A stretch of DNA of 64,000 nucleotides from Nitrososphaeria archaeon. GTDB lineage: Archaea; Thermoproteota; Nitrososphaeria; JACIWG01. The translations under genes and the position numbers were made by a program. The stretch lies in NCBI GenBank assembly GCA_029776065.1, contig JARVJP010000006.1, positions 62,001-126,000 of the forward strand. Direction: 5' to 3'. The first letter of the stretch is position 1. The number at the start of each line of letters is the position of its first letter. Shown one piece after another: positions 1 to 64,000 of the stretch. Under the pieces are notes generated by a model that worked only from the letters and a program-made list of their open reading frames with translations, ran no database searches and was not told the origin of the DNA.

Positions 1-25
1 AATAAATTAAAAACATCTAAAGACT

Positions 26-58
26 AAAAAAAGAGAAAGGTTAGAGGGAATCCCCTCT
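26..58 (-). terminator. hairpin plus T-run terminator of the peptide operon
   Basis: A perfect 6-bp inverted repeat (AGAGGG / CCCTCT with a 4-nt loop, 43-58) is followed on the minus strand by a run of seven T (complement of 26-32). It lies just after the stop codon of the binding-protein gene, the last gene of the minus-strand operon, so it most likely ends that transcript. Archaeal termination depends mainly on the T-run; the hairpin is a bonus. Seen directly; function inferred. Confidence 0.65.
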
Positions 59-63
59 TCTAT

Positions 64-1872
64 CTACTTCTTCCTTTTTACAAGCAGATATGCTGCAGCA
101 CCAACAACAATTACTACCACAATGATACCTGCTATCAGAAGTGTATTGTCTTGTGAGCCAGGTTGTGTGGTTGTCGTAGTTATCGTGGTTGCTGTCGTAG
201 TTGTAGCAGTAGTTGCAGTAGTTGTTGTAGTGGCAGTGGTAGTGGTTACGGTAGTTGAGGTTGTTGCTGTTGTAGTTATTGTGGTTGCTGTGGGTGTTGT
301 TGTTTCCTCAAAAATGTAGGTGTTTGCTAAACTATCCCAGAACACGTATCGGCCCACGGGTATATCAGGTCCCTTTATGTTTGCTGATTTAACATTCAAC
401 CAGACAAGGTTGTAAAGTGGGATTTCTGGGAGGTCTGTTAAAAGTATCGTTTCTACTTGTTGTAGAATTTGAATCTGCTTGTTCGGATCTGGTTCGGCTC
501 TCCAAGCGTCTAGAAGTTGGTCGACTTGCGGGTTACGGTAAAGCATAGTATTTGAGAACTGTACACCTGGTCTAATCCACGAGGAGTGGAAGAGCTGGTA
601 TGACCACATTGTTTCAACCCAGCGTTTTAGAAGGACAAAGTCAAACTGGTACTTTGTCTCAAGGTCTAGCATAGTTCCGAAGTCAACTCTCTTAAGAACA
701 ACTTCTATTCCTACCTTAGAAAGATGGTCCTTTACCAGGTCAGCGATCGCTGCTTCCTCTGCTTCTCCTGTACGAGTTAGTAATTCTATCTTGAACCTTT
801 TACCATCCTGCCCTACAGGGTAACCAGCTTGGTCTAGGAGTTGGTTAGCTTTTGTCAGGTTATATGTGTATTTTGGTAGGTTAGGTGATTCTGGGATGAT
901 AGGCATTAGGATTCTTGTTGTTGGTTTACATAACCCAAGTGTTGCCTTTGTTGTTAAATCATCTCTATTAATTGCGTAAGATATTGCCTGTCTAACAAGT
1001 GGGTTATTTAGTATTGTCCTATTTGTGTTGATTTGGAGTACCATTTTGTACGGAGGCATGTTATGAGCAATTACCTTTAGGTTAGGGTTAGTTCCTAGTC
1101 GTGCCGCCATCTCATATGCGAGTCCTCTGAAGACGTAGTTTACGTCACCAGTTTCTAGAGAAGAGAGCATTGTCGTTGGGTCTGTGACAAATCGCACTAT
1201 CACCTTTTCTAGGTACGGCTTTGGAGCATCCCAATATTTTGCGTTTCGTTCAAGGACGATATGACTTCCTTTTACCCATTCCTTAAAGACGAATGGCCCT
1301 GTCCCAATAGGATTTGTTCTAAATGTGCTTGTTTCAAAGTTCTGACCTTCGAGAATATGTTTTGGTACGATAGAGGTGTCAAGTGACGCGATAAGCCTCA
1401 TTTGTATACCAGGTAAGAATTGTACCGGCTTTATCTTAACGCCTGTTGAGTTGAGGATCTCAACTTTAACGTCTTTAAAGTACGCAGCCGAGAATATATC
1501 ATACTTGCTTAGGATGTTTTCAAAGGAGAACTTTACGTCTTCCGCAGTAAAAGGTTTACCATCATGCCAGGTTACACCAGAACGTAGTTTAAACTCATAA
1601 GCACCTTCACTATCTAGAATCTTCCACGATGTAGCTAAACTTGGTATATAGTTGAGTTGGGGATCAGTGTTTAGAAGACTTTCAAATATCTGTGCTGCAA
1701 TAAAGCCTGTATTCCACTGACCTGTTGTTGGGTCGAGAACCTTTGGTTCTGCGACTAGACCGACAATGATCTGCCCTCCAACTTGAGGACCTGCATTTGT
1801 TTGTGGTAGAAAGGCGAAAGCGAATAATGTTAACAGCATTACTGCTATAATTTTTGTTATTGTCTTTTGCAT
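64..1872 (-). CDS. ABC transporter peptide-binding protein (SBP family 5, OppA/DppA-like), membrane-anchored
   Basis: Binds oligopeptides or dipeptides outside the cell and hands them to the permease pair encoded upstream in the same operon. The N-terminus is a signal peptide (basic QKTITK then a hydrophobic stretch). The body is typical SBP_bac_5, with the family phrases WHDGKPFTAEDVKFS and NPIGTGPFVFKEW. It ends in a long Thr-rich stalk of about 45 residues and one membrane helix followed by KRKK, so the protein is tethered to the outer face of the membrane, as usual in archaea. The ATG at 1872 is preferred over the upstream start at 1914 because GGAG lies about 10 nt upstream of it and the signal peptide then begins at once. 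Last gene of the operon, about 115 nt after the CapA-like gene. Confidence 0.93.
   Translation of the reverse strand: MQKTITKIIAVMLLTLFAFAFLPQTNAGPQVGGQIIVGLVAEPKVLDPTTGQWNTGFIAAQIFESLLNTDPQLNYIPSLATSWKILDSEGAYEFKLRSGVTWHDGKPFTAEDVKFSFENILSKYDIFSAAYFKDVKVEILNSTGVKIKPVQFLPGIQMRLIASLDTSIVPKHILEGQNFETSTFRTNPIGTGPFVFKEWVKGSHIVLERNAKYWDAPKPYLEKVIVRFVTDPTTMLSSLETGDVNYVFRGLAYEMAARLGTNPNLKVIAHNMPPYKMVLQINTNRTILNNPLVRQAISYAINRDDLTTKATLGLCKPTTRILMPIIPESPNLPKYTYNLTKANQLLDQAGYPVGQDGKRFKIELLTRTGEAEEAAIADLVKDHLSKVGIEVVLKRVDFGTMLDLETKYQFDFVLLKRWVETMWSYQLFHSSWIRPGVQFSNTMLYRNPQVDQLLDAWRAEPDPNKQIQILQQVETILLTDLPEIPLYNLVWLNVKSANIKGPDIPVGRYVFWDSLANTYIFEETTTPTATTITTTATTSTTVTTTTATTTTTATTATTTTATTITTTTTQPGSQDNTLLIAGIIVVVIVVGAAAYLLVKRKK
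157..305 (-). repeat. low-complexity Thr-codon tract (stalk of the binding protein)
   Basis: On the minus strand this stretch is nearly all ACN (Thr) codons with scattered Ala, Ile, Val and Ser. It encodes the extended, probably O-glycosylated, spacer between the ligand-binding domain and the C-terminal membrane helix. Repeats of this kind are prone to slippage, so its length may vary between strains. Confidence 0.8.
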
Positions 1873-1986
1873 TTGCTTTACTCCAAAAATTCCATTATAT
1901 AAGTTTTCCACCATTCAATTTTAAAGTGAAATGCAAAAATATCACTTTTTACCTTAGTTTTCTAAAAAAAATTGAAAATTATATGT

Positions 1987-3009
1987 TTAGCCTACCTTAA
2001 CCGATAAATGATCTCCATTATCAACTAAGCGAACACCATTCTTCTCCGACTGGTATCTGAAATATGCTAACTTAGGGTTTTGGCTTACAGCATCTAAGAG
2101 CTCTACTTTGTTTCCATTTTGTTCAACGAAGTATAAGTCTGCACCATCTTCATCCAGATTCTTTGTGAGAATCATTCCTTTGTTTTCCATCGGCCCCATG
2201 ATCGGGTAGAAGATGAAATTGCCAAGGCTATAGGTTACAACCTTACCTTTGTAGACGTTTACTGGCTGTATTGTATGGGGGTGCCCACCAATTACAAGGT
2301 CACATCCAACATCGACAAGAAATTCACCTAAACGAGTAACGTAATCTAGAACTACTTCGTTATAAGGAGAGAGACCTGCGCCCCAATGTATTTGCGTTAC
2401 AACAAAGTTGTTGCCTTGCTTACACTTTTTAATTACATTCTTGATCACGTCGAGGTCCTCTCTCAAGACTTCACCTCCAACTATGTACGGTGCCGCTGGT
2501 TCCTCTAGAACCTCTCTTGGATCGATATTGATCTTAGTTATTACAGTTAATCCAGCTACACCGGGTTTATCCTTTTTCCCTAATGCTTCTGGGGCGAAGG
2601 TAGTCGTTACGCCAACTAAGCCAACCTTAACGCCATCAACCTCTACTGTTGCTGGTTCGAATGCTTCTTCTAATGTATGTCCATACCCGTAGCATTTTAT
2701 CGATTCCTGTGTTAGGAGTTTAACTGTGTCTTCAGCTGACTTAAGTCCGTAGTCCATTATGTGGTTGTTTGCTAGAGATACCGCTGACGTTTGTATTTGT
2801 TTCAAGAACTTTAATACATCTGGTGTTGTCTTTAAAGCCGAGTACTTGTTCATTGGTTTTGCAAGAGGATCGATTACAATCGGCGTCTCAAGGTTGGCTA
2901 CTCTCAGCTTACACCTATTAAACAGGGTTTTTAGGTTTTCCCCTATAGAAAGCTTTGAGGGATCTTCTGCGTAGAGGTCACCGCAGAAGCAGAAATCGTA
3001 TTGCTCCAT
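1987..3009 (-). CDS. CapA/PgsA-type metallophosphatase-fold protein
   Basis: Member of the bacterial capsule synthesis CapA family (PGA_cap, calcineurin-like phosphoesterase fold), named for poly-gamma-glutamate synthesis or release; many members have no known substrate. Family motifs seen: GDLY near the N-terminus, NLETPI, ANNHIMDYG, THW-type TQIHWG, GGHPHTIQ and YSLGNFIF, which supply the metal-binding Asp, Asn and His residues. About 340 residues, usual for the family. No signal peptide, so it is probably cytoplasmic. The ATG at 3009 overlaps the stop of the M19 dipeptidase gene (TAATG), favouring it over a TTG at 3021. Operon position with a dipeptidase and a peptide transporter suggests a role with gamma-glutamyl or other unusual peptides; that is inference. 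Confidence 0.85.
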   Translation of the reverse strand: MEQYDFCFCGDLYAEDPSKLSIGENLKTLFNRCKLRVANLETPIVIDPLAKPMNKYSALKTTPDVLKFLKQIQTSAVSLANNHIMDYGLKSAEDTVKLLTQESIKCYGYGHTLEEAFEPATVEVDGVKVGLVGVTTTFAPEALGKKDKPGVAGLTVITKINIDPREVLEEPAAPYIVGGEVLREDLDVIKNVIKKCKQGNNFVVTQIHWGAGLSPYNEVVLDYVTRLGEFLVDVGCDLVIGGHPHTIQPVNVYKGKVVTYSLGNFIFYPIMGPMENKGMILTKNLDEDGADLYFVEQNGNKVELLDAVSQNPKLAYFRYQSEKNGVRLVDNGDHLSVKVG

Positions 3010-4220
3010 TACTTGCACCAAGTCTTCTTGATTACCCTGAGCGCGTTTTGTCCTATTACCTTAGATATTTCTTGGTCAGAATATCCGTGTTTGACTAGCC
3101 AGCGTACAATATTAGGGTATTCTGATGGATTTTCTAGTCCATCTACGTAAGGTACCTCTTGAAATTCTGGGAGGTTAGCTCTAAATGCGGTGCCTATTGA
3201 AAGCTCCTTTGCGAAAGCGTGATGCAACGCTACATGGTCACCGAACAGGGTGTCTGGCCCGAACCCTATGTAGTTGATTCCAACAAGCTTCTCTATGTAC
3301 ACAAAGTGCTCCATAATAGATTCGATGCTATGTGTTCTGTTCTTCATCGTCAAAGTAGTATGTGGGGCTGCTTCAACACCTATGATGCCCTCCTTCTCTG
3401 CGAGGGCTTTAATGATTTCGTCAGGTTTCATCCTCCTTGAGGGCCATAAGGCTTTAGCACCTGCATGCGTGCAGAACACTGGTTTCTTACTTGCTTCAAT
3501 TATCTCGAGAGAAGCTTTTTCACCTGCATGCGATATATCGATCGACATCCCTAACTTGTTCATCCTCTCTACCAAGTCATATCCTCGATCTGTTAGACCA
3601 AAATCGTTTTTGTTAGCGATGCCAGATGCGTATTCGTTACCTTCACTGTAAACAATACCCATGACTCTAACACCTAACCCGTAGAGCACATCCACCTTAT
3701 CGTACTCTGTCCCCATGTGTGGTGCTGATTCCAGGTGTATAACCAACGCAGCTTGGCCATTATCATGCGCTCTTTGTAGGTCTTCAACCCTTCTAGCTAG
3801 AAAGGCAAAGTCTTGGTGGTCTAGGTCAGAGTTGAACATACCTATTTGGTGGACTACGTTTTCCCATGCCCAAGCGTCAGGAGACTTAGCTATTGCTACA
3901 CCATCATTTAAGGCTTCGAAGACCACGTCAACCCCTGATGCTGCAACGCCTTCGTAACCTATTGCTTGCCTACTCCTTCGTAAGTACTCCATTGTGTCAT
4001 TAGGATCGTCTGGGAAGACGAGAAGGTGCTCATGCATGGAGATACTTAGGTACTTTTCGAATATCGATTCAACTCGTTCCTCCTCTTTCTTGGATAATGG
4101 TATAACGGACGACTTAACTCGTCCTACTTCTTTTGCGAGTTTAAATTCCTTGTAGTCCTTACCTGCTTCAAGGTAGCTAAAAGACTTATATCCATTATAT
4201 TTTTTTCTTTTAGATATCAT
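3009..4220 (-). CDS. membrane dipeptidase family protein (peptidase M19)
   Basis: Zinc-dependent dipeptidase of the renal dipeptidase/M19 family, which cleaves dipeptides and often accepts a D-residue at the C-terminal side. Family landmarks: an HEH motif near residue 63 (replacing the usual HxD metal pair), HLESAPH, the metal-binding ISHAGEKASLEII and FCTHAGAKALWPSRRM, and IGFGPDTLFGDH in place of the usual GSDFDG. About 403 residues with an N-terminal extension of some 50 charged residues and no signal peptide. It sits between the transporter ATPase genes and the CapA-like gene in one operon, so imported dipeptides are the likely substrate. The divergent metal motifs make exact specificity uncertain. 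Confidence 0.87.
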   Translation of the reverse strand: MISKRKKYNGYKSFSYLEAGKDYKEFKLAKEVGRVKSSVIPLSKKEEERVESIFEKYLSISMHEHLLVFPDDPNDTMEYLRRSRQAIGYEGVAASGVDVVFEALNDGVAIAKSPDAWAWENVVHQIGMFNSDLDHQDFAFLARRVEDLQRAHDNGQAALVIHLESAPHMGTEYDKVDVLYGLGVRVMGIVYSEGNEYASGIANKNDFGLTDRGYDLVERMNKLGMSIDISHAGEKASLEIIEASKKPVFCTHAGAKALWPSRRMKPDEIIKALAEKEGIIGVEAAPHTTLTMKNRTHSIESIMEHFVYIEKLVGINYIGFGPDTLFGDHVALHHAFAKELSIGTAFRANLPEFQEVPYVDGLENPSEYPNIVRWLVKHGYSDQEISKVIGQNALRVIKKTWCK

Positions 4221-4264
4221 TATTCGGCGGTTGCGATGTATCGTCTTATAAACATTAACAACGC

Positions 4265-5248
4265 TTATTGGACCACGTTTCTAAGATGGAAACACGCTGT
4301 AAAGTGCTCCTTCTCAACTTCAGAAAGTTTAGGTTCCTCTTTTCTACAAACATCTGTTGCGAAGGGACAACGTGTGTGGAACCTGCATCCTGGAGGGGGA
4401 TTCACTGGCGATGGTGGTTCTCCTTCCATAACAGGCAGAGGCTTCTCCTTAGCGGTCTTTGGATCAGGTGGCGGTATCGATTCTAGTAGGCCTATAGTAT
4501 AAGGGTGGTGTGGTTTACTAAAGATGTTCTTAGCAGGCCCTTGTTCAATCACCTTACCAGCGTACATAACCGTGATTTTATCAGCGATGCCTTTTAGTAG
4601 AGGCAATTCGTGGCTAATAATAACGTAGGTTAAGTTATACTTACTTTTTAAGTCGATCAAGAGATTTAATATCTGTGCTTTAATAGTGACATCCAAAGCC
4701 GCGGTTGGCTCGTCGAGTGTGACGATTTTCGGTTTTAAGGCAAGCGCTCTCGCGATACATACTCTCTGCCTTTGGCCACCACTGATCTGATGTACATACC
4801 TGTCTAGAAAGGCTTGAGGCGGAACCATCCCAACATCCTGTAGAAGAGATTCTATTATTGAACTGTTGTAATCTATTTGGTGTACTTTGAAAGGTTTTTC
4901 TAGTATTTCTTTTATCGTCTTTCTAGGGTTTAGAGAAGAGTATGGGTCTTGGAAGACGGCTTGTACGCTCTTCCTAAAAGCCCTTAGCTTATTTTTATCA
5001 ACTAGTATTTCCTTTAAGTCTTCTCCAAAGAACTTTAACGTTCCTGATGTAGGAGGTTCAAGGCCTAAAACCAATTTGCTCACGGTCGTCTTTCCACTAC
5101 CCGATTCACCTACAATACAGTGTGATTCACCCTCTCTCACTATTAGGCTTATACCGTCAACAGCTTTAATTTCAGCCTTCTTTCTAAATCCAACCTTTAC
5201 AGTGTAGTATTTCTTAACATCCTCTGCGAATATGGCAGCTTCATTCAA
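4265..5248 (-). CDS. peptide ABC transporter ATP-binding protein (OppF/DppF-like)
   Basis: One of two ATPases driving peptide import. Visible motifs: Walker A GESGSGKTT, signature ISGGQRQRV, Walker B IVTLDEPTAALD, and the C-terminal oligopeptide-transporter extension with spaced cysteines (CRFHTRCPFATDVC and a final TACF) that can bind an iron-sulfur cluster in this family. 327 residues, normal length. Its start overlaps the end of the OppD-like gene by 8 nt, indicating translational coupling. Acts at the cytoplasmic face with OppD and the OppB/OppC pore. Confidence 0.95.
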   Translation of the reverse strand: MNEAAIFAEDVKKYYTVKVGFRKKAEIKAVDGISLIVREGESHCIVGESGSGKTTVSKLVLGLEPPTSGTLKFFGEDLKEILVDKNKLRAFRKSVQAVFQDPYSSLNPRKTIKEILEKPFKVHQIDYNSSIIESLLQDVGMVPPQAFLDRYVHQISGGQRQRVCIARALALKPKIVTLDEPTAALDVTIKAQILNLLIDLKSKYNLTYVIISHELPLLKGIADKITVMYAGKVIEQGPAKNIFSKPHHPYTIGLLESIPPPDPKTAKEKPLPVMEGEPPSPVNPPPGCRFHTRCPFATDVCRKEEPKLSEVEKEHFTACFHLRNVVQ

Positions 5249-6227
5249 CGAACCAACACCTCACTTTCTTGGTTTCATTATACTTAACAAGCGTTGGTTC
5301 GGTATAGCAAGCTTCTGATGCCTTGTCACACCTATCAGCAAAGTCACAAGCCTTCCTGCCCTTTTCCACCTTCCCCATCTCAGATATAGTCTTGGACAGC
5401 TCCCTTGTTCGACCGTGGTAAATAGCTTGTGATGAAGCGATCAACATTTGGGTATAAGGGTGAACCGGTTTGGAGAAGATCCCTTCAGCGAGGTCTTCTT
5501 CAACCACCTTGCCATTGAACATCACATATATTCTATCTGCGATGTAGGAGGCGAGGCCTAGATCGTGAGTGATAAGCATGATCGATAAGTTGAACTCCTT
5601 TCTAAGGGCGTTTAGGAGTTTAAGTATCTGAGCTTGAATCGTTAGATCGAGTGCTGTTGTTGGTTCATCTGCTATCAACAGCTTAGGATTTGCTGACACG
5701 GCCATCGCTATGAACACACGTTGAGCCATTCCTCCACTGAGTTGGAAGGGATACATCTTAAGTATCCTTTCAGGGTCGGCTATTCTGACCTTTTTTAATA
5801 GGTCGATCGCTTGCTCATAAGCCTCCTTTTTAGTGATCTTATCATTATGTGAGCTTAATGACTCTACCATCTGATCCCCAACAGAGATAATTGGGTTAAG
5901 ATATGATATAGGGTCTTGGAATATTACTGTGACATCTTTCCCTCGAATCTTCGATAGTTCCTTATCATTAACTTTGAGGATGTCCACACCATTAAACATT
6001 ATTTTGTCGGCGGTGACGGCTGCGTATGGAGGTAGTAGTTTCATCACAGCCATAGCTAAGGTGGATTTACCACTCCCAGACTCACCTACTATAGCGATGC
6101 ATTCACCCTTCTCCATAGTGAGTGAAACGTCTTTTACAGCGTCAACACGGAAGATGGTACTCTTATAAGTTACGTTGAGGTTTTGGACATCCAACAAAGA
6201 TCCGTTTTCAACTTCCACACCAATCAC
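5241..6227 (-). CDS. peptide ABC transporter ATP-binding protein (OppD/DppD-like)
   Basis: Second ATPase of the peptide importer. Motifs: Walker A GESGSGKST, signature LSGGMAQRV, Walker B LLIADEPTTALD, switch His in LITHDLG. The C-terminal extension has the cysteine set CDFADRCDKASEAC plus VRCWF, a pattern linked to a [4Fe-4S] cluster in DppD/OppD proteins. 328 residues. The start overlaps the OppC gene by 4 nt (ATGA type) and the end overlaps the OppF gene, so the transporter genes form one coupled unit. Confidence 0.95.
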   Translation of the reverse strand: MIGVEVENGSLLDVQNLNVTYKSTIFRVDAVKDVSLTMEKGECIAIVGESGSGKSTLAMAVMKLLPPYAAVTADKIMFNGVDILKVNDKELSKIRGKDVTVIFQDPISYLNPIISVGDQMVESLSSHNDKITKKEAYEQAIDLLKKVRIADPERILKMYPFQLSGGMAQRVFIAMAVSANPKLLIADEPTTALDLTIQAQILKLLNALRKEFNLSIMLITHDLGLASYIADRIYVMFNGKVVEEDLAEGIFSKPVHPYTQMLIASSQAIYHGRTRELSKTISEMGKVEKGRKACDFADRCDKASEACYTEPTLVKYNETKKVRCWFVE

Positions 6228-7081
6228 CTAATGGTTTTAGGATTGAGTATATCGTTCAACCCATCCGCTAACAAGTTGATAGCGAGCACTGAGATTGTTA
6301 TAAAGAGGGCAGGGTAAAGTAGAGTCCACCAACCACCAGCATAAATTGCTTGCCTAGCAATGGCCAACATCCTTCCCCAACTTGGTACATTTGGATCACC
6401 CAATCCAAGGAAGCTAAGGGCTGCTTCTACAAGAATAGCATCAGACATCTGTAGCGCTGAGGCAACCAGCATAGGTGGTATCACGTTGGGTAAGATTTCA
6501 TTAAACATTATGTCTATATTGCTGGCTCCAATAACCCTACTCGCTTGTATATACTCGCGTTCCTTTATTGTGAACACTTCGGCTCGGACGATCCTCGCTA
6601 TCGAAGGCCATGAGAAGATGCTTAAGATCAATATAATGTTTAAAAGAGTTGGGCCAAATATGATTACTGCAAAGATTATGAGGATGAACCTAGGTATTGA
6701 TAGGAAGAAGTCGGTTATCCTCATTAATAATTGATCAGGTTTTCCTCCAAAGTACCCTGCAAACAACCCAACTAACACGGCTGTGAGAACCGTTAGAGTG
6801 GTCGAGGTTACACTGACAAACAAAGCGGTTCTAACACCATATATAGTCCAACTAAATACATCTCTCCCAAGTTGATCCGTACCCATCAGGAAATCAGAGT
6901 TAGGTGGCGTCAACCCAGTTGAGTACCCTGTTTTAAGTGGGTCTTTATCTGTCAAAAAGCTAGCCATAGTGCCGAGAAAAAGTATTGTAATCAATAGGAT
7001 CAATGATAAGGTTAGAGATCTGGATCTACGTAATGTTTGTTTTATATTAATGTTCGACAGTTTAAGACGCATTTGGTTCAC
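6224..7081 (-). CDS. peptide ABC transporter permease (OppC/DppC-like)
   Basis: Inner-membrane pore subunit. The N-terminus has a basic segment followed by one helix and the OppC N-terminal domain phrase DFLMGTDQLGRDVFSWTIYG, typical of OppC rather than OppB. The binding-protein-dependent transport domain follows with several helices and the EAA loop (ASRVIGASNIDIMFNEILP) that docks on the ATPases. 285 residues, normal. Start and end both overlap neighbours by 4 nt (ATGA), so it is translationally coupled to OppB and OppD. Confidence 0.95.
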   Translation of the reverse strand: MNQMRLKLSNINIKQTLRRSRSLTLSLILLITILFLGTMASFLTDKDPLKTGYSTGLTPPNSDFLMGTDQLGRDVFSWTIYGVRTALFVSVTSTTLTVLTAVLVGLFAGYFGGKPDQLLMRITDFFLSIPRFILIIFAVIIFGPTLLNIILILSIFSWPSIARIVRAEVFTIKEREYIQASRVIGASNIDIMFNEILPNVIPPMLVASALQMSDAILVEAALSFLGLGDPNVPSWGRMLAIARQAIYAGGWWTLLYPALFITISVLAINLLADGLNDILNPKTIR

Positions 7082-8055
7082 CTTAACTTAACTCTAGGGT
7101 CGATATACGTGTAGACTATATCAGTGACTATGTTCGCGATTATTACAGAAATTGACGTGAAAATGAACACCCCCATTAGAAGGGGATAGTCTCTGGCATC
7201 TATTGCCTCAATAGTTAGCCTTCCTACACCAGGCCATGAGAAGATCGTTTCAGTTATGACGACCCCACCGATTATCAACCCGAGCTGGATACCAGCAACC
7301 GTAATAATTGGTAGGAGCGCATTTTTCAAGGCATGCTTGAAGAGTATCTTCCTACTATTCAACCCCCTAGCCTTCGCCGCTATTATGTAATTCGAGTATA
7401 ACGCTTCGATCATCGAAGTCCTTGTCAGTTTAACATAAGTCGCCATCTGTATTAGAGCAAGCGATACAGCAGGCAGGATGAGATGCCATCCTACATCTAG
7501 CACATACTTTAATCCGTCGTCCCATGATAGCCCGAGGCTTACATACCCACTGAGTGGGAAGAGTCTAGTTTGGATCACAAAGAATAGGACCAGAAACTGG
7601 GCTAATGCGAAGATCGGAATTGAATAAAACACCAAGGTTGTAGAAGAGATCAGGTTATCTGCTGTTGAGTCTTTCTTAATGGCTGCAACTACGCCTAAGA
7701 AGATACCTAATGATATGGCGATGAGTGCTCCTGTGCCAGCTAGCAAGATGGTAAGCGGGATTCTCTCGAAGATAACGTCTACAACCGCCCTCTTAAACGT
7801 GAAAGAGTAACCAAGGTCACCTGTAAAAAGTTTACTAAGATAGATAATCAGTTGCTCATGTAAAGGCTTGTTAAGTCCATAGATTTCCCTGATCATTTCC
7901 ACAAATTCAGGTGAGGCACCTTCCCCAGCCATCAGCACAGCCGGATCACCGGGTGCTAATCTAAGTAAAAAGAACGTGAATATTACAACAGCAGGCACCA
8001 TTAAAAACGATATTACAGTTCTTTTAAGAAGGTATTCTTTTGTACCGCCAGGCAT
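7078..8055 (-). CDS. peptide ABC transporter permease (OppB/DppB-like)
   Basis: Pore partner of OppC. Typical OppB features: N-terminal helix, PGDPAVLMAGEGAS-type segment, LNKPLHEQ, GDLGYSF, and the EAA loop AKARGLNSRKILFKHALKN near residues 230-250. It ends with FSWPGVGRLTIEAI and RDYPLLMGV, family hallmarks. 325 residues with about six helices. It is the first transporter gene, starting 7 nt after the racemase-like gene, and overlaps the OppC start by 4 nt. Confidence 0.95.
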   Translation of the reverse strand: MPGGTKEYLLKRTVISFLMVPAVVIFTFFLLRLAPGDPAVLMAGEGASPEFVEMIREIYGLNKPLHEQLIIYLSKLFTGDLGYSFTFKRAVVDVIFERIPLTILLAGTGALIAISLGIFLGVVAAIKKDSTADNLISSTTLVFYSIPIFALAQFLVLFFVIQTRLFPLSGYVSLGLSWDDGLKYVLDVGWHLILPAVSLALIQMATYVKLTRTSMIEALYSNYIIAAKARGLNSRKILFKHALKNALLPIITVAGIQLGLIIGGVVITETIFSWPGVGRLTIEAIDARDYPLLMGVFIFTSISVIIANIVTDIVYTYIDPRVKLR

Positions 8056-8062
8056 AAAGACA

Positions 8063-8803
8063 CTACTTCAGTAGATGTTCAAGCTTACTATAGTTTGGAT
8101 TAGGGTAACTTGTTTTACTCTGCTTCAATCCGATGTTGAGGATGGATTCTGTTGTTATCAAAGAGGCTTTAACGGGATTTATTACTGGAACCTTCAATGA
8201 GTCTTTAACAAGTTCGTCGACAAGAGCGTAGCCCATCGACATGCATCCTAGAATCACGGCGCCGCCACCATTTTCTTTGAGCGCCGTAGATATTATTCCA
8301 GTTAACTTGTTAGATGCCTTTTCCCTGTTTTCAATAAAGTCTATGACAGGTATTTCAGCAGGGACTATGGATGTGACATATTCACCAAACCCATATGCCT
8401 TAACTATGTGCTTTGTTAATATTACAGTCCCCTCTAAAGGGGAGACAATAACAAAATCATCTGCTAGCTGTGAAGCTAGGTTAAGCGACGCCTGCGCAGG
8501 GCCGACGACGAGCTTGTCAATTAGCTCTCGTGCAGCTCTAATTCCAGGGTCCCCAAAACAACCTACTATAAAAGCGTCATATGCTCTTTGTAGGTTGTAT
8601 ATTTTGGATAAATAGGATGATGATGCATAAGCTTCTTCTACACAGGTCTCTATTGTCATAGGCCCTTGGTCTACACCTATAATATCAACCTCTGAATTAT
8701 GGACTATAGAGTTTGCAATAGTCCTTCTCCTTTTAGACTCCTCTTTTGATAAGCCAATGCCTGGTATTATATATCCTATTTTGAACTTCTTGTGCACACC
8801 CAT
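8063..8803 (-). CDS. Asp/Glu/hydantoin racemase superfamily protein
   Basis: Resembles the aspartate/glutamate and hydantoin racemase family, which moves protons at the alpha carbon with two cysteines and no cofactor. Both catalytic-type cysteines are visible: the GCFGDPGIRAARE loop and the AVILGCMSMGYA loop, each in the expected half of the protein. It is the first gene of the peptide-uptake operon. A TATA box (complement of 8834-8843) lies directly against the GTG at 8833, too close to be upstream of a transcript starting there; it sits about 30 nt from the ATG at 8803, so a leaderless start at 8803 (246 residues) is preferred. Substrate (Asp, Glu or a hydantoin) cannot be told from sequence. 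Confidence 0.83.
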   Translation of the reverse strand: MGVHKKFKIGYIIPGIGLSKEESKRRRTIANSIVHNSEVDIIGVDQGPMTIETCVEEAYASSSYLSKIYNLQRAYDAFIVGCFGDPGIRAARELIDKLVVGPAQASLNLASQLADDFVIVSPLEGTVILTKHIVKAYGFGEYVTSIVPAEIPVIDFIENREKASNKLTGIISTALKENGGGAVILGCMSMGYALVDELVKDSLKVPVINPVKASLITTESILNIGLKQSKTSYPNPNYSKLEHLLK

Positions 8804-8833
8804 TTTATGTCTTATTGTGTCAAAATGGGACAC

Positions 8834-8843
8834 TATATAAACT
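8834..8843 (-). promoter_or_regulatory. TATA box for the peptide-uptake operon
   Basis: GTTTATATAG on the minus strand, about 30 nt upstream of the ATG at 8803 and preceded by an A/T-rich stretch. The spacing fits an archaeal TATA/BRE promoter giving a near-leaderless transcript. Confidence 0.6.
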
Positions 8844-8973
8844 TAAAAACTTCAACATAAACAATTTTTGGATATAAGTTAAAAAAGAGAGTTTTTCTTA
8901 AGACATTTATTGAATATAACCATTTTTTGACGATATTATAAAATGATGAAGGGAATGTTTATGCTCAAAAACA

Positions 8974-8984
8974 TTTTTATTATA
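8974..8984 (+). promoter_or_regulatory. TATA box for the ferredoxin gene
   Basis: TTTTTATTATA centred about 26 nt upstream of the ATG at 9004, preceded by a run of A. The distance matches a leaderless archaeal transcript. Confidence 0.55.
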
Positions 8985-9003
8985 GAAGAAAATATCCTTG
9001 CCC

Positions 9004-9189
9004 ATGCCAAAACCAGTAGTAGACGCAGATACATGCATAGGTTGTGGAGCTTGTGTTGCTGTCTGTCCAGACGTCTTCGAATTGGGAGAGGATGGGAAGT
9101 CACATGTCAAGGACCCTGATGCATGCGATAAATGCGATTGCCAAGCAGCAGTTGACGCTTGCCCAGTTGCAGCAATAACTCTAAAATAA
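9004..9189 (+). CDS. [4Fe-4S] ferredoxin, P. furiosus type
   Basis: Small soluble electron carrier of about 61 residues. The cluster ligands are CIGCGACVAVCP near the N-terminus plus the final DACPV cysteine. The fourth cysteine of the first motif and a cysteine of the CDKCDC segment correspond to the disulfide pair of single-cluster hyperthermophile ferredoxins such as P. furiosus Fd, and the linker PDVFELGEDGK matches that family. Here all three cysteines of the CxxCxxC are present, whereas P. furiosus Fd has an Asp in the middle. A TTG six nt upstream is also in frame, but the ATG fits the promoter spacing. It is the likely electron donor or acceptor for ferredoxin-linked oxidoreductases and for the membrane hydrogenase at the far end of the window. 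Confidence 0.93.
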   Translation: MPKPVVDADTCIGCGACVAVCPDVFELGEDGKSHVKDPDACDKCDCQAAVDACPVAAITLK

Positions 9190-9365
9190 AATTCTTCTGG
9201 AAACACAGCACACTTTCATATTTTTTAATCCCCTTAATAACTTAGAAAGACTTTAACAAATACCCTTAAGACCGCCATCTAAGCTAACTATGAACCCTAC
9301 CTATAACCGTTAAACGTTATAATCTACCTAAACATATCTTCTCCAAATACCACTTAAGTGACCAC

Positions 9366-10472
9366 CTAGTCTAGATTATATGAAGGTTTGAATCGATTTT
9401 GAATCTTCTCCAGTACAGAGTGAAGAGTGGTGTACTCCATTTCTTCAGGCCCTAACCTAGAAGGCATAAAGGGGCCTTGTCTACGAATATAATCCGCTAT
9501 CTTGTTAGCTAAAGGCCTCGCTCTGTCAAAGGCAGGATCGTAGAATAGGTCTGATGGCCCTACAAGCTGACCTTCATTTAATTAGAAGCCTAAGGCCACT
9601 ACTCTTGGAGACCCATCGAACCTCGTACACTTGGCATTCTTAATCGACACAGGCATTAAAGGACCTTGATGCGAGCCTCTCATCCAGCCTGCAACTAAGT
9701 GTTGGAAAGCAAATGGTTCTAAAATTTCTCCTACTGTGGGGAGACCATGCTGAGCCCTAACGAACAGGACTGGGTCATTCTTCCCAACATATCTCCCAGG
9801 GATTAAAGAGAGCCTAGTGGTACTGGCAACTGAGGCTGAAAAGCCATCAGTCCTTCTTATTACAGAGTGTATTACGTATCGGTGAGTTGTACCTATGAGG
9901 GCGAGGAGGTCGTATAGTTCTTCGGGGGTGTTCAAATCAACCAGTTTGTCTTCTATAATATCCATTACTCTAAAAGTAAATCCTTTGTGCAAAGCTTCAT
10001 CGATGATGAGACCGGCCGTGTTAAAAGGGTCTGAGAAGATCTTGTATAAGGGCAGGTTCCATGCGCCTGGCTCGGTTTTGTCTGCCATAAGTATCACGTT
10101 TGGTTCGCTTGTTCTCTCTTCAAAGGTTACTTCGGCAACGCCAGGACCCATACCTTTGAGATTTCCTGAGAATGCTATAGAAAGTAGGTCTTGACCGGCA
10201 GCATATAATTTAAGCTTCTTAGAAACTTTCATTTACTGAGGTAAACGTTTCCCATGCTAGGGCGTGAATCTTAGGGTTATTCACACCTTCTTTATACGTC
10301 ATTATAAGCTCGATGTCATCCCCTACAGCAGTGACGTAGAAGTCGATGATCACACCCGATTTTTTGGCCTCTCTTAAAGATTCTGAGGCTACTTTAGTTG
10401 TTCAGGGTATACCATGTGATGGCCCACTAAGCTACCAACATCTGCTTTTATGATTGACAAGGTGACTTTCAA
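9366..10472 (-). pseudogene. fbp: fructose-1,6-bisphosphate aldolase/phosphatase, broken by two frameshifts and a stop
   Basis: The archaeal-type FBP aldolase/phosphatase (bifunctional gluconeogenesis enzyme) can be read over the whole length, but in pieces. From a TTG near 10472 one reads the N-terminal SIIKADVGSLVGHHMVYPEQ; a frameshift near 10410 leads to GVIIDFYVTAVGDDIELIMTY; a second frameshift near 10230 leads to KLYAAGQDLLS, GPGVAE, MADKTEPGAWNLPLYKIF, QHGLPTVGE and GWMRGSHQGPLMPVS. After VALGF an in-frame TAA (about 9582) is followed in the same frame by EGQLVGPSDLFYDPAFD and EEMEYTTL, ending at 9366. About 369 codons in total, full family length. Order and content match the family closely, so this is a recent ruin and not a chance likeness. 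Three separate lesions make one sequencing error an unlikely cause. Confidence 0.9.
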
Positions 10473-10691
10473 CCCTGATCACGTTTTTATGAAAAAATCT
10501 ACCCAATAAAGTCTTTGTTTCCATAAGATTGTATAGACTGATTCCTTAAAGACATAGTAATGATCTACTGTAAGTTGGTGTAAAAATGACTAGAGAAGAT
10601 AAAATAGCGTACAAACTTTTCTAATTATTGTCACCTTAAGAAGCTAAGCTTAAATCCATGTTACATATGTCTTCGACCTTGGAGAACATTA

Positions 10692-11027
10692 ATGAAGATA
10701 TTCAATTATAAAGAGGTCGATTTAAAGAAGGCAGAAGAAGGCTCACAGAACCTCTATGTCAGATGGCTGATTACAAAGGACATGGGTGCGGAACACTTTG
10801 CGATGCGATTATTCGAAATGGAGATCGATGGATATAGCCCAAAACATAAACACCCCTGGGAGCATGAAGTCTTTATCTTACAGGGAACTGGGGTAATTTA
10901 TTCACAAGAACAGGAGAAGAGTTTCAAATCCGGGGATGTGATCTTCATTCCAGCAAATGAGGAGCATCAACTCAGGAACACAGGAAAGGAGACTGTTATA
11001 TTCCTCTGTCTAATTCCCTTCCTATGA
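10692..11027 (+). CDS. cupin-domain protein
   Basis: Single-domain cupin of 111 residues. The first cupin motif is SPKHKHPWEHEVFILQGTG (metal ligands His, His, Glu, with a further His), and the second is GDVIFIPANEEHQLRNTG with the last ligand His. Such small cupins bind a metal and often a sugar or small organic acid; the reaction cannot be told. It stands alone between the broken FBP aldolase/phosphatase and the HEPN/MNT pair, transcribed away from the former. No recognisable partner. Confidence 0.87.
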   Translation: MKIFNYKEVDLKKAEEGSQNLYVRWLITKDMGAEHFAMRLFEMEIDGYSPKHKHPWEHEVFILQGTGVIYSQEQEKSFKSGDVIFIPANEEHQLRNTGKETVIFLCLIPFL

Positions 11028-11130
11028 GCTATATCCTTCAAGGTGGACTCTAATAGACAGGTACAAATTTATTGCGCTTAAACTGTTACCTTATTAACTA
11101 TTGAACACGCAACGAGTAGGAAGGTGAAGC

Positions 11131-11541
11131 CTACTTCTTTAGAATCCTTTGTTTGGCATGTTCAAAAACCTCCTTAGCTAAGGCGAGAGCCTTAACTGCC
11201 TCATCTGAGCTATCAAAGTATCTAGATGGTACCTCACCAGGTAGCCCATTAGGGTAACGTGTTGGTATATAGTAGTCATCAAGCCTCTTCGCATCACTAG
11301 TAGGCTTGAAGGTTGGGTCGATCGACTCAGCGATCTTCAACAATTCAGCTACTGAATGTGTAAAGATAGGTTCTCTTATATGGTCGTATATGAAAGCCTT
11401 AAGAGCCTTTTCTGCGCTCTGCTGGCACAAAAATAGTGCTAGGTAGTAACGTTGAGCTTTAGTTAGCATTTCTGCGTCCTTAAGTTCGTCCTCAGCCTGT
11501 GTTAGCCACCTTAGGGCTTCAGTTCTTCGGCTTCGACTCAT
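11131..11541 (-). CDS. HEPN-domain protein (toxin half of an MNT/HEPN pair)
   Basis: HEPN domain of 136 residues, all helical by appearance. N-terminal family phrases are RRTEALRWLTQAEDELKDAE and YYLALFLCQQSAEKALKAF. The candidate RNase motif is Arg-x5-His in IREPIFTHS. HEPN proteins paired with a minimal nucleotidyltransferase form type VII-like toxin-antitoxin modules, in which the transferase modifies and silences the HEPN RNase. The gene overlaps the end of the nucleotidyltransferase gene by 23 nt. Whether it is an active toxin here is not shown. Confidence 0.87.
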   Translation of the reverse strand: MSRSRRTEALRWLTQAEDELKDAEMLTKAQRYYLALFLCQQSAEKALKAFIYDHIREPIFTHSVAELLKIAESIDPTFKPTSDAKRLDDYYIPTRYPNGLPGEVPSRYFDSSDEAVKALALAKEVFEHAKQRILKK

Positions 11542-11908
11542 AGATCACCATCCCAGTTCTTAAAACATATCTTAGAAACCTGCTGATTTTTACACCCTTC
11601 TCTAATTCCTTTTCAGTGAAGGCGAGTATATCTGATGCAATATTCCGTTCGACTTTTGAATATATTTCGCTCATCCATTCTTTCCCGGTTTTTGAAGGTG
11701 GCATAACGACTAAAATGTCCAGATCGCTGCCACTCCAAACCTCTCCTGTAACATATGAGCCGAATAACACTATCTTAAGGGCGCCCAAGTTCTTGAGTTG
11801 CTCAACTATTCCTCCAAGCTCCATCTTAAGGTCTCTCATTCGCTCTAAAGTCTTTTCTTGAGGGCTCTTTAGCATGTACTTAATTTTATCAAACCAATAT
11901 ATATGCAT
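11519..11908 (-). CDS. minimal nucleotidyltransferase (MNT), partner of the HEPN protein
   Basis: 129 residues with the polymerase-beta-type nucleotidyltransferase motif GSYVTGEVWSGSDLDILVV, that is GS followed by the DxD metal pair. Family members transfer AMP to a tyrosine on the HEPN partner. The extra N-terminal helix (residues 1-35) is common in archaeal forms. It is first in the two-gene unit, with 23 nt overlap into the HEPN gene. A TATA-like ATATATGCATATC stretch lies at the very start, so the true start may be a few codons downstream, for example the Met at residue 12. Confidence 0.87.
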   Translation of the reverse strand: MHIYWFDKIKYMLKSPQEKTLERMRDLKMELGGIVEQLKNLGALKIVLFGSYVTGEVWSGSDLDILVVMPPSKTGKEWMSEIYSKVERNIASDILAFTEKELEKGVKISRFLRYVLRTGMVIYESKPKN

Positions 11909-12296
11909 ATCAGAAAATCTTTAGGTTAATTTTAGAACAAACGTTACCCCTTCTTGTAACAACTCCTTAAACTAAGGTGTAGATGTAGATGGGTAAATCA
12001 GTTATCTTGGGGGACTAAACTAAAGTCCAACCATGCCATAAAAGACCGATTTCCCTATAAACATCTAACTATTCACAAGTGTATCAAATATAGAACAGAC
12101 AGGATGTATTCAAATCTCGAGAACCATGTGTATAATATATAATCCCTCTCCTCAAGTTCTTGGCTCAAGGATGATATGCGGTCTACTATGCGAAAAGCAA
12201 AGAGCTGAAGATGTATAGAATGAGAGTCATAAAGGTTCTAGTAGTTCAACTTTTCTAGCTTGCATTGTTTTTAACACGACATCACTGACATTTACA
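11909..12296. other. 388-nt stretch without a recognisable gene
   Basis: No open frame of useful length, RNA gene or repeat was found on either strand. It holds the upstream region of the MNT/HEPN pair and short A/T-rich blocks. It may contain remains of decayed sequence, as the next gene downstream is itself broken. Confidence 0.5.
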
Positions 12297-12856
12297 CTAT
12301 CTCTTGTGTTTTCTGGTTTCTATATAACTTCTATAATCTTCTTCGCTTGTGAATATTTTCCATTTTTCGAATCTGCCAATCTTGACTTGTCTTACGATAC
12401 ATTTCTTACCGGTTCTTAACTCTGCTGATTTTAAGAAGTGTATTGCTTCTTTCTTGTTTTTCATGAGATATGGCCAGTGCAAGAGACATTGCTGTCTTCC
12501 GCATTCAGGACAAACGAATTTGTTGTGAGTGCAACTTGAGGAGAAATATTAATTCCACCCGTAGCAGGTTTTACATGGGTTTTCTCTTGTATATTTCCAT
12601 TTCATCTGTATCAAACATTTTTGTATTTGAAAACCTTCTTTGTCCCGTCTCTGAAGGTTCTTGTGTATCCGTCAATGTGTTTCTTGTTTCGCTCGTTTTC
12701 CTCTTCATTCAGATTTTTCCAGTCAAGATTTCTACCTAAAAATCTGTATGTTCTTGTTTTATCGTCAACTTCATATAATGCCCTATCAATTTTGAGCACT
12801 TTTGTCATGCTTCTATCAAGGTAAGGTCTGTTTAAGTAGCTTTCCACAATGGTCAA
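12297..12856 (-). pseudogene. decayed gene of unknown function with a zinc-ribbon-like segment
   Basis: Three pieces on the minus strand look like one former gene. The first (12856-12611) is an 81-residue Lys/Glu-rich segment ending in TRTFRDGTKKVFKYKN. After a frameshift near 12610 the frame reads MKWKYTRENPCKTCYGW, is stopped by a TAA at 12549-12551, and continues in frame as CTHNKFVCPECGRQQC and then the basic tail ending SYIETRKHKR at 12297. The CxxC and CPEC pairs could bind zinc. I do not recognise the family. The alternative is two or three short independent genes; the continuous reading through the stop argues for one broken gene. Confidence 0.45.
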
Positions 12857-12961
12857 AATAGCTATAAAATTGGTAGTTTAAGATGGTAGCTCAAGATATG
12901 ATTTACCTCATCAAAATTTCTACTCCAAATAACAAAGATGAGAGATCAAATTGTGTGTCCT

Positions 12962-13648
12962 TTATTTATATCTCTCTTGCAGTCTCTTTTGAACTGCTTC
13001 ACTTGTTAACTCTCGAATAGCATCAGACGCAACCCACCGAGCACTTCTTGAATTCATTTCTTGAATCTCTTTTGCCGTTTCAATTGCCTTCTTGTTCAGA
13101 TTTAGATTCCGTTTTCCGATATTTCTTAATGCCCAGTTGACTGCCTTTTTGACGTAATTTCTATCATCATTAGCCCCCTGTTTTATCACGGGTAGGAAGA
13201 CCAAAAATTTTTTGTCTGGTGATTCCTTCTCATACCACGCTAGACACGCTATCAAGACAAAACCTGCGCGCTTTTCAAATTCTTTTTCGCGCTTTGCCCA
13301 TTCTATTGCCTTCTCCCATGCCATTAATGTCTTACTAAACAAGTTCATGCAACACTGATCACATACGTCCCATGAGTCAAAATCCTTTATCCACAAATCC
13401 ATTTGTTTTCTTGTCACTAAATTCGGATCATCAATCATACTCGCAAGTATACGTGCTTCATGAATGCCTGAAGACCAAAGCTGTCGAGCAAGAGAGTGAT
13501 CCTTTCCAATTTCTTTTGCCATTCTCCTTAGGTTCGGAATGGAAACTCCATAAGTATTTTCTGGATTAATACCAAACCGTGCCATACCCTCTATTGCCTT
13601 GGGATCAGATAATGCCCTTAGTTTCTTGAGAATGTTCTTGTATTGCAT
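12962..13648 (-). CDS. AlkD-like DNA alkylation repair protein (HEAT-like repeats), copy 1
   Basis: 228-residue all-helical protein of the DNA alkylation repair (AlkD) family, DNA glycosylases that remove bulky or positively charged alkyl bases using a HEAT-repeat scaffold. Family phrases: YGVSIPNLRRMAKEIGKDH, HEARILASMIDDP, the Trp/Asp motif DSWDVCDQCC, RAGFVL, YVKKAVNWALRNIGKRN and SRSARWVASDA. A second copy is encoded at 20247-20930. It starts 10 nt after the GyrI-like gene, so the two are probably co-transcribed. The general repair role is known for the family; the lesion handled here is unknown. Confidence 0.87.
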   Translation of the reverse strand: MQYKNILKKLRALSDPKAIEGMARFGINPENTYGVSIPNLRRMAKEIGKDHSLARQLWSSGIHEARILASMIDDPNLVTRKQMDLWIKDFDSWDVCDQCCMNLFSKTLMAWEKAIEWAKREKEFEKRAGFVLIACLAWYEKESPDKKFLVFLPVIKQGANDDRNYVKKAVNWALRNIGKRNLNLNKKAIETAKEIQEMNSRSARWVASDAIRELTSEAVQKRLQERYK

Positions 13649-13658
13649 TTTTTCCTTT

Positions 13659-14273
13659 TCATGTTCTTTCTTTTACTGGTTGCCGTAATATTGTCTTCAT
13701 TTTTTCTCCAGGCACTCGTCTTGGATCAGAAAGGTAGATTTCGTGGTGGAGGCCATTTTCAATGAGATTTTTCTTTTCCATCAATTTTCTCATCTTTGAC
13801 AACGATTCAGGTTCAGTTGAATAAGGACCAACGTGCATAATTTGAATACATTTACCTTCGGTTATTTTCTCGAACATGATTTCCTGGGCCAGTTCTATAT
13901 CTTTCTTCTTAATGGTCTCTGCCTCGGCTTTCTCAACAATTTCAGAAGTTACGAATTTTGGCATACGAATGAGAAGCTTCCATCGCCATTCCTCACGAGG
14001 AACTTCCAACGCGGCCTTATCAGATTCAACCCACCAAAGACCCTCAAGTTTTGGAACCCCAAAATCATTACCTTGCTTTTTGCAAAGGTTCTTTACACCA
14101 TAAGCGATGGTATATAGTGCCTCTATCTTAGCTGTAAATTCTTTGCTGCCAGGAGCACCTCTGCCTTCTATTGCTAAAAATTGTGCTTTGTCAAATTCAA
14201 CAATTTCCGGTATTGCCTTTGCCGTATAATATGTTTTGTATTCCTTTGTTAGATCCAATTTCGTTGCTGCCAC
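13659..14273 (-). CDS. GyrI-like small-molecule-binding domain protein
   Basis: 204 residues of the GyrI-like (SRPBCC/AraC-effector-binding, PF06445-type) family. Conserved phrases: FLAIEGRGAPGSKEF, the central LEGLWWVE, MHVGPYSTEPESL and the C-terminal HHEIYLSDPRRVPGEKMKTILRQPV. Such proteins bind hydrophobic or cationic small molecules, and some hydrolyse cyclopropanoid cyanoindole toxins. Next to an AlkD-like repair gene this suggests a detoxification and repair pair; that is inference. The GTG start at 14273 is set by a strong Shine-Dalgarno, unusual in this window. Confidence 0.87.
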   Translation of the reverse strand: MAATKLDLTKEYKTYYTAKAIPEIVEFDKAQFLAIEGRGAPGSKEFTAKIEALYTIAYGVKNLCKKQGNDFGVPKLEGLWWVESDKAALEVPREEWRWKLLIRMPKFVTSEIVEKAEAETIKKKDIELAQEIMFEKITEGKCIQIMHVGPYSTEPESLSKMRKLMEKKNLIENGLHHEIYLSDPRRVPGEKMKTILRQPVKERT

Positions 14274-14280
14274 AGTTTTA

Positions 14281-14292
14281 ATCTCCTCCTTT
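14281..14292 (-). promoter_or_regulatory. strong ribosome binding site of the GyrI-like gene
   Basis: AAAGGAGGAGAT on the minus strand lies about 8-10 nt upstream of the GTG at 14273 and fixes that start. A TATA-like TTTTATTTAAA precedes it. Most promoters here look leaderless, so a full Shine-Dalgarno stands out and may mark an acquired gene pair. Confidence 0.7.
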
Positions 14293-14511
14293 TAAATAAA
14301 ATCGGGTTCTACATAAATTTTTCCTAAAACGAAAGCTTGTCAATCGGTTTGTACGCAACATCTAGGCTTCAAGAGATTCATTAGCATTCCATTTTGGTGA
14401 TGTTCCAGATTAAAAGATAGCCCCTAAGCACTTACCCCTATAAGTGAATATTATAATTGAACTTTAATGTGCATGCCGCCAATTTTTGCTTCTGCTAGAA
14501 AGAAAGCCAGG

Positions 14512-14793
14512 CTAGTGGGTCATTTCTCCAACTTCTCTTCGGCCTTCTTCCAACTCTTTCACTTGCTCCTCATCTATCTTCAAGAGCAGTGCTTGGAATT
14601 CTCCAAAGTGTGTCTTCTCTTCCTTTGCGATGTCAAGCAAGGTCGTCTTAATATCTGGATCTTCTGTCATAGCAGCTAACTGTTCATATAGGTTTATCGC
14701 ATCAAGTTCAGCGATCATTCCACTCCTTAATATTTCCCTATCCAAATCTTCTTTCTTAACCTTAGTAAGGTTTCGAGGAATTTCAGAAAGCAT
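14512..14793 (-). CDS. stand-alone ferritin-like domain of the encapsulin-cargo type
   Basis: A two-helix ferritin-like protein of 93 residues. The core IAELDAINLYEQL, then LLDIAKEEKTHFGEFQALLL, carries the diiron-type Glu plus ExxH set (Glu29, Glu59, His62 from the ATG at 14793). From memory it matches the N-terminal ferritin-like domain fused to the P. furiosus encapsulin shell protein almost phrase by phrase (EILR, AELDAINLYEQ, EEK-H-GEF-ALLL, EQV-EL). The protein stops at EMTH just where the shell domain would begin, and the downstream DNA does not encode one. ATG 14793 is preferred over TTG 14802 because the P. furiosus protein also begins MLS. Predicted to oxidise and store iron as a multimer, alone or inside a shell encoded elsewhere. 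Confidence 0.8.
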   Translation of the reverse strand: MLSEIPRNLTKVKKEDLDREILRSGMIAELDAINLYEQLAAMTEDPDIKTTLLDIAKEEKTHFGEFQALLLKIDEEQVKELEEGRREVGEMTH

Positions 14794-14824
14794 GGTCTTC
14801 AAAATAAGGATTAGAGAAAGTTGA

Positions 14825-15188
14825 TTTAAACCTTCCGATATCTAATATTTTTTGTAATAGGTTGTTATAGGGGAAAACCATTACGTACCACTTTCTTTAT
14901 CTACTTCTTGGATTAATACTGACAAACAATTTTTGGTCAACAGCGTCATCCATCCCCTCTCTAAGACAATGTTATTGGTAGAAATATATACGGTAGATCT
15001 TCTCATCTAACGATAGGACGAACGTACCTTATACCATTGGAGCAAAGATTGAATGTTTGCCTGTTACTAATTTGAATTGGAGAGTGTAGAATAAGTTAGG
15101 TATTTTGGCACAATGATTGCTTGGGGGAACATGGTTGAAGAATATTTTAGAGTAGTCTAAATTGTAAGAGATGGCATATTAATAGATT
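14825..15188. other. 364-nt stretch without a recognisable gene
   Basis: Only short open frames are present on either strand. The left end holds a TTTAAA promoter element for the ferritin-like gene (minus strand). No RNA gene, repeat or known motif was seen. Confidence 0.5.
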
Positions 15189-16154
15189 TTACCACCATGG
15201 CTTTAGCTCAGGGGGTTCAACGTTCAATAAGGGTTTTAGGAAGGCGACAGCTTGCTCAACACCTGATGCCCTGCTGAAGCATGGGTCTTCGTGTTCAACG
15301 CTTAGAACATCATTATAGCCTACTTCGAGGAGGGCTGTGATAACCTTCTTCCATGGTACGTCTCCCCATCCAATTGTCCTAAACTTCACAGCCCTTGCGA
15401 TTTCGTCTTGTGGCGTGTTTATTAGGACCCCGGTTCTAGAAACACTATGCTTTACGAGTTCAACATCTTTTGCGTGGACGTGGACGATTCTTTTATTGAT
15501 TTCGTATATGAATTGGACAGGGTCCATCTGCTGCCAAAGCAGGTGCGACGGGTCATAGTTGAATCCGAAGGAGCTATGGTTGTCGGAGACCTTCAGAAGA
15601 ACCTTTGCTGTGTCAAGGTTGTAATTTAACTCCTGTGGGTGTGTTTCAAAAGCCATCTTAACACCATGGTCTTTGGCGTAATCCAGTATAGGTAACCATT
15701 TCTGCTTGAAGAGCTCTAGGTAATTCTCCCAGATCTTTATGTTATGTTGTGGGTAGGTGTACCATCTCCCCCACTCAGGTATGCCACAGAAGGTGGTAAT
15801 AATTGGGACATCTAACGCGGATGCAGCTTCTATCGTTGTTTTCATCCTCTTTACAGCGAAGTTCGACTTCTCTTCTAAAGAGCCTTTGAACCAAATATCT
15901 GTTGAAAGATCGTGTGGGCCTAGAACGTATTGGCCTTCAAGATGGTTACTTAACGCGGAAATCTTTAGCCCATACTTCCCCACTATTTCCTTATATAATG
16001 GCGCTCCTCCGTTCACAATCCTGTCGATATCGATGAATTGGATGCCTTTCCAGCAGGGGATCTCTATCGCTTCATACCCTAGCGATGATACGTACTTTAA
16101 AGTGTCTTCTAGGGGCTTATCGTTGTAAAGAGCTATTGAAATACCAATTTTCAT
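15189..16154 (-). CDS. sugar phosphate isomerase/epimerase (xylose isomerase-like TIM barrel)
   Basis: AP endonuclease family 2/xylose isomerase-like barrel of about 321 residues. The metal site residues are visible in order: FETHPQE (Glu), NYDPSHLLW (Asp and His), VHVHAKDVE (His and Asp) and SVEHEDP (Glu). Family members isomerise or epimerise ketoses, inosose or related sugars. The protein begins with the family-typical KIGISIAL at the ATG 16154; an ATG at 16172 adds six residues. It lies 57 nt downstream of a Gfo/Idh/MocA oxidoreductase gene on the same strand, a pairing common in sugar or inositol breakdown operons, so the two probably act on one substrate in turn. Confidence 0.88.
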   Translation of the reverse strand: MKIGISIALYNDKPLEDTLKYVSSLGYEAIEIPCWKGIQFIDIDRIVNGGAPLYKEIVGKYGLKISALSNHLEGQYVLGPHDLSTDIWFKGSLEEKSNFAVKRMKTTIEAASALDVPIITTFCGIPEWGRWYTYPQHNIKIWENYLELFKQKWLPILDYAKDHGVKMAFETHPQELNYNLDTAKVLLKVSDNHSSFGFNYDPSHLLWQQMDPVQFIYEINKRIVHVHAKDVELVKHSVSRTGVLINTPQDEIARAVKFRTIGWGDVPWKKVITALLEVGYNDVLSVEHEDPCFSRASGVEQAVAFLKPLLNVEPPELKPWW

Positions 16155-16211
16155 ACTAAAACTACCTAACACATCAGGTGGTGAAGTCAGATATAAGCTT
16201 TGGCAAGGTAC

Positions 16212-17354
16212 TTAGTAGTGAATATTGACCTTCTTCCCTTCTGTAGCAGATTCAACCAAAGCATCAAGAATAACATTATTCCTATATCCGTCTTCAAACG
16301 TCGCGCCTAACGGTCCAATGTCTTTTTCATCAACTATGGCGTCGATGAGGTGGTATACTTCGTTTATAAACGTGTGATCCCACCCCAATATATGCCCTGA
16401 CGGCCAATATTTAGCAATGTAAGGGTGAACCTTCTCTGTGACAAGAATGTTGCTCCAACCATGTGTTTTCTCATCACCTTCTTTTATAAAGTATTTTAGC
16501 TCGTTCATTCTTTCTAAATTGAATTCGATGGAACCATTTTCCCCGTTGATTTCAAAGTTGTTATAGTTCATTCGACCAGTTGCGAACCTTGAAGCCTCTA
16601 ATGTACCGATAGCCCCTTGGTAGAACTCTACTACTGCTACAAAGGCATCTTCTACAGTTACCTTACCCATTTTAGTCGAGTTGTATGGGAGAGGACGTTC
16701 ATCAATAAAATTTTTGATGACAGCGTAAACAGACCTTATATCTCCTAATATAAAGTGGGCTAGATCAATTATATGACTACCCAGGTCTCCGATGGGGCCT
16801 GTGCCAGCCTTGTCCTTATCAAGCCTCCAAACAAGTGGAAAATTCGGGTCGATCAGCCACTGTTGTAGATACCTTGCCCTAAAGTGGTAGATCCTTCCCA
16901 GTTTACCTGTCTTAACCAGTTCCCTTGCAAGTATAACGGCTGGAACGAACCTGTAGTTGAACGCGACCATCGCCTTAACCTTACCCTTCTTAGCAGTTTC
17001 CCACATTTCTTTAGCTTCAGCAGCGTTCATCCCTAATGGTTTCTCGCATAAAACGTGTTTTCCATGCTCAATTGCTTCAATTGACACTTTATGGTGCATA
17101 TAGTTGGGTAAACAGTTGTCAACAATATGGACGTCTCCATCAGAAATAATGTTACGCCAATCCGTTGTAAACCTCCTGAAACCATAGTTTTCAGCAGCAA
17201 GCTTAACATTAGAGACGTTTCTACCATAGATGGAAACAAGCTCAGGTATAGCAGGAGGCGGTGAAAAGAAATGAGGCATATTTTTAAACGCGTAGGAGTG
17301 AGCTCTCCCCATAAACGAGTATCCCAGCATTCCTACACCAATCTTATCTGTCAT
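16212..17354 (-). CDS. Gfo/Idh/MocA family NAD(P)-dependent sugar dehydrogenase
   Basis: 380-residue oxidoreductase. The N-terminal Rossmann fold starts GVGMLGYSFMGRAHSYAF (GxGxxG-like), the EKPLGMNAAEAKE motif holds the catalytic-region Lys, and the second domain has GPIGDLGSHIIDLAHFILGD with the conserved Asp and His. This family oxidises or reduces hydroxyls of sugars and cyclitols with NAD(P). First gene of a two-gene unit with the TIM-barrel isomerase. Substrate unknown; the NNV/DALVES ending fits inositol- or glucose-dehydrogenase-like members. Confidence 0.92.
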   Translation of the reverse strand: MTDKIGVGMLGYSFMGRAHSYAFKNMPHFFSPPPAIPELVSIYGRNVSNVKLAAENYGFRRFTTDWRNIISDGDVHIVDNCLPNYMHHKVSIEAIEHGKHVLCEKPLGMNAAEAKEMWETAKKGKVKAMVAFNYRFVPAVILARELVKTGKLGRIYHFRARYLQQWLIDPNFPLVWRLDKDKAGTGPIGDLGSHIIDLAHFILGDIRSVYAVIKNFIDERPLPYNSTKMGKVTVEDAFVAVVEFYQGAIGTLEASRFATGRMNYNNFEINGENGSIEFNLERMNELKYFIKEGDEKTHGWSNILVTEKVHPYIAKYWPSGHILGWDHTFINEVYHLIDAIVDEKDIGPLGATFEDGYRNNVILDALVESATEGKKVNIHY

Positions 17355-17465
17355 CCAGCACCATCAACATTAAGACGGTGACGGATATTAATTATCTGTT
17401 CTAGTGCCAACATTATTGCGCAAAAATATTTAAGGTAGTTAATGTATGAACGAAAATGAAAGTCG

Positions 17466-19202
17466 ATGAAGCTTCGGCAGAAGACAATAATAATCTTACT
17501 TCTAACCACATTTTTACTTATCACGGCTCAAATAGCCATTGCGATCAATATGACAGAAAACTTCATCAAATTCGAGGAATCAGATGTAGAACGTGAGATT
17601 AAAAAGACACTTAATATAATCGATAAGGATATGATATCTTTAAGCATGACTACCCAAGACTGGGCATACTGGGACGACACATACAAATTCATGCAAGATC
17701 GAAATCAGGAATACATCGAGAGCACTGCAACAGACATGGCCTTAGACACCCTTAAACTTAATCTCATGCTTTACATAGACCTTCAAGGCCAAATTGTTTA
17801 TAGTAAGCATTATGACTTGAAAAACAAGGCCACCCTCCCCCTTCCAGACGAGATAAACAGGCACATTCAGATAGGTTCATTAATCTTTGAAAGTACATTG
17901 AAAGGAGAAAAGACACAAGGGTTTATTGCTCTACCAGAGGGGTTGATAATCTTCGCTTCTAAACAAATATTAACAAGCAAACTAGAAGGACCACCGCAAG
18001 GAATCCTCATATTCGGGCGTTATTTTGAAACTACTGATATCAAACAGCTTACACAAATCTTGAACTTGACAGTCACCCTATACAGCGTCGAAGACTTAGA
18101 GATGCCTTCAGATTTTCGATGGGCCAAATCACACCTAACGGAAGGAGTACCGATCTACGTTTCACCCATTAACATGGATACTATTTCAGGCTATACCCTA
18201 ATAAAGGACATCTACGGGAATAACGTAGCCATATTAGGGGTAAGTAAGTCACGCCATATCTTTAAGGAGGCACAATCTAATATATTCTATTTAATCTTAT
18301 CCGCTATCTCTTCATGCATTTTAATAAGCACTGGAACTATATACATAATAGAGAAAAGTGTTTTACGGCCATTAGACAGGTTCAGCGATGAAATTAATAA
18401 AATCGGTAAGAGAGGAGATATCTCTCTGAGATTGAAGTTTACAGGCGACGATGAGTTAGCGAAATCAGCTAAGGCAGTAAACAACATGCTCAACGAACTT
18501 GAACAAGCCCAAAAGAGGATACAGACTGAACGAATCTCAGCGATTAGCCAAGCTACGACAATAATCGCCCATGACTTAAGAAACCCCCTGCAATCTATTA
18601 TGAACTATACTTACTTAGCAAAGGAGGACTGCAAATTCTTACCAGATGAGTACCAGGGCTTCGTCGCTAACCATAAGCAGAAATTAGAAGCGATAGAGAA
18701 GCAGGTAAAGTACATAGACAAGGCAGTTTTAGATTTATTATATTATGGCACTTCAACGGACATAAAACCTGTTCCGATAGATCTGTACCAGTTGATCGAT
18801 GAAGTCTTGAATACGATTGACGTCCCATCTGATATAAAGGTCTCAATAGAGCAAAAAACAAGTATTCCAAAAACTAAAACTGACCCACTCATTATAAAAC
18901 ACATCCTAATGAACATCATAATCAACGCTATCGATGCTATGCCAAATGGGGGAAGATTAGCCATCAAAGTCTTTAAAGAAATAGATACAGTTTGTGTGAG
19001 CGTAACGGACACAGGAGTAGGGATACCTAAAGAAAACCTTGAGAAGATCTTTACACCCCTTTTTACAACAAAGTCTAAGGGTAAAGGACTTGGTTTATCC
19101 GTATCTAAAAAGTTGATCGAACAATTAGATGGGACAATATCTGTTGAAAGCCAAGAAGGAAAGGGTACAACATTCACCGTACAATTACCAATTAAGGAGT
19201 AG
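17466..19202 (+). CDS. membrane sensor histidine kinase (CHASE4-like, HAMP, HisKA, HATPase)
   Basis: 578 residues. Order of parts: N-terminal helix (about 7-28), an extracytoplasmic sensor resembling CHASE4 (TTQDWAYWDDTYKFM near residue 70), second helix near 275-295, HAMP linker (LRPLDRFSDEI), the phospho-acceptor H-box AHDLRNPLQSI with His369, and an ATPase domain with N-box NIIINAIDAMPNGG, G1 DTGVGIP, F-box FTPLFTTKSKGKGLGLS. All kinase boxes are intact. No response regulator is encoded nearby, so it is an orphan kinase. A TATA-like AAATATTTAAGG lies about 35-40 nt upstream of the ATG. The ligand is unknown. Confidence 0.93.
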   Translation: MKLRQKTIIILLLTTFLLITAQIAIAINMTENFIKFEESDVEREIKKTLNIIDKDMISLSMTTQDWAYWDDTYKFMQDRNQEYIESTATDMALDTLKLNLMLYIDLQGQIVYSKHYDLKNKATLPLPDEINRHIQIGSLIFESTLKGEKTQGFIALPEGLIIFASKQILTSKLEGPPQGILIFGRYFETTDIKQLTQILNLTVTLYSVEDLEMPSDFRWAKSHLTEGVPIYVSPINMDTISGYTLIKDIYGNNVAILGVSKSRHIFKEAQSNIFYLILSAISSCILISTGTIYIIEKSVLRPLDRFSDEINKIGKRGDISLRLKFTGDDELAKSAKAVNNMLNELEQAQKRIQTERISAISQATTIIAHDLRNPLQSIMNYTYLAKEDCKFLPDEYQGFVANHKQKLEAIEKQVKYIDKAVLDLLYYGTSTDIKPVPIDLYQLIDEVLNTIDVPSDIKVSIEQKTSIPKTKTDPLIIKHILMNIIINAIDAMPNGGRLAIKVFKEIDTVCVSVTDTGVGIPKENLEKIFTPLFTTKSKGKGLGLSVSKKLIEQLDGTISVESQEGKGTTFTVQLPIKE

Positions 19203-19308
19203 GTATAGAAGCCAGCTGATTAGAGCAGGTTATAGTTAACTCCAAATTCTCATACACTAAGCGAAAGATTTAAAGAGAATAGTAATCATCACTGGATGAA
19301 CATAAATA

Positions 19309-20172
19309 TTGCAGAAGACTAAAGCACAGAAGTTTTATGAGGAAAATTCGCTCAATAATTTCTCACGTAAAGACATACTAGAGGGAAACGTAGTTAAGAT
19401 CAACCCAGCCTTGATAACTATAACAGATGGCTTAGTAGGTAAAATTGAAAAGGAAGAACTACAGAATAGAGTACGGGAAAACGCACTACGGCTCCTAAAG
19501 AACAAAGTGAGAACCTTCCATGTGGATATCAACTTCGAAGACTACAAAGGATTCGGAGTAAGAAGACCGGATGTGAACGATAGTATCTTTACAAGAATGT
19601 TAAATAAGGAGATTCGTTCTCTTAATGGGTTTCTGAACTTGCATCTTTTAACCAACTCACCACTAGACAAAATCCACAAGTATAGAGATATTGGGGCGGG
19701 TGCAATATGCTTCCAACTTGATGCAATAGACAACCCAAGCCAATTAGGTGAGGTCGTTGAATACATCCTCAAATTAGGTGCTACAGCAAGCCCTGTAATA
19801 GAGACCGTCGGATCAGAAAGCCTAAGAGTAAAGCCGGTTGAAGAAACAGTGAAGCTTCTAAGCCCCATATTGTATAAGATAGGGATGTTGACCTTTCAGG
19901 CTGTTAGTACCGCGTCTAGGTCTGATCAGTCTGATGTTAGGTTTGATAAGGCGCGGGTAGATAAATACGTAAAAAAGGTTAAAGGACGGTTTAAGGGGAC
20001 AATACAGGTTCAAGGGGGTATCACAAGCAAGACGGTAGGGGAAGCTGTATCTGTTGGAGCAGAATTTCTAGTTGTGGGAACACAGATATTTAGAAACAGA
20101 GAAGGTTTGAAACCTGAACAAGTTGTTGAGTTGTTGTTAAAGAAATATAGTGAGACGTTGGCAGAGGTTTAG
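19309..20172 (+). CDS. ribulose-phosphate 3-epimerase-like TIM barrel, divergent
   Basis: 287 residues, longer than the usual 220 of ribulose-5-phosphate 3-epimerase. The barrel strands look like the family: FHVDINFEDYKG (metal His/Asp strand), NLHLLTN, GAGAICFQLDAI, ATASPVIETV, and the phosphate-binding end GTIQVQGGITSKTVGEAVSVGAEFLVVGTQIF. The N-terminal 60 residues are extra and the catalytic details differ, so another phosphosugar or a binding-only role is possible. It starts at a TTG (a stop lies just upstream in frame) about 105 nt after the kinase gene and is followed by an AlkD-like gene on the same strand. Confidence 0.72.
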   Translation: MQKTKAQKFYEENSLNNFSRKDILEGNVVKINPALITITDGLVGKIEKEELQNRVRENALRLLKNKVRTFHVDINFEDYKGFGVRRPDVNDSIFTRMLNKEIRSLNGFLNLHLLTNSPLDKIHKYRDIGAGAICFQLDAIDNPSQLGEVVEYILKLGATASPVIETVGSESLRVKPVEETVKLLSPILYKIGMLTFQAVSTASRSDQSDVRFDKARVDKYVKKVKGRFKGTIQVQGGITSKTVGEAVSVGAEFLVVGTQIFRNREGLKPEQVVELLLKKYSETLAEV

Positions 20173-20246
20173 AGCAACAAGCCACCAAAGCACCATATGC
20201 AAAGAATTATATTCGAGCCCGAGAAGGCATTAAGTGGTGTTTATAG

Positions 20247-20930
20247 GTGATATACGCGAAGATTCTAGAACGTTTACAGTCACTTTCTAACCCAAACATT
20301 GTAAAAAGCATGGAACGCTACGGCATTAACACTAAGAACTTGTACGGTGTCCCTATACCCGAGTTAAGACTAATCGCTAAAGAGGTTGGGAAAGATCATG
20401 AGCTGGCTTTGAAGCTTTGGGAGTCGAGCATTCATGAAGCACGTATGTTAGCCACGATGATAGATGACCCAAATATGGTCTCTGAAGATCAGATGGGAGC
20501 ATGGATCAAAGATGTAGATTCATGGGACATATGTGACGCATGCTGTGGAAATTTATTTGATAAAACACCCTATGGTTACAGGAAAGCAGTGGAGTGGAGT
20601 GCCAGAGAAGAAGAATACGTTAAAAGAGCTGGCTTCGTATTAATGGCGGAGTTAGCGGTCCATGACAAGAAGTCTAAAGATGAACAGTTCTACGAGTTCT
20701 TCCCAATTATTATTAGAGAATCCACTGATGACAGGAACCTCGTCAAGAAGGCTGTAAACTGGGCTCTGAGACAGATGGGGAAGAGAAGCATCACATTAAA
20801 TCAGAGGGCATTGTACACCTGCGAGCAATTAAGAAAATCAAGTTCTAGGACAGCAAGGTGGATAGCTACTGACGCTTCACGCGAACTTATGAGTAAAAAG
20901 GTTCAAACTAAGCTAAGAACTCAGCAGTAG
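20247..20930 (+). CDS. AlkD-like DNA alkylation repair protein, copy 2
   Basis: 227 residues, a clear paralogue of the protein encoded at 12962-13648: the same length and shared phrases such as YGVPIPELRLIAKEVGKDHELA, HEARMLATMIDDPN, DSWDICDACC, RAGFVLMAELA, LVKKAVNWALRQMGKRS and SRTARWIATDA. HEAT-like repeat DNA glycosylase family. The start is a GTG at 20247. The gene sits 74 nt after the epimerase-like gene and may share its transcript. Two copies 7 kb apart on opposite strands suggest either duplication with divergence or separate acquisition. Confidence 0.87.
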   Translation: MIYAKILERLQSLSNPNIVKSMERYGINTKNLYGVPIPELRLIAKEVGKDHELALKLWESSIHEARMLATMIDDPNMVSEDQMGAWIKDVDSWDICDACCGNLFDKTPYGYRKAVEWSAREEEYVKRAGFVLMAELAVHDKKSKDEQFYEFFPIIIRESTDDRNLVKKAVNWALRQMGKRSITLNQRALYTCEQLRKSSSRTARWIATDASRELMSKKVQTKLRTQQ

Positions 20931-20952
20931 TCTAAACATCTACCTTCTATTA

Positions 20953-21366
20953 TTAACTTGTTTCAGAAGAGGGCGGAGCCCTTGCCTTCCTCTTCGAACC
21001 CTTCGGCCTGCCTTTTCTTCTTACATGCTTCTTAACCACTTCTTCCATGGTGGTCGGTGCTTGTGAAGGGGCGGGTTGTTCGATTGATGTCTCTGTTGAA
21101 ACCATGGTCTTAAGACCTTGGGTTTCAATAACTGTAGGACTAGGTTCAGGTGTAGTGAGAGCTTGTGGTTCAAGTGGCTTAACCTGCTGAACCATGGGCG
21201 CAGTAAGTTCTTGAGGTGGTGTGGAAGCGCTTAGTGGAGGTTCTGCCTTAATCCCACTAACCTTTGGTTTGGTTTCTTTTTCGCTAAAGAGCCAGTAGAG
21301 GACAAGAGCTATAGCTGAGATTATACCGCCTATTAGGGCTACAAGTGCCCATTGCTGCATCGACAT
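20953..21366 (-). CDS. single-pass membrane protein with an AT-hook-like basic tail
   Basis: 137 residues in three parts: an N-terminal membrane helix (about 6-27, WALVALIGGIISAIALVLYWL), a Pro/Thr/Gln-rich flexible linker, and a strongly basic C-terminus VRRKGRPKGSKRKARA. The KGRPKGSKRK core resembles an AT-hook (GRP flanked by basic residues), a minor-groove DNA-binding element. If the tail is cytoplasmic the protein could tether DNA to the membrane; it could equally bind acidic polymers or RNA. No family recognised. A TATA box (TTATATATTT, 21391-21400 on the plus strand) lies about 28 nt upstream of the ATG. Confidence 0.65.
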   Translation of the reverse strand: MSMQQWALVALIGGIISAIALVLYWLFSEKETKPKVSGIKAEPPLSASTPPQELTAPMVQQVKPLEPQALTTPEPSPTVIETQGLKTMVSTETSIEQPAPSQAPTTMEEVVKKHVRRKGRPKGSKRKARAPPSSETS

Positions 21367-21390
21367 TATATAGCTGAAATCTTAATAGTC

Positions 21391-21400
21391 TTATATATTT
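21391..21400 (-). promoter_or_regulatory. TATA box for the AT-hook-like membrane protein gene
   Basis: AAATATATAA on the minus strand, centred about 28 nt upstream of the ATG at 21366, consistent with leaderless transcription. Confidence 0.55.
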
Positions 21401-21446
21401 TAGGGTATCAAATATTTTTAATTAACAAATCTAGATATATTAATAA

Positions 21447-21489
21447 CAAAAGAGAGTAGTAATCAGGGATAGGGGGTTTCTTATTCCCT
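21447..21489 (-). terminator. probable terminator after the 901-residue surface protein gene
   Basis: On the minus strand an imperfect stem (AGGGAATA ... TATCCCT, complement of 21465-21489) follows the stop codon and leads into a pyrimidine-rich CTCTCTTTTG stretch. Weak but well placed. Confidence 0.4.
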
Positions 21490-21495
21490 TTTTTC

Positions 21496-24201
21496 TTAAG
21501 ACGGCTCTGAATCCGGTTTTTCTTCTTTTAGCTTAGGTTCCTCTACAGGCTCTTGCTCTACTTCAGGTTTTAGCTCCTGCGGGGCTTCTGTTGGCGTCCC
21601 TTCCTGCTCTTCTTTTCCTTCACCTTCTTCCTTAGGTGCTTCACCTTCAACCTGTACTTCAGCCTTCTTATATGATCTGTACCGTTTAAATATGATTAAA
21701 GAGACTATTAGAATTATTGTAGCTATTATTATAACCCAGATTATCACCATGGTTAGATCCTCGGCGTAGACTGCCTTCATAGATAGTCTACTTGCCTCAC
21801 CTTTGAACTCTATTTCTATTGGGTTGCTCTTTGAGTTTAAGACACCTGTCCATTCTACAAAGTTATACTTTCCACCCAACGCACCTAGTATCCCCTCCAT
21901 ATTCACAGTATCTGGCGCAGTAAGGATTACCTTAGTAAATTCACGGTATTTTAGTCCACTAGGAGATATGTCGATAATGGCGCCGATGTTTGATGACGCG
22001 TCTAAAGTGTACTCTCTCAGTCCTTGAACCTTTGTACTATTAGCCACCAGACCAACACCTGGAACCCTGGCTGAAGCCTCTATCAGATTTTCTCCATGTT
22101 GAACTGTCAATAAGTTTACGCATGTTCCATCAGGTAATGTGACTGTCGAAGTTGATCTCAACCCAACACCATTCCAGAAGACCTCAACCCCGGTTGCTGG
22201 TCGCCCTTCAACAGAGAGAACCGCTGAAACCTGAACCTCCCTATCAACGACGCTGGTCTTCTCAGTGGTTAGTTTTAAGCTTGCCTTATAAGAGGTTGGG
22301 GTTAGTTGCAGAGTTGACGCGGTAAAGCCTTCTGCTGAAATGGTAATAGTGACCTTACTTGTTGAGAGAACGTCACCTATAACTAGGACCTCGCTATCTT
22401 CAGCTTTTAAGAAGATGCTGCCAAGTACTTGGAAAGACGATGTATTGCTCGAGGAGATGCTTAAGGTTAGAGACTCCGCTAACACTGCAGGGGAGCCGGC
22501 TGAAGAAATGATCTGAATAGCTATTGGTAGTTTTGTACCAGCTAGTGGTTTAATTGAGGTTACGAATAAGGTTGATGGTCGAACTTCATGAACAACGACT
22601 GAGGCGCTGCCTGATGGAAGCCCGCTTCCTGAAGCTGAAAGAGTCGATGTTCCAGGTGTCTTACCTGTTACCTTGAAAAGAGAGTAATAGTCTTTCTTGG
22701 CGATGAATGTGGTTGATTCAACGTCAGCGATCTTGGTGTTGGATGAGGATAGTGTTACATATGTGTCTTGTTGTACAGGGGCAGGTACTCCCGTTGAAGA
22801 TAAGATTAGAAGTGCTGAGGGAACTTCTCCTCCCGCGGGAACAGGGGGTGTAATCAATTTCATACTAGCAGGGGTTGGTTCGTATACAGCGAAGGCGGCT
22901 TCTGTTCCGGTGAAGTTTGACGCAACTACTGTCACCTTTGAACTGCCTGGGAGCTTAGGCACTACTGCGGTATACGCCATTGAAGAGTTTGCGGGGATGG
23001 TGATTGTAGGTGGTGTGTCTAAGATTTCGCTACTTGAAGAAAAGAGGTTAACGATAGTGGATTTGTTTACTTTGCATGGTAGACCTTTGTCATTTAGAGC
23101 TTGTACAAGTAGGCCTTGGTACTCTAGTTCATCAGCTGGCAAGTTCTTTGCCAACGAATATATCTTCAATGAGACGGGTTTCCTTTCTGATTCTACTACA
23201 GTGATTTTAGTTGACGCAGTAGTCATATTTTCTGCGGAAGCATAAATTGTCACTGTGCCTGTCAAGTTGACAGTCTTTATCGTAGCCAAAGCGTACCACT
23301 TCTCAATTTCTATGGTTACACTACTTTGTACAGATACAATAGTGGAATTAGATGAAAAAAGGTTGATTCTTAATGGTGCAGGAACCTTTGCTGGCTTAAA
23401 GTCCTTATCTGTAATCATAACAGGAATATACCCGACTTCTTTTACAGTAATGTAGTTTGGTAACCATATATACAAATTTTCAGGCTTAGAACCAGCTACG
23501 GTAAACTTTGAAGAGTCTGACTTAAGGTCAGAACTAGACGCTGTAATCGTGGTGCTACCTATAAAACCGGTTGTCTTCAACTTTAATGAATTAGAAAATT
23601 CACCTTTAGCGATTCTTATAGTTCCTTGGACTACATCAGCGACATATGGAGTTGAAGAAGAGAGGAACACATCTATATTTGACCTAGCCTTAGCCGGCTT
23701 CCCATAAGAGTCGACGATGGTAACTATAACATCGGCTTCAGCCCCGACTGATGGCGCTAGTACGGAAGGCAGTAACGTTAACTTAAGAGAGACTGGTGTG
23801 CCTGCTGGAGGCTCTACTGTTATAGTCGATTTAGCAGACTGGAGACCGGAAGAAGACACAGAGATTTCAGCGGTTTTCTTTTCGAGAATGCTACTTGTGG
23901 CTTCAACCATAGTGTAATACTCTTTAGTCCCTATTTCAACTGAATTTGGTACTTTAAGAATTCGTTCATCAGAGCTTGATATGGTTACGTTTATTGGATC
24001 ATCTAAAACATAAGGCCGTCCTTTTGAATCAACAACTGACACAAAAAAGGCTGAATGCTGTTTTCCGTCAGCAGGAAAAGACTTAACACACGGAGTTATG
24101 ACCAATGATAGTTGAGGAGCTGACGCACCATTAACTAAACCTAAAACAGGTAATAGAAGAAGGGTTAGGATAAACACCACTATTACGCTCTTTTTCACCA
24201 A
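21496..24201 (-). CDS. large cell-surface protein with tandem Ig-like (Big-type) domains
   Basis: 901 residues: a signal peptide (VKKSVIVVFILTLLLLPVLGLVNGASA), then about seven or eight repeats of roughly 90 residues with the recurring pattern 'P-x-SL-x-L ... D--G-P--V ... I-LSSSN--I ... I------Y---FKV ... GTS-LTASGSGL', typical of Big/invasin-like beta sandwiches. A distinct C-terminal module follows (SNIGAIIDISPSGLKYREFTK region), then one membrane helix near 815-840 and a Glu/Pro-rich cytoplasmic tail of about 55 residues. It is probably a stalk or adhesin on the cell surface. It is transcribed away from the pilus genes, sharing their upstream region. Starts TTG or GTG, three nt apart. Confidence 0.85.
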   Translation of the reverse strand: MVKKSVIVVFILTLLLLPVLGLVNGASAPQLSLVITPCVKSFPADGKQHSAFFVSVVDSKGRPYVLDDPINVTISSSDERILKVPNSVEIGTKEYYTMVEATSSILEKKTAEISVSSSGLQSAKSTITVEPPAGTPVSLKLTLLPSVLAPSVGAEADVIVTIVDSYGKPAKARSNIDVFLSSSTPYVADVVQGTIRIAKGEFSNSLKLKTTGFIGSTTITASSSDLKSDSSKFTVAGSKPENLYIWLPNYITVKEVGYIPVMITDKDFKPAKVPAPLRINLFSSNSTIVSVQSSVTIEIEKWYALATIKTVNLTGTVTIYASAENMTTASTKITVVESERKPVSLKIYSLAKNLPADELEYQGLLVQALNDKGLPCKVNKSTIVNLFSSSSEILDTPPTITIPANSSMAYTAVVPKLPGSSKVTVVASNFTGTEAAFAVYEPTPASMKLITPPVPAGGEVPSALLILSSTGVPAPVQQDTYVTLSSSNTKIADVESTTFIAKKDYYSLFKVTGKTPGTSTLSASGSGLPSGSASVVVHEVRPSTLFVTSIKPLAGTKLPIAIQIISSAGSPAVLAESLTLSISSSNTSSFQVLGSIFLKAEDSEVLVIGDVLSTSKVTITISAEGFTASTLQLTPTSYKASLKLTTEKTSVVDREVQVSAVLSVEGRPATGVEVFWNGVGLRSTSTVTLPDGTCVNLLTVQHGENLIEASARVPGVGLVANSTKVQGLREYTLDASSNIGAIIDISPSGLKYREFTKVILTAPDTVNMEGILGALGGKYNFVEWTGVLNSKSNPIEIEFKGEASRLSMKAVYAEDLTMVIIWVIIIATIILIVSLIIFKRYRSYKKAEVQVEGEAPKEEGEGKEEQEGTPTEAPQELKPEVEQEPVEEPKLKEEKPDSEPS

Positions 24202-24388
24202 ACTTTATCCCACACATTTCAACTTACATACCTAATTTTTAAAGTTTATGGGAAAACCATGGTAAAAAGATATTTTAAAACCAAAAATTCTTCCCTCTTA
24301 TTTTACTATTAAAAGGCTGTATACATTATAGATGGATTGTAGAAGTAAAAGGTTAAGTTTAAATTATTCATAAATAGTTTATTAGGTG

Positions 24389-26161
24389 ATGGCGAAAACA
24401 AAATTACCAAGCATCTCCTTTGTTGGGCTATCCTATGCCTATTTTGGATGGTTCGGAAAAAGGGCACTTAAAGTCTTTAAGAATATTGAAAAGACCCTCG
24501 AGGCAGCCAATATACGTATCCACCCAGAAACATACCTCTCTATGAGTGGCCTCGCTTTCTTCACTTCACTTATAGTCTTTTCAATAGCAGCCGTAGTAGG
24601 CTACCTCTTATTTAGCCCTCTAATGATTGTGTTATTGATCGTACCGTTCTTTGTTTTGATAATGTTCATATTTTACCCTAACTTCGCTGCGATAAATAGG
24701 GCTTCGAACCTTGACACAGAAGTCCCTTTTGCAGCATCATATGTTAGCGTGCTAGCTTCAGGTGGGATATCACCCTTCAAAGCCTTTGAGAAGCTTAAAG
24801 ATGTTAAATTTCTCCCACAGCTGAGTTCTGCTGCTAAGCTCGTATACATCGATACCAGAGCGAGGGGGATCGATCCTGTTACTTCTCTAGAGGAAAACGC
24901 AAAACATGTGCCAAGCAACGAGTACAAGGACTTCGTGCTAGGGTATGCTTCAACTTTAAGAGTTGGAGGAGATACTGAACACTACCTTCTAAGAAGGACC
25001 GAGGTGATGTTCAATAATAGGAAGACTAAGATGAGGATTATCGGGGATCGAATCGCTTTACTAATGGAGAGCTACATAACTGTAGCAATACTGTTGGCTT
25101 TAGCATTATATGTCATGTATATTGTTACGAAGATCATGCCCTCTGGGGGAATTGAATTGTTCTCAGCAAGCAGTTTTGTTCTATTCTCCTACATATTCTT
25201 ACCAGTACTTTCAATTGTGTTTCTATATCTTATAGATATTACAGCACCCAAGTACCCTATATCAGACTATCGGGCCTACAAATGGTTCGCAGCAACAACT
25301 CCCATAACAATACTTCTGACGATCCCCATGGTTTTAGCATTCTTCATCGATATTGAATTAGGCCCCTTGCAACCCCTAAATGATTTTGTAGTCTCAGTTA
25401 GACAGCTACTTGGATTAGACTACGGGTTTGAAGGCGGGGTCGGCATAAGCCTAGTCATGATGATAACATTCCTCCCAGGTATGATAGCAGACTTCTATTA
25501 CTCAAGGCAGAATCAGACAGCGGCAACAGGAATAACCAACTTCCTCCGTGACCTCGTTGAAATTAGAAAGACGGGGATCAGCCCTGAGAAGTGCATCTTC
25601 TACCTGTCAAAGAGGGATTACGGCAACTTCACGAAAATATTGAAGATAATGTCCAACCAGATCAACTGGGGGCTCTCATTTAGAAAGGTAATGGGGTACC
25701 TAAGGGAGCGCATACATGGGTGGTTGAACTTGATGTCAATGTTCCTTCTGATAGACTCCATCGATGTTGGAGGGGGTACGCCGGAAACACTTGAAACCCT
25801 AGCTTCATTCAATGAATCCATTATGGCAATCGAGAAGGAGAAGAAGTCCGTTCTTAGGCCGCTTTTACTTCTACCCTATCTCGGAGGAATTATTTTGCTG
25901 ATCTCCACCATCACGATCCTCTTCTTCGCTAGAAGTGTCTTCCAAATGTACTCTGCTGCATTCGCCTTCTCGGACTTTATCAAGCTCTTTATCCCACCGA
26001 TCATATTCAACACGGTCTTCATGGGGCTAGTAGCAGGTAAGGTGTCTGGAGAAAGAGTTAGCGCAGGATTCTTACACGCATTCATACTTGCGTTAATATC
26101 GCTTATCGCTCTATATCTCGCACCAATACTGATGGGTTCATTTAAGATAGTTACTCTTTGA
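24389..26161 (+). CDS. type IV pilus/archaellum-type membrane platform protein (TadC/FlaJ-like)
   Basis: Polytopic membrane protein of about 590 residues, the inner-membrane platform on which pilins are assembled. It has two type II secretion F-like halves: the first contains VPFAASYVSVLASGGISPFKAF and YTST-like FVLGYASTLRVGGD, the second contains ITNFLRDLVEIRKTGISPEK and SIDVGGGTPETLETLASF. Helix pairs follow each half, ending with a cluster of helices at the C-terminus. Its ATPase partner is encoded 12 kb downstream at 38396. A GTG at 24386 precedes the ATG by one codon. It is the first gene of the plus-strand pilus block. Confidence 0.9.
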   Translation: MAKTKLPSISFVGLSYAYFGWFGKRALKVFKNIEKTLEAANIRIHPETYLSMSGLAFFTSLIVFSIAAVVGYLLFSPLMIVLLIVPFFVLIMFIFYPNFAAINRASNLDTEVPFAASYVSVLASGGISPFKAFEKLKDVKFLPQLSSAAKLVYIDTRARGIDPVTSLEENAKHVPSNEYKDFVLGYASTLRVGGDTEHYLLRRTEVMFNNRKTKMRIIGDRIALLMESYITVAILLALALYVMYIVTKIMPSGGIELFSASSFVLFSYIFLPVLSIVFLYLIDITAPKYPISDYRAYKWFAATTPITILLTIPMVLAFFIDIELGPLQPLNDFVVSVRQLLGLDYGFEGGVGISLVMMITFLPGMIADFYYSRQNQTAATGITNFLRDLVEIRKTGISPEKCIFYLSKRDYGNFTKILKIMSNQINWGLSFRKVMGYLRERIHGWLNLMSMFLLIDSIDVGGGTPETLETLASFNESIMAIEKEKKSVLRPLLLLPYLGGIILLISTITILFFARSVFQMYSAAFAFSDFIKLFIPPIIFNTVFMGLVAGKVSGERVSAGFLHAFILALISLIALYLAPILMGSFKIVTL

Positions 26162-26192
26162 AAAGACCATAAAATGGCTTTGCCTACCGGAA

Positions 26193-26204
26193 ATATTTAA
26201 ATAC
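26193..26204 (+). promoter_or_regulatory. TATA box for the first pilin gene
   Basis: ATATTTAAATAC about 28-30 nt upstream of the ATG at 26227, in a 65-nt gap after the platform gene. It suggests the pilin and the genes after it can be transcribed on their own. Confidence 0.6.
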
Positions 26205-26226
26205 AATACATCCTTCTGAATAGACA

Positions 26227-27060
26227 ATGCCTACTAAGAAACGAGGCATCAGCCCCGTGATATCCACCGTAATATTATTTTCAACTATAATGGTGATAAT
26301 GGTAGGCGTACTAGGATATGCGAGCAGCATTTTCCAAATTCAGTCAGAGTGGGCTGAGTTCTCTAATGCTAAGGACACCACTTACAACCTAGCGGAGATA
26401 ATAGAAGACGTTTCCTTAAAACCTGGGGCACAATCCTACGTCAGATATAACCCGCGTAGTGGTGGCCCAAACTTCGTTGAGAACGTAGGCGCCTTTGACC
26501 TTAGAGTGAACACTACAGTGTTGATCAATGGTGCAGTCAATGTCTTCAGTTATAGAGGTGGCGACCTTGTTGGAACATCGGATGAAGTTTTAAGAGGTAA
26601 TCCTGAGAACCTTATCATCTATGGTAATGTAGCTCCCCTGGGTGCAGTGAACGTGACTCAGAGGGATGGGGCGACCATATTTTTGGACTTTAATAGAGTT
26701 GGAGTCATTAGAATAGGCATGTCCAACTTTAGTAGAGGGATGATTGGGAGTTCCATACTATGGGAACCTGTTGAGATCATCCAAGTTAATATGATTAACT
26801 TGACATTTGGAGGGGGAGGGGGATCCGGACCTGTCTCTCTTATCGCATCAAACAGTAAGGTGATCCAAAACGTGTATAGGATAAGTGACCCTTACCCAAG
26901 TATCAGAAGAAACTACACCTTATATGTTCAAGCGACTTTTCAAGGAAGGACAGAGCAACTACCTATCAGAATAATAGAGCCAGTTGGCATAACAAAGTAT
27001 GATACGATCTTCATAGTCTGCATCTCTAACGTTAGACTGAACTTTCTTGGAGGGGAGTAG
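26227..27060 (+). CDS. archaeal type IV pilin-like protein (GISPVI class), 277 residues
   Basis: The N-terminus KKRGISPVISTVILFSTIMV is the archaeal pilin/archaellin class III signal: basic residues, Gly-Ile-Ser-Pro-Val at the processing site, then the hydrophobic assembly helix. At 277 residues it is longer than a major pilin, with a beta-rich body that includes a GGGGGSG linker near 195-200. Probably a minor or specialised pilin. It is followed without a gap by the four anchored proteins listed next (start of the next gene 3 nt after the stop), so it heads that unit. Confidence 0.87.
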   Translation: MPTKKRGISPVISTVILFSTIMVIMVGVLGYASSIFQIQSEWAEFSNAKDTTYNLAEIIEDVSLKPGAQSYVRYNPRSGGPNFVENVGAFDLRVNTTVLINGAVNVFSYRGGDLVGTSDEVLRGNPENLIIYGNVAPLGAVNVTQRDGATIFLDFNRVGVIRIGMSNFSRGMIGSSILWEPVEIIQVNMINLTFGGGGGSGPVSLIASNSKVIQNVYRISDPYPSIRRNYTLYVQATFQGRTEQLPIRIIEPVGITKYDTIFIVCISNVRLNFLGGE

Positions 27061-27062
27061 CT

Positions 27063-27563
27063 TTGCCTTCAGCAGCTTTACCACATGTCCTTGGCACTAT
27101 AAGTCTGCTACTCATCATGTCATCTGTGCTCTTGATGTCGAACTTAATTCTCTTAAATTTGAACAACGACGCGATCAAGGCCTCCCTTAAAGAGACAACA
27201 AACTATATATCGCATGAGGTGGTGGAAGTAGTTTCATTGGCCAGTTCCACAGGGTCCTCTGAACTATTCTGCTATAGGTTGTTAGATATCCCATACCATC
27301 TCCAAAACTATGGGTACACAATAAAATACGCAAAAGACGAACTCGGTTGGAAAGTAGTAGCTTACATAAACGAGTATGAGACGATATATGCTGAGTCAAG
27401 GCTTAACTGGGTGTCAGGAATCCAGGTTATAAACTCAACCCAAGTTGTAAATAACATCATAGAGAACAGACCTTCAGTTCAAAGCGGTGCATCGAATATC
27501 GTTATATGGTGCCAACGATTCACAAACGGCACCGTCAGAGTAGGGATGGGGGTGCTGCTTTAA
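27063..27563 (+). CDS. N-anchored pseudopilin-like protein A
   Basis: 166 residues beginning at a TTG 3 nt after the previous stop. An N-terminal hydrophobic helix (about 8-32, GTISLLLIMSSVLLMSNLILL) is followed by an extracytoplasmic domain; the layout is like TadE/F or archaeal pseudopilins but the GISPV signal is absent. No family recognised. The TAA stop overlaps the next ATG (TAATG), so it is translationally coupled to the 400-residue protein downstream. Likely part of the pilus tip or base complex. Confidence 0.65.
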   Translation: MPSAALPHVLGTISLLLIMSSVLLMSNLILLNLNNDAIKASLKETTNYISHEVVEVVSLASSTGSSELFCYRLLDIPYHLQNYGYTIKYAKDELGWKVVAYINEYETIYAESRLNWVSGIQVINSTQVVNNIIENRPSVQSGASNIVIWCQRFTNGTVRVGMGVLL

Positions 27564-28765
27564 TGGATGTCTCTATGGATTATGTTGTATCGGGAATGAT
27601 AATATTCCTGATGGTATCTTTCTCACTATTCAGCATATTCAACACCGACTTCCTACAGACTACAAGAATCTCACAAGAACAGTTCAACCCTGAAGTCGAA
27701 AGATTATTTGATAAGATTCTTCTATCAAGAGGAGAGCCTTACGATTGGGGTGCTGATTATACGATAAATTTAGTCAATCACACGCATTTCGAAGACTTTG
27801 GACTTGCCTATATGGCGCAGTCCACAAACATGTATACAGTAGACGTTAACAAAATCATGAGACTCCATAATAGTACCACACAGCCAAACCCACTTTACAT
27901 GCCACCAGATATTGTGGGATCACTTTTAGGTTTGAAACAAAGCGATCACTGGGACTACGGTTTCAGGCTATACATGACCCATGCTTTGAACATCTCCATA
28001 AGCGCGATACAAAACATAACTAGTGGCCAAAAAAAGATACCTGTGCGATTCCAGATTGAAGTCAGAAACTATTTAGGAGAAGTCGCTCCAAATGCTTATG
28101 TTAAAGCACAATACATGCTCTTCTATTATTTAAGGAACAATAAGACCGTGAACTTCATATATAGTTCATCGAATAATATTACAGATTACAATGGGTGCAC
28201 CAGATTCGACTTCAGAACCTGGGTTAATAATGTGAAGAACTTAGGCCAAGAACAATACTTCGTACTCGTTGTACAAGCCATCCATGGTGGGGTTAAGTCA
28301 AGCGCCTTTTACGTCGTCTCAACAACAGAGGCACTTGAGTTAAATGTTGTCGGAGACCTGTTATTTGCTGAATTCAACGAAGAGGTCGAAATACCTAATG
28401 GGGCGAGACACCTTAGGATGGAGATGGTTGGGGTTACAAGCGACTTAGATATCTTAGATATACCTATAGAAAACGCAACCGACTCTTATTCAGGCCGAAT
28501 AATCAACTATGGTGGTAAAAGCTACAGGGTATACCAGCTGGCAGCTGACCCCGGCCAGGACCTTATCTTCCTAGCTATGACCATAAAGTACACTGGAAAG
28601 TATTGGCTTGCTATGGCGCATAGACCTCCTTACCCCATCGCTATTGATTATAGATCACATAGCTTCCCATTAGCTGGAGTGAAGTCGGTTTCGGTTGAAA
28701 GGATAGTGCACGCAGGAGGGATCGACTACTACGCTAGGTTGACGATGTGGAGGATGAGTGAATGA
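27563..28765 (+). CDS. N-anchored pseudopilin-like protein B, 400 residues
   Basis: From the ATG at 27563 the protein begins MDVSMDYVVSGMIIFLMVSFSLFSIF, a short lead and one hydrophobic helix, followed by about 370 extracytoplasmic residues. A longer frame from 27506 would overlap the upstream gene by 58 nt and adds a hydrophilic lead with no sense; the ATG overlapping the TAA (TAATG) with a G-rich stretch just upstream is preferred. Several N-x-S/T sequons are present (NHTHF region, NISIS, NITSG, NITDY). No recognised domain. Coupled on both sides, ending in an ATGA overlap with the next gene. Confidence 0.68.
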   Translation: MDVSMDYVVSGMIIFLMVSFSLFSIFNTDFLQTTRISQEQFNPEVERLFDKILLSRGEPYDWGADYTINLVNHTHFEDFGLAYMAQSTNMYTVDVNKIMRLHNSTTQPNPLYMPPDIVGSLLGLKQSDHWDYGFRLYMTHALNISISAIQNITSGQKKIPVRFQIEVRNYLGEVAPNAYVKAQYMLFYYLRNNKTVNFIYSSSNNITDYNGCTRFDFRTWVNNVKNLGQEQYFVLVVQAIHGGVKSSAFYVVSTTEALELNVVGDLLFAEFNEEVEIPNGARHLRMEMVGVTSDLDILDIPIENATDSYSGRIINYGGKSYRVYQLAADPGQDLIFLAMTIKYTGKYWLAMAHRPPYPIAIDYRSHSFPLAGVKSVSVERIVHAGGIDYYARLTMWRMSE

Positions 28766-29286
28766 GAAAAAGGAAGAGCATTATTCGAACAATTGAAAGC
28801 TTCGCAAGCATATTGATTATACTCTCCGCGTTCGTCATAGCATACTACCTTGTTATCCCAGAAAACGCCTACATAGTCCGCCTGCAGTCCGACCTGAATA
28901 AGCAAGGGTATAACATGTTGCAGGCGGTCACATTAAACAACGCACTCGATAATATAATATTTGACGCCAACGGAAACGTTAAGCAAGGATGGGAGATGCA
29001 GTTTAAGGTGCTCTTTGATAGCATGATACCTCAGGGGCTGATCTATAACGTTACAGTCTACAAAGTCATGAGGACGACTACAAGCGAGAACTGGGTCCAA
29101 CTTCAGCCGTTTAACACAGTTAAGATCAGTAACACAGACAGCGAGGATACCTTTCTGAAGTCTGCGGAGGTGGTCCTAGTAACCTACTTCTACACGAGCA
29201 AGGTTCAGACAGCAATCTCGCCTACAGAAAAAGGTTTATGCACACTCCTATTCTATCTAAGATTGGCTAAACTAGGTGGTGTTTAA
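28762..29286 (+). CDS. N-anchored pseudopilin-like protein C, 174 residues
   Basis: Starts within the previous gene's stop (ATGA overlap). It has a basic lead RKRKSIIR, a hydrophobic helix (SFASILIILSAFVIAYYLVIP), then about 140 extracytoplasmic residues with a helical start (LQSDLNKQGYNMLQAV) and a beta-rich end. This shape resembles minor pilins. No family recognised. It ends directly against the ATG of the large protein that follows. Confidence 0.65.
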   Translation: MRKRKSIIRTIESFASILIILSAFVIAYYLVIPENAYIVRLQSDLNKQGYNMLQAVTLNNALDNIIFDANGNVKQGWEMQFKVLFDSMIPQGLIYNVTVYKVMRTTTSENWVQLQPFNTVKISNTDSEDTFLKSAEVVLVTYFYTSKVQTAISPTEKGLCTLLFYLRLAKLGGV

Positions 29287-31587
29287 ATGGGAAACAAGCA
29301 TATGAGGGGGCAGTTCATCGTGATCTCAGCGCTTATTCTAGCACTCATTGTCCTAGGGCTAGCAGTGAACATACACTTCACGCTAACAGAGTATCAGAGA
29401 TACGCCTACCAAGACTACAAGGAGATACTGGACAACCTTGGCTCAGACTATAGAAACGCCCTAACTACGATACTTGCAAAGGCAACACAAGAGTATAATC
29501 TAACAGCAGACTTAGACCCACCTAGAAACAACGCCTTCAGCAACTTCTCTTGGTGGACGCAAGCAGCGATGCACGCCTTTTCCTCAAGAGGTGTTGAACT
29601 AGAATTTTCTTTAAAGACCACTGTCCTGCAGGAGAGTAAAGACCTGTATGGCACGCAGATGCCGCGGCTTTACGCTACCGACTTGATGAAGCTATATTGG
29701 TACACGCCCACAGCGATCTCCTCGATCTATGGAAGTGTTGAAGCTAATATTTCGAGGTATGGGTTCTACGGTTGGAGTAAGGACGTACTACTCCTACTTA
29801 ACTTGACCGTTGACGTGCCATCGATTTCCAACACACGTGATTACACGACCTTTAACATACTTGTTCATAGAGAAAACTTTGAGCCTGTGAACGGCCTGAA
29901 AGCAGCCAATATTGGAGTTAAATATTTTGATCCAAGCTTGAACAGTTGGGTGACAGCCGCTATAAAATCCGTACTTAACAATGGAGGTGGCAACTATACC
30001 CTTATCGTTACGAAATACACCGGCTCAGACCCCATCCCTAAAGAGTATAACAAATACTTAGCGGTTTGGGTACAAGATAGCAGAGGTATCATTGTGGAAA
30101 GCTATACCTATACATACATCGACCTTGTGATCCAGGAGAACGCGATAAACCAATTTTACCCAGGTGTTGAGAAAGCTGATGAGGTCTACGCTTTAGAGAC
30201 GTTAATCAACGGGACAACCATCTGGTTCAATAGAAAGCTTTTGAGCTCAAGTAGCATCCCCCCCTTACCCTTACCGCCAGTGAAGCAGTTCCGCATCTAC
30301 ACAACTGTGAACGGCAAAGACGACCCAAACCTCGTCGAAGTCCCAAGCCAAGTTGAAGTATGGAGCTCGGATTACTCCTACCCAACACTCGAGTTCGCAA
30401 ACTGGAGAAAACGTTTCAAAACAGGGGATAAGCTTGTATACTACATCAACTTCTCTAAGGCAGGTGTCACACAGCAGAAGGTTAGAATAACCTGGTTGAT
30501 GGATGCTGACGCCAGACCACCAGAGTACCTACTTCAATTCCAGAACCTCACCAACCTTTGGGTCGTTAACAACGGAGTGTACAGGATAGGATTTCACGCA
30601 GGGCAAACAGCCTTATCCGACCCAGTTGGGATAGACTGGAACATACAGGTCAACGCTTCAGACAACGACCCAAGTAAGTACCATGTTGAATATAGGCTGT
30701 TCAATTACGATTACTACCAACCAGCAGGTTCACTTAACTACAAGATACCTTGGGGGCCAGGCGATACACAGGGATGGACATTCCTACAAGGCCCAGTAAG
30801 AGCGGTGGCTTATAGAAGTAACGACTACGTACTTTACGCCTTGCCAAAACCAGGTTCGGTTGTCAGAGGAGAACTCTATCATACTGAAATAGTTATAATA
30901 CCATATAACGTCAACTACTTCCAACTATTCTTTTCAGCAACTACACTTAGTAGACTGAATAACATCTACCAAAATGTGGTCTATCTAACGTCGTTCGCTG
31001 GAACAGCGGAGGACTATTACCCTGGAGGGCCTAGAGCGGACAGATACAGATTGTCTTATGGCTCAGCACAGATGGTTGACTCTAACCTTAGAGAGATAGG
31101 TGTGGTGAACGGGAGGTTCTCAAACACAAGTAGGGTGTATAACATTTATGCCCGAACTGGTTATAATCCAACCACCGCAAAAAGCTATGGGTACTGGACT
31201 ACAACTTATAGCTCGTTTAGAGGACAAGCAACCTTCTACGACACCGCCACAATCTCATCGCTTAAAAACGCGAGAACCCCAGCAAATCCTGCTATGTTTC
31301 TATGGACTACTGGAAACGGGTATAAGCGTGATATCAGGTTAGACTGGGCTTATTTCAATCCCGACAATATGATAACGATCAATAGGGGGACTAACTTCTT
31401 CTATAATGCGGCTGGTTGGTATTACACGCCAGGGGGAAGCCTTGTACCACCTTTACAATGGAATGGACCGAACTGGCTTGACGAATACTCTAGTGCGGTC
31501 AGCACTGGAGATGACATACCAGCCATGTACCATAGGATGTTTATTGAGCAATACCACCCCACCATAGTTGAAGTTCACACGGGTTAA
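29287..31587 (+). CDS. large N-anchored pseudopilin-like protein D, 766 residues (candidate pilus tip adhesin)
   Basis: Begins MGNKHMRGQFIVISALILALIVLGLAVN, a pseudopilin-like lead (RGQ then a hydrophobic helix), followed by a helical segment and about 700 residues rich in Tyr, Asn and Thr. At least ten N-x-S/T sequons can be counted, pointing to heavy N-glycosylation. No recognisable domain. A pilin-like N-terminus with an oversized body is what a tip adhesin looks like; that role is inferred. It is the last gene of the five-gene unit starting at 26227 and begins with no gap after the previous stop. Confidence 0.68.
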   Translation: MGNKHMRGQFIVISALILALIVLGLAVNIHFTLTEYQRYAYQDYKEILDNLGSDYRNALTTILAKATQEYNLTADLDPPRNNAFSNFSWWTQAAMHAFSSRGVELEFSLKTTVLQESKDLYGTQMPRLYATDLMKLYWYTPTAISSIYGSVEANISRYGFYGWSKDVLLLLNLTVDVPSISNTRDYTTFNILVHRENFEPVNGLKAANIGVKYFDPSLNSWVTAAIKSVLNNGGGNYTLIVTKYTGSDPIPKEYNKYLAVWVQDSRGIIVESYTYTYIDLVIQENAINQFYPGVEKADEVYALETLINGTTIWFNRKLLSSSSIPPLPLPPVKQFRIYTTVNGKDDPNLVEVPSQVEVWSSDYSYPTLEFANWRKRFKTGDKLVYYINFSKAGVTQQKVRITWLMDADARPPEYLLQFQNLTNLWVVNNGVYRIGFHAGQTALSDPVGIDWNIQVNASDNDPSKYHVEYRLFNYDYYQPAGSLNYKIPWGPGDTQGWTFLQGPVRAVAYRSNDYVLYALPKPGSVVRGELYHTEIVIIPYNVNYFQLFFSATTLSRLNNIYQNVVYLTSFAGTAEDYYPGGPRADRYRLSYGSAQMVDSNLREIGVVNGRFSNTSRVYNIYARTGYNPTTAKSYGYWTTTYSSFRGQATFYDTATISSLKNARTPANPAMFLWTTGNGYKRDIRLDWAYFNPDNMITINRGTNFFYNAAGWYYTPGGSLVPPLQWNGPNWLDEYSSAVSTGDDIPAMYHRMFIEQYHPTIVEVHTG

Positions 31588-31663
31588 GATAACATTGGAT
31601 CTTACATCTTGAACCCGAAGTATTCTAACACAAAAAGTTTAGATAATTCGTCTTACAAGTGAT

Positions 31664-32893
31664 ATGCACATGCCTAAGTGCGCTTACATAATACTTGCAG
31701 CTGTTTTACTGTCATCGTTAGTTATCTCTACTCTTCCTTATGGAGCTGCACAATCTCAGTACATGGTCGTCCTGGTTAAAGATAGGAACCTTAATCCTAT
31801 AGCAGGTGCGGAGGTCGCAGTCTTCTCACCTCCTCCTGAGGAGAATTGGGTAGCGAATGGGTTTACAAACACTTCAGGCTACTTTACATTCGACATTTCA
31901 GAGAAAATTTACGCAAACTACACGGTCTTCGTCTATGTTAGAAACACGTTGGTCGCAGCAGAAGTAGCCTTTCTAGGACAAGCTATAACGGTAGTAGAGT
32001 GCGGTGTCAGAGACCTCTATATCAACATACAGTCTGAGTATGGCTATCCTTTGGGCGACATCACTGTCCATTTGAACTGGAGCAGGGAGTACCAAGACTA
32101 TAAGGCAAATGCGAAGTCAGATGGTAATGGGATTGTAACCTTCAAGAACATGCCGATCACCAACTATACAATAAGCCTAAAGTGGACACCCACGAACACC
32201 TTAATGTACGTGTTTAACCACGACCTAGCAGTCAACGATACACTGAAAATAAACCTCCCAGTCTACACACTTTCATGCAGAGCCTTCGATGACGAAGGCA
32301 ACATGCTTGATAACGTGGAGTTCACGGTTTCCAATGAACAGTATGGGACGTACATAGGCTATCCTTCGGAGGGGGAGTATTGGGTGAGGGTTCCATCTGG
32401 TAGGTATCGGGTAATAGCGAAGTACAACAATATGGCTTTAGAGAGGGAAGTTGACCTAGCGAGCAACGTTGACGTCGACTTCACCTTCACGAAACCAAAG
32501 AGCTATGCCTTAAACATTAGAGTATACTACGTGGATAACTCGACAGTAAGCTACGCATTCATCGAAGTCTACGATAGCAGCAATAACCTCGTCGACGCAT
32601 TACAACTCGGTGCAGACGCTAAGACTTCATTCAAGCTCCCAAAAGGCAGTTATAGAGTCGTAGCAAAGGCCGGTTCAAACATGGAGACCAAGGAAGTAGC
32701 TTTAGAAGAAGACACAACCCTAAAGATCACCTTGCCGAAGCCTCCAACCTCTACAACCCAGCAGCAGCAACAGCAGGCATCTATCTTACCCTTAGTAATC
32801 ATAGTAATAACAATAACTATAACAATACTCCTCGTGCTCTTCATGCTCAGACGCGTGAGATCAAGGTCGTTTCCAACAGAAGAAAACATATGA
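31664..32893 (+). CDS. surface protein with tandem carboxypeptidase-regulatory-like domains and C-terminal anchor
   Basis: 409 residues: a signal peptide (CAYIILAAVLLSSLVISTLPYGAAQ), then four repeats of the CarboxypepD_reg/prealbumin-like type, seen as D-x-N-x-x-P-x-x-G-A-E-V, Y-P-L-G-D-I-T-V, E-G-N-M-L-D-N-V and N-S-T-V-S-Y-A-F-I-E-V, each about 80-90 residues. A Thr/Gln spacer (seven Gln in a row) leads to one membrane helix and the basic end RRVRSRS. Outward-facing beta-sandwich stalk. It lies 76 nt after the tip-adhesin candidate on the same strand. Confidence 0.78.
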   Translation: MHMPKCAYIILAAVLLSSLVISTLPYGAAQSQYMVVLVKDRNLNPIAGAEVAVFSPPPEENWVANGFTNTSGYFTFDISEKIYANYTVFVYVRNTLVAAEVAFLGQAITVVECGVRDLYINIQSEYGYPLGDITVHLNWSREYQDYKANAKSDGNGIVTFKNMPITNYTISLKWTPTNTLMYVFNHDLAVNDTLKINLPVYTLSCRAFDDEGNMLDNVEFTVSNEQYGTYIGYPSEGEYWVRVPSGRYRVIAKYNNMALEREVDLASNVDVDFTFTKPKSYALNIRVYYVDNSTVSYAFIEVYDSSNNLVDALQLGADAKTSFKLPKGSYRVVAKAGSNMETKEVALEEDTTLKITLPKPPTSTTQQQQQQASILPLVIIVITITITILLVLFMLRRVRSRSFPTEENI

Positions 32894-33035
32894 ACTCGCT
32901 ACCAGAAAACACTCAAACAGCAAAAAGATAATACTGTCCATTCCTAAGCAGCACGTACCTAAATTAAATAAAAATTTAAGCACAAAACATAACTTTTTAA
33001 GAAAAAATTTGAACCTACAAAATAAGGAGAGAAAA

Positions 33036-33045
33036 ACATTTATAT
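33036..33045 (+). promoter_or_regulatory. TATA box for the major pilin gene
   Basis: ACATTTATAT, about 26-30 nt upstream of the ATG at 33069 in a very A/T-rich gap, consistent with a strong leaderless promoter. Confidence 0.6.
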
Positions 33046-33068
33046 TGTCAAAAGAGAAAGGGTACTCA

Positions 33069-33488
33069 ATGAACACAAAAAAGAGTAAAGGTATTAGTCC
33101 GGTAATCGCAACAGTCATATTAATTGCAATAGCCGTGGCCATCGCAATAGCAGTAGCGTTCTGGGCTGCAGGCTTAACAGGAGCTTTTACAAGGTTTGAG
33201 AAGCTGGAGATAACAAGCGCCTATGCTGAAAGCGCAAGTACAATTGTGTTAAACGTTAAGAACACAGGTTCAGCAGACGCAACAATAACAGACATCTTCA
33301 TCAATGGAAAACCATTAGGTCAAGAAGGTGCTGGGGGAAGTGCAATTTCACCTATATCACTTCCATCAGGCAGCACCACCAGCATTACCTTGACCTTTAC
33401 GACGGGTTTCACTTCAGGAGTTACAGTAGATGTGAAAGTACATACAGCCTCAGGAACAGATTACCCCAAGGCGATCGTAATCCCTTAA
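33069..33488 (+). CDS. archaeal type IV pilin (candidate major subunit), copy 1
   Basis: 139 residues from the ATG at 33069: TKKSKGISPVIATVILIAIA is a textbook archaeal pilin signal, with processing before or at the GISPV segment. The hydrophobic helix is followed by AFWAAGLTGAFTRFEKLEI and a small beta-rich C-terminal domain of about 95 residues. A longer frame from 33009 would run through the promoter and is rejected. Its small size, own strong promoter and following T-run fit an abundant structural pilin. A paralogue with the same helix and FTRFEKLEI segment is encoded at 37883. Confidence 0.9.
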   Translation: MNTKKSKGISPVIATVILIAIAVAIAIAVAFWAAGLTGAFTRFEKLEITSAYAESASTIVLNVKNTGSADATITDIFINGKPLGQEGAGGSAISPISLPSGSTTSITLTFTTGFTSGVTVDVKVHTASGTDYPKAIVIP

Positions 33489-33507
33489 AACAGGGATGCT
33501 TTACCTT

Positions 33508-33519
33508 TTTTTATTTTCA
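33508..33519 (+). terminator. T-rich terminator after the major pilin gene
   Basis: TTTTTTTATTTT, 20 nt after the pilin stop, in the sense orientation. Oligo-T runs of this kind end archaeal transcripts. Confidence 0.6.
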
Positions 33520-33654
33520 ATAGTTTGATGGTCTAAAGTAAATAATTAACGTTATTGAAAGTGTTAGTTAACACATAAGCTAAACTGATAATGAAATTTT
33601 ATTCTCACATTCTACTAAAAATACTTATAAGAGAAATTAGATGGCATCACATAG

Positions 33655-35319
33655 ATGAAACCGTGTCAGGTTTCCATAAGAGAGTATTCAACTTTGGAGG
33701 CTCTGTCCGATTACCTAGGAATATTCCTAATCGCGTCTGTGATACTTGCTTCTTTTGAGTGGTTACTTATTTCTAAAATAAGCTATATCGTCTATATTGA
33801 AGGTTTTGTAACTGTTGTATTATCGCATCTTGTCTTTAGAAGAAAAATAGTATATTTGCCAAAAGAAAAATCGATTGTTTTTTACATAACCTGCTTATTC
33901 TATTTATCAATTCTTTTGACATATCTTTATGCATTTCCCTACTTCCCTCTTTTTCCAAGTGCTGATTTTAAAACCCACCTGCAAAATGCTCTAGCATTTA
34001 CTGAGGGCATGTATTCTTCTTCTCTCCCCGCAAACCCTGCAGTTGAACTACTCTTATCAGCATGGCTTTCAATAGGTTTTGATAACCCCCTTTTTTACAC
34101 ACGGCTTTTCATTATGTTACTGAATTGGTCTACAATCTTCCACGTTTACGCTTTAGGGCATAAAATAGGAGGTAGAAAGGTGGGGGAAGTGGCATCAATT
34201 TCCTATACACTTGTGAGCCCTTTTTGGTATCATACACTTATTGAGGCCGGTTTATATGCTAATTTACTAGGCATAGTTATAGGCCTTTGCTTTATAAGGT
34301 GGTTCATCACAATGCTAGAAAAGCAAGGGATCATAAGGTATTTTCTAATTATTGTTACCTCTTCGGTGCTGATTTTGTCGCATTCTTCTAGTATACTTAT
34401 TCTTGCAGCCTGTATTATGGCGGTTATCTATTTACGCTTTTTCGAAGGAGAAGACCTTAAACTTCGACTAATCGCATTACCCATAATCGGATTTCTACTG
34501 GTGTTATTGACTATGCCTTCTTTAATATTCCGTTTACCTTCCGCTTTACAAGGTCCCTACTTCATGGCCACAACATCTGACGTTATATTAGAATTTCTTA
34601 AGCATGCCCCATTTTTAAGCTACATTTACGCATTCAATTCCATATCCTTAGTTTTATTTGCGTTGATCACAATAACATTTATTCAGTCGGTGTTAAATAA
34701 AAGATTAGGATATTATTCAATATTCTATCTTTGGTTCTTCGGTGCATTTGGGTTAAGCTTTTTCAGTTCTAATGCGTGGCGATTTGCTTTATTATCGTTT
34801 ATACCAATGTGCGTTCTGTCAGTCAAAGTTTTTAATGACATCCTCCTTCCCATCTTCTCAAAAATAGAAGCATACATGTTAAATCCACAGACGAGGAGGC
34901 TTCTAAAATATCAACTGATCTGCCTAGTCATTATAGTGTTGATGTTTTATAGTACTGCCGATCCACTCCCGGCTTTTAGGTTCGCATCATGGAGTAGGGA
35001 TCAACAAAATAATGTTTACGACGCTATGCTATGGTTTGCTCAAAACACGGAGCAGAACGCGTGCGCTGTCAGCATCTCTAACTCTCAGTTCTACTTCCTA
35101 CCTTATATAGCTCATAGGGAGTTTTTGGGAATTTTCCCAAGCGGGCATCCGGATACGGTTTACTCGTATCTTAAAGACCATAGACCTGGTTATGTGATCG
35201 TGTGGAATAGGCTTCACCCCTACAACGAGACATGGCATTATGTTGACCTATACCATGATAGCCCTTACTTCGTGGAGGTGTGGTCTAACTACGAGTTCAC
35301 GATCTTTAAGGTGAAATAA
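33655..35319 (+). CDS. polytopic membrane protein, GT-C-like putative glycosyltransferase
   Basis: 554 residues with about ten to twelve hydrophobic helices and a short soluble C-terminus. The first outer loop holds FPSADFKTHLQNAL, an acidic/His motif in the place where GT-C enzymes carry their catalytic Asp. The C-terminal part (WFAQNTEQNACAVSIS, then PGYVIVWNR) is like that of oligosaccharyltransferase or dolichol-linked mannosyltransferase relatives. No firm family. It lies among pilins, an N-glycan initiator and a GT4 enzyme, so a part in glycosylating surface proteins is likely but inferred. Confidence 0.6.
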   Translation: MKPCQVSIREYSTLEALSDYLGIFLIASVILASFEWLLISKISYIVYIEGFVTVVLSHLVFRRKIVYLPKEKSIVFYITCLFYLSILLTYLYAFPYFPLFPSADFKTHLQNALAFTEGMYSSSLPANPAVELLLSAWLSIGFDNPLFYTRLFIMLLNWSTIFHVYALGHKIGGRKVGEVASISYTLVSPFWYHTLIEAGLYANLLGIVIGLCFIRWFITMLEKQGIIRYFLIIVTSSVLILSHSSSILILAACIMAVIYLRFFEGEDLKLRLIALPIIGFLLVLLTMPSLIFRLPSALQGPYFMATTSDVILEFLKHAPFLSYIYAFNSISLVLFALITITFIQSVLNKRLGYYSIFYLWFFGAFGLSFFSSNAWRFALLSFIPMCVLSVKVFNDILLPIFSKIEAYMLNPQTRRLLKYQLICLVIIVLMFYSTADPLPAFRFASWSRDQQNNVYDAMLWFAQNTEQNACAVSISNSQFYFLPYIAHREFLGIFPSGHPDTVYSYLKDHRPGYVIVWNRLHPYNETWHYVDLYHDSPYFVEVWSNYEFTIFKVK

Positions 35320-35341
35320 GCAGGCTTCATAGGTTATGTTT

Positions 35342-36310
35342 TTAGATTGACCAACCGTTATAAGTAGCTATTAAAGCGTAGAGTATGGCTAAGCCTCCGA
35401 ACACTAATTGGATGAGCCAACATCTTGACACCAAAGTTCTTTCGCTTACTGGCTTTTTATACATAAAGACACTCCAGAGCGCTGTAACTTCATTACTGAC
35501 CACTTTCCCGTCTGAGGTTAGGTTGCCCACCGTCCATTTTAGTCCACCGAGGATTCTTAGGAGGGAGTTGGCGATGTAGGGTATGCAGGCGATCAAACCT
35601 ACGGTCTTTATGGTACCAACTATTATTGCGGAAGCGATCACAGCTCCTATTAGGTAGGTTCCACTGTTCCCTATGAAGATCTTCGCAGGGTAGATGTTGA
35701 ATTTTAGGAAGGCTAATAGTGAGCCTGAGAGGGTGAATAGGATTAGAGCAGATTCAGTTGAACCGTACAGGGACGCGCATATGCCTAGAGAAGTTGAGGT
35801 TATTAGTCCTAGGCCTGCTTCAAGTCCGTTGAATCCTGCGTATATGTTTACACTGTTTGATAGGAATGCTACGCCGGTTAATGCTATGGGCCAGAAGAGT
35901 AATCCTATGTCTTGAGGCCCGAATGGGGTTAATGTGATAAAGGTTGAGCCTTTGTGATACGTCAAAAAGGGAGTACCGATGATTAAAGACGCTATTATCA
36001 AAGTTTTCTTGTTCAAAGATAGAATGTCGTCGATGAGCCCGAGTAAACAAGCGAGTACGCCTACTAGGTATACGAGAAGCATGGTCTTGCTGTCCACGTT
36101 CAGAAAACCTGCAAGTGTGAAGGATGCTGAATAGCCGATTAGAATGGCAAGCCCACCTGCACTTGGAACCTCTGGAGTATGCGCCTTATGTAAGTCGACG
36201 CCTACAATTCCCTTCCTTTTTAGCTTTGTCATTATTGAAGGAGTTAATAAGAGCACGGTTGCACATGATATAACGCCTAAGGCAAGGCTTTCAACTAGGA
36301 ATCCAACCAT
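35342..36310 (-). CDS. UDP-GlcNAc:polyprenyl-phosphate GlcNAc-1-phosphate transferase (Alg7/AglH-like, GT4 MraY family)
   Basis: Starts N-glycan assembly by moving a sugar-1-phosphate onto dolichyl phosphate at the membrane. 322 residues with about ten helices. Motifs: GVDLHKAHTPEVPSAGG near residue 38, LIDDILSLNKK (the DD metal/substrate pair), NSVNIYAGFNGLEAGLG, and FIGNSGTYLIGA. This is the archaeal/eukaryal Alg7 arrangement and not bacterial MraY. Convergent with the GT-C-like gene (22 nt apart). Its products are probably the pilins and the sequon-rich proteins encoded nearby. Confidence 0.9.
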   Translation of the reverse strand: MVGFLVESLALGVISCATVLLLTPSIMTKLKRKGIVGVDLHKAHTPEVPSAGGLAILIGYSASFTLAGFLNVDSKTMLLVYLVGVLACLLGLIDDILSLNKKTLIIASLIIGTPFLTYHKGSTFITLTPFGPQDIGLLFWPIALTGVAFLSNSVNIYAGFNGLEAGLGLITSTSLGICASLYGSTESALILFTLSGSLLAFLKFNIYPAKIFIGNSGTYLIGAVIASAIIVGTIKTVGLIACIPYIANSLLRILGGLKWTVGNLTSDGKVVSNEVTALWSVFMYKKPVSERTLVSRCWLIQLVFGGLAILYALIATYNGWSI

Positions 36311-36456
36311 ATATTAGGGGATAAAGTATTGCGGTATATAGTTGTATCCCTAGTATCGAACACTAATAGATAAAAGTGAGACACGACTTAAAGCGAATCG
36401 TTTAAAGAGGCTTATTCTACCGACTTTAGGTAGCGTTAATGGAAAGAATGGTGTTT

Positions 36457-37620
36457 CTACCTAATCTTAATGAGCCAACTAGTTTCTATTTTTGACACCA
36501 TTAAGAAGCTTTTTTCAACTTTCTCAACAACTCTTTCCCAAGTATATTGTTCTTCAACCAACTCTCTCCCCTTTCTACCAATTGCTTCTGCTCTTTCTCT
36601 ATCTTTTAAGATTTCAATGATTTTACTTGCTAATTGGTCAACATCGTTTGGTGGGACGAGGAAACCGTTCTCACCATCAACAATGACTTCCTTTGAACCA
36701 TTTATATTGATCGCTATTATAGGGGTTTGACAAGCCATCGCTTCGACAAGTGCAATACTTAACCCTTCGATGGCACTCGGTTGTACTAGTAAATGGCTTT
36801 CCCAAATTAGGCGAAACTTTTCCTTTCCAAATAAAAATCCGTTGAAATGAACTTTAGAAGATAAGCCGGCTCTATCAACTAATTTATGTAGCTCATCCTT
36901 TAATGCGCCTGATCCGACTATGAACAATTCAGCGTCTGGCACATGTTCGATTACCTTTTTGAAAGCAATAATCAAATGGTCAACCTGCTTCAGTTTGACG
37001 AGCCTACCAACATATATTATCATTGGTTTGTCGGATTTTGTCGTCTTCGCCAAGTCTATTTTTTCTAAATCCACCCCAACTCCGACTACCTTTATTTTAT
37101 TTTCATCAATGCCTGTATGAACTAGCTTTCTTTTTGTTGACTTGCTTACAGTCAACACAGCGTCGTAGTTGAGTTTGAGCACTATTCCTTCTGCTAGGCT
37201 TCGTATTAGACCTTTTAGCAGGCCCTTTTCTTTTAGTGAGAAACTAGGACCATATATATTATGGAAGACTGCTATAATCGGCTTTCTTCTCATCTTAGAA
37301 ACGATATATGTTGGGATCAAAGGGAAGGTTTGTGATGCGAGAATAATGTCATAGTCTTGTTTTAAGCCTTGAATTATTATCCCTATTCCTTGAATCAGTG
37401 CTCTTCTGAAGTAGGGTTGCACACCGTTTACAGCAAATGAGCCTAATCTTTTAATTTTAAAACCATTTATTGACTCGTCTTTAGTATGTCCTGGCTGTTT
37501 ATAAGTTAGGACTAAGATTTTGTGCCCTTTTTTAGCTAAGAATTTCGCTACATTCCAAATCCAGATTTCTCCACCACCTATATGTGGGTAGAAGTATTCA
37601 GGGCATAGAAGAATCTTCAT
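36457..37620 (-). CDS. GT4-family glycosyltransferase
   Basis: 387-residue GT-B fold enzyme. The N-terminal domain opens MKILLCPEYFYPHIGGGEIWIWN (glycine-rich acceptor loop), and the C-terminal domain has MIIYVGRLVKLKQVDHLI and the sugar-nucleotide site EGLSIALVEAMACQTPII followed by ENGFLVPPNDVDQLA. Retaining transferase; donor and acceptor unknown. Soluble or peripheral at the inner face of the membrane. It lies on the same strand as the Alg7-like gene, 146 nt upstream of it, and probably extends the lipid-linked glycan. Confidence 0.93.
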   Translation of the reverse strand: MKILLCPEYFYPHIGGGEIWIWNVAKFLAKKGHKILVLTYKQPGHTKDESINGFKIKRLGSFAVNGVQPYFRRALIQGIGIIIQGLKQDYDIILASQTFPLIPTYIVSKMRRKPIIAVFHNIYGPSFSLKEKGLLKGLIRSLAEGIVLKLNYDAVLTVSKSTKRKLVHTGIDENKIKVVGVGVDLEKIDLAKTTKSDKPMIIYVGRLVKLKQVDHLIIAFKKVIEHVPDAELFIVGSGALKDELHKLVDRAGLSSKVHFNGFLFGKEKFRLIWESHLLVQPSAIEGLSIALVEAMACQTPIIAININGSKEVIVDGENGFLVPPNDVDQLASKIIEILKDRERAEAIGRKGRELVEEQYTWERVVEKVEKSFLMVSKIETSWLIKIR

Positions 37621-37882
37621 AAGACGTTAGGTATCTTAACTTTTCCTATAAAGTTTAATAGTAGAATAGCTTTTCTGTAGATATTTATTGGTTTAAGATA
37701 AAGTGGTATCCCTTTCTGCTTCTTTTTCCTTGTTCCTTCAATCTTTTTTTGCAAATATTATATAATAAACCTTTTTTCAACGATTTCTTCCATTGATCTA
37801 AAAACAAAGGCTTCGTGACGCCTGCAACCTTTTGCTGAGAAGAATAATGTTTATAACGTAATTCTTTATGTGACATAGTACA

Positions 37883-38338
37883 TTGAACACTAGGAGCCTT
37901 AAGGGTATTAGCCCTGTCATCGCCACTATCGTCGTGATCGCTGTAGCGGTTGCCATTTCTTTGGCTGTAGCCTTTTGGGCATCGGGGCTTGTTGGCACGT
38001 TCACAAGGTTTGAAAAGCTTGAGATTAAAAATTCATATGTGACTCGAGAGGTGAACGAGTATAGGATAGTCGTGTCTTACAAGAATTCAGGCTCTTCTGA
38101 CGTAACCTTGACAGAGATATTTGTGAGCGATAAGCCTTTGTCGCAGTTTTGGAGTACCGCTACAGTGAATGAGACCTCTTTTACTCAAGTCTTTATACCA
38201 GCGGGAACAGATGGTGTGTTCTCTATATCGTTCCCTGATGATGCTGGTGTTAAAGCGTTTGTTGAAGGTCAGACAATTGAAATCAAAGCGCAATCATCAT
38301 CAGGGGTTTACTATGTTGGCACCTTTATAATACCTTGA
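37883..38338 (+). CDS. archaeal type IV pilin, copy 2
   Basis: 151 residues starting at a TTG: NTRSLKGISPVIATIVVIAV is the archaeal pilin signal, followed by AVAFWASGLVGTFTRFEKLEI, nearly the same as in the pilin encoded at 33069. The C-terminal domains differ. A TATA-like GTTTATAA at about 37849-37856 lies roughly 30 nt upstream and supports the TTG start. The gene stands 57 nt before the assembly ATPase. Confidence 0.88.
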   Translation: MNTRSLKGISPVIATIVVIAVAVAISLAVAFWASGLVGTFTRFEKLEIKNSYVTREVNEYRIVVSYKNSGSSDVTLTEIFVSDKPLSQFWSTATVNETSFTQVFIPAGTDGVFSISFPDDAGVKAFVEGQTIEIKAQSSSGVYYVGTFIIP

Positions 38339-38395
38339 TATTAGTATTTTAGGAAAATAAGTTTTTATAATGCTGGTTCTTCATTGTCATAGAGC

Positions 38396-40330
38396 ATGTT
38401 TAGTTTCAAAATCCCATCGATCTTAGGTAAGGGGAGCAAGGTTAAGACTGTTGCACCAGTAGTTGAAGAAGTTCAAGTTGACCCTGTACCGAAGGATTTG
38501 AATATTTTAGATGAATATTGGGTGAGAGAGAAGTTTGCGCGTATTGTCATCGGTAAGCCTATTGATGCTACTACGATCATCTATTATGTAGATGAAGTGC
38601 AGCTGAGTCAGGGGGAGAGAGCGGCCTATAACAAGATCTTCGATATTATTGCTAGGGAGCTGAACCCTGCTGAAATAGGGAAGGAGGAGGATGTTAGGAA
38701 GGAACTCTTAAGCGAGGCTAAGAGGTTGGGTGATAAGTACCGTATGGCGTTTAAGGCCGTAACACCTAATGGGTGGGAGAAGATTAACTACTATCTAGAG
38801 CGGGATCTTTTGGGTTTTGGGCCGATCAACAGCATAATGATCGACTATAGGATTGAGGACCTAAGTTGTGATGGAGTCAACGTGCCTATATTCGTTTGGC
38901 ATAGAAAGTTTGAAAGCATACCAACGAACATTAGATTTCTAAGCAAAGAAGCATTAGACGACTATATCGTTAAACTAGCGCATAAGTCAGGGAAACATGT
39001 TAGCTCAGCATTCCCAATAGTGGACGCTATGCTCTTCGGAAAGCATAGGCTAGCAGCCAGCTTCAGGGACGAGGTTTCCCCAAAAGGCTCGACCTTCACA
39101 GTTAGAAAGTTCAGAGAAGAACCCTTCAGCATCGTAGACCTAGTTCAAATGGGCACGATCAGCGACGAAATGGCAGCGTACTTCTGGATGCTGATCGAGA
39201 ATAGAGCAACGATAATGGTCATAGGTGGAACAGGAAGTGGTAAAACCACAATATTGAACGCCCTAGCATCACTCATAAAACCAGGCATGAAACTAGTAAC
39301 AGTAGAGGAGACAGCTGAACTCAACCTACCCCACGAGAACTGGGTTCAATTCGTAAGCAGAGAAAGCTACGGGCTAACAGGGTCAAAGGTTGGACAGATA
39401 AACCTATTCGACCTCGTCAAGACCTCACTAAGGTACAGACCAGACTACCTAATCGTAGGAGAAGTAAGAGGAGAAGAAGCTTATGTGATGTTTCAAGCTA
39501 TGGCGACCGGACATGGAGGTTTATCTACTTTGCACGCTGAAAATATTGAGTACGCGATTAGAAGGCTTGTTAGTCCCCCTATGAACGTTTCTGAGACCTA
39601 TATTCCTTTGATTAATACGGTGATTCTTGTGGAGAGGGTTGTTCTACCTGCGCCTAAGGCTGGAATGACAATTGGTAGGAGGGCGCGCATGACTTGGGAG
39701 GTTGAAGACTTTGAGAAGTATGTTAATGCTTTTAGTTGGGTACCTCAGGATGATATATTCCTCTCGAGGGCAAAGGACAGCATAATACTTATGAGGCTAG
39801 CTGAGAGGATGGGTAAGAGTAGAAGGTGGATAATCAACGAGCTTGAGAGAAGGAAGATAGTGATACGGTGGATGGCTGACAAGGGCATAAGGAACGTCAA
39901 AGACGTTGCTCGCATCGTCTACCAGTATTACTCTAACCCAGACACTTTGATGAGCAAGATAGAGGAGGAGGCGACAATAAAGAAAGAGGTTCTACAACCC
40001 ATCTTTGCAGCGCCTCAAGCAACCCCAAGTGCACCAGAGACAGTCCCAACCATGGAGGCTCAGACACCAGTAAGATTCATTGAGGAATCTCTAATAAAGA
40101 TCTACGACATTCTCTCAACACACGCTGGGAGCGCGTCCTTAGAGACGTTAGCCACAGACAGTGGAATGGATGATGTCACATTATGGAGGTACTTGAATAT
40201 TCTCAAGGGCTTTGGACATGTTCAGATCATAGAGAAGAAAGAAGACAACAAGTTCTCTACATTCTTTTCACTCACGGAAAGGGGAAATAGTGCTTATCAG
40301 ACCCTTAAGACAAGACTGTCGAAGAAGTAA
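38396..40330 (+). CDS. type II/IV secretion-family assembly ATPase (TadA/FlaI-like) with a C-terminal winged helix
   Basis: Powers pilin assembly at the cytoplasmic face. 644 residues. The core has Walker A IGGTGSGKTT (about 277-285), the Asp box TVEETAELNLPHENW, the arginine region VGEVRGEEAYVMFQAMATGHGG and the His box STLHAE. After the ATPase core and a Pro-rich linker (TPSAPETVPTMEAQTP) comes an extra segment from about residue 560: RFIEESLIKIYDILSTHAG ... LATDSGMDDVTLWRYLNILKGFGHVQI, which reads as a winged-helix domain ending LTERGNSAY. FlaI and TadA proteins normally lack it. A TATA box (GTTTTTATAA, 38361-38370) lies about 30 nt upstream. Confidence 0.93.
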   Translation: MFSFKIPSILGKGSKVKTVAPVVEEVQVDPVPKDLNILDEYWVREKFARIVIGKPIDATTIIYYVDEVQLSQGERAAYNKIFDIIARELNPAEIGKEEDVRKELLSEAKRLGDKYRMAFKAVTPNGWEKINYYLERDLLGFGPINSIMIDYRIEDLSCDGVNVPIFVWHRKFESIPTNIRFLSKEALDDYIVKLAHKSGKHVSSAFPIVDAMLFGKHRLAASFRDEVSPKGSTFTVRKFREEPFSIVDLVQMGTISDEMAAYFWMLIENRATIMVIGGTGSGKTTILNALASLIKPGMKLVTVEETAELNLPHENWVQFVSRESYGLTGSKVGQINLFDLVKTSLRYRPDYLIVGEVRGEEAYVMFQAMATGHGGLSTLHAENIEYAIRRLVSPPMNVSETYIPLINTVILVERVVLPAPKAGMTIGRRARMTWEVEDFEKYVNAFSWVPQDDIFLSRAKDSIILMRLAERMGKSRRWIINELERRKIVIRWMADKGIRNVKDVARIVYQYYSNPDTLMSKIEEEATIKKEVLQPIFAAPQATPSAPETVPTMEAQTPVRFIEESLIKIYDILSTHAGSASLETLATDSGMDDVTLWRYLNILKGFGHVQIIEKKEDNKFSTFFSLTERGNSAYQTLKTRLSKK

Positions 40331-40415
40331 AGATAGTAAAACATTCTCTAAGAATAGTAGTGCCGATAATAAATAGTATCCGATATGTTTACGGTTTCAA
40401 ATGGAATTTGGAGGG

Positions 40416-41381
40416 TTACAATAATTTTATTACTTGTTCTTTGGTTACTTCCCCTGTCTTCTCTGGGACAACCTTCTTTATGTTATAGTAGTTCGCTAGG
40501 AATTCTGCTCTTTGATCAAATGGCGCATAGGACATTACAACGATCTTCTTTGCGTTAAGGTCGTAGCCTAGAGCTTGGAGCCTTAACACTTCGTCGATGG
40601 TGATCTTATCTTCTAGGAGATATGTTACAGCCAAGATAACGTCTTCTTTAGCAGAGTTTGTCGCGTAAAGGTCCACATCATATGTTATCCCAGATGCGCC
40701 TGTAACCTGCGTTCCCCTTTTGACATTGTAGCCGTTCTCCTTCAAACTTCCATCTAGAGATTCGACCATCTTTAGAGAACTTTGAATCAAATCCTTCTTG
40801 CTGCTTTCTAGCTCATATTGATACACAATCGTCTCCCCAAGCTCTTCGATGGGGAAGTATTCACCACACTTCTGGCAGTGGTAATCTATAATTGGTGAGT
40901 CGTAAAGGTTTCCGCACGCATGACACTTGTACATCAACTTGCCTCTAGAGTAATCTTTCCCTTCTATCATAAGCGTCTTATGACACCTTGGGCATTCAAG
41001 GCCACCGTTCGTGACGAAGAGGCTTTCAAGATTTCTATAACCACATGAGAAATGCTCGATAACCCTGCCCCGTGATATATTGGTTGAACCACAGTTGGTA
41101 CAGTGCTCGGTCGGGATGATCTCATATGAGAAACATATGGGGCAGAACTTTAATGTTTCAATCTGCTTTTTAGTCATAAAGTTCTTTGAAACAACAAAAT
41201 CGAGGATGTCAAGTGTTCTATCAATATTCATATAAAGCATCTTATCCAAAGGAGGGTAGAGGAACTTCTCACCTGTGTTCTTTTGAAGTATTAGCCTTAC
41301 ACTTGAGTCTTCTTGGGTTATGATGTTCTTTAGAACCTCCATTAGCTCTGTGTGCACTACTCTAGTATGTTCTAAGGACAT
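40416..41381 (-). CDS. zinc-ribbon protein (TackOD1-like) with a nuclease-like C-terminal domain
   Basis: 321 residues. After about 75 residues without recognised domain come several zinc knuckles: CPICF, CTNCGS, HFSCGY, CPRCHK, CHACG and CQKCG, spread over 80-175. The stretch ERVIEHFSCGY ... LECPRCHKTLMIEGKDYSRG resembles the thaumarchaeal output domain TackOD1 found on TACK-archaeal signalling proteins. The C-terminal part (GASGITYDVDLYAT, ILAVTYL, AKKIVVMSYAPFDQRAEFLANYYNI) has the strand pattern of a PD-(D/E)XK Mrr-like nuclease fold, though the catalytic Lys is not obvious. It lies convergent to the pilus ATPase. Both domain calls are by eye. Confidence 0.6.
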   Translation of the reverse strand: MSLEHTRVVHTELMEVLKNIITQEDSSVRLILQKNTGEKFLYPPLDKMLYMNIDRTLDILDFVVSKNFMTKKQIETLKFCPICFSYEIIPTEHCTNCGSTNISRGRVIEHFSCGYRNLESLFVTNGGLECPRCHKTLMIEGKDYSRGKLMYKCHACGNLYDSPIIDYHCQKCGEYFPIEELGETIVYQYELESSKKDLIQSSLKMVESLDGSLKENGYNVKRGTQVTGASGITYDVDLYATNSAKEDVILAVTYLLEDKITIDEVLRLQALGYDLNAKKIVVMSYAPFDQRAEFLANYYNIKKVVPEKTGEVTKEQVIKLL

Positions 41382-41599
41382 GTTGTCACCTACTTCTTGT
41401 AGAATGTTTTATATTATAGATATTTAAATGTTTTCCGTAAAAATCCTAAAACATAGGTCGATTATTCGTGTAAATACTTTTACATCAAAAGAAACAAATT
41501 AGTAATTAAACAACATATTAGAGTCTAATAAAGCTAATATAAGAATAAATTAAATAAAAAATTTGAATATAATTGCAAAAACATGCATTGATAAAAAAA

Positions 41600-41608
41600 A
41601 TTTTATCC
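41600..41608 (+). promoter_or_regulatory. TATA box for the small membrane peptide gene
   Basis: ATTTTATCC centred about 33 nt upstream of the ATG at 41637, at the end of a 220-nt A/T-rich gap that also holds the upstream region of the zinc-ribbon gene on the other strand. Confidence 0.45.
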
Positions 41609-41636
41609 ATGCTCATTCAACATATGAACGATTGAT

Positions 41637-41747
41637 ATGACTCGTGAAGAGAAAATAAAGTTAGCCCTAGTGCTAATTGCAATATCCGCATATGCGGTAG
41701 GATTTGCACCACTAGGCCAAAGAATAGGCGGACCAGAAGTAATATAA
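41637..41747 (+). CDS. predicted 36-residue single-helix membrane peptide
   Basis: A short open frame that reads like a real gene: charged lead MTREEKIK, a hydrophobic helix (LALVLIAISAYAVGFA) and a polar end PLGQRIGGPEVI. It has a TATA-like element at leaderless spacing upstream and a pyrimidine/T-rich run (CTCTCTTTTCTTTTATT) just after the stop. Too short for standard gene finding and without a family I know. It lies between the zinc-ribbon protein and the double-HTH regulator genes. The overlapping minus-strand frame at 41603-41806 has no such support. Confidence 0.45.
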   Translation: MTREEKIKLALVLIAISAYAVGFAPLGQRIGGPEVI

Positions 41748-41786
41748 GCGGTTCCACCTCTCTCTTTTCTTTTATTATTTATTATG

Positions 41787-42962
41787 TCATTTTTCGACAT
41801 AGTCAATCATATGCGCTTTTGAGGTTGCTTTGATTCTCTCTCTAAAGATGTTGATGAGCCCGTCTATGTCCGCATACCATCCAATGTTATCGCTGTAGGA
41901 TTCGTATGGGAGCGTGTATGATTCTGCGTTGTAGTAGTCTATGTTGTAAACTTTGTATTTTTCTTTGTAAATGTTAAGCTTGTTCGAGAGGTATACTAGT
42001 GTGTCGTGGTAGAACGCTATAGGCACAGATATTTGTGATACTAGTTTTGTTCTATCAACAGATAAGGCGATCATCCAAGTGAATGGAAGGCTCTCAAGAA
42101 CTTTGTGAATATATGGGACATCCGATGACAGAAGATCTGAAAACTCTAGGAAACATGATAGTATGTATTTGTTGGATAGGTGTAGTTTATCGCCTTGCCA
42201 TCTGATTATGTACCCGTCCACAATGTTTGAACCAAGAAGGTGTGACTTATAATGGTAGCGAACTTGTTTTTCAGGTATGTCCAACTTTTTAGAGATAGAT
42301 GATATGGATTGCGACGCGTTAATCTGTAATTCTTTTAATATTAGGAGGTCAACTCTATCTATAGGTGACCTAGAGTAGTCGATCTGAATTGACTTTGCAT
42401 CCTTTTTGAGATTAGAATCTATTGTATTCCATGGAATGCTCCACGTCCTAGTCGCGAAGTCGTAGTATTCAGGTCTTAGTGACAGATGCTTTAAATATTG
42501 TAAGTCTATCATCCTATACTCCTTTAAAATGTCGAGTCTGACAAACTCGTCGAGGAGGTCCCGATATCTACTGATCGCCGCATATGGCAACGTTGAAATA
42601 GCGATATAAAAGCCATATGGGATAACTTTAGCGTAATAGGTCAGATAGCCCCGCTTAGCCAACATATCAAGAAACTCAGGGGCGTTCTTCAGACTTTGAA
42701 TAGAGAAATCTAGTAAGATCCACGACCTAATAAGTCCAAGCTTAAGATAGTTTATACTAACGTGAAACCTTATGCCCATGTCCTTCAACTGGTTCTTTAT
42801 CCTATATCGCACTGTCTCAGTGGGTATACCAGTTGCGCGGGCAATTTCAGAGACGTTTTTAGGGCCATATTTCTTAATAGCCTCAACTATAAGTTTCATC
42901 TCTTCATCGTAGGAAAGTAGCCTTTGCGGCCCTACACTATCCCTTTGCAATTCTCCATCCAC
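41787..42962 (-). CDS. transcription regulator with two winged-helix/AsnC-type HTH domains
   Basis: 391 residues. The first HTH is at about 15-60 (IVEAIKKYGPKNVSEIARAT, then GIPTETVRYRIKNQL), the second near 205-245 (IDRVDLLILKELQINAS, ISKKLDIPEKQVRYHYKSHL). Each is followed by a region with alternating strands like an AsnC/Lrp effector-binding domain. This duplicated architecture is seen in archaeal regulators of unknown target. It is divergent from the aminotransferase gene, 185 nt away, so it may regulate that gene or its own expression. Confidence 0.8.
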   Translation of the reverse strand: MDGELQRDSVGPQRLLSYDEEMKLIVEAIKKYGPKNVSEIARATGIPTETVRYRIKNQLKDMGIRFHVSINYLKLGLIRSWILLDFSIQSLKNAPEFLDMLAKRGYLTYYAKVIPYGFYIAISTLPYAAISRYRDLLDEFVRLDILKEYRMIDLQYLKHLSLRPEYYDFATRTWSIPWNTIDSNLKKDAKSIQIDYSRSPIDRVDLLILKELQINASQSISSISKKLDIPEKQVRYHYKSHLLGSNIVDGYIIRWQGDKLHLSNKYILSCFLEFSDLLSSDVPYIHKVLESLPFTWMIALSVDRTKLVSQISVPIAFYHDTLVYLSNKLNIYKEKYKVYNIDYYNAESYTLPYESYSDNIGWYADIDGLINIFRERIKATSKAHMIDYVEK

Positions 42963-43147
42963 TTGGCGTTGGTAAATTCCACAAGCCTATTAAAAAACTT
43001 TTACTAAAATATCCAACATTTTTCTACATACTGGTATAGGCAGCAGGACAATAAATGGAGAAAGGAGATTAAATAACTGTTAGGGACCGATGGAGACGCT
43101 ATTGGAAAGTGTTAAATACAGCATGAATTTCAGGGCTTCTGATTCGC

Positions 43148-44311
43148 ATGAGAAAGGTTCTCTTCATACCAGGCCCAACTGAAGTTGACCCAGACGTTTT
43201 AGTAGAGCTTTCAAAGCCGGTTATGCCTCACTATGGTCTTGACTGGGGGGAACTTTATAACAGCGCTTGTGAGGCTTCTAAGAAGATCTTCAAGACAAAA
43301 GAGTTTGTCGCACTTCTCCCCATACCTGGTTCTGTTGCTATTGAAATGTCGATTCTCAACATCTTAGAGAAAGTTGGCGAGGAAGTTGTGAATATTACCA
43401 ATGGCTACTTTGGTGACTACCAAGGAGAAATGCTTAGGTGGTATGGCGCTAAAGTTTTGGAGATTAGGAACGATGTTGGACAGGGAACAGACATCGAAGC
43501 TCTTAAAGAAACTTTGGATCTAAACCCTAGAGTGAAAGCTATCTACTCAGTTCATAACGAGACGTCAACTGGTGTCGCTGACAACATAATCGAAATAGCT
43601 AAGATAGCTAGGAAGTATGACAAGTTATTTATCGTTGACACAATATCTTCATATGGTGGCATGGAACTTGAATTCGATGCATGGGGTATCGACTACGCTG
43701 TGGGATACGCTAGCAAATGCCTTTCAAGTATCAACGGTATATGCCCTATAGCGGTTAGCAAACGTTTTCTAGAACGTGTTAAAAAGAGGAAAACTCCAGT
43801 AAAATCCTACTACTTTGACCTGCAGAATTACATAAGAGAAGTTAATAAATGGAGCGCTATTGGACACCCACATCCAACCTCTGTCCCCACATCCGTGATC
43901 AGAGCGTTCCATATCGCTCAAACGAAAGCACTTGAGGAAGGGTTGGAAGAGAGGTATCTACGGCATAGAAGGGTAGGAGAAGCATATCGTGCAGCCTTTA
44001 GAGCGATGAGATTGGATATCCTAGCGAAGGAAAAGTGGGCGTCACCGGTGGTTACAGCTGTTAAGACACCTGAAGGCATCGAGGATAAAATTAGAGCGCT
44101 TCTCTTAGAAAGATTCGGTTTTATGATAGGTAGCGGTCTAGGTTTGACAGAGGGTAAAGTGGTCAGAGTTGGGCATATGGGAATCACCGCTAGCCCACAG
44201 TATATGATACAGCTTGTACCTGCTTTTGAGGTCGTCCTTAAAGATTTAGGGGTTGTAGACAAGGTTGGACCTGGTATAGAGGCTGCAATGAAAATTCTAT
44301 CTAAAAGGTAA
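43148..44311 (+). CDS. class V aminotransferase (serine/alanine-glyoxylate type)
   Basis: PLP enzyme of 387 residues. The start FIPGPTEVDPDVL and the loop VHNETSTGVADNI are typical of serine-pyruvate/alanine-glyoxylate aminotransferases. VDTISSYGGMELEFDAWGID holds the cofactor-binding Asp, and YASKCLSSINGICPIAVS the PLP lysine. The C-terminal RVGHMGITASPQYM is the family's substrate carboxylate-binding segment. It probably moves the amino group between glyoxylate and serine or alanine. It fits with the hydroxyacid dehydrogenase and glycerate 2-kinase encoded 8-11 kb downstream. First gene of a plus-strand run with ArsC-like and stomatin genes. Confidence 0.9.
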   Translation: MRKVLFIPGPTEVDPDVLVELSKPVMPHYGLDWGELYNSACEASKKIFKTKEFVALLPIPGSVAIEMSILNILEKVGEEVVNITNGYFGDYQGEMLRWYGAKVLEIRNDVGQGTDIEALKETLDLNPRVKAIYSVHNETSTGVADNIIEIAKIARKYDKLFIVDTISSYGGMELEFDAWGIDYAVGYASKCLSSINGICPIAVSKRFLERVKKRKTPVKSYYFDLQNYIREVNKWSAIGHPHPTSVPTSVIRAFHIAQTKALEEGLEERYLRHRRVGEAYRAAFRAMRLDILAKEKWASPVVTAVKTPEGIEDKIRALLLERFGFMIGSGLGLTEGKVVRVGHMGITASPQYMIQLVPAFEVVLKDLGVVDKVGPGIEAAMKILSKR

Positions 44312-44355
44312 TAGAATAGGTGAAACCTTAAATAACATCGTATAGGAGAACTTAT

Positions 44356-44781
44356 ATGTATCAGCGGAAACATGTGCTGTTCGTTTGTGTCGGCAACTCG
44401 GGTAGAAGCCAAATAGCGGAAGCACTTTTCAACTCGAGAGCTCCTGAAGGCTATGTGGCCATAAGCGCTGGAACGGAGCCAGCGAAAGAGGTAAATCCAG
44501 TTGTAGTTCAAGCTATGAGAGAGAAAGGTTTCGATCTGTCGGCTGAGAAACCAAAGGCTATTGAGTACTGGATGTATAAGGAGGCGGATAAGATCATTCT
44601 TATGGGTTGTAGCGAGAGCTCGTGCCCAGCAACCTTTCTCACTAAAGTCGAGGACTGGAAGATAGAGGATGTTAAAGGAAAACCGATCGAAGATGTTAGG
44701 AGGATAATTAGGACGATAGAGAAAAAAGTTGACGCTTTAGTTGAGCAATTAGCAGCGCTTCAAAGTAAAAAGGATAAATAG
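44356..44781 (+). CDS. ArsC-like arsenate reductase / low-molecular-weight protein tyrosine phosphatase
   Basis: 141 residues. The catalytic P-loop is CVGNSGR (Cys11, C-x5-R) directly after strand VLFV, followed by SQIAEALFNSRAPEG and the AISAGTEPA loop. GCSESSC supplies two further cysteines in the position of the thioredoxin-linked ArsC redox cascade, and VEDWKIEDVKGKPIEDVRRI carries the general-acid region and the ArsC C-terminal helix. This fits arsenate reductase better than a plain phosphatase. A good ribosome site (AGGAGAA) sits 8 nt upstream of the ATG. No arsenite pump gene is nearby. Confidence 0.85.
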   Translation: MYQRKHVLFVCVGNSGRSQIAEALFNSRAPEGYVAISAGTEPAKEVNPVVVQAMREKGFDLSAEKPKAIEYWMYKEADKIILMGCSESSCPATFLTKVEDWKIEDVKGKPIEDVRRIIRTIEKKVDALVEQLAALQSKKDK

Positions 44782-44802
44782 AAGGTAGCATAAGAAAAAG
44801 CT

Positions 44803-45606
44803 ATGGTTAATAATACCATTTTACAGATAGGGACGATCGAGGTTGCGTTCTACCTAATAATACTTCTCATATTTATCGTTTGGCTTATTACGTCGATGAT
44901 TCGAATAATCAGGGAGTATGAGCGAGTCGTCATATTCCGATTAGGCAGGTTGTTAGGCGCCAAAGGCCCAGGTGTAGTCTTCTTGATACCTTTCCTTGAT
45001 AGGCCGAAGATCGTTGACCTTAGGCTAGTAACCTTCGACGTACCAAAGCAGAGAATAATAACTGAAGACAACGTGACAGTGGATGTAGACGCGGTAGTCT
45101 ACTTCAGAGTTGCTGACGCAGTCAACGCGATCTTGAAGGTTAAAGAGTATACCCTTGCAACAAGCTTACTCGCGCAAACCACCTTGAGAGATGTCATAGG
45201 GCAGGTAGAATTCGACGAACTTCTAACGAAAAGAGACGAATTGAATAAGAAATTACAAACGATTCTTGACGAGATAACAGGGAACTGGGGCATCAAAGTC
45301 ACAGCAGTAGCGATCCGTGACGCAGCAATACCAGAGAGCATGCAAAGGGCTATCGCAAAGCAGGCTGAAGCAGAACGTGAAAAGAGGAGCAGAATCATCA
45401 TGGCAGAGGGAGAGCTATTAGCGGCGCAGAAGATGTCCGAGGCCGCAGAATCGTATGCTAAAAACCCTGCTGCAATGAGACTTCGTGAGCTACAGACTTG
45501 GACAGAGATCGCTCGAGAAAAGAATTTAATAGTTGTGACCGAGGGAAACATCGCTCAGGCGTTAACCGGAGTCGCACTAGCTAAGCAGGCTAAAGCAGAA
45601 AAATAG
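44803..45606 (+). CDS. stomatin/slipin (SPFH/Band 7 membrane scaffold protein)
   Basis: 267 residues: an N-terminal membrane segment (about 14-35), then the SPFH domain with EYERVVIFRLGRLLGAKGPG, RLVTFDVPKQRIITEDNVTV and the VTAVAIRDAAIPESMQRAIAKQAEAEREKR helix, and a coiled coil. It scaffolds membrane microdomains; in Pyrococcus the partner membrane protease is encoded next to it. Here the NfeD/ClpP-class protease gene lies 4.6 kb away at 50227, separated by the broken ABC ATPase, VapBC and a secreted protease. 21 nt after the ArsC-like gene. Confidence 0.93.
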   Translation: MVNNTILQIGTIEVAFYLIILLIFIVWLITSMIRIIREYERVVIFRLGRLLGAKGPGVVFLIPFLDRPKIVDLRLVTFDVPKQRIITEDNVTVDVDAVVYFRVADAVNAILKVKEYTLATSLLAQTTLRDVIGQVEFDELLTKRDELNKKLQTILDEITGNWGIKVTAVAIRDAAIPESMQRAIAKQAEAEREKRSRIIMAEGELLAAQKMSEAAESYAKNPAAMRLRELQTWTEIAREKNLIVVTEGNIAQALTGVALAKQAKAEK

Positions 45607-45722
45607 TTAAATGTCTTTAGTACCGGCTACAAGTGCTATAAATAGAAATTTAGCAAACGCCATATTTTTTAATTAGTTTACTCTAAGATTTATCCTTCTT
45701 GTGGAACGTAATGTACGCTAGG

Positions 45723-46615
45723 TCAACTAGTTAGACGCCAATCAGTTATTAGTCTAGAGTTATCATCGAAAAAGTATGCTTTCTTTATCTTGACTAATAC
45801 GTCGTCTCCTGACTTTAGTGGGCTTTCGGGTTCAACTTTGACTTTTGCCAAGGTCTCTTTAAACTTTAGGCTCAAAATAGTTTCACCTCCCCTTAATTCC
45901 CTTGTGTAGATGCTCGTTTTAATACCCATAGCTTTATTTGATTTTGTAACTAAGAAATCTTCAGGCCTAACACCAAGGATTATATTTTGCCCAATCAAAT
46001 TATCAGGCACAGTCACAGAAGATGGAATTACGTAGGAAAAATCTTCTCCTTCAAATAGATATTGATTTTGAGTATCTTTAGCAATCTTCCCTTTGAAGAA
46101 ATTGATCGAAGGACTTCCAACAAAGCTCGCAACAAACATATCCACTGTATTATTATAGATATTTAAAGGTGTATCGTACTGAACAATTCGTCCTTTATTC
46201 ATTAACGCGATCTTATTCGATAAAGTCATTGCTTCTATCTGATCATGTGTCACATAGATAAAGGTGGTTTGTACTTTTTCATGTATCTTTATCAATTCGG
46301 AGCGCATTTCTTCTCTTAACTTAGCGTCGATATTACTAAGTGGTTCGTCAAGTAAAAAAACGGTTGGCTGTCTAACTAATGCTCTAGCAAGAGCGACCCT
46401 TTGTTCCCCCCCCCCCCACTTAGTTCTGCAGGCATCCTTTCCAAAAGGTGTTCTATTTTTAAAAGTTCTGCATTTCTCTTCACTAATTCTCTAATCTCTG
46501 CCTCAGGCATCTTCTTTACTCTTAAATTGAACGCAATATTATCATGCGCGTCCATATGTGGGTAGAGGGCATAGTCTTGGAAGACCATAGCGCCAATCTT
46601 CATTTCTCTTATTGT
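45723..46615 (-). pseudogene. sugar ABC transporter ATPase (MalK/UgpC-like), 5'-truncated and frameshifted
   Basis: The protein is readable from REMKIGAMVFQDYALYPHMDAHDNIAFNLR (Q-loop) through MPAELSGG (signature), then LLDEPLSNIDAKLREE (Walker B), TFIYVTHDQIEAMTLS (switch His) and a TOBE-like regulatory domain to the end at 45723. The first 70 or so residues with Walker A are missing: a TAA at 46616-46618 closes the frame a few codons before the Q-loop. A run of 12 G (complement of 46406-46417) in the signature puts the two halves out of frame; with 10 G it would read SGGGEQRVALARAL. No permease or binding-protein gene is left nearby. A dead remnant. Confidence 0.88.
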
Positions 46616-46618
46616 TTA

Positions 46619-46992
46619 GTAGGGCTCAACAAATAATTAAAGTTTTAACTAGATGGATCAAGTATTAAGACAAATAGATAATATAATCTTTTAATAAAAC
46701 TGTTAGTTAAAGACAGCTTAGTATAAGGCTTCATTCTATCAATTCTGTCAAATAAGTAGCGCATATATGGTTATACAATTAAATGATGAACTTTCCAAAA
46801 AAGCAACGGAGAACCACTTAAAATGTATGGGATAAAAGAATACACCGTACTTGAATAACCGGAAGTGTCAGATGCAAAAGACTTTAAAATGAGAAGAAGA
46901 TAATAAAGTTTCAGATCTTATAAATTTAACTGATTTTATCAAACTAGTCAGATAAACATTTATAATCCAGCATTTTAAACATTATTCAGTAT
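46619..46992. other. 374-nt A/T-rich stretch, no intact gene
   Basis: No convincing open frame. Around 46768-46900 on the plus strand short frames such as VIQLNDELSKKATENHLK and MYGIKEYTVLE look like scraps of a small coding sequence interrupted by stops. The right end carries the promoter of VapBC. Confidence 0.4.
46957..46968 (+). promoter_or_regulatory. TATA box for the VapBC operon
   Basis: CATTTATAATCC about 30 nt upstream of the ATG at 46993, the spacing expected for a leaderless archaeal transcript. Toxin-antitoxin promoters are usually autoregulated by the antitoxin. Confidence 0.55.
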
Positions 46993-47235
46993 ATGTCTTT
47001 GACCATCGAAAGTCGCATAGGCAAAAAGCATACGATATACCTTCCAAAACCTATAGTGGATGCTCTAAACTTAAAAGAAGGTGAGATGATCCTCGTAAGT
47101 GTCGATAAAAATTCTATAGTTATTGAAATTATAAGGGATCCCATCGAACTAGCGTTGTCAGGTAAAAAATTTGCCTCAATAGAACCCAAACAAATAGAGG
47201 AGGTTAGCCTTGAAGAACAGAAAAAATACACGTAA
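46993..47235 (+). CDS. AbrB/SpoVT-type antitoxin (VapB-like)
   Basis: 80 residues. The N-terminal half is a swapped-hairpin DNA-binding domain: ESRIGKKHTIYLPKPIVDALNLKEGEMILV, the AbrB/MazE pattern. The C-terminal half (ALSGKKFASIEPKQIEEVSLEEQKK) is the acidic tail that wraps the toxin. Overlaps the toxin gene by 26 nt. Confidence 0.85.
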   Translation: MSLTIESRIGKKHTIYLPKPIVDALNLKEGEMILVSVDKNSIVIEIIRDPIELALSGKKFASIEPKQIEEVSLEEQKKYT

Positions 47236-47668
47236 ATTACTACTGGATACTTCATTCTTATTACCTACCTTTGGCATAGAAGTAGGAAATGAAGTACTTG
47301 AATGCTTAGCAAAACTTGCTGAAACAGAAACTGAAATCTACTATTCCAACTTTAGCGTATTAGAATCCCTATGGATTGCCACAAAATATTTGAATAACCA
47401 ACAATTTGATGAACAAAGATTTGATCTCGGACTAAAAAGTTTAATAGAAAGTCAAAGATATAAGTTGATCAAAGAAGATTCTAAAGTTTTTGAATACGCT
47501 CTAAAATTATATAGATTAGGCCATAAGGATATGATAGACAATATCCTCTACTCTAATTCAATACGATTCGATAATAATTTTATGACAGTGGACGAAGAAC
47601 TTAGAAAATTTATTCAAAATAGAAAATTAAACGATACACTTGTATTTCCCAAGGAAATTTTAAAATAA
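47210..47668 (+). CDS. PIN-domain ribonuclease (VapC-like toxin)
   Basis: 152 residues. The acidic active-site set is visible: LLLDTSFLLP (first Asp), SVLESLWIA (Glu), RLGHKDMIDNIL (Asp pair) and NNFMTVDEEL (last Asp). PIN toxins cut tRNA or rRNA with Mg2+ or Mn2+. Starts at a TTG inside the antitoxin gene, so the two are coupled. Slightly longer than the usual 130 residues. Confidence 0.83.
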   Translation: MKNRKNTRKLLLDTSFLLPTFGIEVGNEVLECLAKLAETETEIYYSNFSVLESLWIATKYLNNQQFDEQRFDLGLKSLIESQRYKLIKEDSKVFEYALKLYRLGHKDMIDNILYSNSIRFDNNFMTVDEELRKFIQNRKLNDTLVFPKEILK

Positions 47669-48171
47669 TATCAAGAAACCATATTCGCCCTTATTAAGTT
47701 TCTCTGTTATGCTTAGAATGCGAGTTAAGTAATCCACGCCTTAAATACCCCCTCAATAGAAAATTAAATATAAAAATTCTTTAAGGTATTGATATACATT
47801 ATTGAAGCATTTTAAAATGGAATTATGATTACTAATAAGTGGATAAAAAGGATGTGTACACTTTCAGAAGATGAAAACTTATTTTCTTGATAAATTCTTT
47901 CAAACCACTTTTTTTATCCTTGAAAGATTGTAGGGTATTTTAAATGTTGTTATATTAAAAAACGATTTTTTATTTTATACATATTAATCTTTTCTCTTCT
48001 AACAACACACTTTCCTATGGAGAAATAATAAACATAGAATTTTAAATTTAAAGTAGACTCAAATGATAGATCGTATTACATCCACAGCACCAATTTTCAT
48101 TGTCTTATTGCATAGTAGAATTTAGTAAATAAAAGATTTAATAAAAAAGGGGGGAAAGGGTGTTTATTACC
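47669..48171. other. 503-nt A/T-rich stretch without a gene
   Basis: Very A/T-rich, with only short frames on both strands. It separates the VapBC pair from the convergent protease gene. The right end holds the protease terminator. Confidence 0.5.
48142..48157 (-). terminator. C/T-rich terminator of the secreted protease gene
   Basis: On the minus strand CCCTTTCCCCCCTTTTTT lies about 15-30 nt after the TAA stop, an oligo-T terminator of the archaeal kind. Confidence 0.5.
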
Positions 48172-50034
48172 TTAAGAACTTAAGAGAGGGTCAAATAAGG
48201 TTATTGTAGGCCCTTTATATGATGATTGCCAGTTACTCGATTCTAATGGGATGTGTAGCTTTAAAGCTGCATCGACGATCTTATCGTATACTAACTTCAT
48301 CTTTGTTACTGAACCATAATAATTCATATCTTGGTAGTCTTCTAATGCTGAAGTAGCTTTATCGTCAGCCCACTGTATCATACTAGCCACTTTGCCTGAA
48401 TTTGGATTCTTAGATATCATGGCTAATATTTTATTGGCGTAGTTTAGATATGTTATTGTCATGTATCTGTACATAGAGTCTTTATTGAAAACCCCAAAGT
48501 GATATGTTATGTCGTGGTAGTTCATTACTGTGTAGCTGTGGTCTCCGACCCATGCAGCCTGACCTAATGCTGATTCAGCTTCGCCGTATACTGGGTCATA
48601 GCCATCATGAGGATGGGACATACCTAGATGGTGTCCTGTTTCATGGATTGTGGTTAACGTATAACCATACCCCACATTAGCCCAATATGGTGTATTGAAT
48701 ACTTGGACATATTCTTGAGTACCATCTAACCAGTTATCGTCAGCGAATCCTCCGAGACCGAACTGGACACCCATTTGTTCATCATCCACTGCGTAAGCGA
48801 ATATTGGGACACTATAGTCTGCCTGAGAGCCTTCAACTGTTGTTAAGAATTTGAAGAGTTGGTCCTTGTAGTATAAGTGGAAATCAATGCCGTAGGATGC
48901 AGCCCACCAATATGGCGATTTACGCCCAAATATTGAATATGGATTGCCAGATGCGAAGTTTGCAAAGGCTTTGTTTAGTACAGGATATTTCATGAGCTGG
49001 CGATCTTGGAATGAAACAGAAAAGTCTAAATATGGTTCGAAGTCTTCATAAGATTCTTCTACAATGCTAGGGTTAAACCAGTCTGATCCGATATACATGG
49101 AAGAATTCTCGAACATATTTACATCAAATTGTATATGCTGAGGGAGAAGTGGTGGTTGTAAGTATGTTGGGTATAATGGTGAAGGTGTGAACAACATGTC
49201 AACTCCTACGAACCTAGCGATCTTCGCCAGTCTTTCAGTTAGATCAGTCCGATACCCACCATATACATCAAATTCCCAGATCGGTCTGACCCCTGACTCG
49301 TAAGTTTTTGTAGAGGTTTCGAATAGGAATCTATCCGGACCTGCTGAAAGGTCTAGGAACCATGTTCGCCCAAACTGGCCTCCCCAACCAGTCATCTGTC
49401 TGGAACCATATGCCCCGAATACAACACCTGTGTCGGGGTCAGGTTCATCAACAAACCAATAGCTATGCGGGAAGTAGTTGTCAAGACCGTTGATGAAGAA
49501 GATTGTATACTGGTTTACTGCGTCGATCCCTAAACTATCAGCGTTCTCCTCAAGCCATAACTCTACGGATGGTGCGTCTACATAATAATTACTTCCTTCG
49601 ATCGTAAAACCAGCTCTTTCTTCCGTTGAAAGACCATTGTACCAAATCTGGCGAGAATAGAGAGGACCTTCAATACTCACAGTTGGGATGTATTCAAAAA
49701 GGTTTTCAGCGAAAGATGTTGGAGCAAACACCAAGTTATAGTCAAAATTGAAAACTAGTCCCAAAGGTTCTGTGACACCGTACCATGACCTAGATCTTAT
49801 AATTGTAGAATAGTCCGGGAGCTGCCAGCTTAAGAAAACACTTTCATCTATCCACGAAGGGTCAAAGCCGACAAACACGACGTTGATTTGTAGATCTTGC
49901 TCTATTGTCGCAGGAATACCCGGAGTTAATGTTGTAAGGCTACTTGCTTGCACAGGGAAGAAACCAAGGTTCAAAGAGAAAGTTAGTATCAATATGATTA
50001 GAGTAACAGTCACATGTTTAATCTTCTTTTCCAT
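48172..50034 (-). CDS. secreted metzincin-type zinc metalloprotease
   Basis: 620 residues from the ATG at 50034, which has AGAGGT 7 nt upstream and begins directly with a signal peptide (KKIKHVTVTLIILILTFSLN, then GFFPVQASS). The zinc motif HETGHHLGMSH (His464, His468, His474; HExxHxxGxxH) is followed about 30 residues on by SYTVMNY, a metzincin Met-turn (Met504). The large N-terminal part (about 40-450) is not a domain I recognise. No anchor is seen, so it is probably released or held by a partner. It could digest proteins outside the cell, feeding the peptide importer at the start of the window; that link is inference. Confidence 0.83.
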   Translation of the reverse strand: MEKKIKHVTVTLIILILTFSLNLGFFPVQASSLTTLTPGIPATIEQDLQINVVFVGFDPSWIDESVFLSWQLPDYSTIIRSRSWYGVTEPLGLVFNFDYNLVFAPTSFAENLFEYIPTVSIEGPLYSRQIWYNGLSTEERAGFTIEGSNYYVDAPSVELWLEENADSLGIDAVNQYTIFFINGLDNYFPHSYWFVDEPDPDTGVVFGAYGSRQMTGWGGQFGRTWFLDLSAGPDRFLFETSTKTYESGVRPIWEFDVYGGYRTDLTERLAKIARFVGVDMLFTPSPLYPTYLQPPLLPQHIQFDVNMFENSSMYIGSDWFNPSIVEESYEDFEPYLDFSVSFQDRQLMKYPVLNKAFANFASGNPYSIFGRKSPYWWAASYGIDFHLYYKDQLFKFLTTVEGSQADYSVPIFAYAVDDEQMGVQFGLGGFADDNWLDGTQEYVQVFNTPYWANVGYGYTLTTIHETGHHLGMSHPHDGYDPVYGEAESALGQAAWVGDHSYTVMNYHDITYHFGVFNKDSMYRYMTITYLNYANKILAMISKNPNSGKVASMIQWADDKATSALEDYQDMNYYGSVTKMKLVYDKIVDAALKLHIPLESSNWQSSYKGPTITLFDPLLSS

Positions 50035-50188
50035 GTTTTTACCTCTAGTTAAGGAATGTGCCAAATCTATTTAAAGTTTCAGAAGAATTTTAACCTATAA
50101 TATGCAGATCTTTAATTAAAATTACCATTTCAAGAATTATCTGCGAAGTAAAAAATTGGTATTTAAAGATTTTAATAGCACAGAGAAG

Positions 50189-50200
50189 CCTTAAATAAAT
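50189..50200 (+). promoter_or_regulatory. TATA box for the NfeD-like protease gene
   Basis: CCTTAAATAAAT about 30-33 nt upstream of the ATG at 50227. Confidence 0.45.
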
Positions 50201-50226
50201 GAATCAAGTCATTATAATATCGATCT

Positions 50227-51534
50227 ATGAGCAAGACGAGTCTCTACTTAATGTTGACATGTATCGCTTTAGCCTTTGCTCTATTAATCCCACAAGCTTA
50301 CACCGAGTCTAGTGAGACTGTGATCGTTTACACCGATGTCTCAGGATATATTTCGGTTGCAACTGTAGAACAAATAAAGAATGTGATATCGTATGCTGAA
50401 AATATCAGGGCGAAGGCTGTTATTCTAAGAATGAACACTTTGGGCGGATCTGCAGACGCGATGCTTCAAATAACGGATGCGATCCTTCTATCCGAAGTCC
50501 CTGTGATAGGGTACGTTCACCCACATGCGGCTCAAGCACTTTCAGCCGGCACCTACATCCTCATGGCAACGGATTACGCGGTTATGGCCCCTTATGCTAC
50601 AATCGGATCAGCTCAACCCGTTTTAGGCTCTGAGCCAACTCGTGAACCAAAGTATGTGAACTTCTACAAGGAGAAGATGATTTCATATGCAGCTATACAT
50701 GGAAGAAATCAGACGGCTGCAGAGCATTTTGTCACAGAGAACTTAAATGTAGACGCGTATGAAGCTAAGAGATTAAATGTAATTGAAGCGGTAGAGGGCG
50801 ATATAGATCAACTCCTATTGAACGCAAATGGTAAGGGTGTGAAAAGGTTCGATAGAACCTTCATCTTGGAAACAGCTAATGCTAAACTAGTTTATTTCGA
50901 GAAGGCGATCAGCGTTCAAATCCTAGGTTACGTTACCGACCCAGTTGTTTCGAGCCTACTGTTGTCGATAGGGATTATGGGCATTCTGATAGGGCTATCG
51001 ACCCCTGGGATAGGCGCGGAGGTTGTCGGCGCAATAATGTTACTTCTCGGGTTGATTGGATTCGGGCTCAACTTAAACCTTGTCTCAGGGATCCTCGTCA
51101 TAATGGGCATGGTTTTATTTGTCGTCGAACTGAAAAAGGGTGCTCACGGGGTTGCGGCGATACTAGGGACAATTGCGATTACACTTGGTTTTGCCTTGAC
51201 GATTTCTAACCCGTTCTACCCTACTCTAATACAGTCGGAGTGGGTTGTGAAGACACTTTTTATTGTGGTGTCTGCCACTGGGACGATAGGGTTGATTCTT
51301 ACATTCATTATTGTCAAGGCCATAGCTAACATTCTCAGGAGAAAGCCTGTGGAATGGCTTCCCTCAGGAGAAGGAAAGGCGCTAGACGACATTAGCCCAG
51401 ATAAGGTAGGGTTTATTCTGATAGGTGGGGAATATTGGCAGGCGACAAGTGATGAGGATATTAAAAGTGGAGATGTTGTGGTCGTTACTGGCAGGAGGGA
51501 ACGTATCTTACAGGTTAAGAAGAAGGTTGGTTAA
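50227..51534 (+). CDS. NfeD-like membrane serine protease (ClpP class)
   Basis: 435 residues. Signal peptide at 1-25, then a ClpP/SppA-like protease domain: RMNTLGGSADAMLQI, the nucleophile strand ALSAGTYILMATDYAVMAP (Ser before AG) and the general-base Lys in EPKYVNFYKEK, matching from memory the Ser/Lys dyad of P. horikoshii PH1510. Four or five membrane helices follow (about 235-375), then the soluble OB-fold NfeD domain (GKALDDISPDKVGFIL). Known partners are stomatins, whose C-terminus this class cuts; the stomatin gene here is at 44803 on the same strand. Full length for the family. Confidence 0.92.
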   Translation: MSKTSLYLMLTCIALAFALLIPQAYTESSETVIVYTDVSGYISVATVEQIKNVISYAENIRAKAVILRMNTLGGSADAMLQITDAILLSEVPVIGYVHPHAAQALSAGTYILMATDYAVMAPYATIGSAQPVLGSEPTREPKYVNFYKEKMISYAAIHGRNQTAAEHFVTENLNVDAYEAKRLNVIEAVEGDIDQLLLNANGKGVKRFDRTFILETANAKLVYFEKAISVQILGYVTDPVVSSLLLSIGIMGILIGLSTPGIGAEVVGAIMLLLGLIGFGLNLNLVSGILVIMGMVLFVVELKKGAHGVAAILGTIAITLGFALTISNPFYPTLIQSEWVVKTLFIVVSATGTIGLILTFIIVKAIANILRRKPVEWLPSGEGKALDDISPDKVGFILIGGEYWQATSDEDIKSGDVVVVTGRRERILQVKKKVG

Positions 51535-52880
51535 GGGAGCACGATTAAGAAGGAGAGGTCGTTGACGTTTGTCCCCGTTGGGCCTGTTATTATCAAGCCT
51601 CCAACTTGTTTGAAGAAGGTGTTTGAATCATTATCTTCAAGGTATTTGTTTGGATAAAGCCCCTTCTCCAATGCTCTTTGGAAAGTGGTGCCGTCTACGA
51701 TCGCACCTGCTGCATCACTATTACCATCCACACCGTCACTTCCAAACGAGACAAACTTAACATTTTGTAGGCCCTTGATGGCGATCAAGGTAGAAAGCGC
51801 TACTTCTTGGTTTCTTCCACCCCTACCCTTTCCTCTGAGGGTGACGGTCGTTTCTCCTCCAAAGAAGACAGAGCAAGGAGGCTTTAATGGTAGATGTTCT
51901 CTTACAATCTGTTTTGCTATTGCAGCGATGACCTTGCCGACTTCCCTCGCTTCCCCCTCGAGGTAGGAGGTTAGTATCATAGCCTTTAGCCCAGCTGACT
52001 CAGCCTTCTTCGCCATCGAAGTCAAAGCCTTCATGTTGTTTGCAACGACCATGTTTGTCACATTCTCGAATATCTTGTCATTCGGTTTAGGTGTTTCAGC
52101 CACTCTCCCTTCTAGCCCTAGATGTGTTCTATTCAGTATATTGTTAGGCACATTCTCTAGAATTTGGTACCTCTCGAATACGTTCAATACTTCTTTGAAA
52201 GTTGTCGGGTCAGGAGCCGTTGGACCTGATGCTATAGAACTAGGATCATCTCCTACAACATCAGATAAGATCAGGCTTAGGACATGAGCAGGATAGATCA
52301 GTTTTGCCAACTGACCACCTTTCACTGCGGAGATATGTTTTCTGATGCAATTGATCTCTTGTATCGTGGGACCTGCTGCGAGTAAGATTCTTGTCATTTC
52401 TTGCTTGTCTCGTAGTGTTATCCCCTCAGCGGGGAGGGTGAACAAAGCTGAGCCACCACCAGATACCAAGCAAACAACTAAATCTTTCTTGGATAGTTGT
52501 TCGACATATGAAAGAACCTTTCTGACCGATCTTACGTTGAGCTCTGTAGGCACAGGGTGCGTGCCTTCGAGTACCTCGATCTTCTTTAAAGCAGAGCTCT
52601 TCACCGAACCATGTGGCACGATGATCGCACCACCAGAGATTCTTTCGATTAAGGATTCTTCGCACGCTAAAGCCATATTGTAACTTGCTTTCCCAAAGCC
52701 TATGACTACAATGTTGCTATATTTCTCTATCTGTTTGGAGACCTTTGATAACGTCTGTAGGACAGAAAGGTAGGGGTTAGACGCCTCAAGCCCTTCCTTT
52801 ACGATTTCCAATGAAAGCTTGTTTATGGGGTCTGTGGCGAGCTCTGACCAGTTTAAGACCTTATAGCCCATCTTGATCAC
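51531..52880 (-). CDS. glycerate 2-kinase (GckA/MOFRL family)
   Basis: 449 residues. Family phrases: VIGFGKASYNMA, GTHPVPTELN, CLVSGGGSALFTLPAEGITL, ILSDVVGDDPSSIASGPTAPDPTTF and the C-terminal MOFRL part FFGGETTVTLRGKGRGGRNQEVALS, then FGSDGVDGNSDAAGAI. Phosphorylates D-glycerate to 2-phosphoglycerate with ATP. Starts at a GTG overlapping the stop of the upstream TIM-barrel gene; an ATG lies three codons in. Ends overlapping the NfeD gene stop by 4 nt (convergent). Confidence 0.93.
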   Translation of the reverse strand: MIKMGYKVLNWSELATDPINKLSLEIVKEGLEASNPYLSVLQTLSKVSKQIEKYSNIVVIGFGKASYNMALACEESLIERISGGAIIVPHGSVKSSALKKIEVLEGTHPVPTELNVRSVRKVLSYVEQLSKKDLVVCLVSGGGSALFTLPAEGITLRDKQEMTRILLAAGPTIQEINCIRKHISAVKGGQLAKLIYPAHVLSLILSDVVGDDPSSIASGPTAPDPTTFKEVLNVFERYQILENVPNNILNRTHLGLEGRVAETPKPNDKIFENVTNMVVANNMKALTSMAKKAESAGLKAMILTSYLEGEAREVGKVIAAIAKQIVREHLPLKPPCSVFFGGETTVTLRGKGRGGRNQEVALSTLIAIKGLQNVKFVSFGSDGVDGNSDAAGAIVDGTTFQRALEKGLYPNKYLEDNDSNTFFKQVGGLIITGPTGTNVNDLSFLIVLP

Positions 52881-53710
52881 ATGGTGACTCTCTTAAGGAG
52901 ACCTATTGAAGCTATAGCCGCATCGTTTTGCGAAGGCTTTGGCAAACATTCTGTAGTCAGCCATCCCCTATAATCTATCTTCCTAAGTGTGCGTATTATT
53001 TCTGCGAAGTCGAGGTGGCCGTATCCAAGGGGCCATCTGTTACTGTCGGATACCTTTATGTGCCATATCTTGTCCTTAGCTGATTCTATAGGTTCTCTTA
53101 AGTTCCGTTCCTCTATATTCATGTGAAAGGTGTTCGGGGCTATACCAATGTTCTCCAAGTTCATCTTCTTTATAATTTCATAAGCATCAGATATCGTGTT
53201 AATGTAGCTCGTCTCATACCTATTTATTGGCTCTATGAGAACCTTCACATTCAAGTCCCTTGCGTTCTTGTCCAATATTTTCAATGATGCTTGCATCCAA
53301 ATCATTGACTTTTCATCGCCAGCGATTCTTCCCCTCAGAAGACCGATCATAAGAGGGGCTTCTAAAGTATTTGAGACAGAGAGACCCGCTATTGCTATGT
53401 TTAATGCCCTAGCCCTTATAGCGGCATTGTTACTGATTAGTGAGTAATCTAAAAGAGTGTTGTAGTGGCATGTGGTGATGTCGGATACTTCCATCTGATA
53501 ACTTGAAAGTATTTCCTTTCCTTTGTTCACTAAGAGGTCCATATTGAACATTAAAGGAAGAGATACGCCATTATACCCAATTTCTTTTAGAAAGGAAATC
53601 GCGTTCTCAAACACTTTTGCATCTTCTATTTCCTTGAAGATGTTCTTTAAGCAGTAACCATAAGACTCGGAGATCGTAATGCTAAACTTGTACAAGAGTA
53701 ACCAAAACAT
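52877..53710 (-). CDS. sugar phosphate isomerase/epimerase (TIM barrel, possible hydroxypyruvate isomerase-like)
   Basis: 277 residues of the xylose isomerase-like family. Metal-site residues in order: VLIEPINRYETS (Glu), IGIAPNTFHMNIEE (the usual Asp-x-x-His region, with Asn in place of Asp), IWHIKVSDSNRWPLGYGHLDF (His, Asp) and WLTTECLP (Glu). Translationally coupled to glycerate 2-kinase (4-nt overlap), which points to a C3 substrate such as hydroxypyruvate or tartronate semialdehyde, or to a sugar whose breakdown yields glycerate. The start may lie five codons later (TTG before KFSITI), as family members begin there. Confidence 0.8.
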   Translation of the reverse strand: MFWLLLYKFSITISESYGYCLKNIFKEIEDAKVFENAISFLKEIGYNGVSLPLMFNMDLLVNKGKEILSSYQMEVSDITTCHYNTLLDYSLISNNAAIRARALNIAIAGLSVSNTLEAPLMIGLLRGRIAGDEKSMIWMQASLKILDKNARDLNVKVLIEPINRYETSYINTISDAYEIIKKMNLENIGIAPNTFHMNIEERNLREPIESAKDKIWHIKVSDSNRWPLGYGHLDFAEIIRTLRKIDYRGWLTTECLPKPSQNDAAIASIGLLKRVTM

Positions 53711-53802
53711 ATGGGTCCACCATGAATATAAATATTAAAAATTTGGAATAGACACTTCAACACCAGTTGCCTTTTCATGAAACCAAAAAAATAACCAGTT
53801 TA

Positions 53803-53813
53803 AAGTTAATATA
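53803..53813 (+). promoter_or_regulatory. TATA box for the cyclophilin-like gene
   Basis: TTAATATATCT about 28-32 nt upstream of the ATG at 53839. It lies inside the longer open frame from 53767 and so argues against that start. Confidence 0.55.
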
Positions 53814-53838
53814 TCTGGCCAAAAGAAACTTTAGAACC

Positions 53839-54228
53839 ATGAACACATCCAAAATAGAGATAGAAATAGAAGGTGTCGGTGTTGTTGAAGGGGAACTGAC
53901 AGATGGCGAGAATCCCAAGACGTATTCATTACTGGTTAACGCTATGCCCTTTAAATCCAAAGCCAAGACGTGGGGAGAAGAAGTTTACTTCGAGACACCT
54001 GTCTCATTTTGGAATGAAAATGGTAAATTGAAAGTTGAAGTCGGTGACATCGCGTTTTGGCCGCTTGGTAGAGCATTGTGCCTCTTTTACGGTAAGACTC
54101 CTATGAGCAACGAAGATAAACCTGTAGCAGCCAGCCCAGTTTACGTAGTAGGCAGGATCACAAAGAATATGGAACTACTACGAAATGTGACATGGGGGAA
54201 ACCTGTCGAAGTAAGGCTCATACAGTAG
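53839..54228 (+). CDS. cyclophilin-like fold protein (DUF369 type)
   Basis: 129 residues from the ATG at 53839. The eight-strand barrel family DUF369 (TM1367-like) is recognised by GEGVVEGELTDGENPKT-like start, WGEEVYFETP, VEVGDIAFWPLGRALCLFYGKTPMS and SPVYVVGRI. Structure resembles cyclophilin, but a prolyl isomerase activity has not been shown for the family as far as I recall. Single gene between divergent and convergent neighbours. Confidence 0.82.
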   Translation: MNTSKIEIEIEGVGVVEGELTDGENPKTYSLLVNAMPFKSKAKTWGEEVYFETPVSFWNENGKLKVEVGDIAFWPLGRALCLFYGKTPMSNEDKPVAASPVYVVGRITKNMELLRNVTWGKPVEVRLIQ

Positions 54229-54250
54229 TTCAACAACTACTTCCTTTTTT

Positions 54251-54263
54251 TAAAAAATATATT
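54251..54263 (+). promoter_or_regulatory. TATA box for the hydroxyacid dehydrogenase gene
   Basis: TAAAAAATATATT centred 27 nt upstream of the ATG at 54284, ideal for a leaderless transcript. It abuts the TTG at 54263 and so rules that start out. Confidence 0.6.
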
Positions 54264-54283
54264 TGTACGTATTTCAAAAGTTA

Positions 54284-55309
54284 ATGGATGATGGTGGTTT
54301 GATAAAACCTAAAGTCGTGATGACACGTCGTATTCTTGAACCTGGACCTTCGATCATCAGCCAGAAGTGTGATCTATATGTTAGGGAGGAGAGGAAGCCT
54401 CCTACAAAGCAAGAGTTGATCGAACTTGTGAAGGATGCAGACGGGTTGCTCTGCCTTCTCAGTGATAAGATAGACAGGGACGTCTACGACGCTTGCGGAA
54501 AGCTGAGGGTTGTAAGCACCTACAGCGTTGGATTTGACCACATCGACGTAGAAGAGGCTACGAAGAGAGGGGTTTATGTCTGCTACACACCAGGGGTTCT
54601 TACCCAAGCTACCGCTGACCAAGCTTGGACACTTTTAATGGCCGCAGCTAGGAGACTAGCTGAGGCAGACAGATATGTTCGAGAAGGTAAATGGGATATT
54701 GGGTGGGCACCGGATCTGCTCTTAGGCTACGACGTTTACGGTGCTACAATAGGGATTATTGGTATCGGGCGAATAGGTCAAGCAGTAGCTGAACGTGCGA
54801 AAGGATTCAACATGAAGGTCTTATACTATGACACGGTGAGAAGGGAGGATCTTGAAAGGCAGATGGGGATAGAGTACTGCGAACTGGAGAGCCTTTTAGA
54901 AAGGTCAGATTTTGTGTCCCTTCATATACCTAGAACAAAGGACACGATAGGGTTGATAAACGAAGATAACTTGAAGAAGATGAAGCCCACAGCTGTTCTC
55001 GTTAACACATCCAGAGGCGGGATTGTGGATGAGAAAGCGCTCTTTAAGGCGCTGTCCAACGGATGGATCTTCGCCGCTGGACTAGACGTGTTTGAAAATG
55101 AACCAACTACCTCTGATAACCCGCTTCTAAAGCTGCCTAATATAGTCGTCGCACCCCACATCGCTAGTGCGACACATCAAGCTAGATCCAAGATGGCCGA
55201 AGTAGCGGCGATGAACCTGGTTAATGTCTTAGAAGGAAAGGACCCGCTCTTTCTAGTAAACCAAGATGTAAAGAAAGTGAAGCCTCTAGATAAAGTAAAG
55301 ATGATTTGA
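54284..55309 (+). CDS. D-isomer-specific 2-hydroxyacid dehydrogenase (glyoxylate/hydroxypyruvate reductase-like)
   Basis: About 341 residues. NAD(P) fold GIIGIGRIGQAVAERAKGF, catalytic Arg in NTSRGGIVDEKAL, Glu in GLDVFENEP and His in VVAPHIASAT, the standard triad. STYSVGFDHIDVEEATKRGVYVCYTPGVLTQATADQAW matches glyoxylate reductase/hydroxypyruvate reductase more than phosphoglycerate dehydrogenase, and there is no ACT domain. Reduces hydroxypyruvate to D-glycerate or glyoxylate to glycolate. Together with the aminotransferase and glycerate 2-kinase of this window it could link serine to 2-phosphoglycerate. Confidence 0.88.
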   Translation: MDDGGLIKPKVVMTRRILEPGPSIISQKCDLYVREERKPPTKQELIELVKDADGLLCLLSDKIDRDVYDACGKLRVVSTYSVGFDHIDVEEATKRGVYVCYTPGVLTQATADQAWTLLMAAARRLAEADRYVREGKWDIGWAPDLLLGYDVYGATIGIIGIGRIGQAVAERAKGFNMKVLYYDTVRREDLERQMGIEYCELESLLERSDFVSLHIPRTKDTIGLINEDNLKKMKPTAVLVNTSRGGIVDEKALFKALSNGWIFAAGLDVFENEPTTSDNPLLKLPNIVVAPHIASATHQARSKMAEVAAMNLVNVLEGKDPLFLVNQDVKKVKPLDKVKMI

Positions 55310-55341
55310 TTAAATAACCTGCTTCGCTGTTGTGAAAACAG

Positions 55342-55746
55342 ATGTACGAGTTTAATGCTGTCTTAAAGCTGGTAGAAGCATTACTAGACTGGGCTAAGAA
55401 AAACAACGTTGAGGAGGTACTTGTCATCCGTTTAAGGATCGGGGAAGCGGTGATGGTTGACCCAGACCATGTCAAACGAAACTTTCAACTACTGACCAAA
55501 GGAACTCTAATAGGGGATGCGATATTACAAATAGAAAATGAGGAATCGATCGTTAAATGTAAAGAATGTGGGTATAAAGGTAGATACTTATCCCAGAGAT
55601 ATGGTGGTGGTGTAATACTATCTCCAAAGTGTCCTAAATGCGGAGGAAAAGCTGAGATCGTTCAAGGAGAAGAGTACGTCATCAAAGGCATAAGATATTA
55701 TAAGAAGGGGTCAAGGCTAGCTGAAGAAACCTTTTACGATGTTTGA
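55342..55746 (+). CDS. hypA: HypA-like [NiFe]-hydrogenase nickel-insertion protein
   Basis: 134 residues. The zinc domain has CKECGYKG and CPKCGG, the two CxxC pairs of HypA, within the usual long insert of archaeal HypA. The N-terminal domain follows the family (LVEALLDWAKKNNVEEVLVIRLRIGEAVMVDPDHVKRNFQLLTKGT). The start is MYE, where HypA has MHE: the nickel-binding His2 is replaced by Tyr. Located 33 nt after the dehydrogenase gene and tail-to-tail with the hydrogenase/complex-I-like cluster (30-nt overlap of coding ends). Delivers Ni to hydrogenase large subunits in known systems. Confidence 0.88.
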   Translation: MYEFNAVLKLVEALLDWAKKNNVEEVLVIRLRIGEAVMVDPDHVKRNFQLLTKGTLIGDAILQIENEESIVKCKECGYKGRYLSQRYGGGVILSPKCPKCGGKAEIVQGEEYVIKGIRYYKKGSRLAEETFYDV

Positions 55747-57207
55747 GATCACTTCGGTTAACGGTCTTGGATATATCCCTATGATTATTGCTATAATAAC
55801 CATAAGCAGTATCGGGTAAAGCATCTTCCATTCAGGATCATGCGCATTAGAGAAATTATCAGGTATCTCACCATAGAAGATCCTTCTTATCGTCCACAAA
55901 CCGTAGCCTGCAGTCAACACCGATAATACGACACCAGTAACCACTGTAACAAGCCTAGCCGTGTCAAAGGGGTTAAAGCTCGCGTAGAAGGCACCAGCGA
56001 AGACGAAGATTTCACCCCAGAAGCCTATTAAAGGAGGTACGCCAGCGAGTCCTAGAAAGCTAACTAAAGCACATATTGCGGTTAAAGGCATCTTTGAAGC
56101 AAGCCCTTTTATCTCACTTATCTTCCTGGTCTTCAGGTCATGCATAAAAACCCCTGATATCATGAAGAGCGCTGCTTTGCTTAAACCATGGCTCACGTAG
56201 ATGAGGAAAGCTCCTGAGAGACCGATGACTGATGAGGAGGCGATTCCGAAGAGCATGTACCCCATCTGACTTATACTTGAGTAAGCGAGAAGCCTCTTTA
56301 TGTCATCTTGAGCAAAAGCCATCAACCCACCATAAACCATCGTTATAACTGAGAGGAGTAGGAGGGAGTACATGAAATTCTTGTCAAAGGCGATCACTGG
56401 AAACGCGGTGTAGAGTATCCTTATTGCAGCATAGCCGCCTATCCCTATCATCGCAGGCGAAAGTAGTGCACTTATTGGTGTAGGAGCTTCAGCATGCGCA
56501 TCAGGTAACCATGTGTGTAACGGAAATATAGCCATTTTGACGAAGAGCCCAAAAAGAATCATCGCAACAACTACTGAGAGAATCGTGGTTGGCAGTTGGC
56601 TACTTACACCGCTTATCTGGAAGATGTCGAATGTTCCAGTCAGCATGTAGGTTGCGCCAATACCAGCTAGCAAAACCACAGCCCCAACTTCGGTGAACAT
56701 GAAGTATTTGAACGCAACCTTTACTTTATCACCTGTACCCCAAATACCTATCAAAACCCATGAGGGTATGAGCATGAGTTCGAAGAAGAGGAAGAATATC
56801 GCGAGGTTTGTGGATAGCACAGTACCAATCATACCTGAAAAGTACAAGAGATACAGCGCGTTGTAGAAGTCAAGGTTCTCTTCCTTCTCCATGTACTTTA
56901 TCTGGTAAACAGATATGGCAACAGAGAGCAAGGTTATGGTGAGAGCTGCGACTGCACTAAGCCCGTCTAAAAGGAGGGCGAAGTCTCCGACGATAGGGGC
57001 CCATGGATAGGATTCCGTGAGCCTAAAACCAGTGTTGGGGAGGTTGACGGTTTCTATCAAAAGCAGTATAAAGGTGTAACATAGAGTTGCAAACGACAGC
57101 CAACCAACCTTTTGACCGATCCTTCTACCAATCAGCAGCACCAAAATAGAGGCAATAATCGGGACAAAGATTATTTGTGATAAAGAGAAGGCTATCATAC
57201 TCTTCAA
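55717..57207 (-). CDS. nuoM: NuoM-like antiporter-like membrane subunit
   Basis: 496 residues, about 14 helices. Matches NuoM/FpoM and related hydrogenase subunits: FFELMLIPSWVLIGIWG (TM5 Glu), FVKMAIFPLHTWLPDAHAEAPTPISALL (TM7 Lys and the loop), LLAYSSISQMGYMLFGI and LVSFLGLAGVPPLIGFWGE. The TM8 lysine usual in NuoM (LLLKMGGYG-like) appears replaced by Gly (AMIGIGGYAA). Ion translocation in the membrane arm. Last gene of the cluster; starts with a TTG overlapping the NuoL stop, or at the ATG three codons later (57198). Confidence 0.92.
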   Translation of the reverse strand: MKSMIAFSLSQIIFVPIIASILVLLIGRRIGQKVGWLSFATLCYTFILLLIETVNLPNTGFRLTESYPWAPIVGDFALLLDGLSAVAALTITLLSVAISVYQIKYMEKEENLDFYNALYLLYFSGMIGTVLSTNLAIFFLFFELMLIPSWVLIGIWGTGDKVKVAFKYFMFTEVGAVVLLAGIGATYMLTGTFDIFQISGVSSQLPTTILSVVVAMILFGLFVKMAIFPLHTWLPDAHAEAPTPISALLSPAMIGIGGYAAIRILYTAFPVIAFDKNFMYSLLLLSVITMVYGGLMAFAQDDIKRLLAYSSISQMGYMLFGIASSSVIGLSGAFLIYVSHGLSKAALFMISGVFMHDLKTRKISEIKGLASKMPLTAICALVSFLGLAGVPPLIGFWGEIFVFAGAFYASFNPFDTARLVTVVTGVVLSVLTAGYGLWTIRRIFYGEIPDNFSNAHDPEWKMLYPILLMVIIAIIIGIYPRPLTEVISNIVKGFFS

Positions 57208-59315
57208 CCTGCGGAAATCAAATATTTAAGAATTAATACTATGATGAACAACCCTGCGAGCACCATTATTAAGTCGTCATTGAGGCTTCCTGTTTGCCAT
57301 CTGCGGAAGTATAGTGAAGTACGTTTTACAAGGTCGGAGACACGGTAGTTCAGTTCATCCACAACCTTTGACTCAAAGTTAAAGAACATCCAGTTCGAAA
57401 AAGATAAAGTGAATCGACCTAAGTAGTAGTTGAACCCGTCTATCACCCTAACTTCTAGGTTTGAAAACATCCATTTGGACAGAGAGATGGTTGGGTACAC
57501 AATAAGGCAATAGTACACTCGGTTGATGTAACATCTATTATAAAGAAAGTTTCGAACCTTCAAGAGAAAAGGGTACCTTTGCGTGTACATATCAGCAGGC
57601 TTTGACCTCTTCAAGTAGAACCAATAAGCGGGAATAAACCCAACCACGATGGCGAGAGATGAAAGAAAGGCAACGATGTACTCTGTCACAACAGTCGGGT
57701 GAGTCTCGGATGGGACAATAACAAGGTATTCAAACAAAGAGACCATCCAATGCCTTGCAAAATAGCCTAGGACACCTAACACAATAGTCCCAGCCACCAA
57801 GACGACGTATGGCACCCACATTACAGGAGATGCCTCATGAAGATGGTTTACATGCCCTCCAACATCACTAGATCCACTCTTCCCTTCACCAAAGAAAACC
57901 ATGCCGACCATCCTGAACGTGTAGAAAGCGGTTATCGCGACAGTAAGTAGTCCAAACACGAATAGAAGGTACTCCCCTGAAACCAGCGAAGCCTCCAATA
58001 TCATATCCTTACTCCAGAAGCCACTGAAGACCAACGGTACTCCTGCGAGCGAACAGGAGGCGAACAACATGCTCCAGAAGGTGACAGGCATATGCTTCTT
58101 AAGGCCACCCATATCCCTCATAAACCTTGATCCCGTAGCATGAATCACAGAACCAGCGGCTAGAAAGAGGGCTGCCTTGAACATCGCATGACTTACAAGG
58201 TGGAAGATGGATGCGACATACCCGGTTATGAATTCAACCGAAAGTCCAGCAACACCAAGAGCCAACATCATGTAACCTATCTGGCTCACAGTCGAATATG
58301 CTAGGACCTTCTTTATCTCGGTGGAAACCGTCGCCTGGGCCCCTGCTACAAAAGCTGTTATCGCACCGATCCAAGCAATAAAGTAGAACATTGCCTGGGG
58401 ATCTGGTGAACTTGAGACCAAGGTAACGACGTATAATATTGGGAACATTCTTGCGACAAGGTAAACACCAGCCTTGACCATCGTGGCAGCGTGAATCAGA
58501 GCGCTTACAGTTGTTGGGCCAGCCATTGCATCAGGTAACCATTCCATAAGAGGCAACTGAGCGCTCTTCCCAATGGGACCTCCAAACAATAAGATCACCG
58601 CTGGAAGTAGGGCCCAGAATGGAACCTTTGTTATCGCACCGTTCTGGAGTTCGACGAAGTTCAGTGTTCCAGTGAAAGCTAGGATAATAAATGCGCCTAC
58701 AAATAGAAGGGCGTCACCTATCCTGGTGGTTATGAAAGCCTTCATTCCCGCATGCGATGGGGGATAAGATTCGTCTCCCTCTCCAACCCAATATTTTAAC
58801 CAACCAGATCTTTGGTCCTTATAGTAGAATCCGATCAACCCGTAGCTGCAAAGTCCAACCCCTTCCCAGCCAAACAACATCTGTATGAGGTTGTCTGAGA
58901 GGACGAGTAAAAGCATGTTTCCTATGAACAGGTTCATAAAGAACCAGTACCTCGTTAATCCTTCCTCTCCTTTCATGTACTCGATGGAGTAGACCATGAT
59001 GAGGAAGGCGATGATCGAGACAACATTCGACATGATGATACTTAATGGGTCAACGAGAACTCCAGCCTTTATCTGGCCTAGTATTGGTGAGCCTTCAACA
59101 TTTAACCATGATACTTGGCTCTGAAGAGGCCAAGAGACATCTCCTTCTAAGAGAAGTGGCGTGAGGGACAAAGTTGAGACAACTGCTAGGAAGGAGAAGG
59201 CTACAGCCATAAAGTCTCTGACCCTCTTATTGATCGCTGCGAAGAGAGGCGTCAAGACAGCGCCTAAAAGTGGGAAGACCCAAGCCAACCAAGCGAAGAT
59301 CATTTGATCAGCCAA
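57204..59315 (-). CDS. nuoL: NuoL-like antiporter-like membrane subunit
   Basis: 703 residues, about 16 helices. NuoL landmarks: IEYMKGEEGLTRYWFFMNLFIGNM, FGWEGVGLCSYGLIGFYY (TM5 Glu), GPIGKSAQLPLMEWLPDAMAGPTTVSALIHAATMVKAGVYL (TM7 and TM8 Lys), VSTEIKKVLAYSTVSQIGYMMLALG and SCSLAGVPLVFSGFWSKD. The long C-terminal part would hold the lateral helix HL that spans the membrane arm in complex I; two similar segments (YCLIVYPTISLSKWMFSN and YYLGRFTLSFSNWMFFNFE) look like an internal repeat. 4 nt overlap with the NuoM gene, 6 nt gap after the NuoN gene. Confidence 0.93.
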   Translation of the reverse strand: MADQMIFAWLAWVFPLLGAVLTPLFAAINKRVRDFMAVAFSFLAVVSTLSLTPLLLEGDVSWPLQSQVSWLNVEGSPILGQIKAGVLVDPLSIIMSNVVSIIAFLIMVYSIEYMKGEEGLTRYWFFMNLFIGNMLLLVLSDNLIQMLFGWEGVGLCSYGLIGFYYKDQRSGWLKYWVGEGDESYPPSHAGMKAFITTRIGDALLFVGAFIILAFTGTLNFVELQNGAITKVPFWALLPAVILLFGGPIGKSAQLPLMEWLPDAMAGPTTVSALIHAATMVKAGVYLVARMFPILYVVTLVSSSPDPQAMFYFIAWIGAITAFVAGAQATVSTEIKKVLAYSTVSQIGYMMLALGVAGLSVEFITGYVASIFHLVSHAMFKAALFLAAGSVIHATGSRFMRDMGGLKKHMPVTFWSMLFASCSLAGVPLVFSGFWSKDMILEASLVSGEYLLFVFGLLTVAITAFYTFRMVGMVFFGEGKSGSSDVGGHVNHLHEASPVMWVPYVVLVAGTIVLGVLGYFARHWMVSLFEYLVIVPSETHPTVVTEYIVAFLSSLAIVVGFIPAYWFYLKRSKPADMYTQRYPFLLKVRNFLYNRCYINRVYYCLIVYPTISLSKWMFSNLEVRVIDGFNYYLGRFTLSFSNWMFFNFESKVVDELNYRVSDLVKRTSLYFRRWQTGSLNDDLIMVLAGLFIIVLILKYLISAG

Positions 59316-59321
59316 ATTCTA

Positions 59322-60842
59322 TCACCCTCCAAACAAAGATCTTAAAGCAACTTGAGCAAAGGTAACGAAGAAATCCAGCCTTAATGTGATGATCACCAGT
59401 AAGGAGGCCAGGATCAGGATAGGCATCCACATGAATACAGAAACCTCGGTTGCGGATCGACCTTCCTCCACCGTAGGTTTGAATATGATCCTCTGAAAGA
59501 CCCAAATATAGTAGGCCGCGTCAAAGACCGAGTTAAAGACCAAGAACGCTAACGCTAAAGCGAGTATTGGGTCAACGATAACGCTTGCAGCAGCAGATAT
59601 TATGAAGAGCTTGCTCCAAAATCCGCTTAGCGGTGGGACGCCACCTAAACCTAGTAAACCTATTGAGGCAGAGAGGCCTGTTATAGGCATCTTCTTCCCA
59701 AGCCCCTCGAGTTTGCTGATATAATAGCTCTTCGTTGACTGGCTGAGGTTGCCTACTGCCATAAAGAGCAACCCCTTCCCAAAGATGTGATTGAGCATGT
59801 GTAAAAACACTCCAATCATGGCCACCTCAAAAGCATATGAAGCTTGATAACCATAATGGTAAAGGAGGTATGTGCCAACACCTAACCCTGTAAAGATGTA
59901 CCCCATATTTGAGACACTGGAGAAGGCTAGGAGCCTCCTTATATCCCTCTGCATCACCGCTAAAAGGTTGCCTAGTGTCAAAGACAGAACTCCTAAAGAG
60001 ATTAAGACGAAGCCGTAGTCGAAATTTAGAGGACTAAAGACCGTGATCAAACCCCTTATGATGCAGAATGCTGCTATCTTCAAGACAACCGTTGAAAGTG
60101 AGGCAATGCAGTTCGGTGCACCGACGTACGCATCTGGGATCCATGAGTGGAATGGAGCGACCGCAGCGCTTACACCGAACCCTACAATTATCAATGTAAC
60201 GATAGAGTATAGGGTGATGTCTGGAACACTATATTGTGTGGCAGAAATGATCGTGGAAAGTGCTGAGAAGTTTAACGTCCCAGTTACGCCGTAAAGTAAC
60301 GATATTCCATATAATGCTATCAGAGACCCCACAGTGCTCATTAGAAGATACTTTATGCCGCCTTCCACCGCTTGCCACCTGTACTTCCTAAACGAAACAA
60401 GTGTGTAGGATGAGATGCAGATGAGCTCCCAAAAGACGTATAACGTGAAGAAGTCGCCTGAGAAGACAACGCCAACCACGCCTGTGGCAAGGGTTAACAT
60501 GAGCGTGTAGTATCTGTCGAGGCGGTTATCTACCTCCATATACTTTATCGAATAAAACGCTACAAGAGACAACATAACCAATGAGATGACGGCCATGTAG
60601 ATGCTCATCGTGCTTACGTAAAGTTCTACACCGTATGGTCCTCCAAAAACCTCTACGCGATATGAGAGTGGAGTTGAAGGAATCAACATATAGGTCAGGA
60701 TGAGTGCTAAGGCCAATACGAACACCGAGAACACATCCCTCAATTTCGGGAGCTTAATGTAATCTCCCAACTTGCTTATCACCGGTACTGCTAGCGCCGA
60801 ACATGACAACAATATCATCGGGTATAGCACGCTGTTTACCAT
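59322..60842 (-). CDS. nuoN: NuoN/MrpD-like antiporter-like membrane subunit
   Basis: 506 residues from the ATG at 60842, which has GAGGCGA about 8 nt upstream; an earlier start at 60866 lies further inside nuoK. About 14 helices. Landmarks: FFTLYVFWELICISSYTLVSF (TM5 Glu), VAPFHSWIPDAYVGAPNCIASLSTVVLKIAAF (loop and TM8 Lys), IRRLLAFSSVSNMGYIFTGLG and GLLGLGGVPPLSGFWSKLF. The position of the TM7 lysine is Ser here (GFGVSAAVAPFH). It resembles NuoN and MrpD/MbhH about equally. Gene order K-N-L-M differs from the usual K-L-M-N. Confidence 0.88.
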   Translation of the reverse strand: MVNSVLYPMILLSCSALAVPVISKLGDYIKLPKLRDVFSVFVLALALILTYMLIPSTPLSYRVEVFGGPYGVELYVSTMSIYMAVISLVMLSLVAFYSIKYMEVDNRLDRYYTLMLTLATGVVGVVFSGDFFTLYVFWELICISSYTLVSFRKYRWQAVEGGIKYLLMSTVGSLIALYGISLLYGVTGTLNFSALSTIISATQYSVPDITLYSIVTLIIVGFGVSAAVAPFHSWIPDAYVGAPNCIASLSTVVLKIAAFCIIRGLITVFSPLNFDYGFVLISLGVLSLTLGNLLAVMQRDIRRLLAFSSVSNMGYIFTGLGVGTYLLYHYGYQASYAFEVAMIGVFLHMLNHIFGKGLLFMAVGNLSQSTKSYYISKLEGLGKKMPITGLSASIGLLGLGGVPPLSGFWSKLFIISAAASVIVDPILALALAFLVFNSVFDAAYYIWVFQRIIFKPTVEEGRSATEVSVFMWMPILILASLLVIITLRLDFFVTFAQVALRSLFGG

Positions 60843-61138
60843 TTTAATCGCCTCAAAGCATCCCAATCGACTTTACCATAGTGTCGGTAAACGTTTATGA
60901 TCAAGGCTAAAGCCAAGGCCGCGACTGAAGCACCAATGGCGATTGATATTATCGCAAAAGATTGTGCAAGAGCATCAACTGATTCACCGTGTGCCCCCAT
61001 TATCACAAAGTTGAGGTTTATTGATGATGTGAAGATTTCGATTCCTATAACTGTCTTTATTATGCTCTTCTTCGTCGTTATACAGTAGATTGAAAGGCTG
61101 ATCAATAGGAAGGTAAAGAGCACGAGCATGCTGTACAT
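60836..61138 (-). CDS. nuoK: NuoK-like membrane subunit
   Basis: 100 residues, three helices. Matches NuoK: GIEIFTSSINLNFVIMG (TM2 with the conserved Glu), then DALAQSFAIISIAIGASVAALALALI with Glu replaced by Ile/Ala around the usual second acidic site. MrpC is the equivalent in Mrp antiporters. Follows directly on the NuoJ' gene and overlaps the NuoN start by 7 nt. Confidence 0.92.
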   Translation of the reverse strand: MYSMLVLFTFLLISLSIYCITTKKSIIKTVIGIEIFTSSINLNFVIMGAHGESVDALAQSFAIISIAIGASVAALALALIINVYRHYGKVDWDALRRLKW

Positions 61139-61411
61139 CTATTTCTCAACCTCCTGTTCTTCTACAAAGCCAACCTTTTCCTCTCTTAGCATAGCGGACA
61201 CCGCTGCGACCGTTGCGAAGATGATCAACACTTGAGCCATGACATCTATCAACCTATAACTCCAAATGAAGTAGGGAGCGCTCACAAAATTCCAGTCCAC
61301 CGGTGTTCCTATAGTCTGTAGATTCGCAAAGCCTATATATAATGCGGCGAACACGAACAATATAACTAGTATGCTGTAGAGCTTGTATGAAGCCTTGTCT
61401 TCTTGGATCAT
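61139..61411 (-). CDS. NuoJ-like membrane subunit, C-terminal half (J')
   Basis: 90 residues with two helices: YKLYSILVILFVFAALYIGF, then a polar loop and YRLIDVMAQVLIIFATVAAVSAMLREEK. It has the place and shape of the C-terminal half of NuoJ, which is split into two genes as in Methanosarcina fpoJ/fpoJ'. It also resembles the small MbhE/MrpB-type subunit of membrane hydrogenases. 4-nt overlap with the gene before it. Confidence 0.78.
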   Translation of the reverse strand: MIQEDKASYKLYSILVILFVFAALYIGFANLQTIGTPVDWNFVSAPYFIWSYRLIDVMAQVLIIFATVAAVSAMLREEKVGFVEEQEVEK

Positions 61412-61653
61412 TTCTTTATCTTCTCTCCAATTGTGTGAAGGGTTGCCAAGAACAAGACTGAAACACCACCTGCGTAAACTAGAAGTTGGAAGACTGCGAC
61501 ATATGGGGCACCTAGAAGGTAGATTATGGCCCCAACCACCACATTGAACAAGAGAAAGTAGAGTATGGACCTAACGATATCCCTTGATTCAATCGACATT
61601 ATAGCAGTGATTAAAGCTAAAACACCAAACAGAAACTGTAACATAACCTCCAT
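61408..61653 (-). CDS. nuoJ: NuoJ-like membrane subunit, N-terminal half (J)
   Basis: 81 residues, three helices: LQFLFGVLALITAIMSIESRDIVRSILYFLL and VGAIIYLLGAPYVAVFQLLVYAGGVSVLFLA. LLGAPYVAVFQLLVYAGGVSVLF is the highly conserved TM3 of NuoJ that forms the pi-bulge region in complex I. Ends in overlap with J'. Starts 1 nt after the NuoI gene. Confidence 0.9.
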   Translation of the reverse strand: MEVMLQFLFGVLALITAIMSIESRDIVRSILYFLLFNVVVGAIIYLLGAPYVAVFQLLVYAGGVSVLFLATLHTIGEKIKK

Positions 61654-61654
61654 T

Positions 61655-62014
61655 CTACTTCACCATAAGATCCCTCTTATCGAGTGCGATAACCTCAAAC
61701 TGGTTGGTTAGATGTATCGCCTTAGTCGGGCAGATATCCTCACATTGCCCGCAATAGGTGCATCTAGCGATGTTGAAGATCGGTCTCCTTCCTGTCTGGT
61801 TCTTCGGAAAACGCGACTTATCCTCTGGCACCATCTCTATTGCAAAGGAAGGACAGACCTGGAAGCATAGGGAGCAACCAATACACTTGTCTTCGTAGTA
61901 TTCAAGCTTACCCCTAAAGCCTTCTGGCAGATGTACCTTACCTCTCTCCTCTGGGTAAAGCACCGTCGCTCTCTTCTTAAAGAGGCTTCTAATGAGCTCC
62001 CCGATCATCGACAT
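61655..62014 (-). CDS. nuoI: NuoI-like 2x[4Fe-4S] electron-transfer subunit
   Basis: 119 residues from the ATG at 62014, whose A overlaps the NuoH stop (TAATG); a longer frame to 62074 lies inside nuoH and is rejected. Two ferredoxin motifs, CIGCSLCFQVCP and CTYCGQCEDICP, hold the N6a/N6b-type clusters that pass electrons to or from the large/small subunit pair. YPEERGKVHLPEGFRGKLEYYEDKC is typical NuoI. Peripheral at the cytoplasmic face. Confidence 0.95.
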   Translation of the reverse strand: MSMIGELIRSLFKKRATVLYPEERGKVHLPEGFRGKLEYYEDKCIGCSLCFQVCPSFAIEMVPEDKSRFPKNQTGRRPIFNIARCTYCGQCEDICPTKAIHLTNQFEVIALDKRDLMVK

Positions 62015-62988
62015 TACAGGATCAACCTCACAAGAACGAATTGGAAGAGGGCCAGTGGGAGAAGGTACTTCCAACAGAAGCTTTCAACCTGATCGATTCG
62101 AAGACGAGCGAACAAAGCTCTCACAACTGTCAATACGGCTAAAACAAATAATGACTTGATTACAAAATACAACGTGTAGAGTATGGGTGTGTACCCTTCT
62201 ATCGTCGGCCCGAGAGGACCGCCTAAAAAGAAAGTGGCAGCAAGCCCGCATAAGAAGACCAGTTCAATGTTCCTCGCCAGCCTGAACATAGCCAGCCTTC
62301 TACCACTGTAGTCAATATTCCATCCAGCGATGATTTCCTGTTCAGCTTCAGGTAGGTCGAATGGTATTCGTTCCAGTTCCGCCTGAGCCGCGAAGACGAA
62401 GACGATGAATCCTAGAGCCTGCGGACCTAATATATACCACCATCGCTCTTGTGACAAAACGATATCTGATAGCAAAAGGCTCTGTGCATTTAACGCAACC
62501 CCAACCACCGATAACGTCAAAGGTATCTCATATCCGATCATCTGTAGGAACAATCTTTCTGCTCCTATAACAGCGTACCTGTTATAGGTTGAGAGCCCAG
62601 CGTAGAAAACAGTTATGCAAATAAACGTCAAGATAAGAATAGAGACTATCACGTCACCATTGAACGATACAACGCCTTGATTTGATGATATAGGAAGTAG
62701 CAGGGTGGCGAAGATCGATAGAGCTAAAGTAAAGAGAGGTGTCATAGTGAAAAGAAGCTGGTCAACCTTCTTCGGGACAATGTCCTCCTTTGACAAAAGC
62801 TTGATGAAGTCCGCTAAAGGCTGTAATAGCCCATAGAAGCCTGTGTAGAGAGGCCCAACTCTATTTTGTAGTCGAGCGTAGAACTTTCTATCAAACCATT
62901 CATAGAAGAGTGAGAGGAAGAAGATGAAGACGAATCCTGGGAACACCACCGTCTTCAAAGTTTCAACAACGTACTGTTCGAAGCTCAT
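62014..62988 (-). CDS. nuoH: NuoH-like membrane anchor subunit
   Basis: 324 residues, eight helices. Matches NuoH/FpoH: EWFDRKFYARLQNRVGPLYTGFYGLLQPLADFIKLLSKEDI (the loop under the quinone site), LERIPFDLPEAEQEIIAGWNIDYSGRRLAMFRLA (the long acidic loop that couples the redox and membrane arms). Links the peripheral arm to the ion channels. The start overlaps the large subunit stop by 4 nt. Confidence 0.95.
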   Translation of the reverse strand: MSFEQYVVETLKTVVFPGFVFIFFLSLFYEWFDRKFYARLQNRVGPLYTGFYGLLQPLADFIKLLSKEDIVPKKVDQLLFTMTPLFTLALSIFATLLLPISSNQGVVSFNGDVIVSILILTFICITVFYAGLSTYNRYAVIGAERLFLQMIGYEIPLTLSVVGVALNAQSLLLSDIVLSQERWWYILGPQALGFIVFVFAAQAELERIPFDLPEAEQEIIAGWNIDYSGRRLAMFRLARNIELVFLCGLAATFFLGGPLGPTIEGYTPILYTLYFVIKSLFVLAVLTVVRALFARLRIDQVESFCWKYLLPLALFQFVLVRLIL

Positions 62989-64000
62989 GGTAGAAGCCTA
63001 CCTCTCTTCGATCTTTCCCTAAGTTCGTCAATTGTCCAGACCCACGACTTACCCTTCTTTAAGTCAACGAAGTGAACCCTCGCAGTGCAGCAGATACAGG
63101 GATCGATTGAGCCATACGATATAGGCACATCCCCGATGTTGACAACATACCTACCCTTAGATGTCAGCATCGCTCTTAAAGCACCTAAGTTGGCCAAGGT
63201 CGGTGTCCTAACTTTATACCTATATGGCTTCAATGCGCCCTCGGATAGTGTGTAGTGGAACAGCTCACCCCTAGGGGCTTCTACGCGAGTCAACGCTTCA
63301 CCAGCGTTCGGCTTCATGGGTAACTTAACCCTATACGGGCCTTCAGGGAGGTTCTTCAGGGCGGTGCGTATCATGTTAACGCATTCAAAGAGCTCTTGCG
63401 CTCTTACAACAATCCTCGCGAAGACATCACAAGTGTCGTATGTTATTACATTGAAGGGAACATCCGAGTGAGCAGCGTACGGGTCATCAGCTCTGATGTC
63501 GTTCTTAACTCCAGAAGCTCTTAGGACAGGCCCAACCGCGCACGTAGCCTTAGCTTCTTCTGGGGAGAGATAGCCAACCCCTTGTGTCCTCTTAGCTATC
63601 GTCCTCTCAGTCAAAGCCACCTTTACATAGTACTTGGTCCTTTCTTCAACAATATCCATGGTCTTTAGAAGTTTATCTGCAAGGTTTGGAGGAATATCTC
63701 TTCTCACGCCACCTATCTGGCTATACTCTGTGGTGACCCTGTTACCCGTTATTGCTTCAAGCATGTCCATGACAGCTTCACGGTCTCTCCACGTGTACAT
63801 GAACATCGTGTTAAACCCGATTTCGAAGGCAGCTATCCCGAGCCATAGAAGGTGGCTGTGTATCCTACTTAGCTCTTCAACGACAAGCCTCAGATACTGT
63901 GCCCTAGGAGGGATTTCTTTATCGTAAAGCTTTTCCACGTTAAGAGTGTAACATAGTCCATGCGCTGCATTACATATCCCACAGATCCTTTCAACCAGCG
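62985..64000 (-). CDS. group 4 [NiFe]-hydrogenase / NuoD-like large subunit (5' end beyond the window)
   Basis: The frame is open to the edge at 64000. The first codons read LVERICGICNAAHGL, the L1 motif (C-G-I-C and His) of [NiFe]-hydrogenase large subunits, with both cysteines (63972-63983). The second pair is SIDPCICCTARVHFVD (63087-63104). True NuoD/FpoD lack these cysteines, so the subunit has the full four-Cys Ni-Fe site. After the second pair comes a 33-residue tail very like the one cleaved from HycE by HycI. The middle (RAQYLRLVVEELSRIHSHLLWLG, FMYTWRDREAVMDML, RTQGVGYLSPEEAKA) matches both NuoD and Ech/Mbh large subunits. Predicted to produce H2 from reduced ferredoxin or the reverse. 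Confidence 0.88.
   Translation of the reverse strand, partial: LVERICGICNAAHGLCYTLNVEKLYDKEIPPRAQYLRLVVEELSRIHSHLLWLGIAAFEIGFNTMFMYTWRDREAVMDMLEAITGNRVTTEYSQIGGVRRDIPPNLADKLLKTMDIVEERTKYYVKVALTERTIAKRTQGVGYLSPEEAKATCAVGPVLRASGVKNDIRADDPYAAHSDVPFNVITYDTCDVFARIVVRAQELFECVNMIRTALKNLPEGPYRVKLPMKPNAGEALTRVEAPRGELFHYTLSEGALKPYRYKVRTPTLANLGALRAMLTSKGRYVVNIGDVPISYGSIDPCICCTARVHFVDLKKGKSWVWTIDELRERSKRGRLLP

Follow-up and report, generated by a model that had tools for sequence, protein, structure and literature searches.

A putative Fpo-like [NiFe]-hydrogenase operon with a mosaic complex-I-type membrane arm in a Nitrososphaeria archaeon

Background

Hfo was described by Loh, Herve and Brune in 2021 as an Fpo-like, 11-subunit [NiFe]-hydrogenase of group 4g in Bathyarchaeia (PMC7886697). 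Similar clusters occur in Methanomethylicus mesodigestum and Pyrodictium delaneyi, and according to the same authors the ferredoxin-coupled H2 chemistry and the ion translocation of the 4g enzymes are still predicted (PMC7886697).

The window analysed in this paper is a stretch of 64,000 nucleotides from a Nitrososphaeria archaeon (contig JARVJP010000006.1, positions 62,001 to 126,000). The family of this host is non-ammonia-oxidising, within the class that also holds the ammonia-oxidising archaea, and the host is probably an anaerobe. A first, sequence-only reading of the window had proposed a machine joining hydrogenase chemistry to a full complex-I arm, as a bridge between the two groups. 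The machine itself stood, but it is not new, since both it and the bridge argument were already presented by Loh et al. in 2021 (PMC7886697). This kind of machine has been known since that year; what is added here are the traits of subunit N and the apparent kinship of subunits L and M.

Results and discussion

A single operon of complex-I-type subunits

Read beyond the window edge, the cluster has the order A-B-C-D-H-I-J1-J2-K-N-L-M, so that all 11 subunits of the Hfo type (A, B, C, D, H, I, J, K, L, M and N, with J split) are found in a single cluster. Eight of these genes were correctly recognised in the sequence-only reading, being all present and collinear on the minus strand at 55717-62988. 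They are the NuoH-like membrane anchor H (62014..62988, 324 aa, assigned by PDB match and tree); I, a ferredoxin-like electron entry subunit for two [4Fe-4S] clusters (61655..62074, 139 aa, NuoI/HycF-family matches), which has two CxxCxxCxxxC motifs and an uncertain start overlapping H; J1, the N-terminal half of NuoJ, which is also MbhD-like (61408..61653; PF00499 50.8 bits, PF13244 MbhD 27.4 bits); J2, the second half (61139..61411); the NuoK/MbhG-like K (60836..61138; PF00420 75.8 bits); and the antiporter-like subunits N (59322..60866), L (57204..59315) and M (55717..57207). J2 has no Pfam match and was assigned by position; it is kept in L179, L180 and L037. The same operon exists in two further assemblies of the family (L179 and L180), which excludes an assembly artefact.

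Past position 64000 follow C, B and A, then a ThiI-like gene and an aminoacyl-tRNA-synthetase-like gene. No gene for NuoE/F/G or FpoF/O was seen among the flanking genes, and genome-wide there is no match to PF01512 (NuoF) or PF04432 (FrhB/FpoF). The cluster also contains no Mrp-type sodium module (MbhABCF), every gene in it being assigned to a complex-I-type subunit.

A HypA nickel chaperone homologue (55342..55746, plus strand; TIGR00100 71.9 bits, below the cut-off of 88.1) is encoded on the other strand; it converges with M, and the two genes overlap at the 3' end of M. Therefore it is a neighbour of the operon and was ruled out as a member. HypA had been taken as support for nickel chemistry; as it is not co-transcribed with the cluster, better evidence comes from HypC, HypD, HypE and HypF and a HycI-family protease, all encoded elsewhere in the genome.

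Catalytic subunits and the predicted electron route

Subunit D is the homologue of the large subunits NuoD, FpoD and MbhL, and its gene runs over the window edge (62985..64000, minus strand; complete in L003 at 8986-10173). Both cysteine pairs that had been noticed in the window lie within one open frame of 395 aa: CGIC (Cys64 and Cys67, 63972..63983, minus strand) and CICC (Cys359 and Cys362, 63087..63098, minus strand), read directly and aligned with the ligands of MbhL and HycE. The corresponding motifs are L1 = RICGICNAAH and L2 = DPCICCTAR. The four cysteines are common to 62/62 hydrogenase-type rows of the D alignment, and D also carries the catalytic Glu17 and His71. At the sites of the quinone residues His38 and Tyr87 of Nqo4, D has Pro and Gly. 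A tail of 30 aa follows L2, as in HycE, whereas NuoD and FpoD stop at the Arg after L2. Compared with the strict published pattern, L2 shows 2 differences, both at non-ligand positions: a Cys before the last ligand, and an Ala for Asp/Glu after CxxCT. This acidic residue (CTD/ER in most sequences) is Gly or Ser in a few relatives; its absence is a point against the hydrogenase reading.

In the trees of D, B and H, hydrogenases are separated from Nuo and Fpo at 100/100, with the operon's three subunits on the hydrogenase side; in an 85-row tree D is placed with group 4 hydrogenases at an SH-aLRT of 100. A position of D inside NuoD or FpoD, which would have contradicted the first reading, was ruled out by this split. 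D lies near Bathyarchaeota sequences, and its subgroup was judged by relatives only. B has the hydrogenase-type cluster motif CTGSCNACD, with MbhJ as the closest relative. The best PDB match of H is NuoH of E. coli (181 bits, against 96 bits for MbhM), and in the tree it goes with hydrogenase H. B, C, D, H and I belong with the hydrogenases.

The four Ni-Fe cysteines, the Glu and the tail of D, the lack of an NADH or F420 module and the tree placement together indicate that a [NiFe]-hydrogenase is mounted on an arm of the complex-I type. We consider it highly probable that the complex belongs to the Hfo (Fpo-like) type of energy-converting [NiFe]-hydrogenases, is membrane-bound and has a mosaic arm. 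On the evidence of the genes, the first claim of such a hydrogenase with a complete complex-I-type arm and neither an NADH nor an F420 module holds.

Three genes for 2-oxoacid:ferredoxin oxidoreductases (POR) exist in the genome, and a small ferredoxin of 67 aa (8986..9186, plus strand; an open frame with CxxCxxCxxxC) is in the same window, as had been reported; it may be the electron donor. In the proposed mechanism, electrons would pass from the 2-oxoacid oxidoreductases to ferredoxin, the presumed partner, and from reduced ferredoxin to subunit I, and onward by way of B, with its hydrogenase-type cluster, to D, whose Ni-Fe site would reduce protons to H2. The energy released would drive ions through H, A, J and K and the antiporter-like N, M and L. 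The complex could also run mainly in reverse, oxidising H2 and spending membrane potential in order to reduce ferredoxin. Energy-converting hydrogenases are reversible, and this direction was suggested by Loh et al. for the Hfo of termite-gut Bathyarchaeia (Bathy-6, PMC7886697); the three oxidoreductases of this genome, however, need a ferredoxin sink, and we regard reverse operation as possible but the less likely direction.

Apparent kinship between subunits L and M and thaumarchaeal complex I

L is a NuoL-type antiporter subunit (703 aa, minus strand; TIGR01974 510 bits, cut-off 407.5) with intact pump residues, a C-terminal helical extension, to which the AlphaFold model gives low confidence, and a last TM helix. 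M is NuoM-type (496 aa, minus strand; TIGR01972 350 bits, cut-off 263.8), and its pump residues are intact except for a TM8 Lys changed into Gly, which is common to the ammonia oxidisers. Both subunits cluster with thaumarchaeal complex I, including that of ammonia oxidisers; Fpo and bacterial complex I fall outside this group. A search for AmoA identified three families (f3, f9 and f10) of the same-class complex I reference genomes as ammonia oxidisers. A clade of all respiratory sequences was rejected in 5/5 AU tests (p 0.00015-0.025), run with a mixture model on differing samplings; the p values were 0.00015, 0.0074 and 0.025 for L, and 0.012 and 0.00094 for M. In addition, an insertion in L is common to the operon and to L of thaumarchaeal complex I. 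No grouping of this type was seen in the trees of B, C, D, H and I, and the tree of K could not decide the main split (AU p 0.36).

L and M therefore appear to share ancestry with their counterparts in thaumarchaeal complex I, which suggests that hydrogenases and respiratory enzymes have swapped such parts. The two distal pumps seem to form a module that can be exchanged. We lean towards one ancestral L+M module behind thaumarchaeal complex I, including that of the ammonia oxidisers, and this group 4 hydrogenase. Such a two-pump module would have a history separate from the catalytic, anchoring and proximal-pump subunits, and would have been exchanged between hydrogenase and complex I, and may have provided some of the complex I of ammonia oxidisers. 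The literature searched held no paper obviously reporting this exchange, an absence that is weak evidence.

A tree artefact without any exchange, through long branches or shared thermophilic or lineage composition, is rather unlikely. The clade was first met in an exploratory tree, so that the AU tests are post hoc; support in L for the operon with the ammonia oxidisers drops to 94/93 with more taxa, and some rows have an odd composition. Yet a mixture model was used and all five tests on different samplings reject the alternative, L and M agree, the insertion in L and the TM8 Gly of M are independent of the tree model, and B, C, D, H and I from the same genomes lack the grouping.

The altered pump subunit N

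N, on the minus strand, scores 221 bits with MbhH and 181 with MbsH, but at most 133 with NuoN-type chains, and an assignment as NuoN was dropped in favour of MbhH-like. Its TM7 Lys is replaced by Ser, while every Nuo or Fpo N examined in the residue table retains the Lys. Three equal pumps are therefore not to be assumed, and the N pump may be altered or silent. These features qualify the first reading in two respects: an arm equal to that of complex I or Fpo is upheld by the complex-I-like H, L and M but not by N, and the expectation of several ions per H2 is weakened.

N also resembles MbsH in lacking the TM7 Lys (MbsH has Glu there), as might be expected if the complex were of the Mbs or Ehr kind, a sulfur or other reductase without Ni-Fe chemistry. 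This is very improbable: the Ni-Fe ligands are missing from Ehr, and the key catalytic Glu of MbhL from Mbs; all are present here, and the genome encodes the Hyp maturation proteins and the HycI protease. Slightly more improbable still is an Fpo- or Nuo-like quinone (or methanophenazine) reductase that merely kept its cysteines, for although the NCBIfam profiles of NuoD and FpoD score highest for D (all below their cut-offs) and FpoD itself, not devoid of cysteines as once supposed, retains the first Cys of each pair, D has all four together with Glu17 and His71, it has other residues at the quinone positions, the trees put D, B and H among the hydrogenases at 100/100, and the cluster motif of B is hydrogenase-type.

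Significance

The [NiFe]-hydrogenase reading confirms Hfo and extends it to a further archaeal lineage, as a compact single operon. The L/M finding weighs more than the machine. Should pump subunits pass between hydrogenases and complex I, the latter cannot have descended as a single block, and the origin of its pumps cannot be read from the catalytic subunit's tree alone. The finding is also a lead on how the complex I of ammonia oxidisers was assembled from anaerobic relatives. N, with its key lysine lost, lends itself as a natural test case for the number of ions that an arm of this kind moves per H2.

Comparison with known systems

Judged from its genes, the complex is a mosaic in which B, C, D, H and I group with hydrogenases, L and M are apparent kin of thaumarchaeal complex I, and N is Mbh-like. 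Compared by its published description, Hfo likewise has eleven complex-I-type subunits including A, the L1/L2 motifs, no FpoF/O or NuoEFG, and a large subunit outside Nuo and Fpo, with the same evolutionary argument; the operon differs in belonging to another archaeal lineage, in being uninterrupted and ending K-N-L-M, in its L and M grouping with thaumarchaeal complex I, and in the missing TM7 Lys of N. Mbh of Pyrococcus furiosus (group 4d, PDB 6cfw) shares the hydrogenase-type B (MbhJ) and D (MbhL), an MbhH nearest to N, and a split J (MbhD and MbhE), but the operon has no Mrp-type sodium module and has in addition NuoA and two further antiporter subunits, one NuoL-type and one NuoM-type.

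In the ammonia oxidisers' complex I, L and M are among the nearest relatives and share the L insertion, whereas D is without Ni-Fe cysteines, N and K go with Fpo, and B, C, D, H and I are respiratory. Fpo (F420H2 dehydrogenase) and its ferredoxin-dependent form without FpoF have the same subunit set A-N; where the operon's D has Gly and Cys, FpoD carries Tyr65 and Glu362; it has only one Cys per pair and belongs to the respiratory clade. Ech (group 4e) consists of six subunits with a single antiporter-like one, against three in the operon.

Operon layout

The window edge (G000:C9:62001-126000 of a 170,840-base contig) falls within the gene of the large subunit D, and the sequence past it holds the remainder of D followed by C, B and A. 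The NuoB/C-like subunits that the sequence-only reading expected past 64000 are therefore present, together with A (NuoA-like; PF00507, 29.9 bits), which suggests that the catalytic module may be placed as in complex I. On the minus strand, the transcription order is A-B-C-D-H-I-J1-J2-K-N-L-M, in which all subunits are backed by profile matches except J2, assigned by position. ThiI-like and aminoacyl-tRNA-synthetase-like genes, identified by reading the sequences, lie upstream of A, so that no NuoEFG or FpoFO genes follow it; PF01512 and PF04432 also had zero matches genome-wide while control searches were positive, and the absence of NuoEFG/FpoF proposed as a check was thus borne out. The identical 12-gene order exists in L179, another assembly of the same family, and in a third, L180 (same record as L035), minus A, lost off the contig end; D to L are present in L037, a Guaymas 'Thermoprotei archaeon'.

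Adjoining the hydrogenase (window 51531-55309), glycerate 2-kinase-, TIM-barrel sugar isomerase- and 2-hydroxyacid dehydrogenase-like genes appear to form a small C3-acid metabolism group. Past the window (L003, 15272-19603), a set of secreted proteins that share the N-terminus YGLWSETL..NG surrounds a signal-peptidase-like gene, recalling TasA/SipW-type systems.

Catalytic subunits and maturation

In the D tree of 85 rows, one branch parts hydrogenase rows from Nuo/Fpo rows (SH-aLRT 100), and the window D groups with relatives L007, L037 and L036 (100), next with Bathyarchaeota (94). Careful trees showed the same split, at 100/100 for B, D and H, 99/99 for C and 100/98 for I, placing D outside NuoD/FpoD. 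Its Ni-Fe motifs are RICGICNAAH (L1) and DPCICCTAR (L2). Among the 85 aligned sequences, Cys64, Gly65, Cys67, His71, Cys359 and Cys362 exist in 62/62 hydrogenase-type rows, as does Glu17 save in one fragment without that region. In FpoD, Cys64 and Cys359 are kept in 8 of 9 rows, but positions 65 and 362 hold Tyr and Glu; a complete Cys pair occurs in no NuoD row. Pro16 and Gly65 of the window D align with the quinone-site residues His38 and Tyr87 of Nqo4. Both residues are missing from all nine thaumarchaeal NuoD examined (L011, L016, L020, L023, L024, L026, L028, L033 and L034), with a gap for His38 and Ile/Met/Val for Tyr87, and their quinone site may therefore be unlike that of bacterial complex I.

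The Arg after L2 is the last residue of NuoD/FpoD; the window D runs 30 residues further. Such an extension is found in hydrogenases that a HycI-type protease cleaves, and PF01750, the family of this protease type, has one match in the genome. B carries the hydrogenase-type motif CTGSCNACD, and among solved structures it is closest to MbhJ (151 bits, against 119 for complex I). HypD is adjoined by HypC, HypF and HypE, the latter three identified by reading sequences. In this locus (L204 5631-10816; G000:C10, about 316-322 kb), a thioredoxin-like gene separates HypE, on one strand, from HypD, HypC and HypF on the opposite strand, and an ArsR-like regulator and a small ferredoxin lie close by. 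Three 2-oxoacid:ferredoxin oxidoreductase genes in the genome, together with a small ferredoxin, make ferredoxin the likely partner.

Membrane arm

Judged by subunit likeness to solved complexes, the membrane arm is a mosaic. H is NuoH-like (181 bits, against 96 for MbhM), L is NuoL-like and M is NuoM-like, whereas N is MbhH-like (221 bits; MbsH 181; NuoN types at most 133). At the TM7 Lys position, N has Ser in the window as well as in L179 and L180, and Thr in L037; several other hydrogenases have Glu or Gln, and every Nuo/Fpo N examined has Lys. MbsH likewise carries Glu (E219). L retains TM5 Glu and TM7, TM10 and TM12 Lys. M retains TM5 Glu, TM7 Lys and TM12 Glu, with TM8 Lys changed to Gly, likewise in ammonia-oxidiser M. 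In L of two bathyarchaeal hydrogenases (L038 1194-3371; L043 12672-14792), TM8 His and TM10 and TM12 Lys were lost, and this antiporter therefore looks silent.

In the AlphaFold model of L (mean pLDDT 73.8), the antiporter helices are visible, followed by a helix (541-568), a helix-rich stretch (574-670) and a last helix (680-702), with pLDDT < 50 at 616-685. In complex I, a long lateral helix spans three pumps; the model fits a helix of this type without proving one.

Probable distinct history of L and M

The part unexpected to a specialist is a probable exchange of distal pumps. In three careful trees, the window L joins complex I L of families f3, f9 and f10 (99/94; 97/89, 39 rows; 94/93, 29 rows), within a clade that unites thaumarchaeal complex I with thaumarchaeal, bathyarchaeal and Baldrarchaeum hydrogenases (100/99, 100/99 and 100/97). 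M behaves alike (95/96, and 99/98 for a wider clade). A single Nuo+Fpo clade was rejected for L (p-AU 0.00015, 0.0074 and 0.025) and M (0.012 and 0.00094), in tests that are post hoc, as the pattern first appeared in an earlier tree. The window, the relative L041 and thaumarchaeal complex I have in common an insertion in L between TM5 and TM6 (KYWVG...PPSHAG). Fpo and most other hydrogenases lack it, as does other complex I apart from a few residues at most in one case; L039 and L181 have a different insertion there. N and K of f3, f9 and f10 join Fpo instead (100/100 and 100/99), so the break in these genomes would fall between the proximal and distal pumps. These families are ammonia-oxidising archaea by AmoA match (E < 1e-106); no AmoA was found in the window genome or its family. 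When the tree is rooted with MrpA, L of thaumarchaeal complex I falls among hydrogenase L, which leans tentatively toward a transfer from hydrogenase to complex I.

Relation to known hydrogenases

Scanning genomes revealed 80 additional relatives, spread over many phyla; most have fewer antiporters in the retrieved sequence, or blocks that are split. One member of the window's family (L103/L181, G003) carries a different group 4 hydrogenase, with EHICGIC (Arg to His), CIACCER, two antiporters and gene order D-I-H. The haloarchaeon Halorhabdus salina has, besides its own complex I, a group 4 cluster of the window's hydrogenase family with two antiporter-like subunits (L111 9857-11251). The window genome also encodes a second, soluble, four-gene [NiFe]-hydrogenase, group 3b-like (sulfhydrogenase type; L004 6830-10807, G000:C10).

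The complex is confirmed and well supported as a member of a type already known: Loh, Herve and Brune (2021) described the same machine in Bathy-6, named it Hfo, and reported almost identical clusters in Methanomethylicus mesodigestum and Pyrodictium delaneyi (PMC7886697). The machine read as a bridge between hydrogenases and complex I is real, but the claim was already published, since Hfo was argued to link energy-converting hydrogenases with complex I more closely than Mbh does (PMC7886697).
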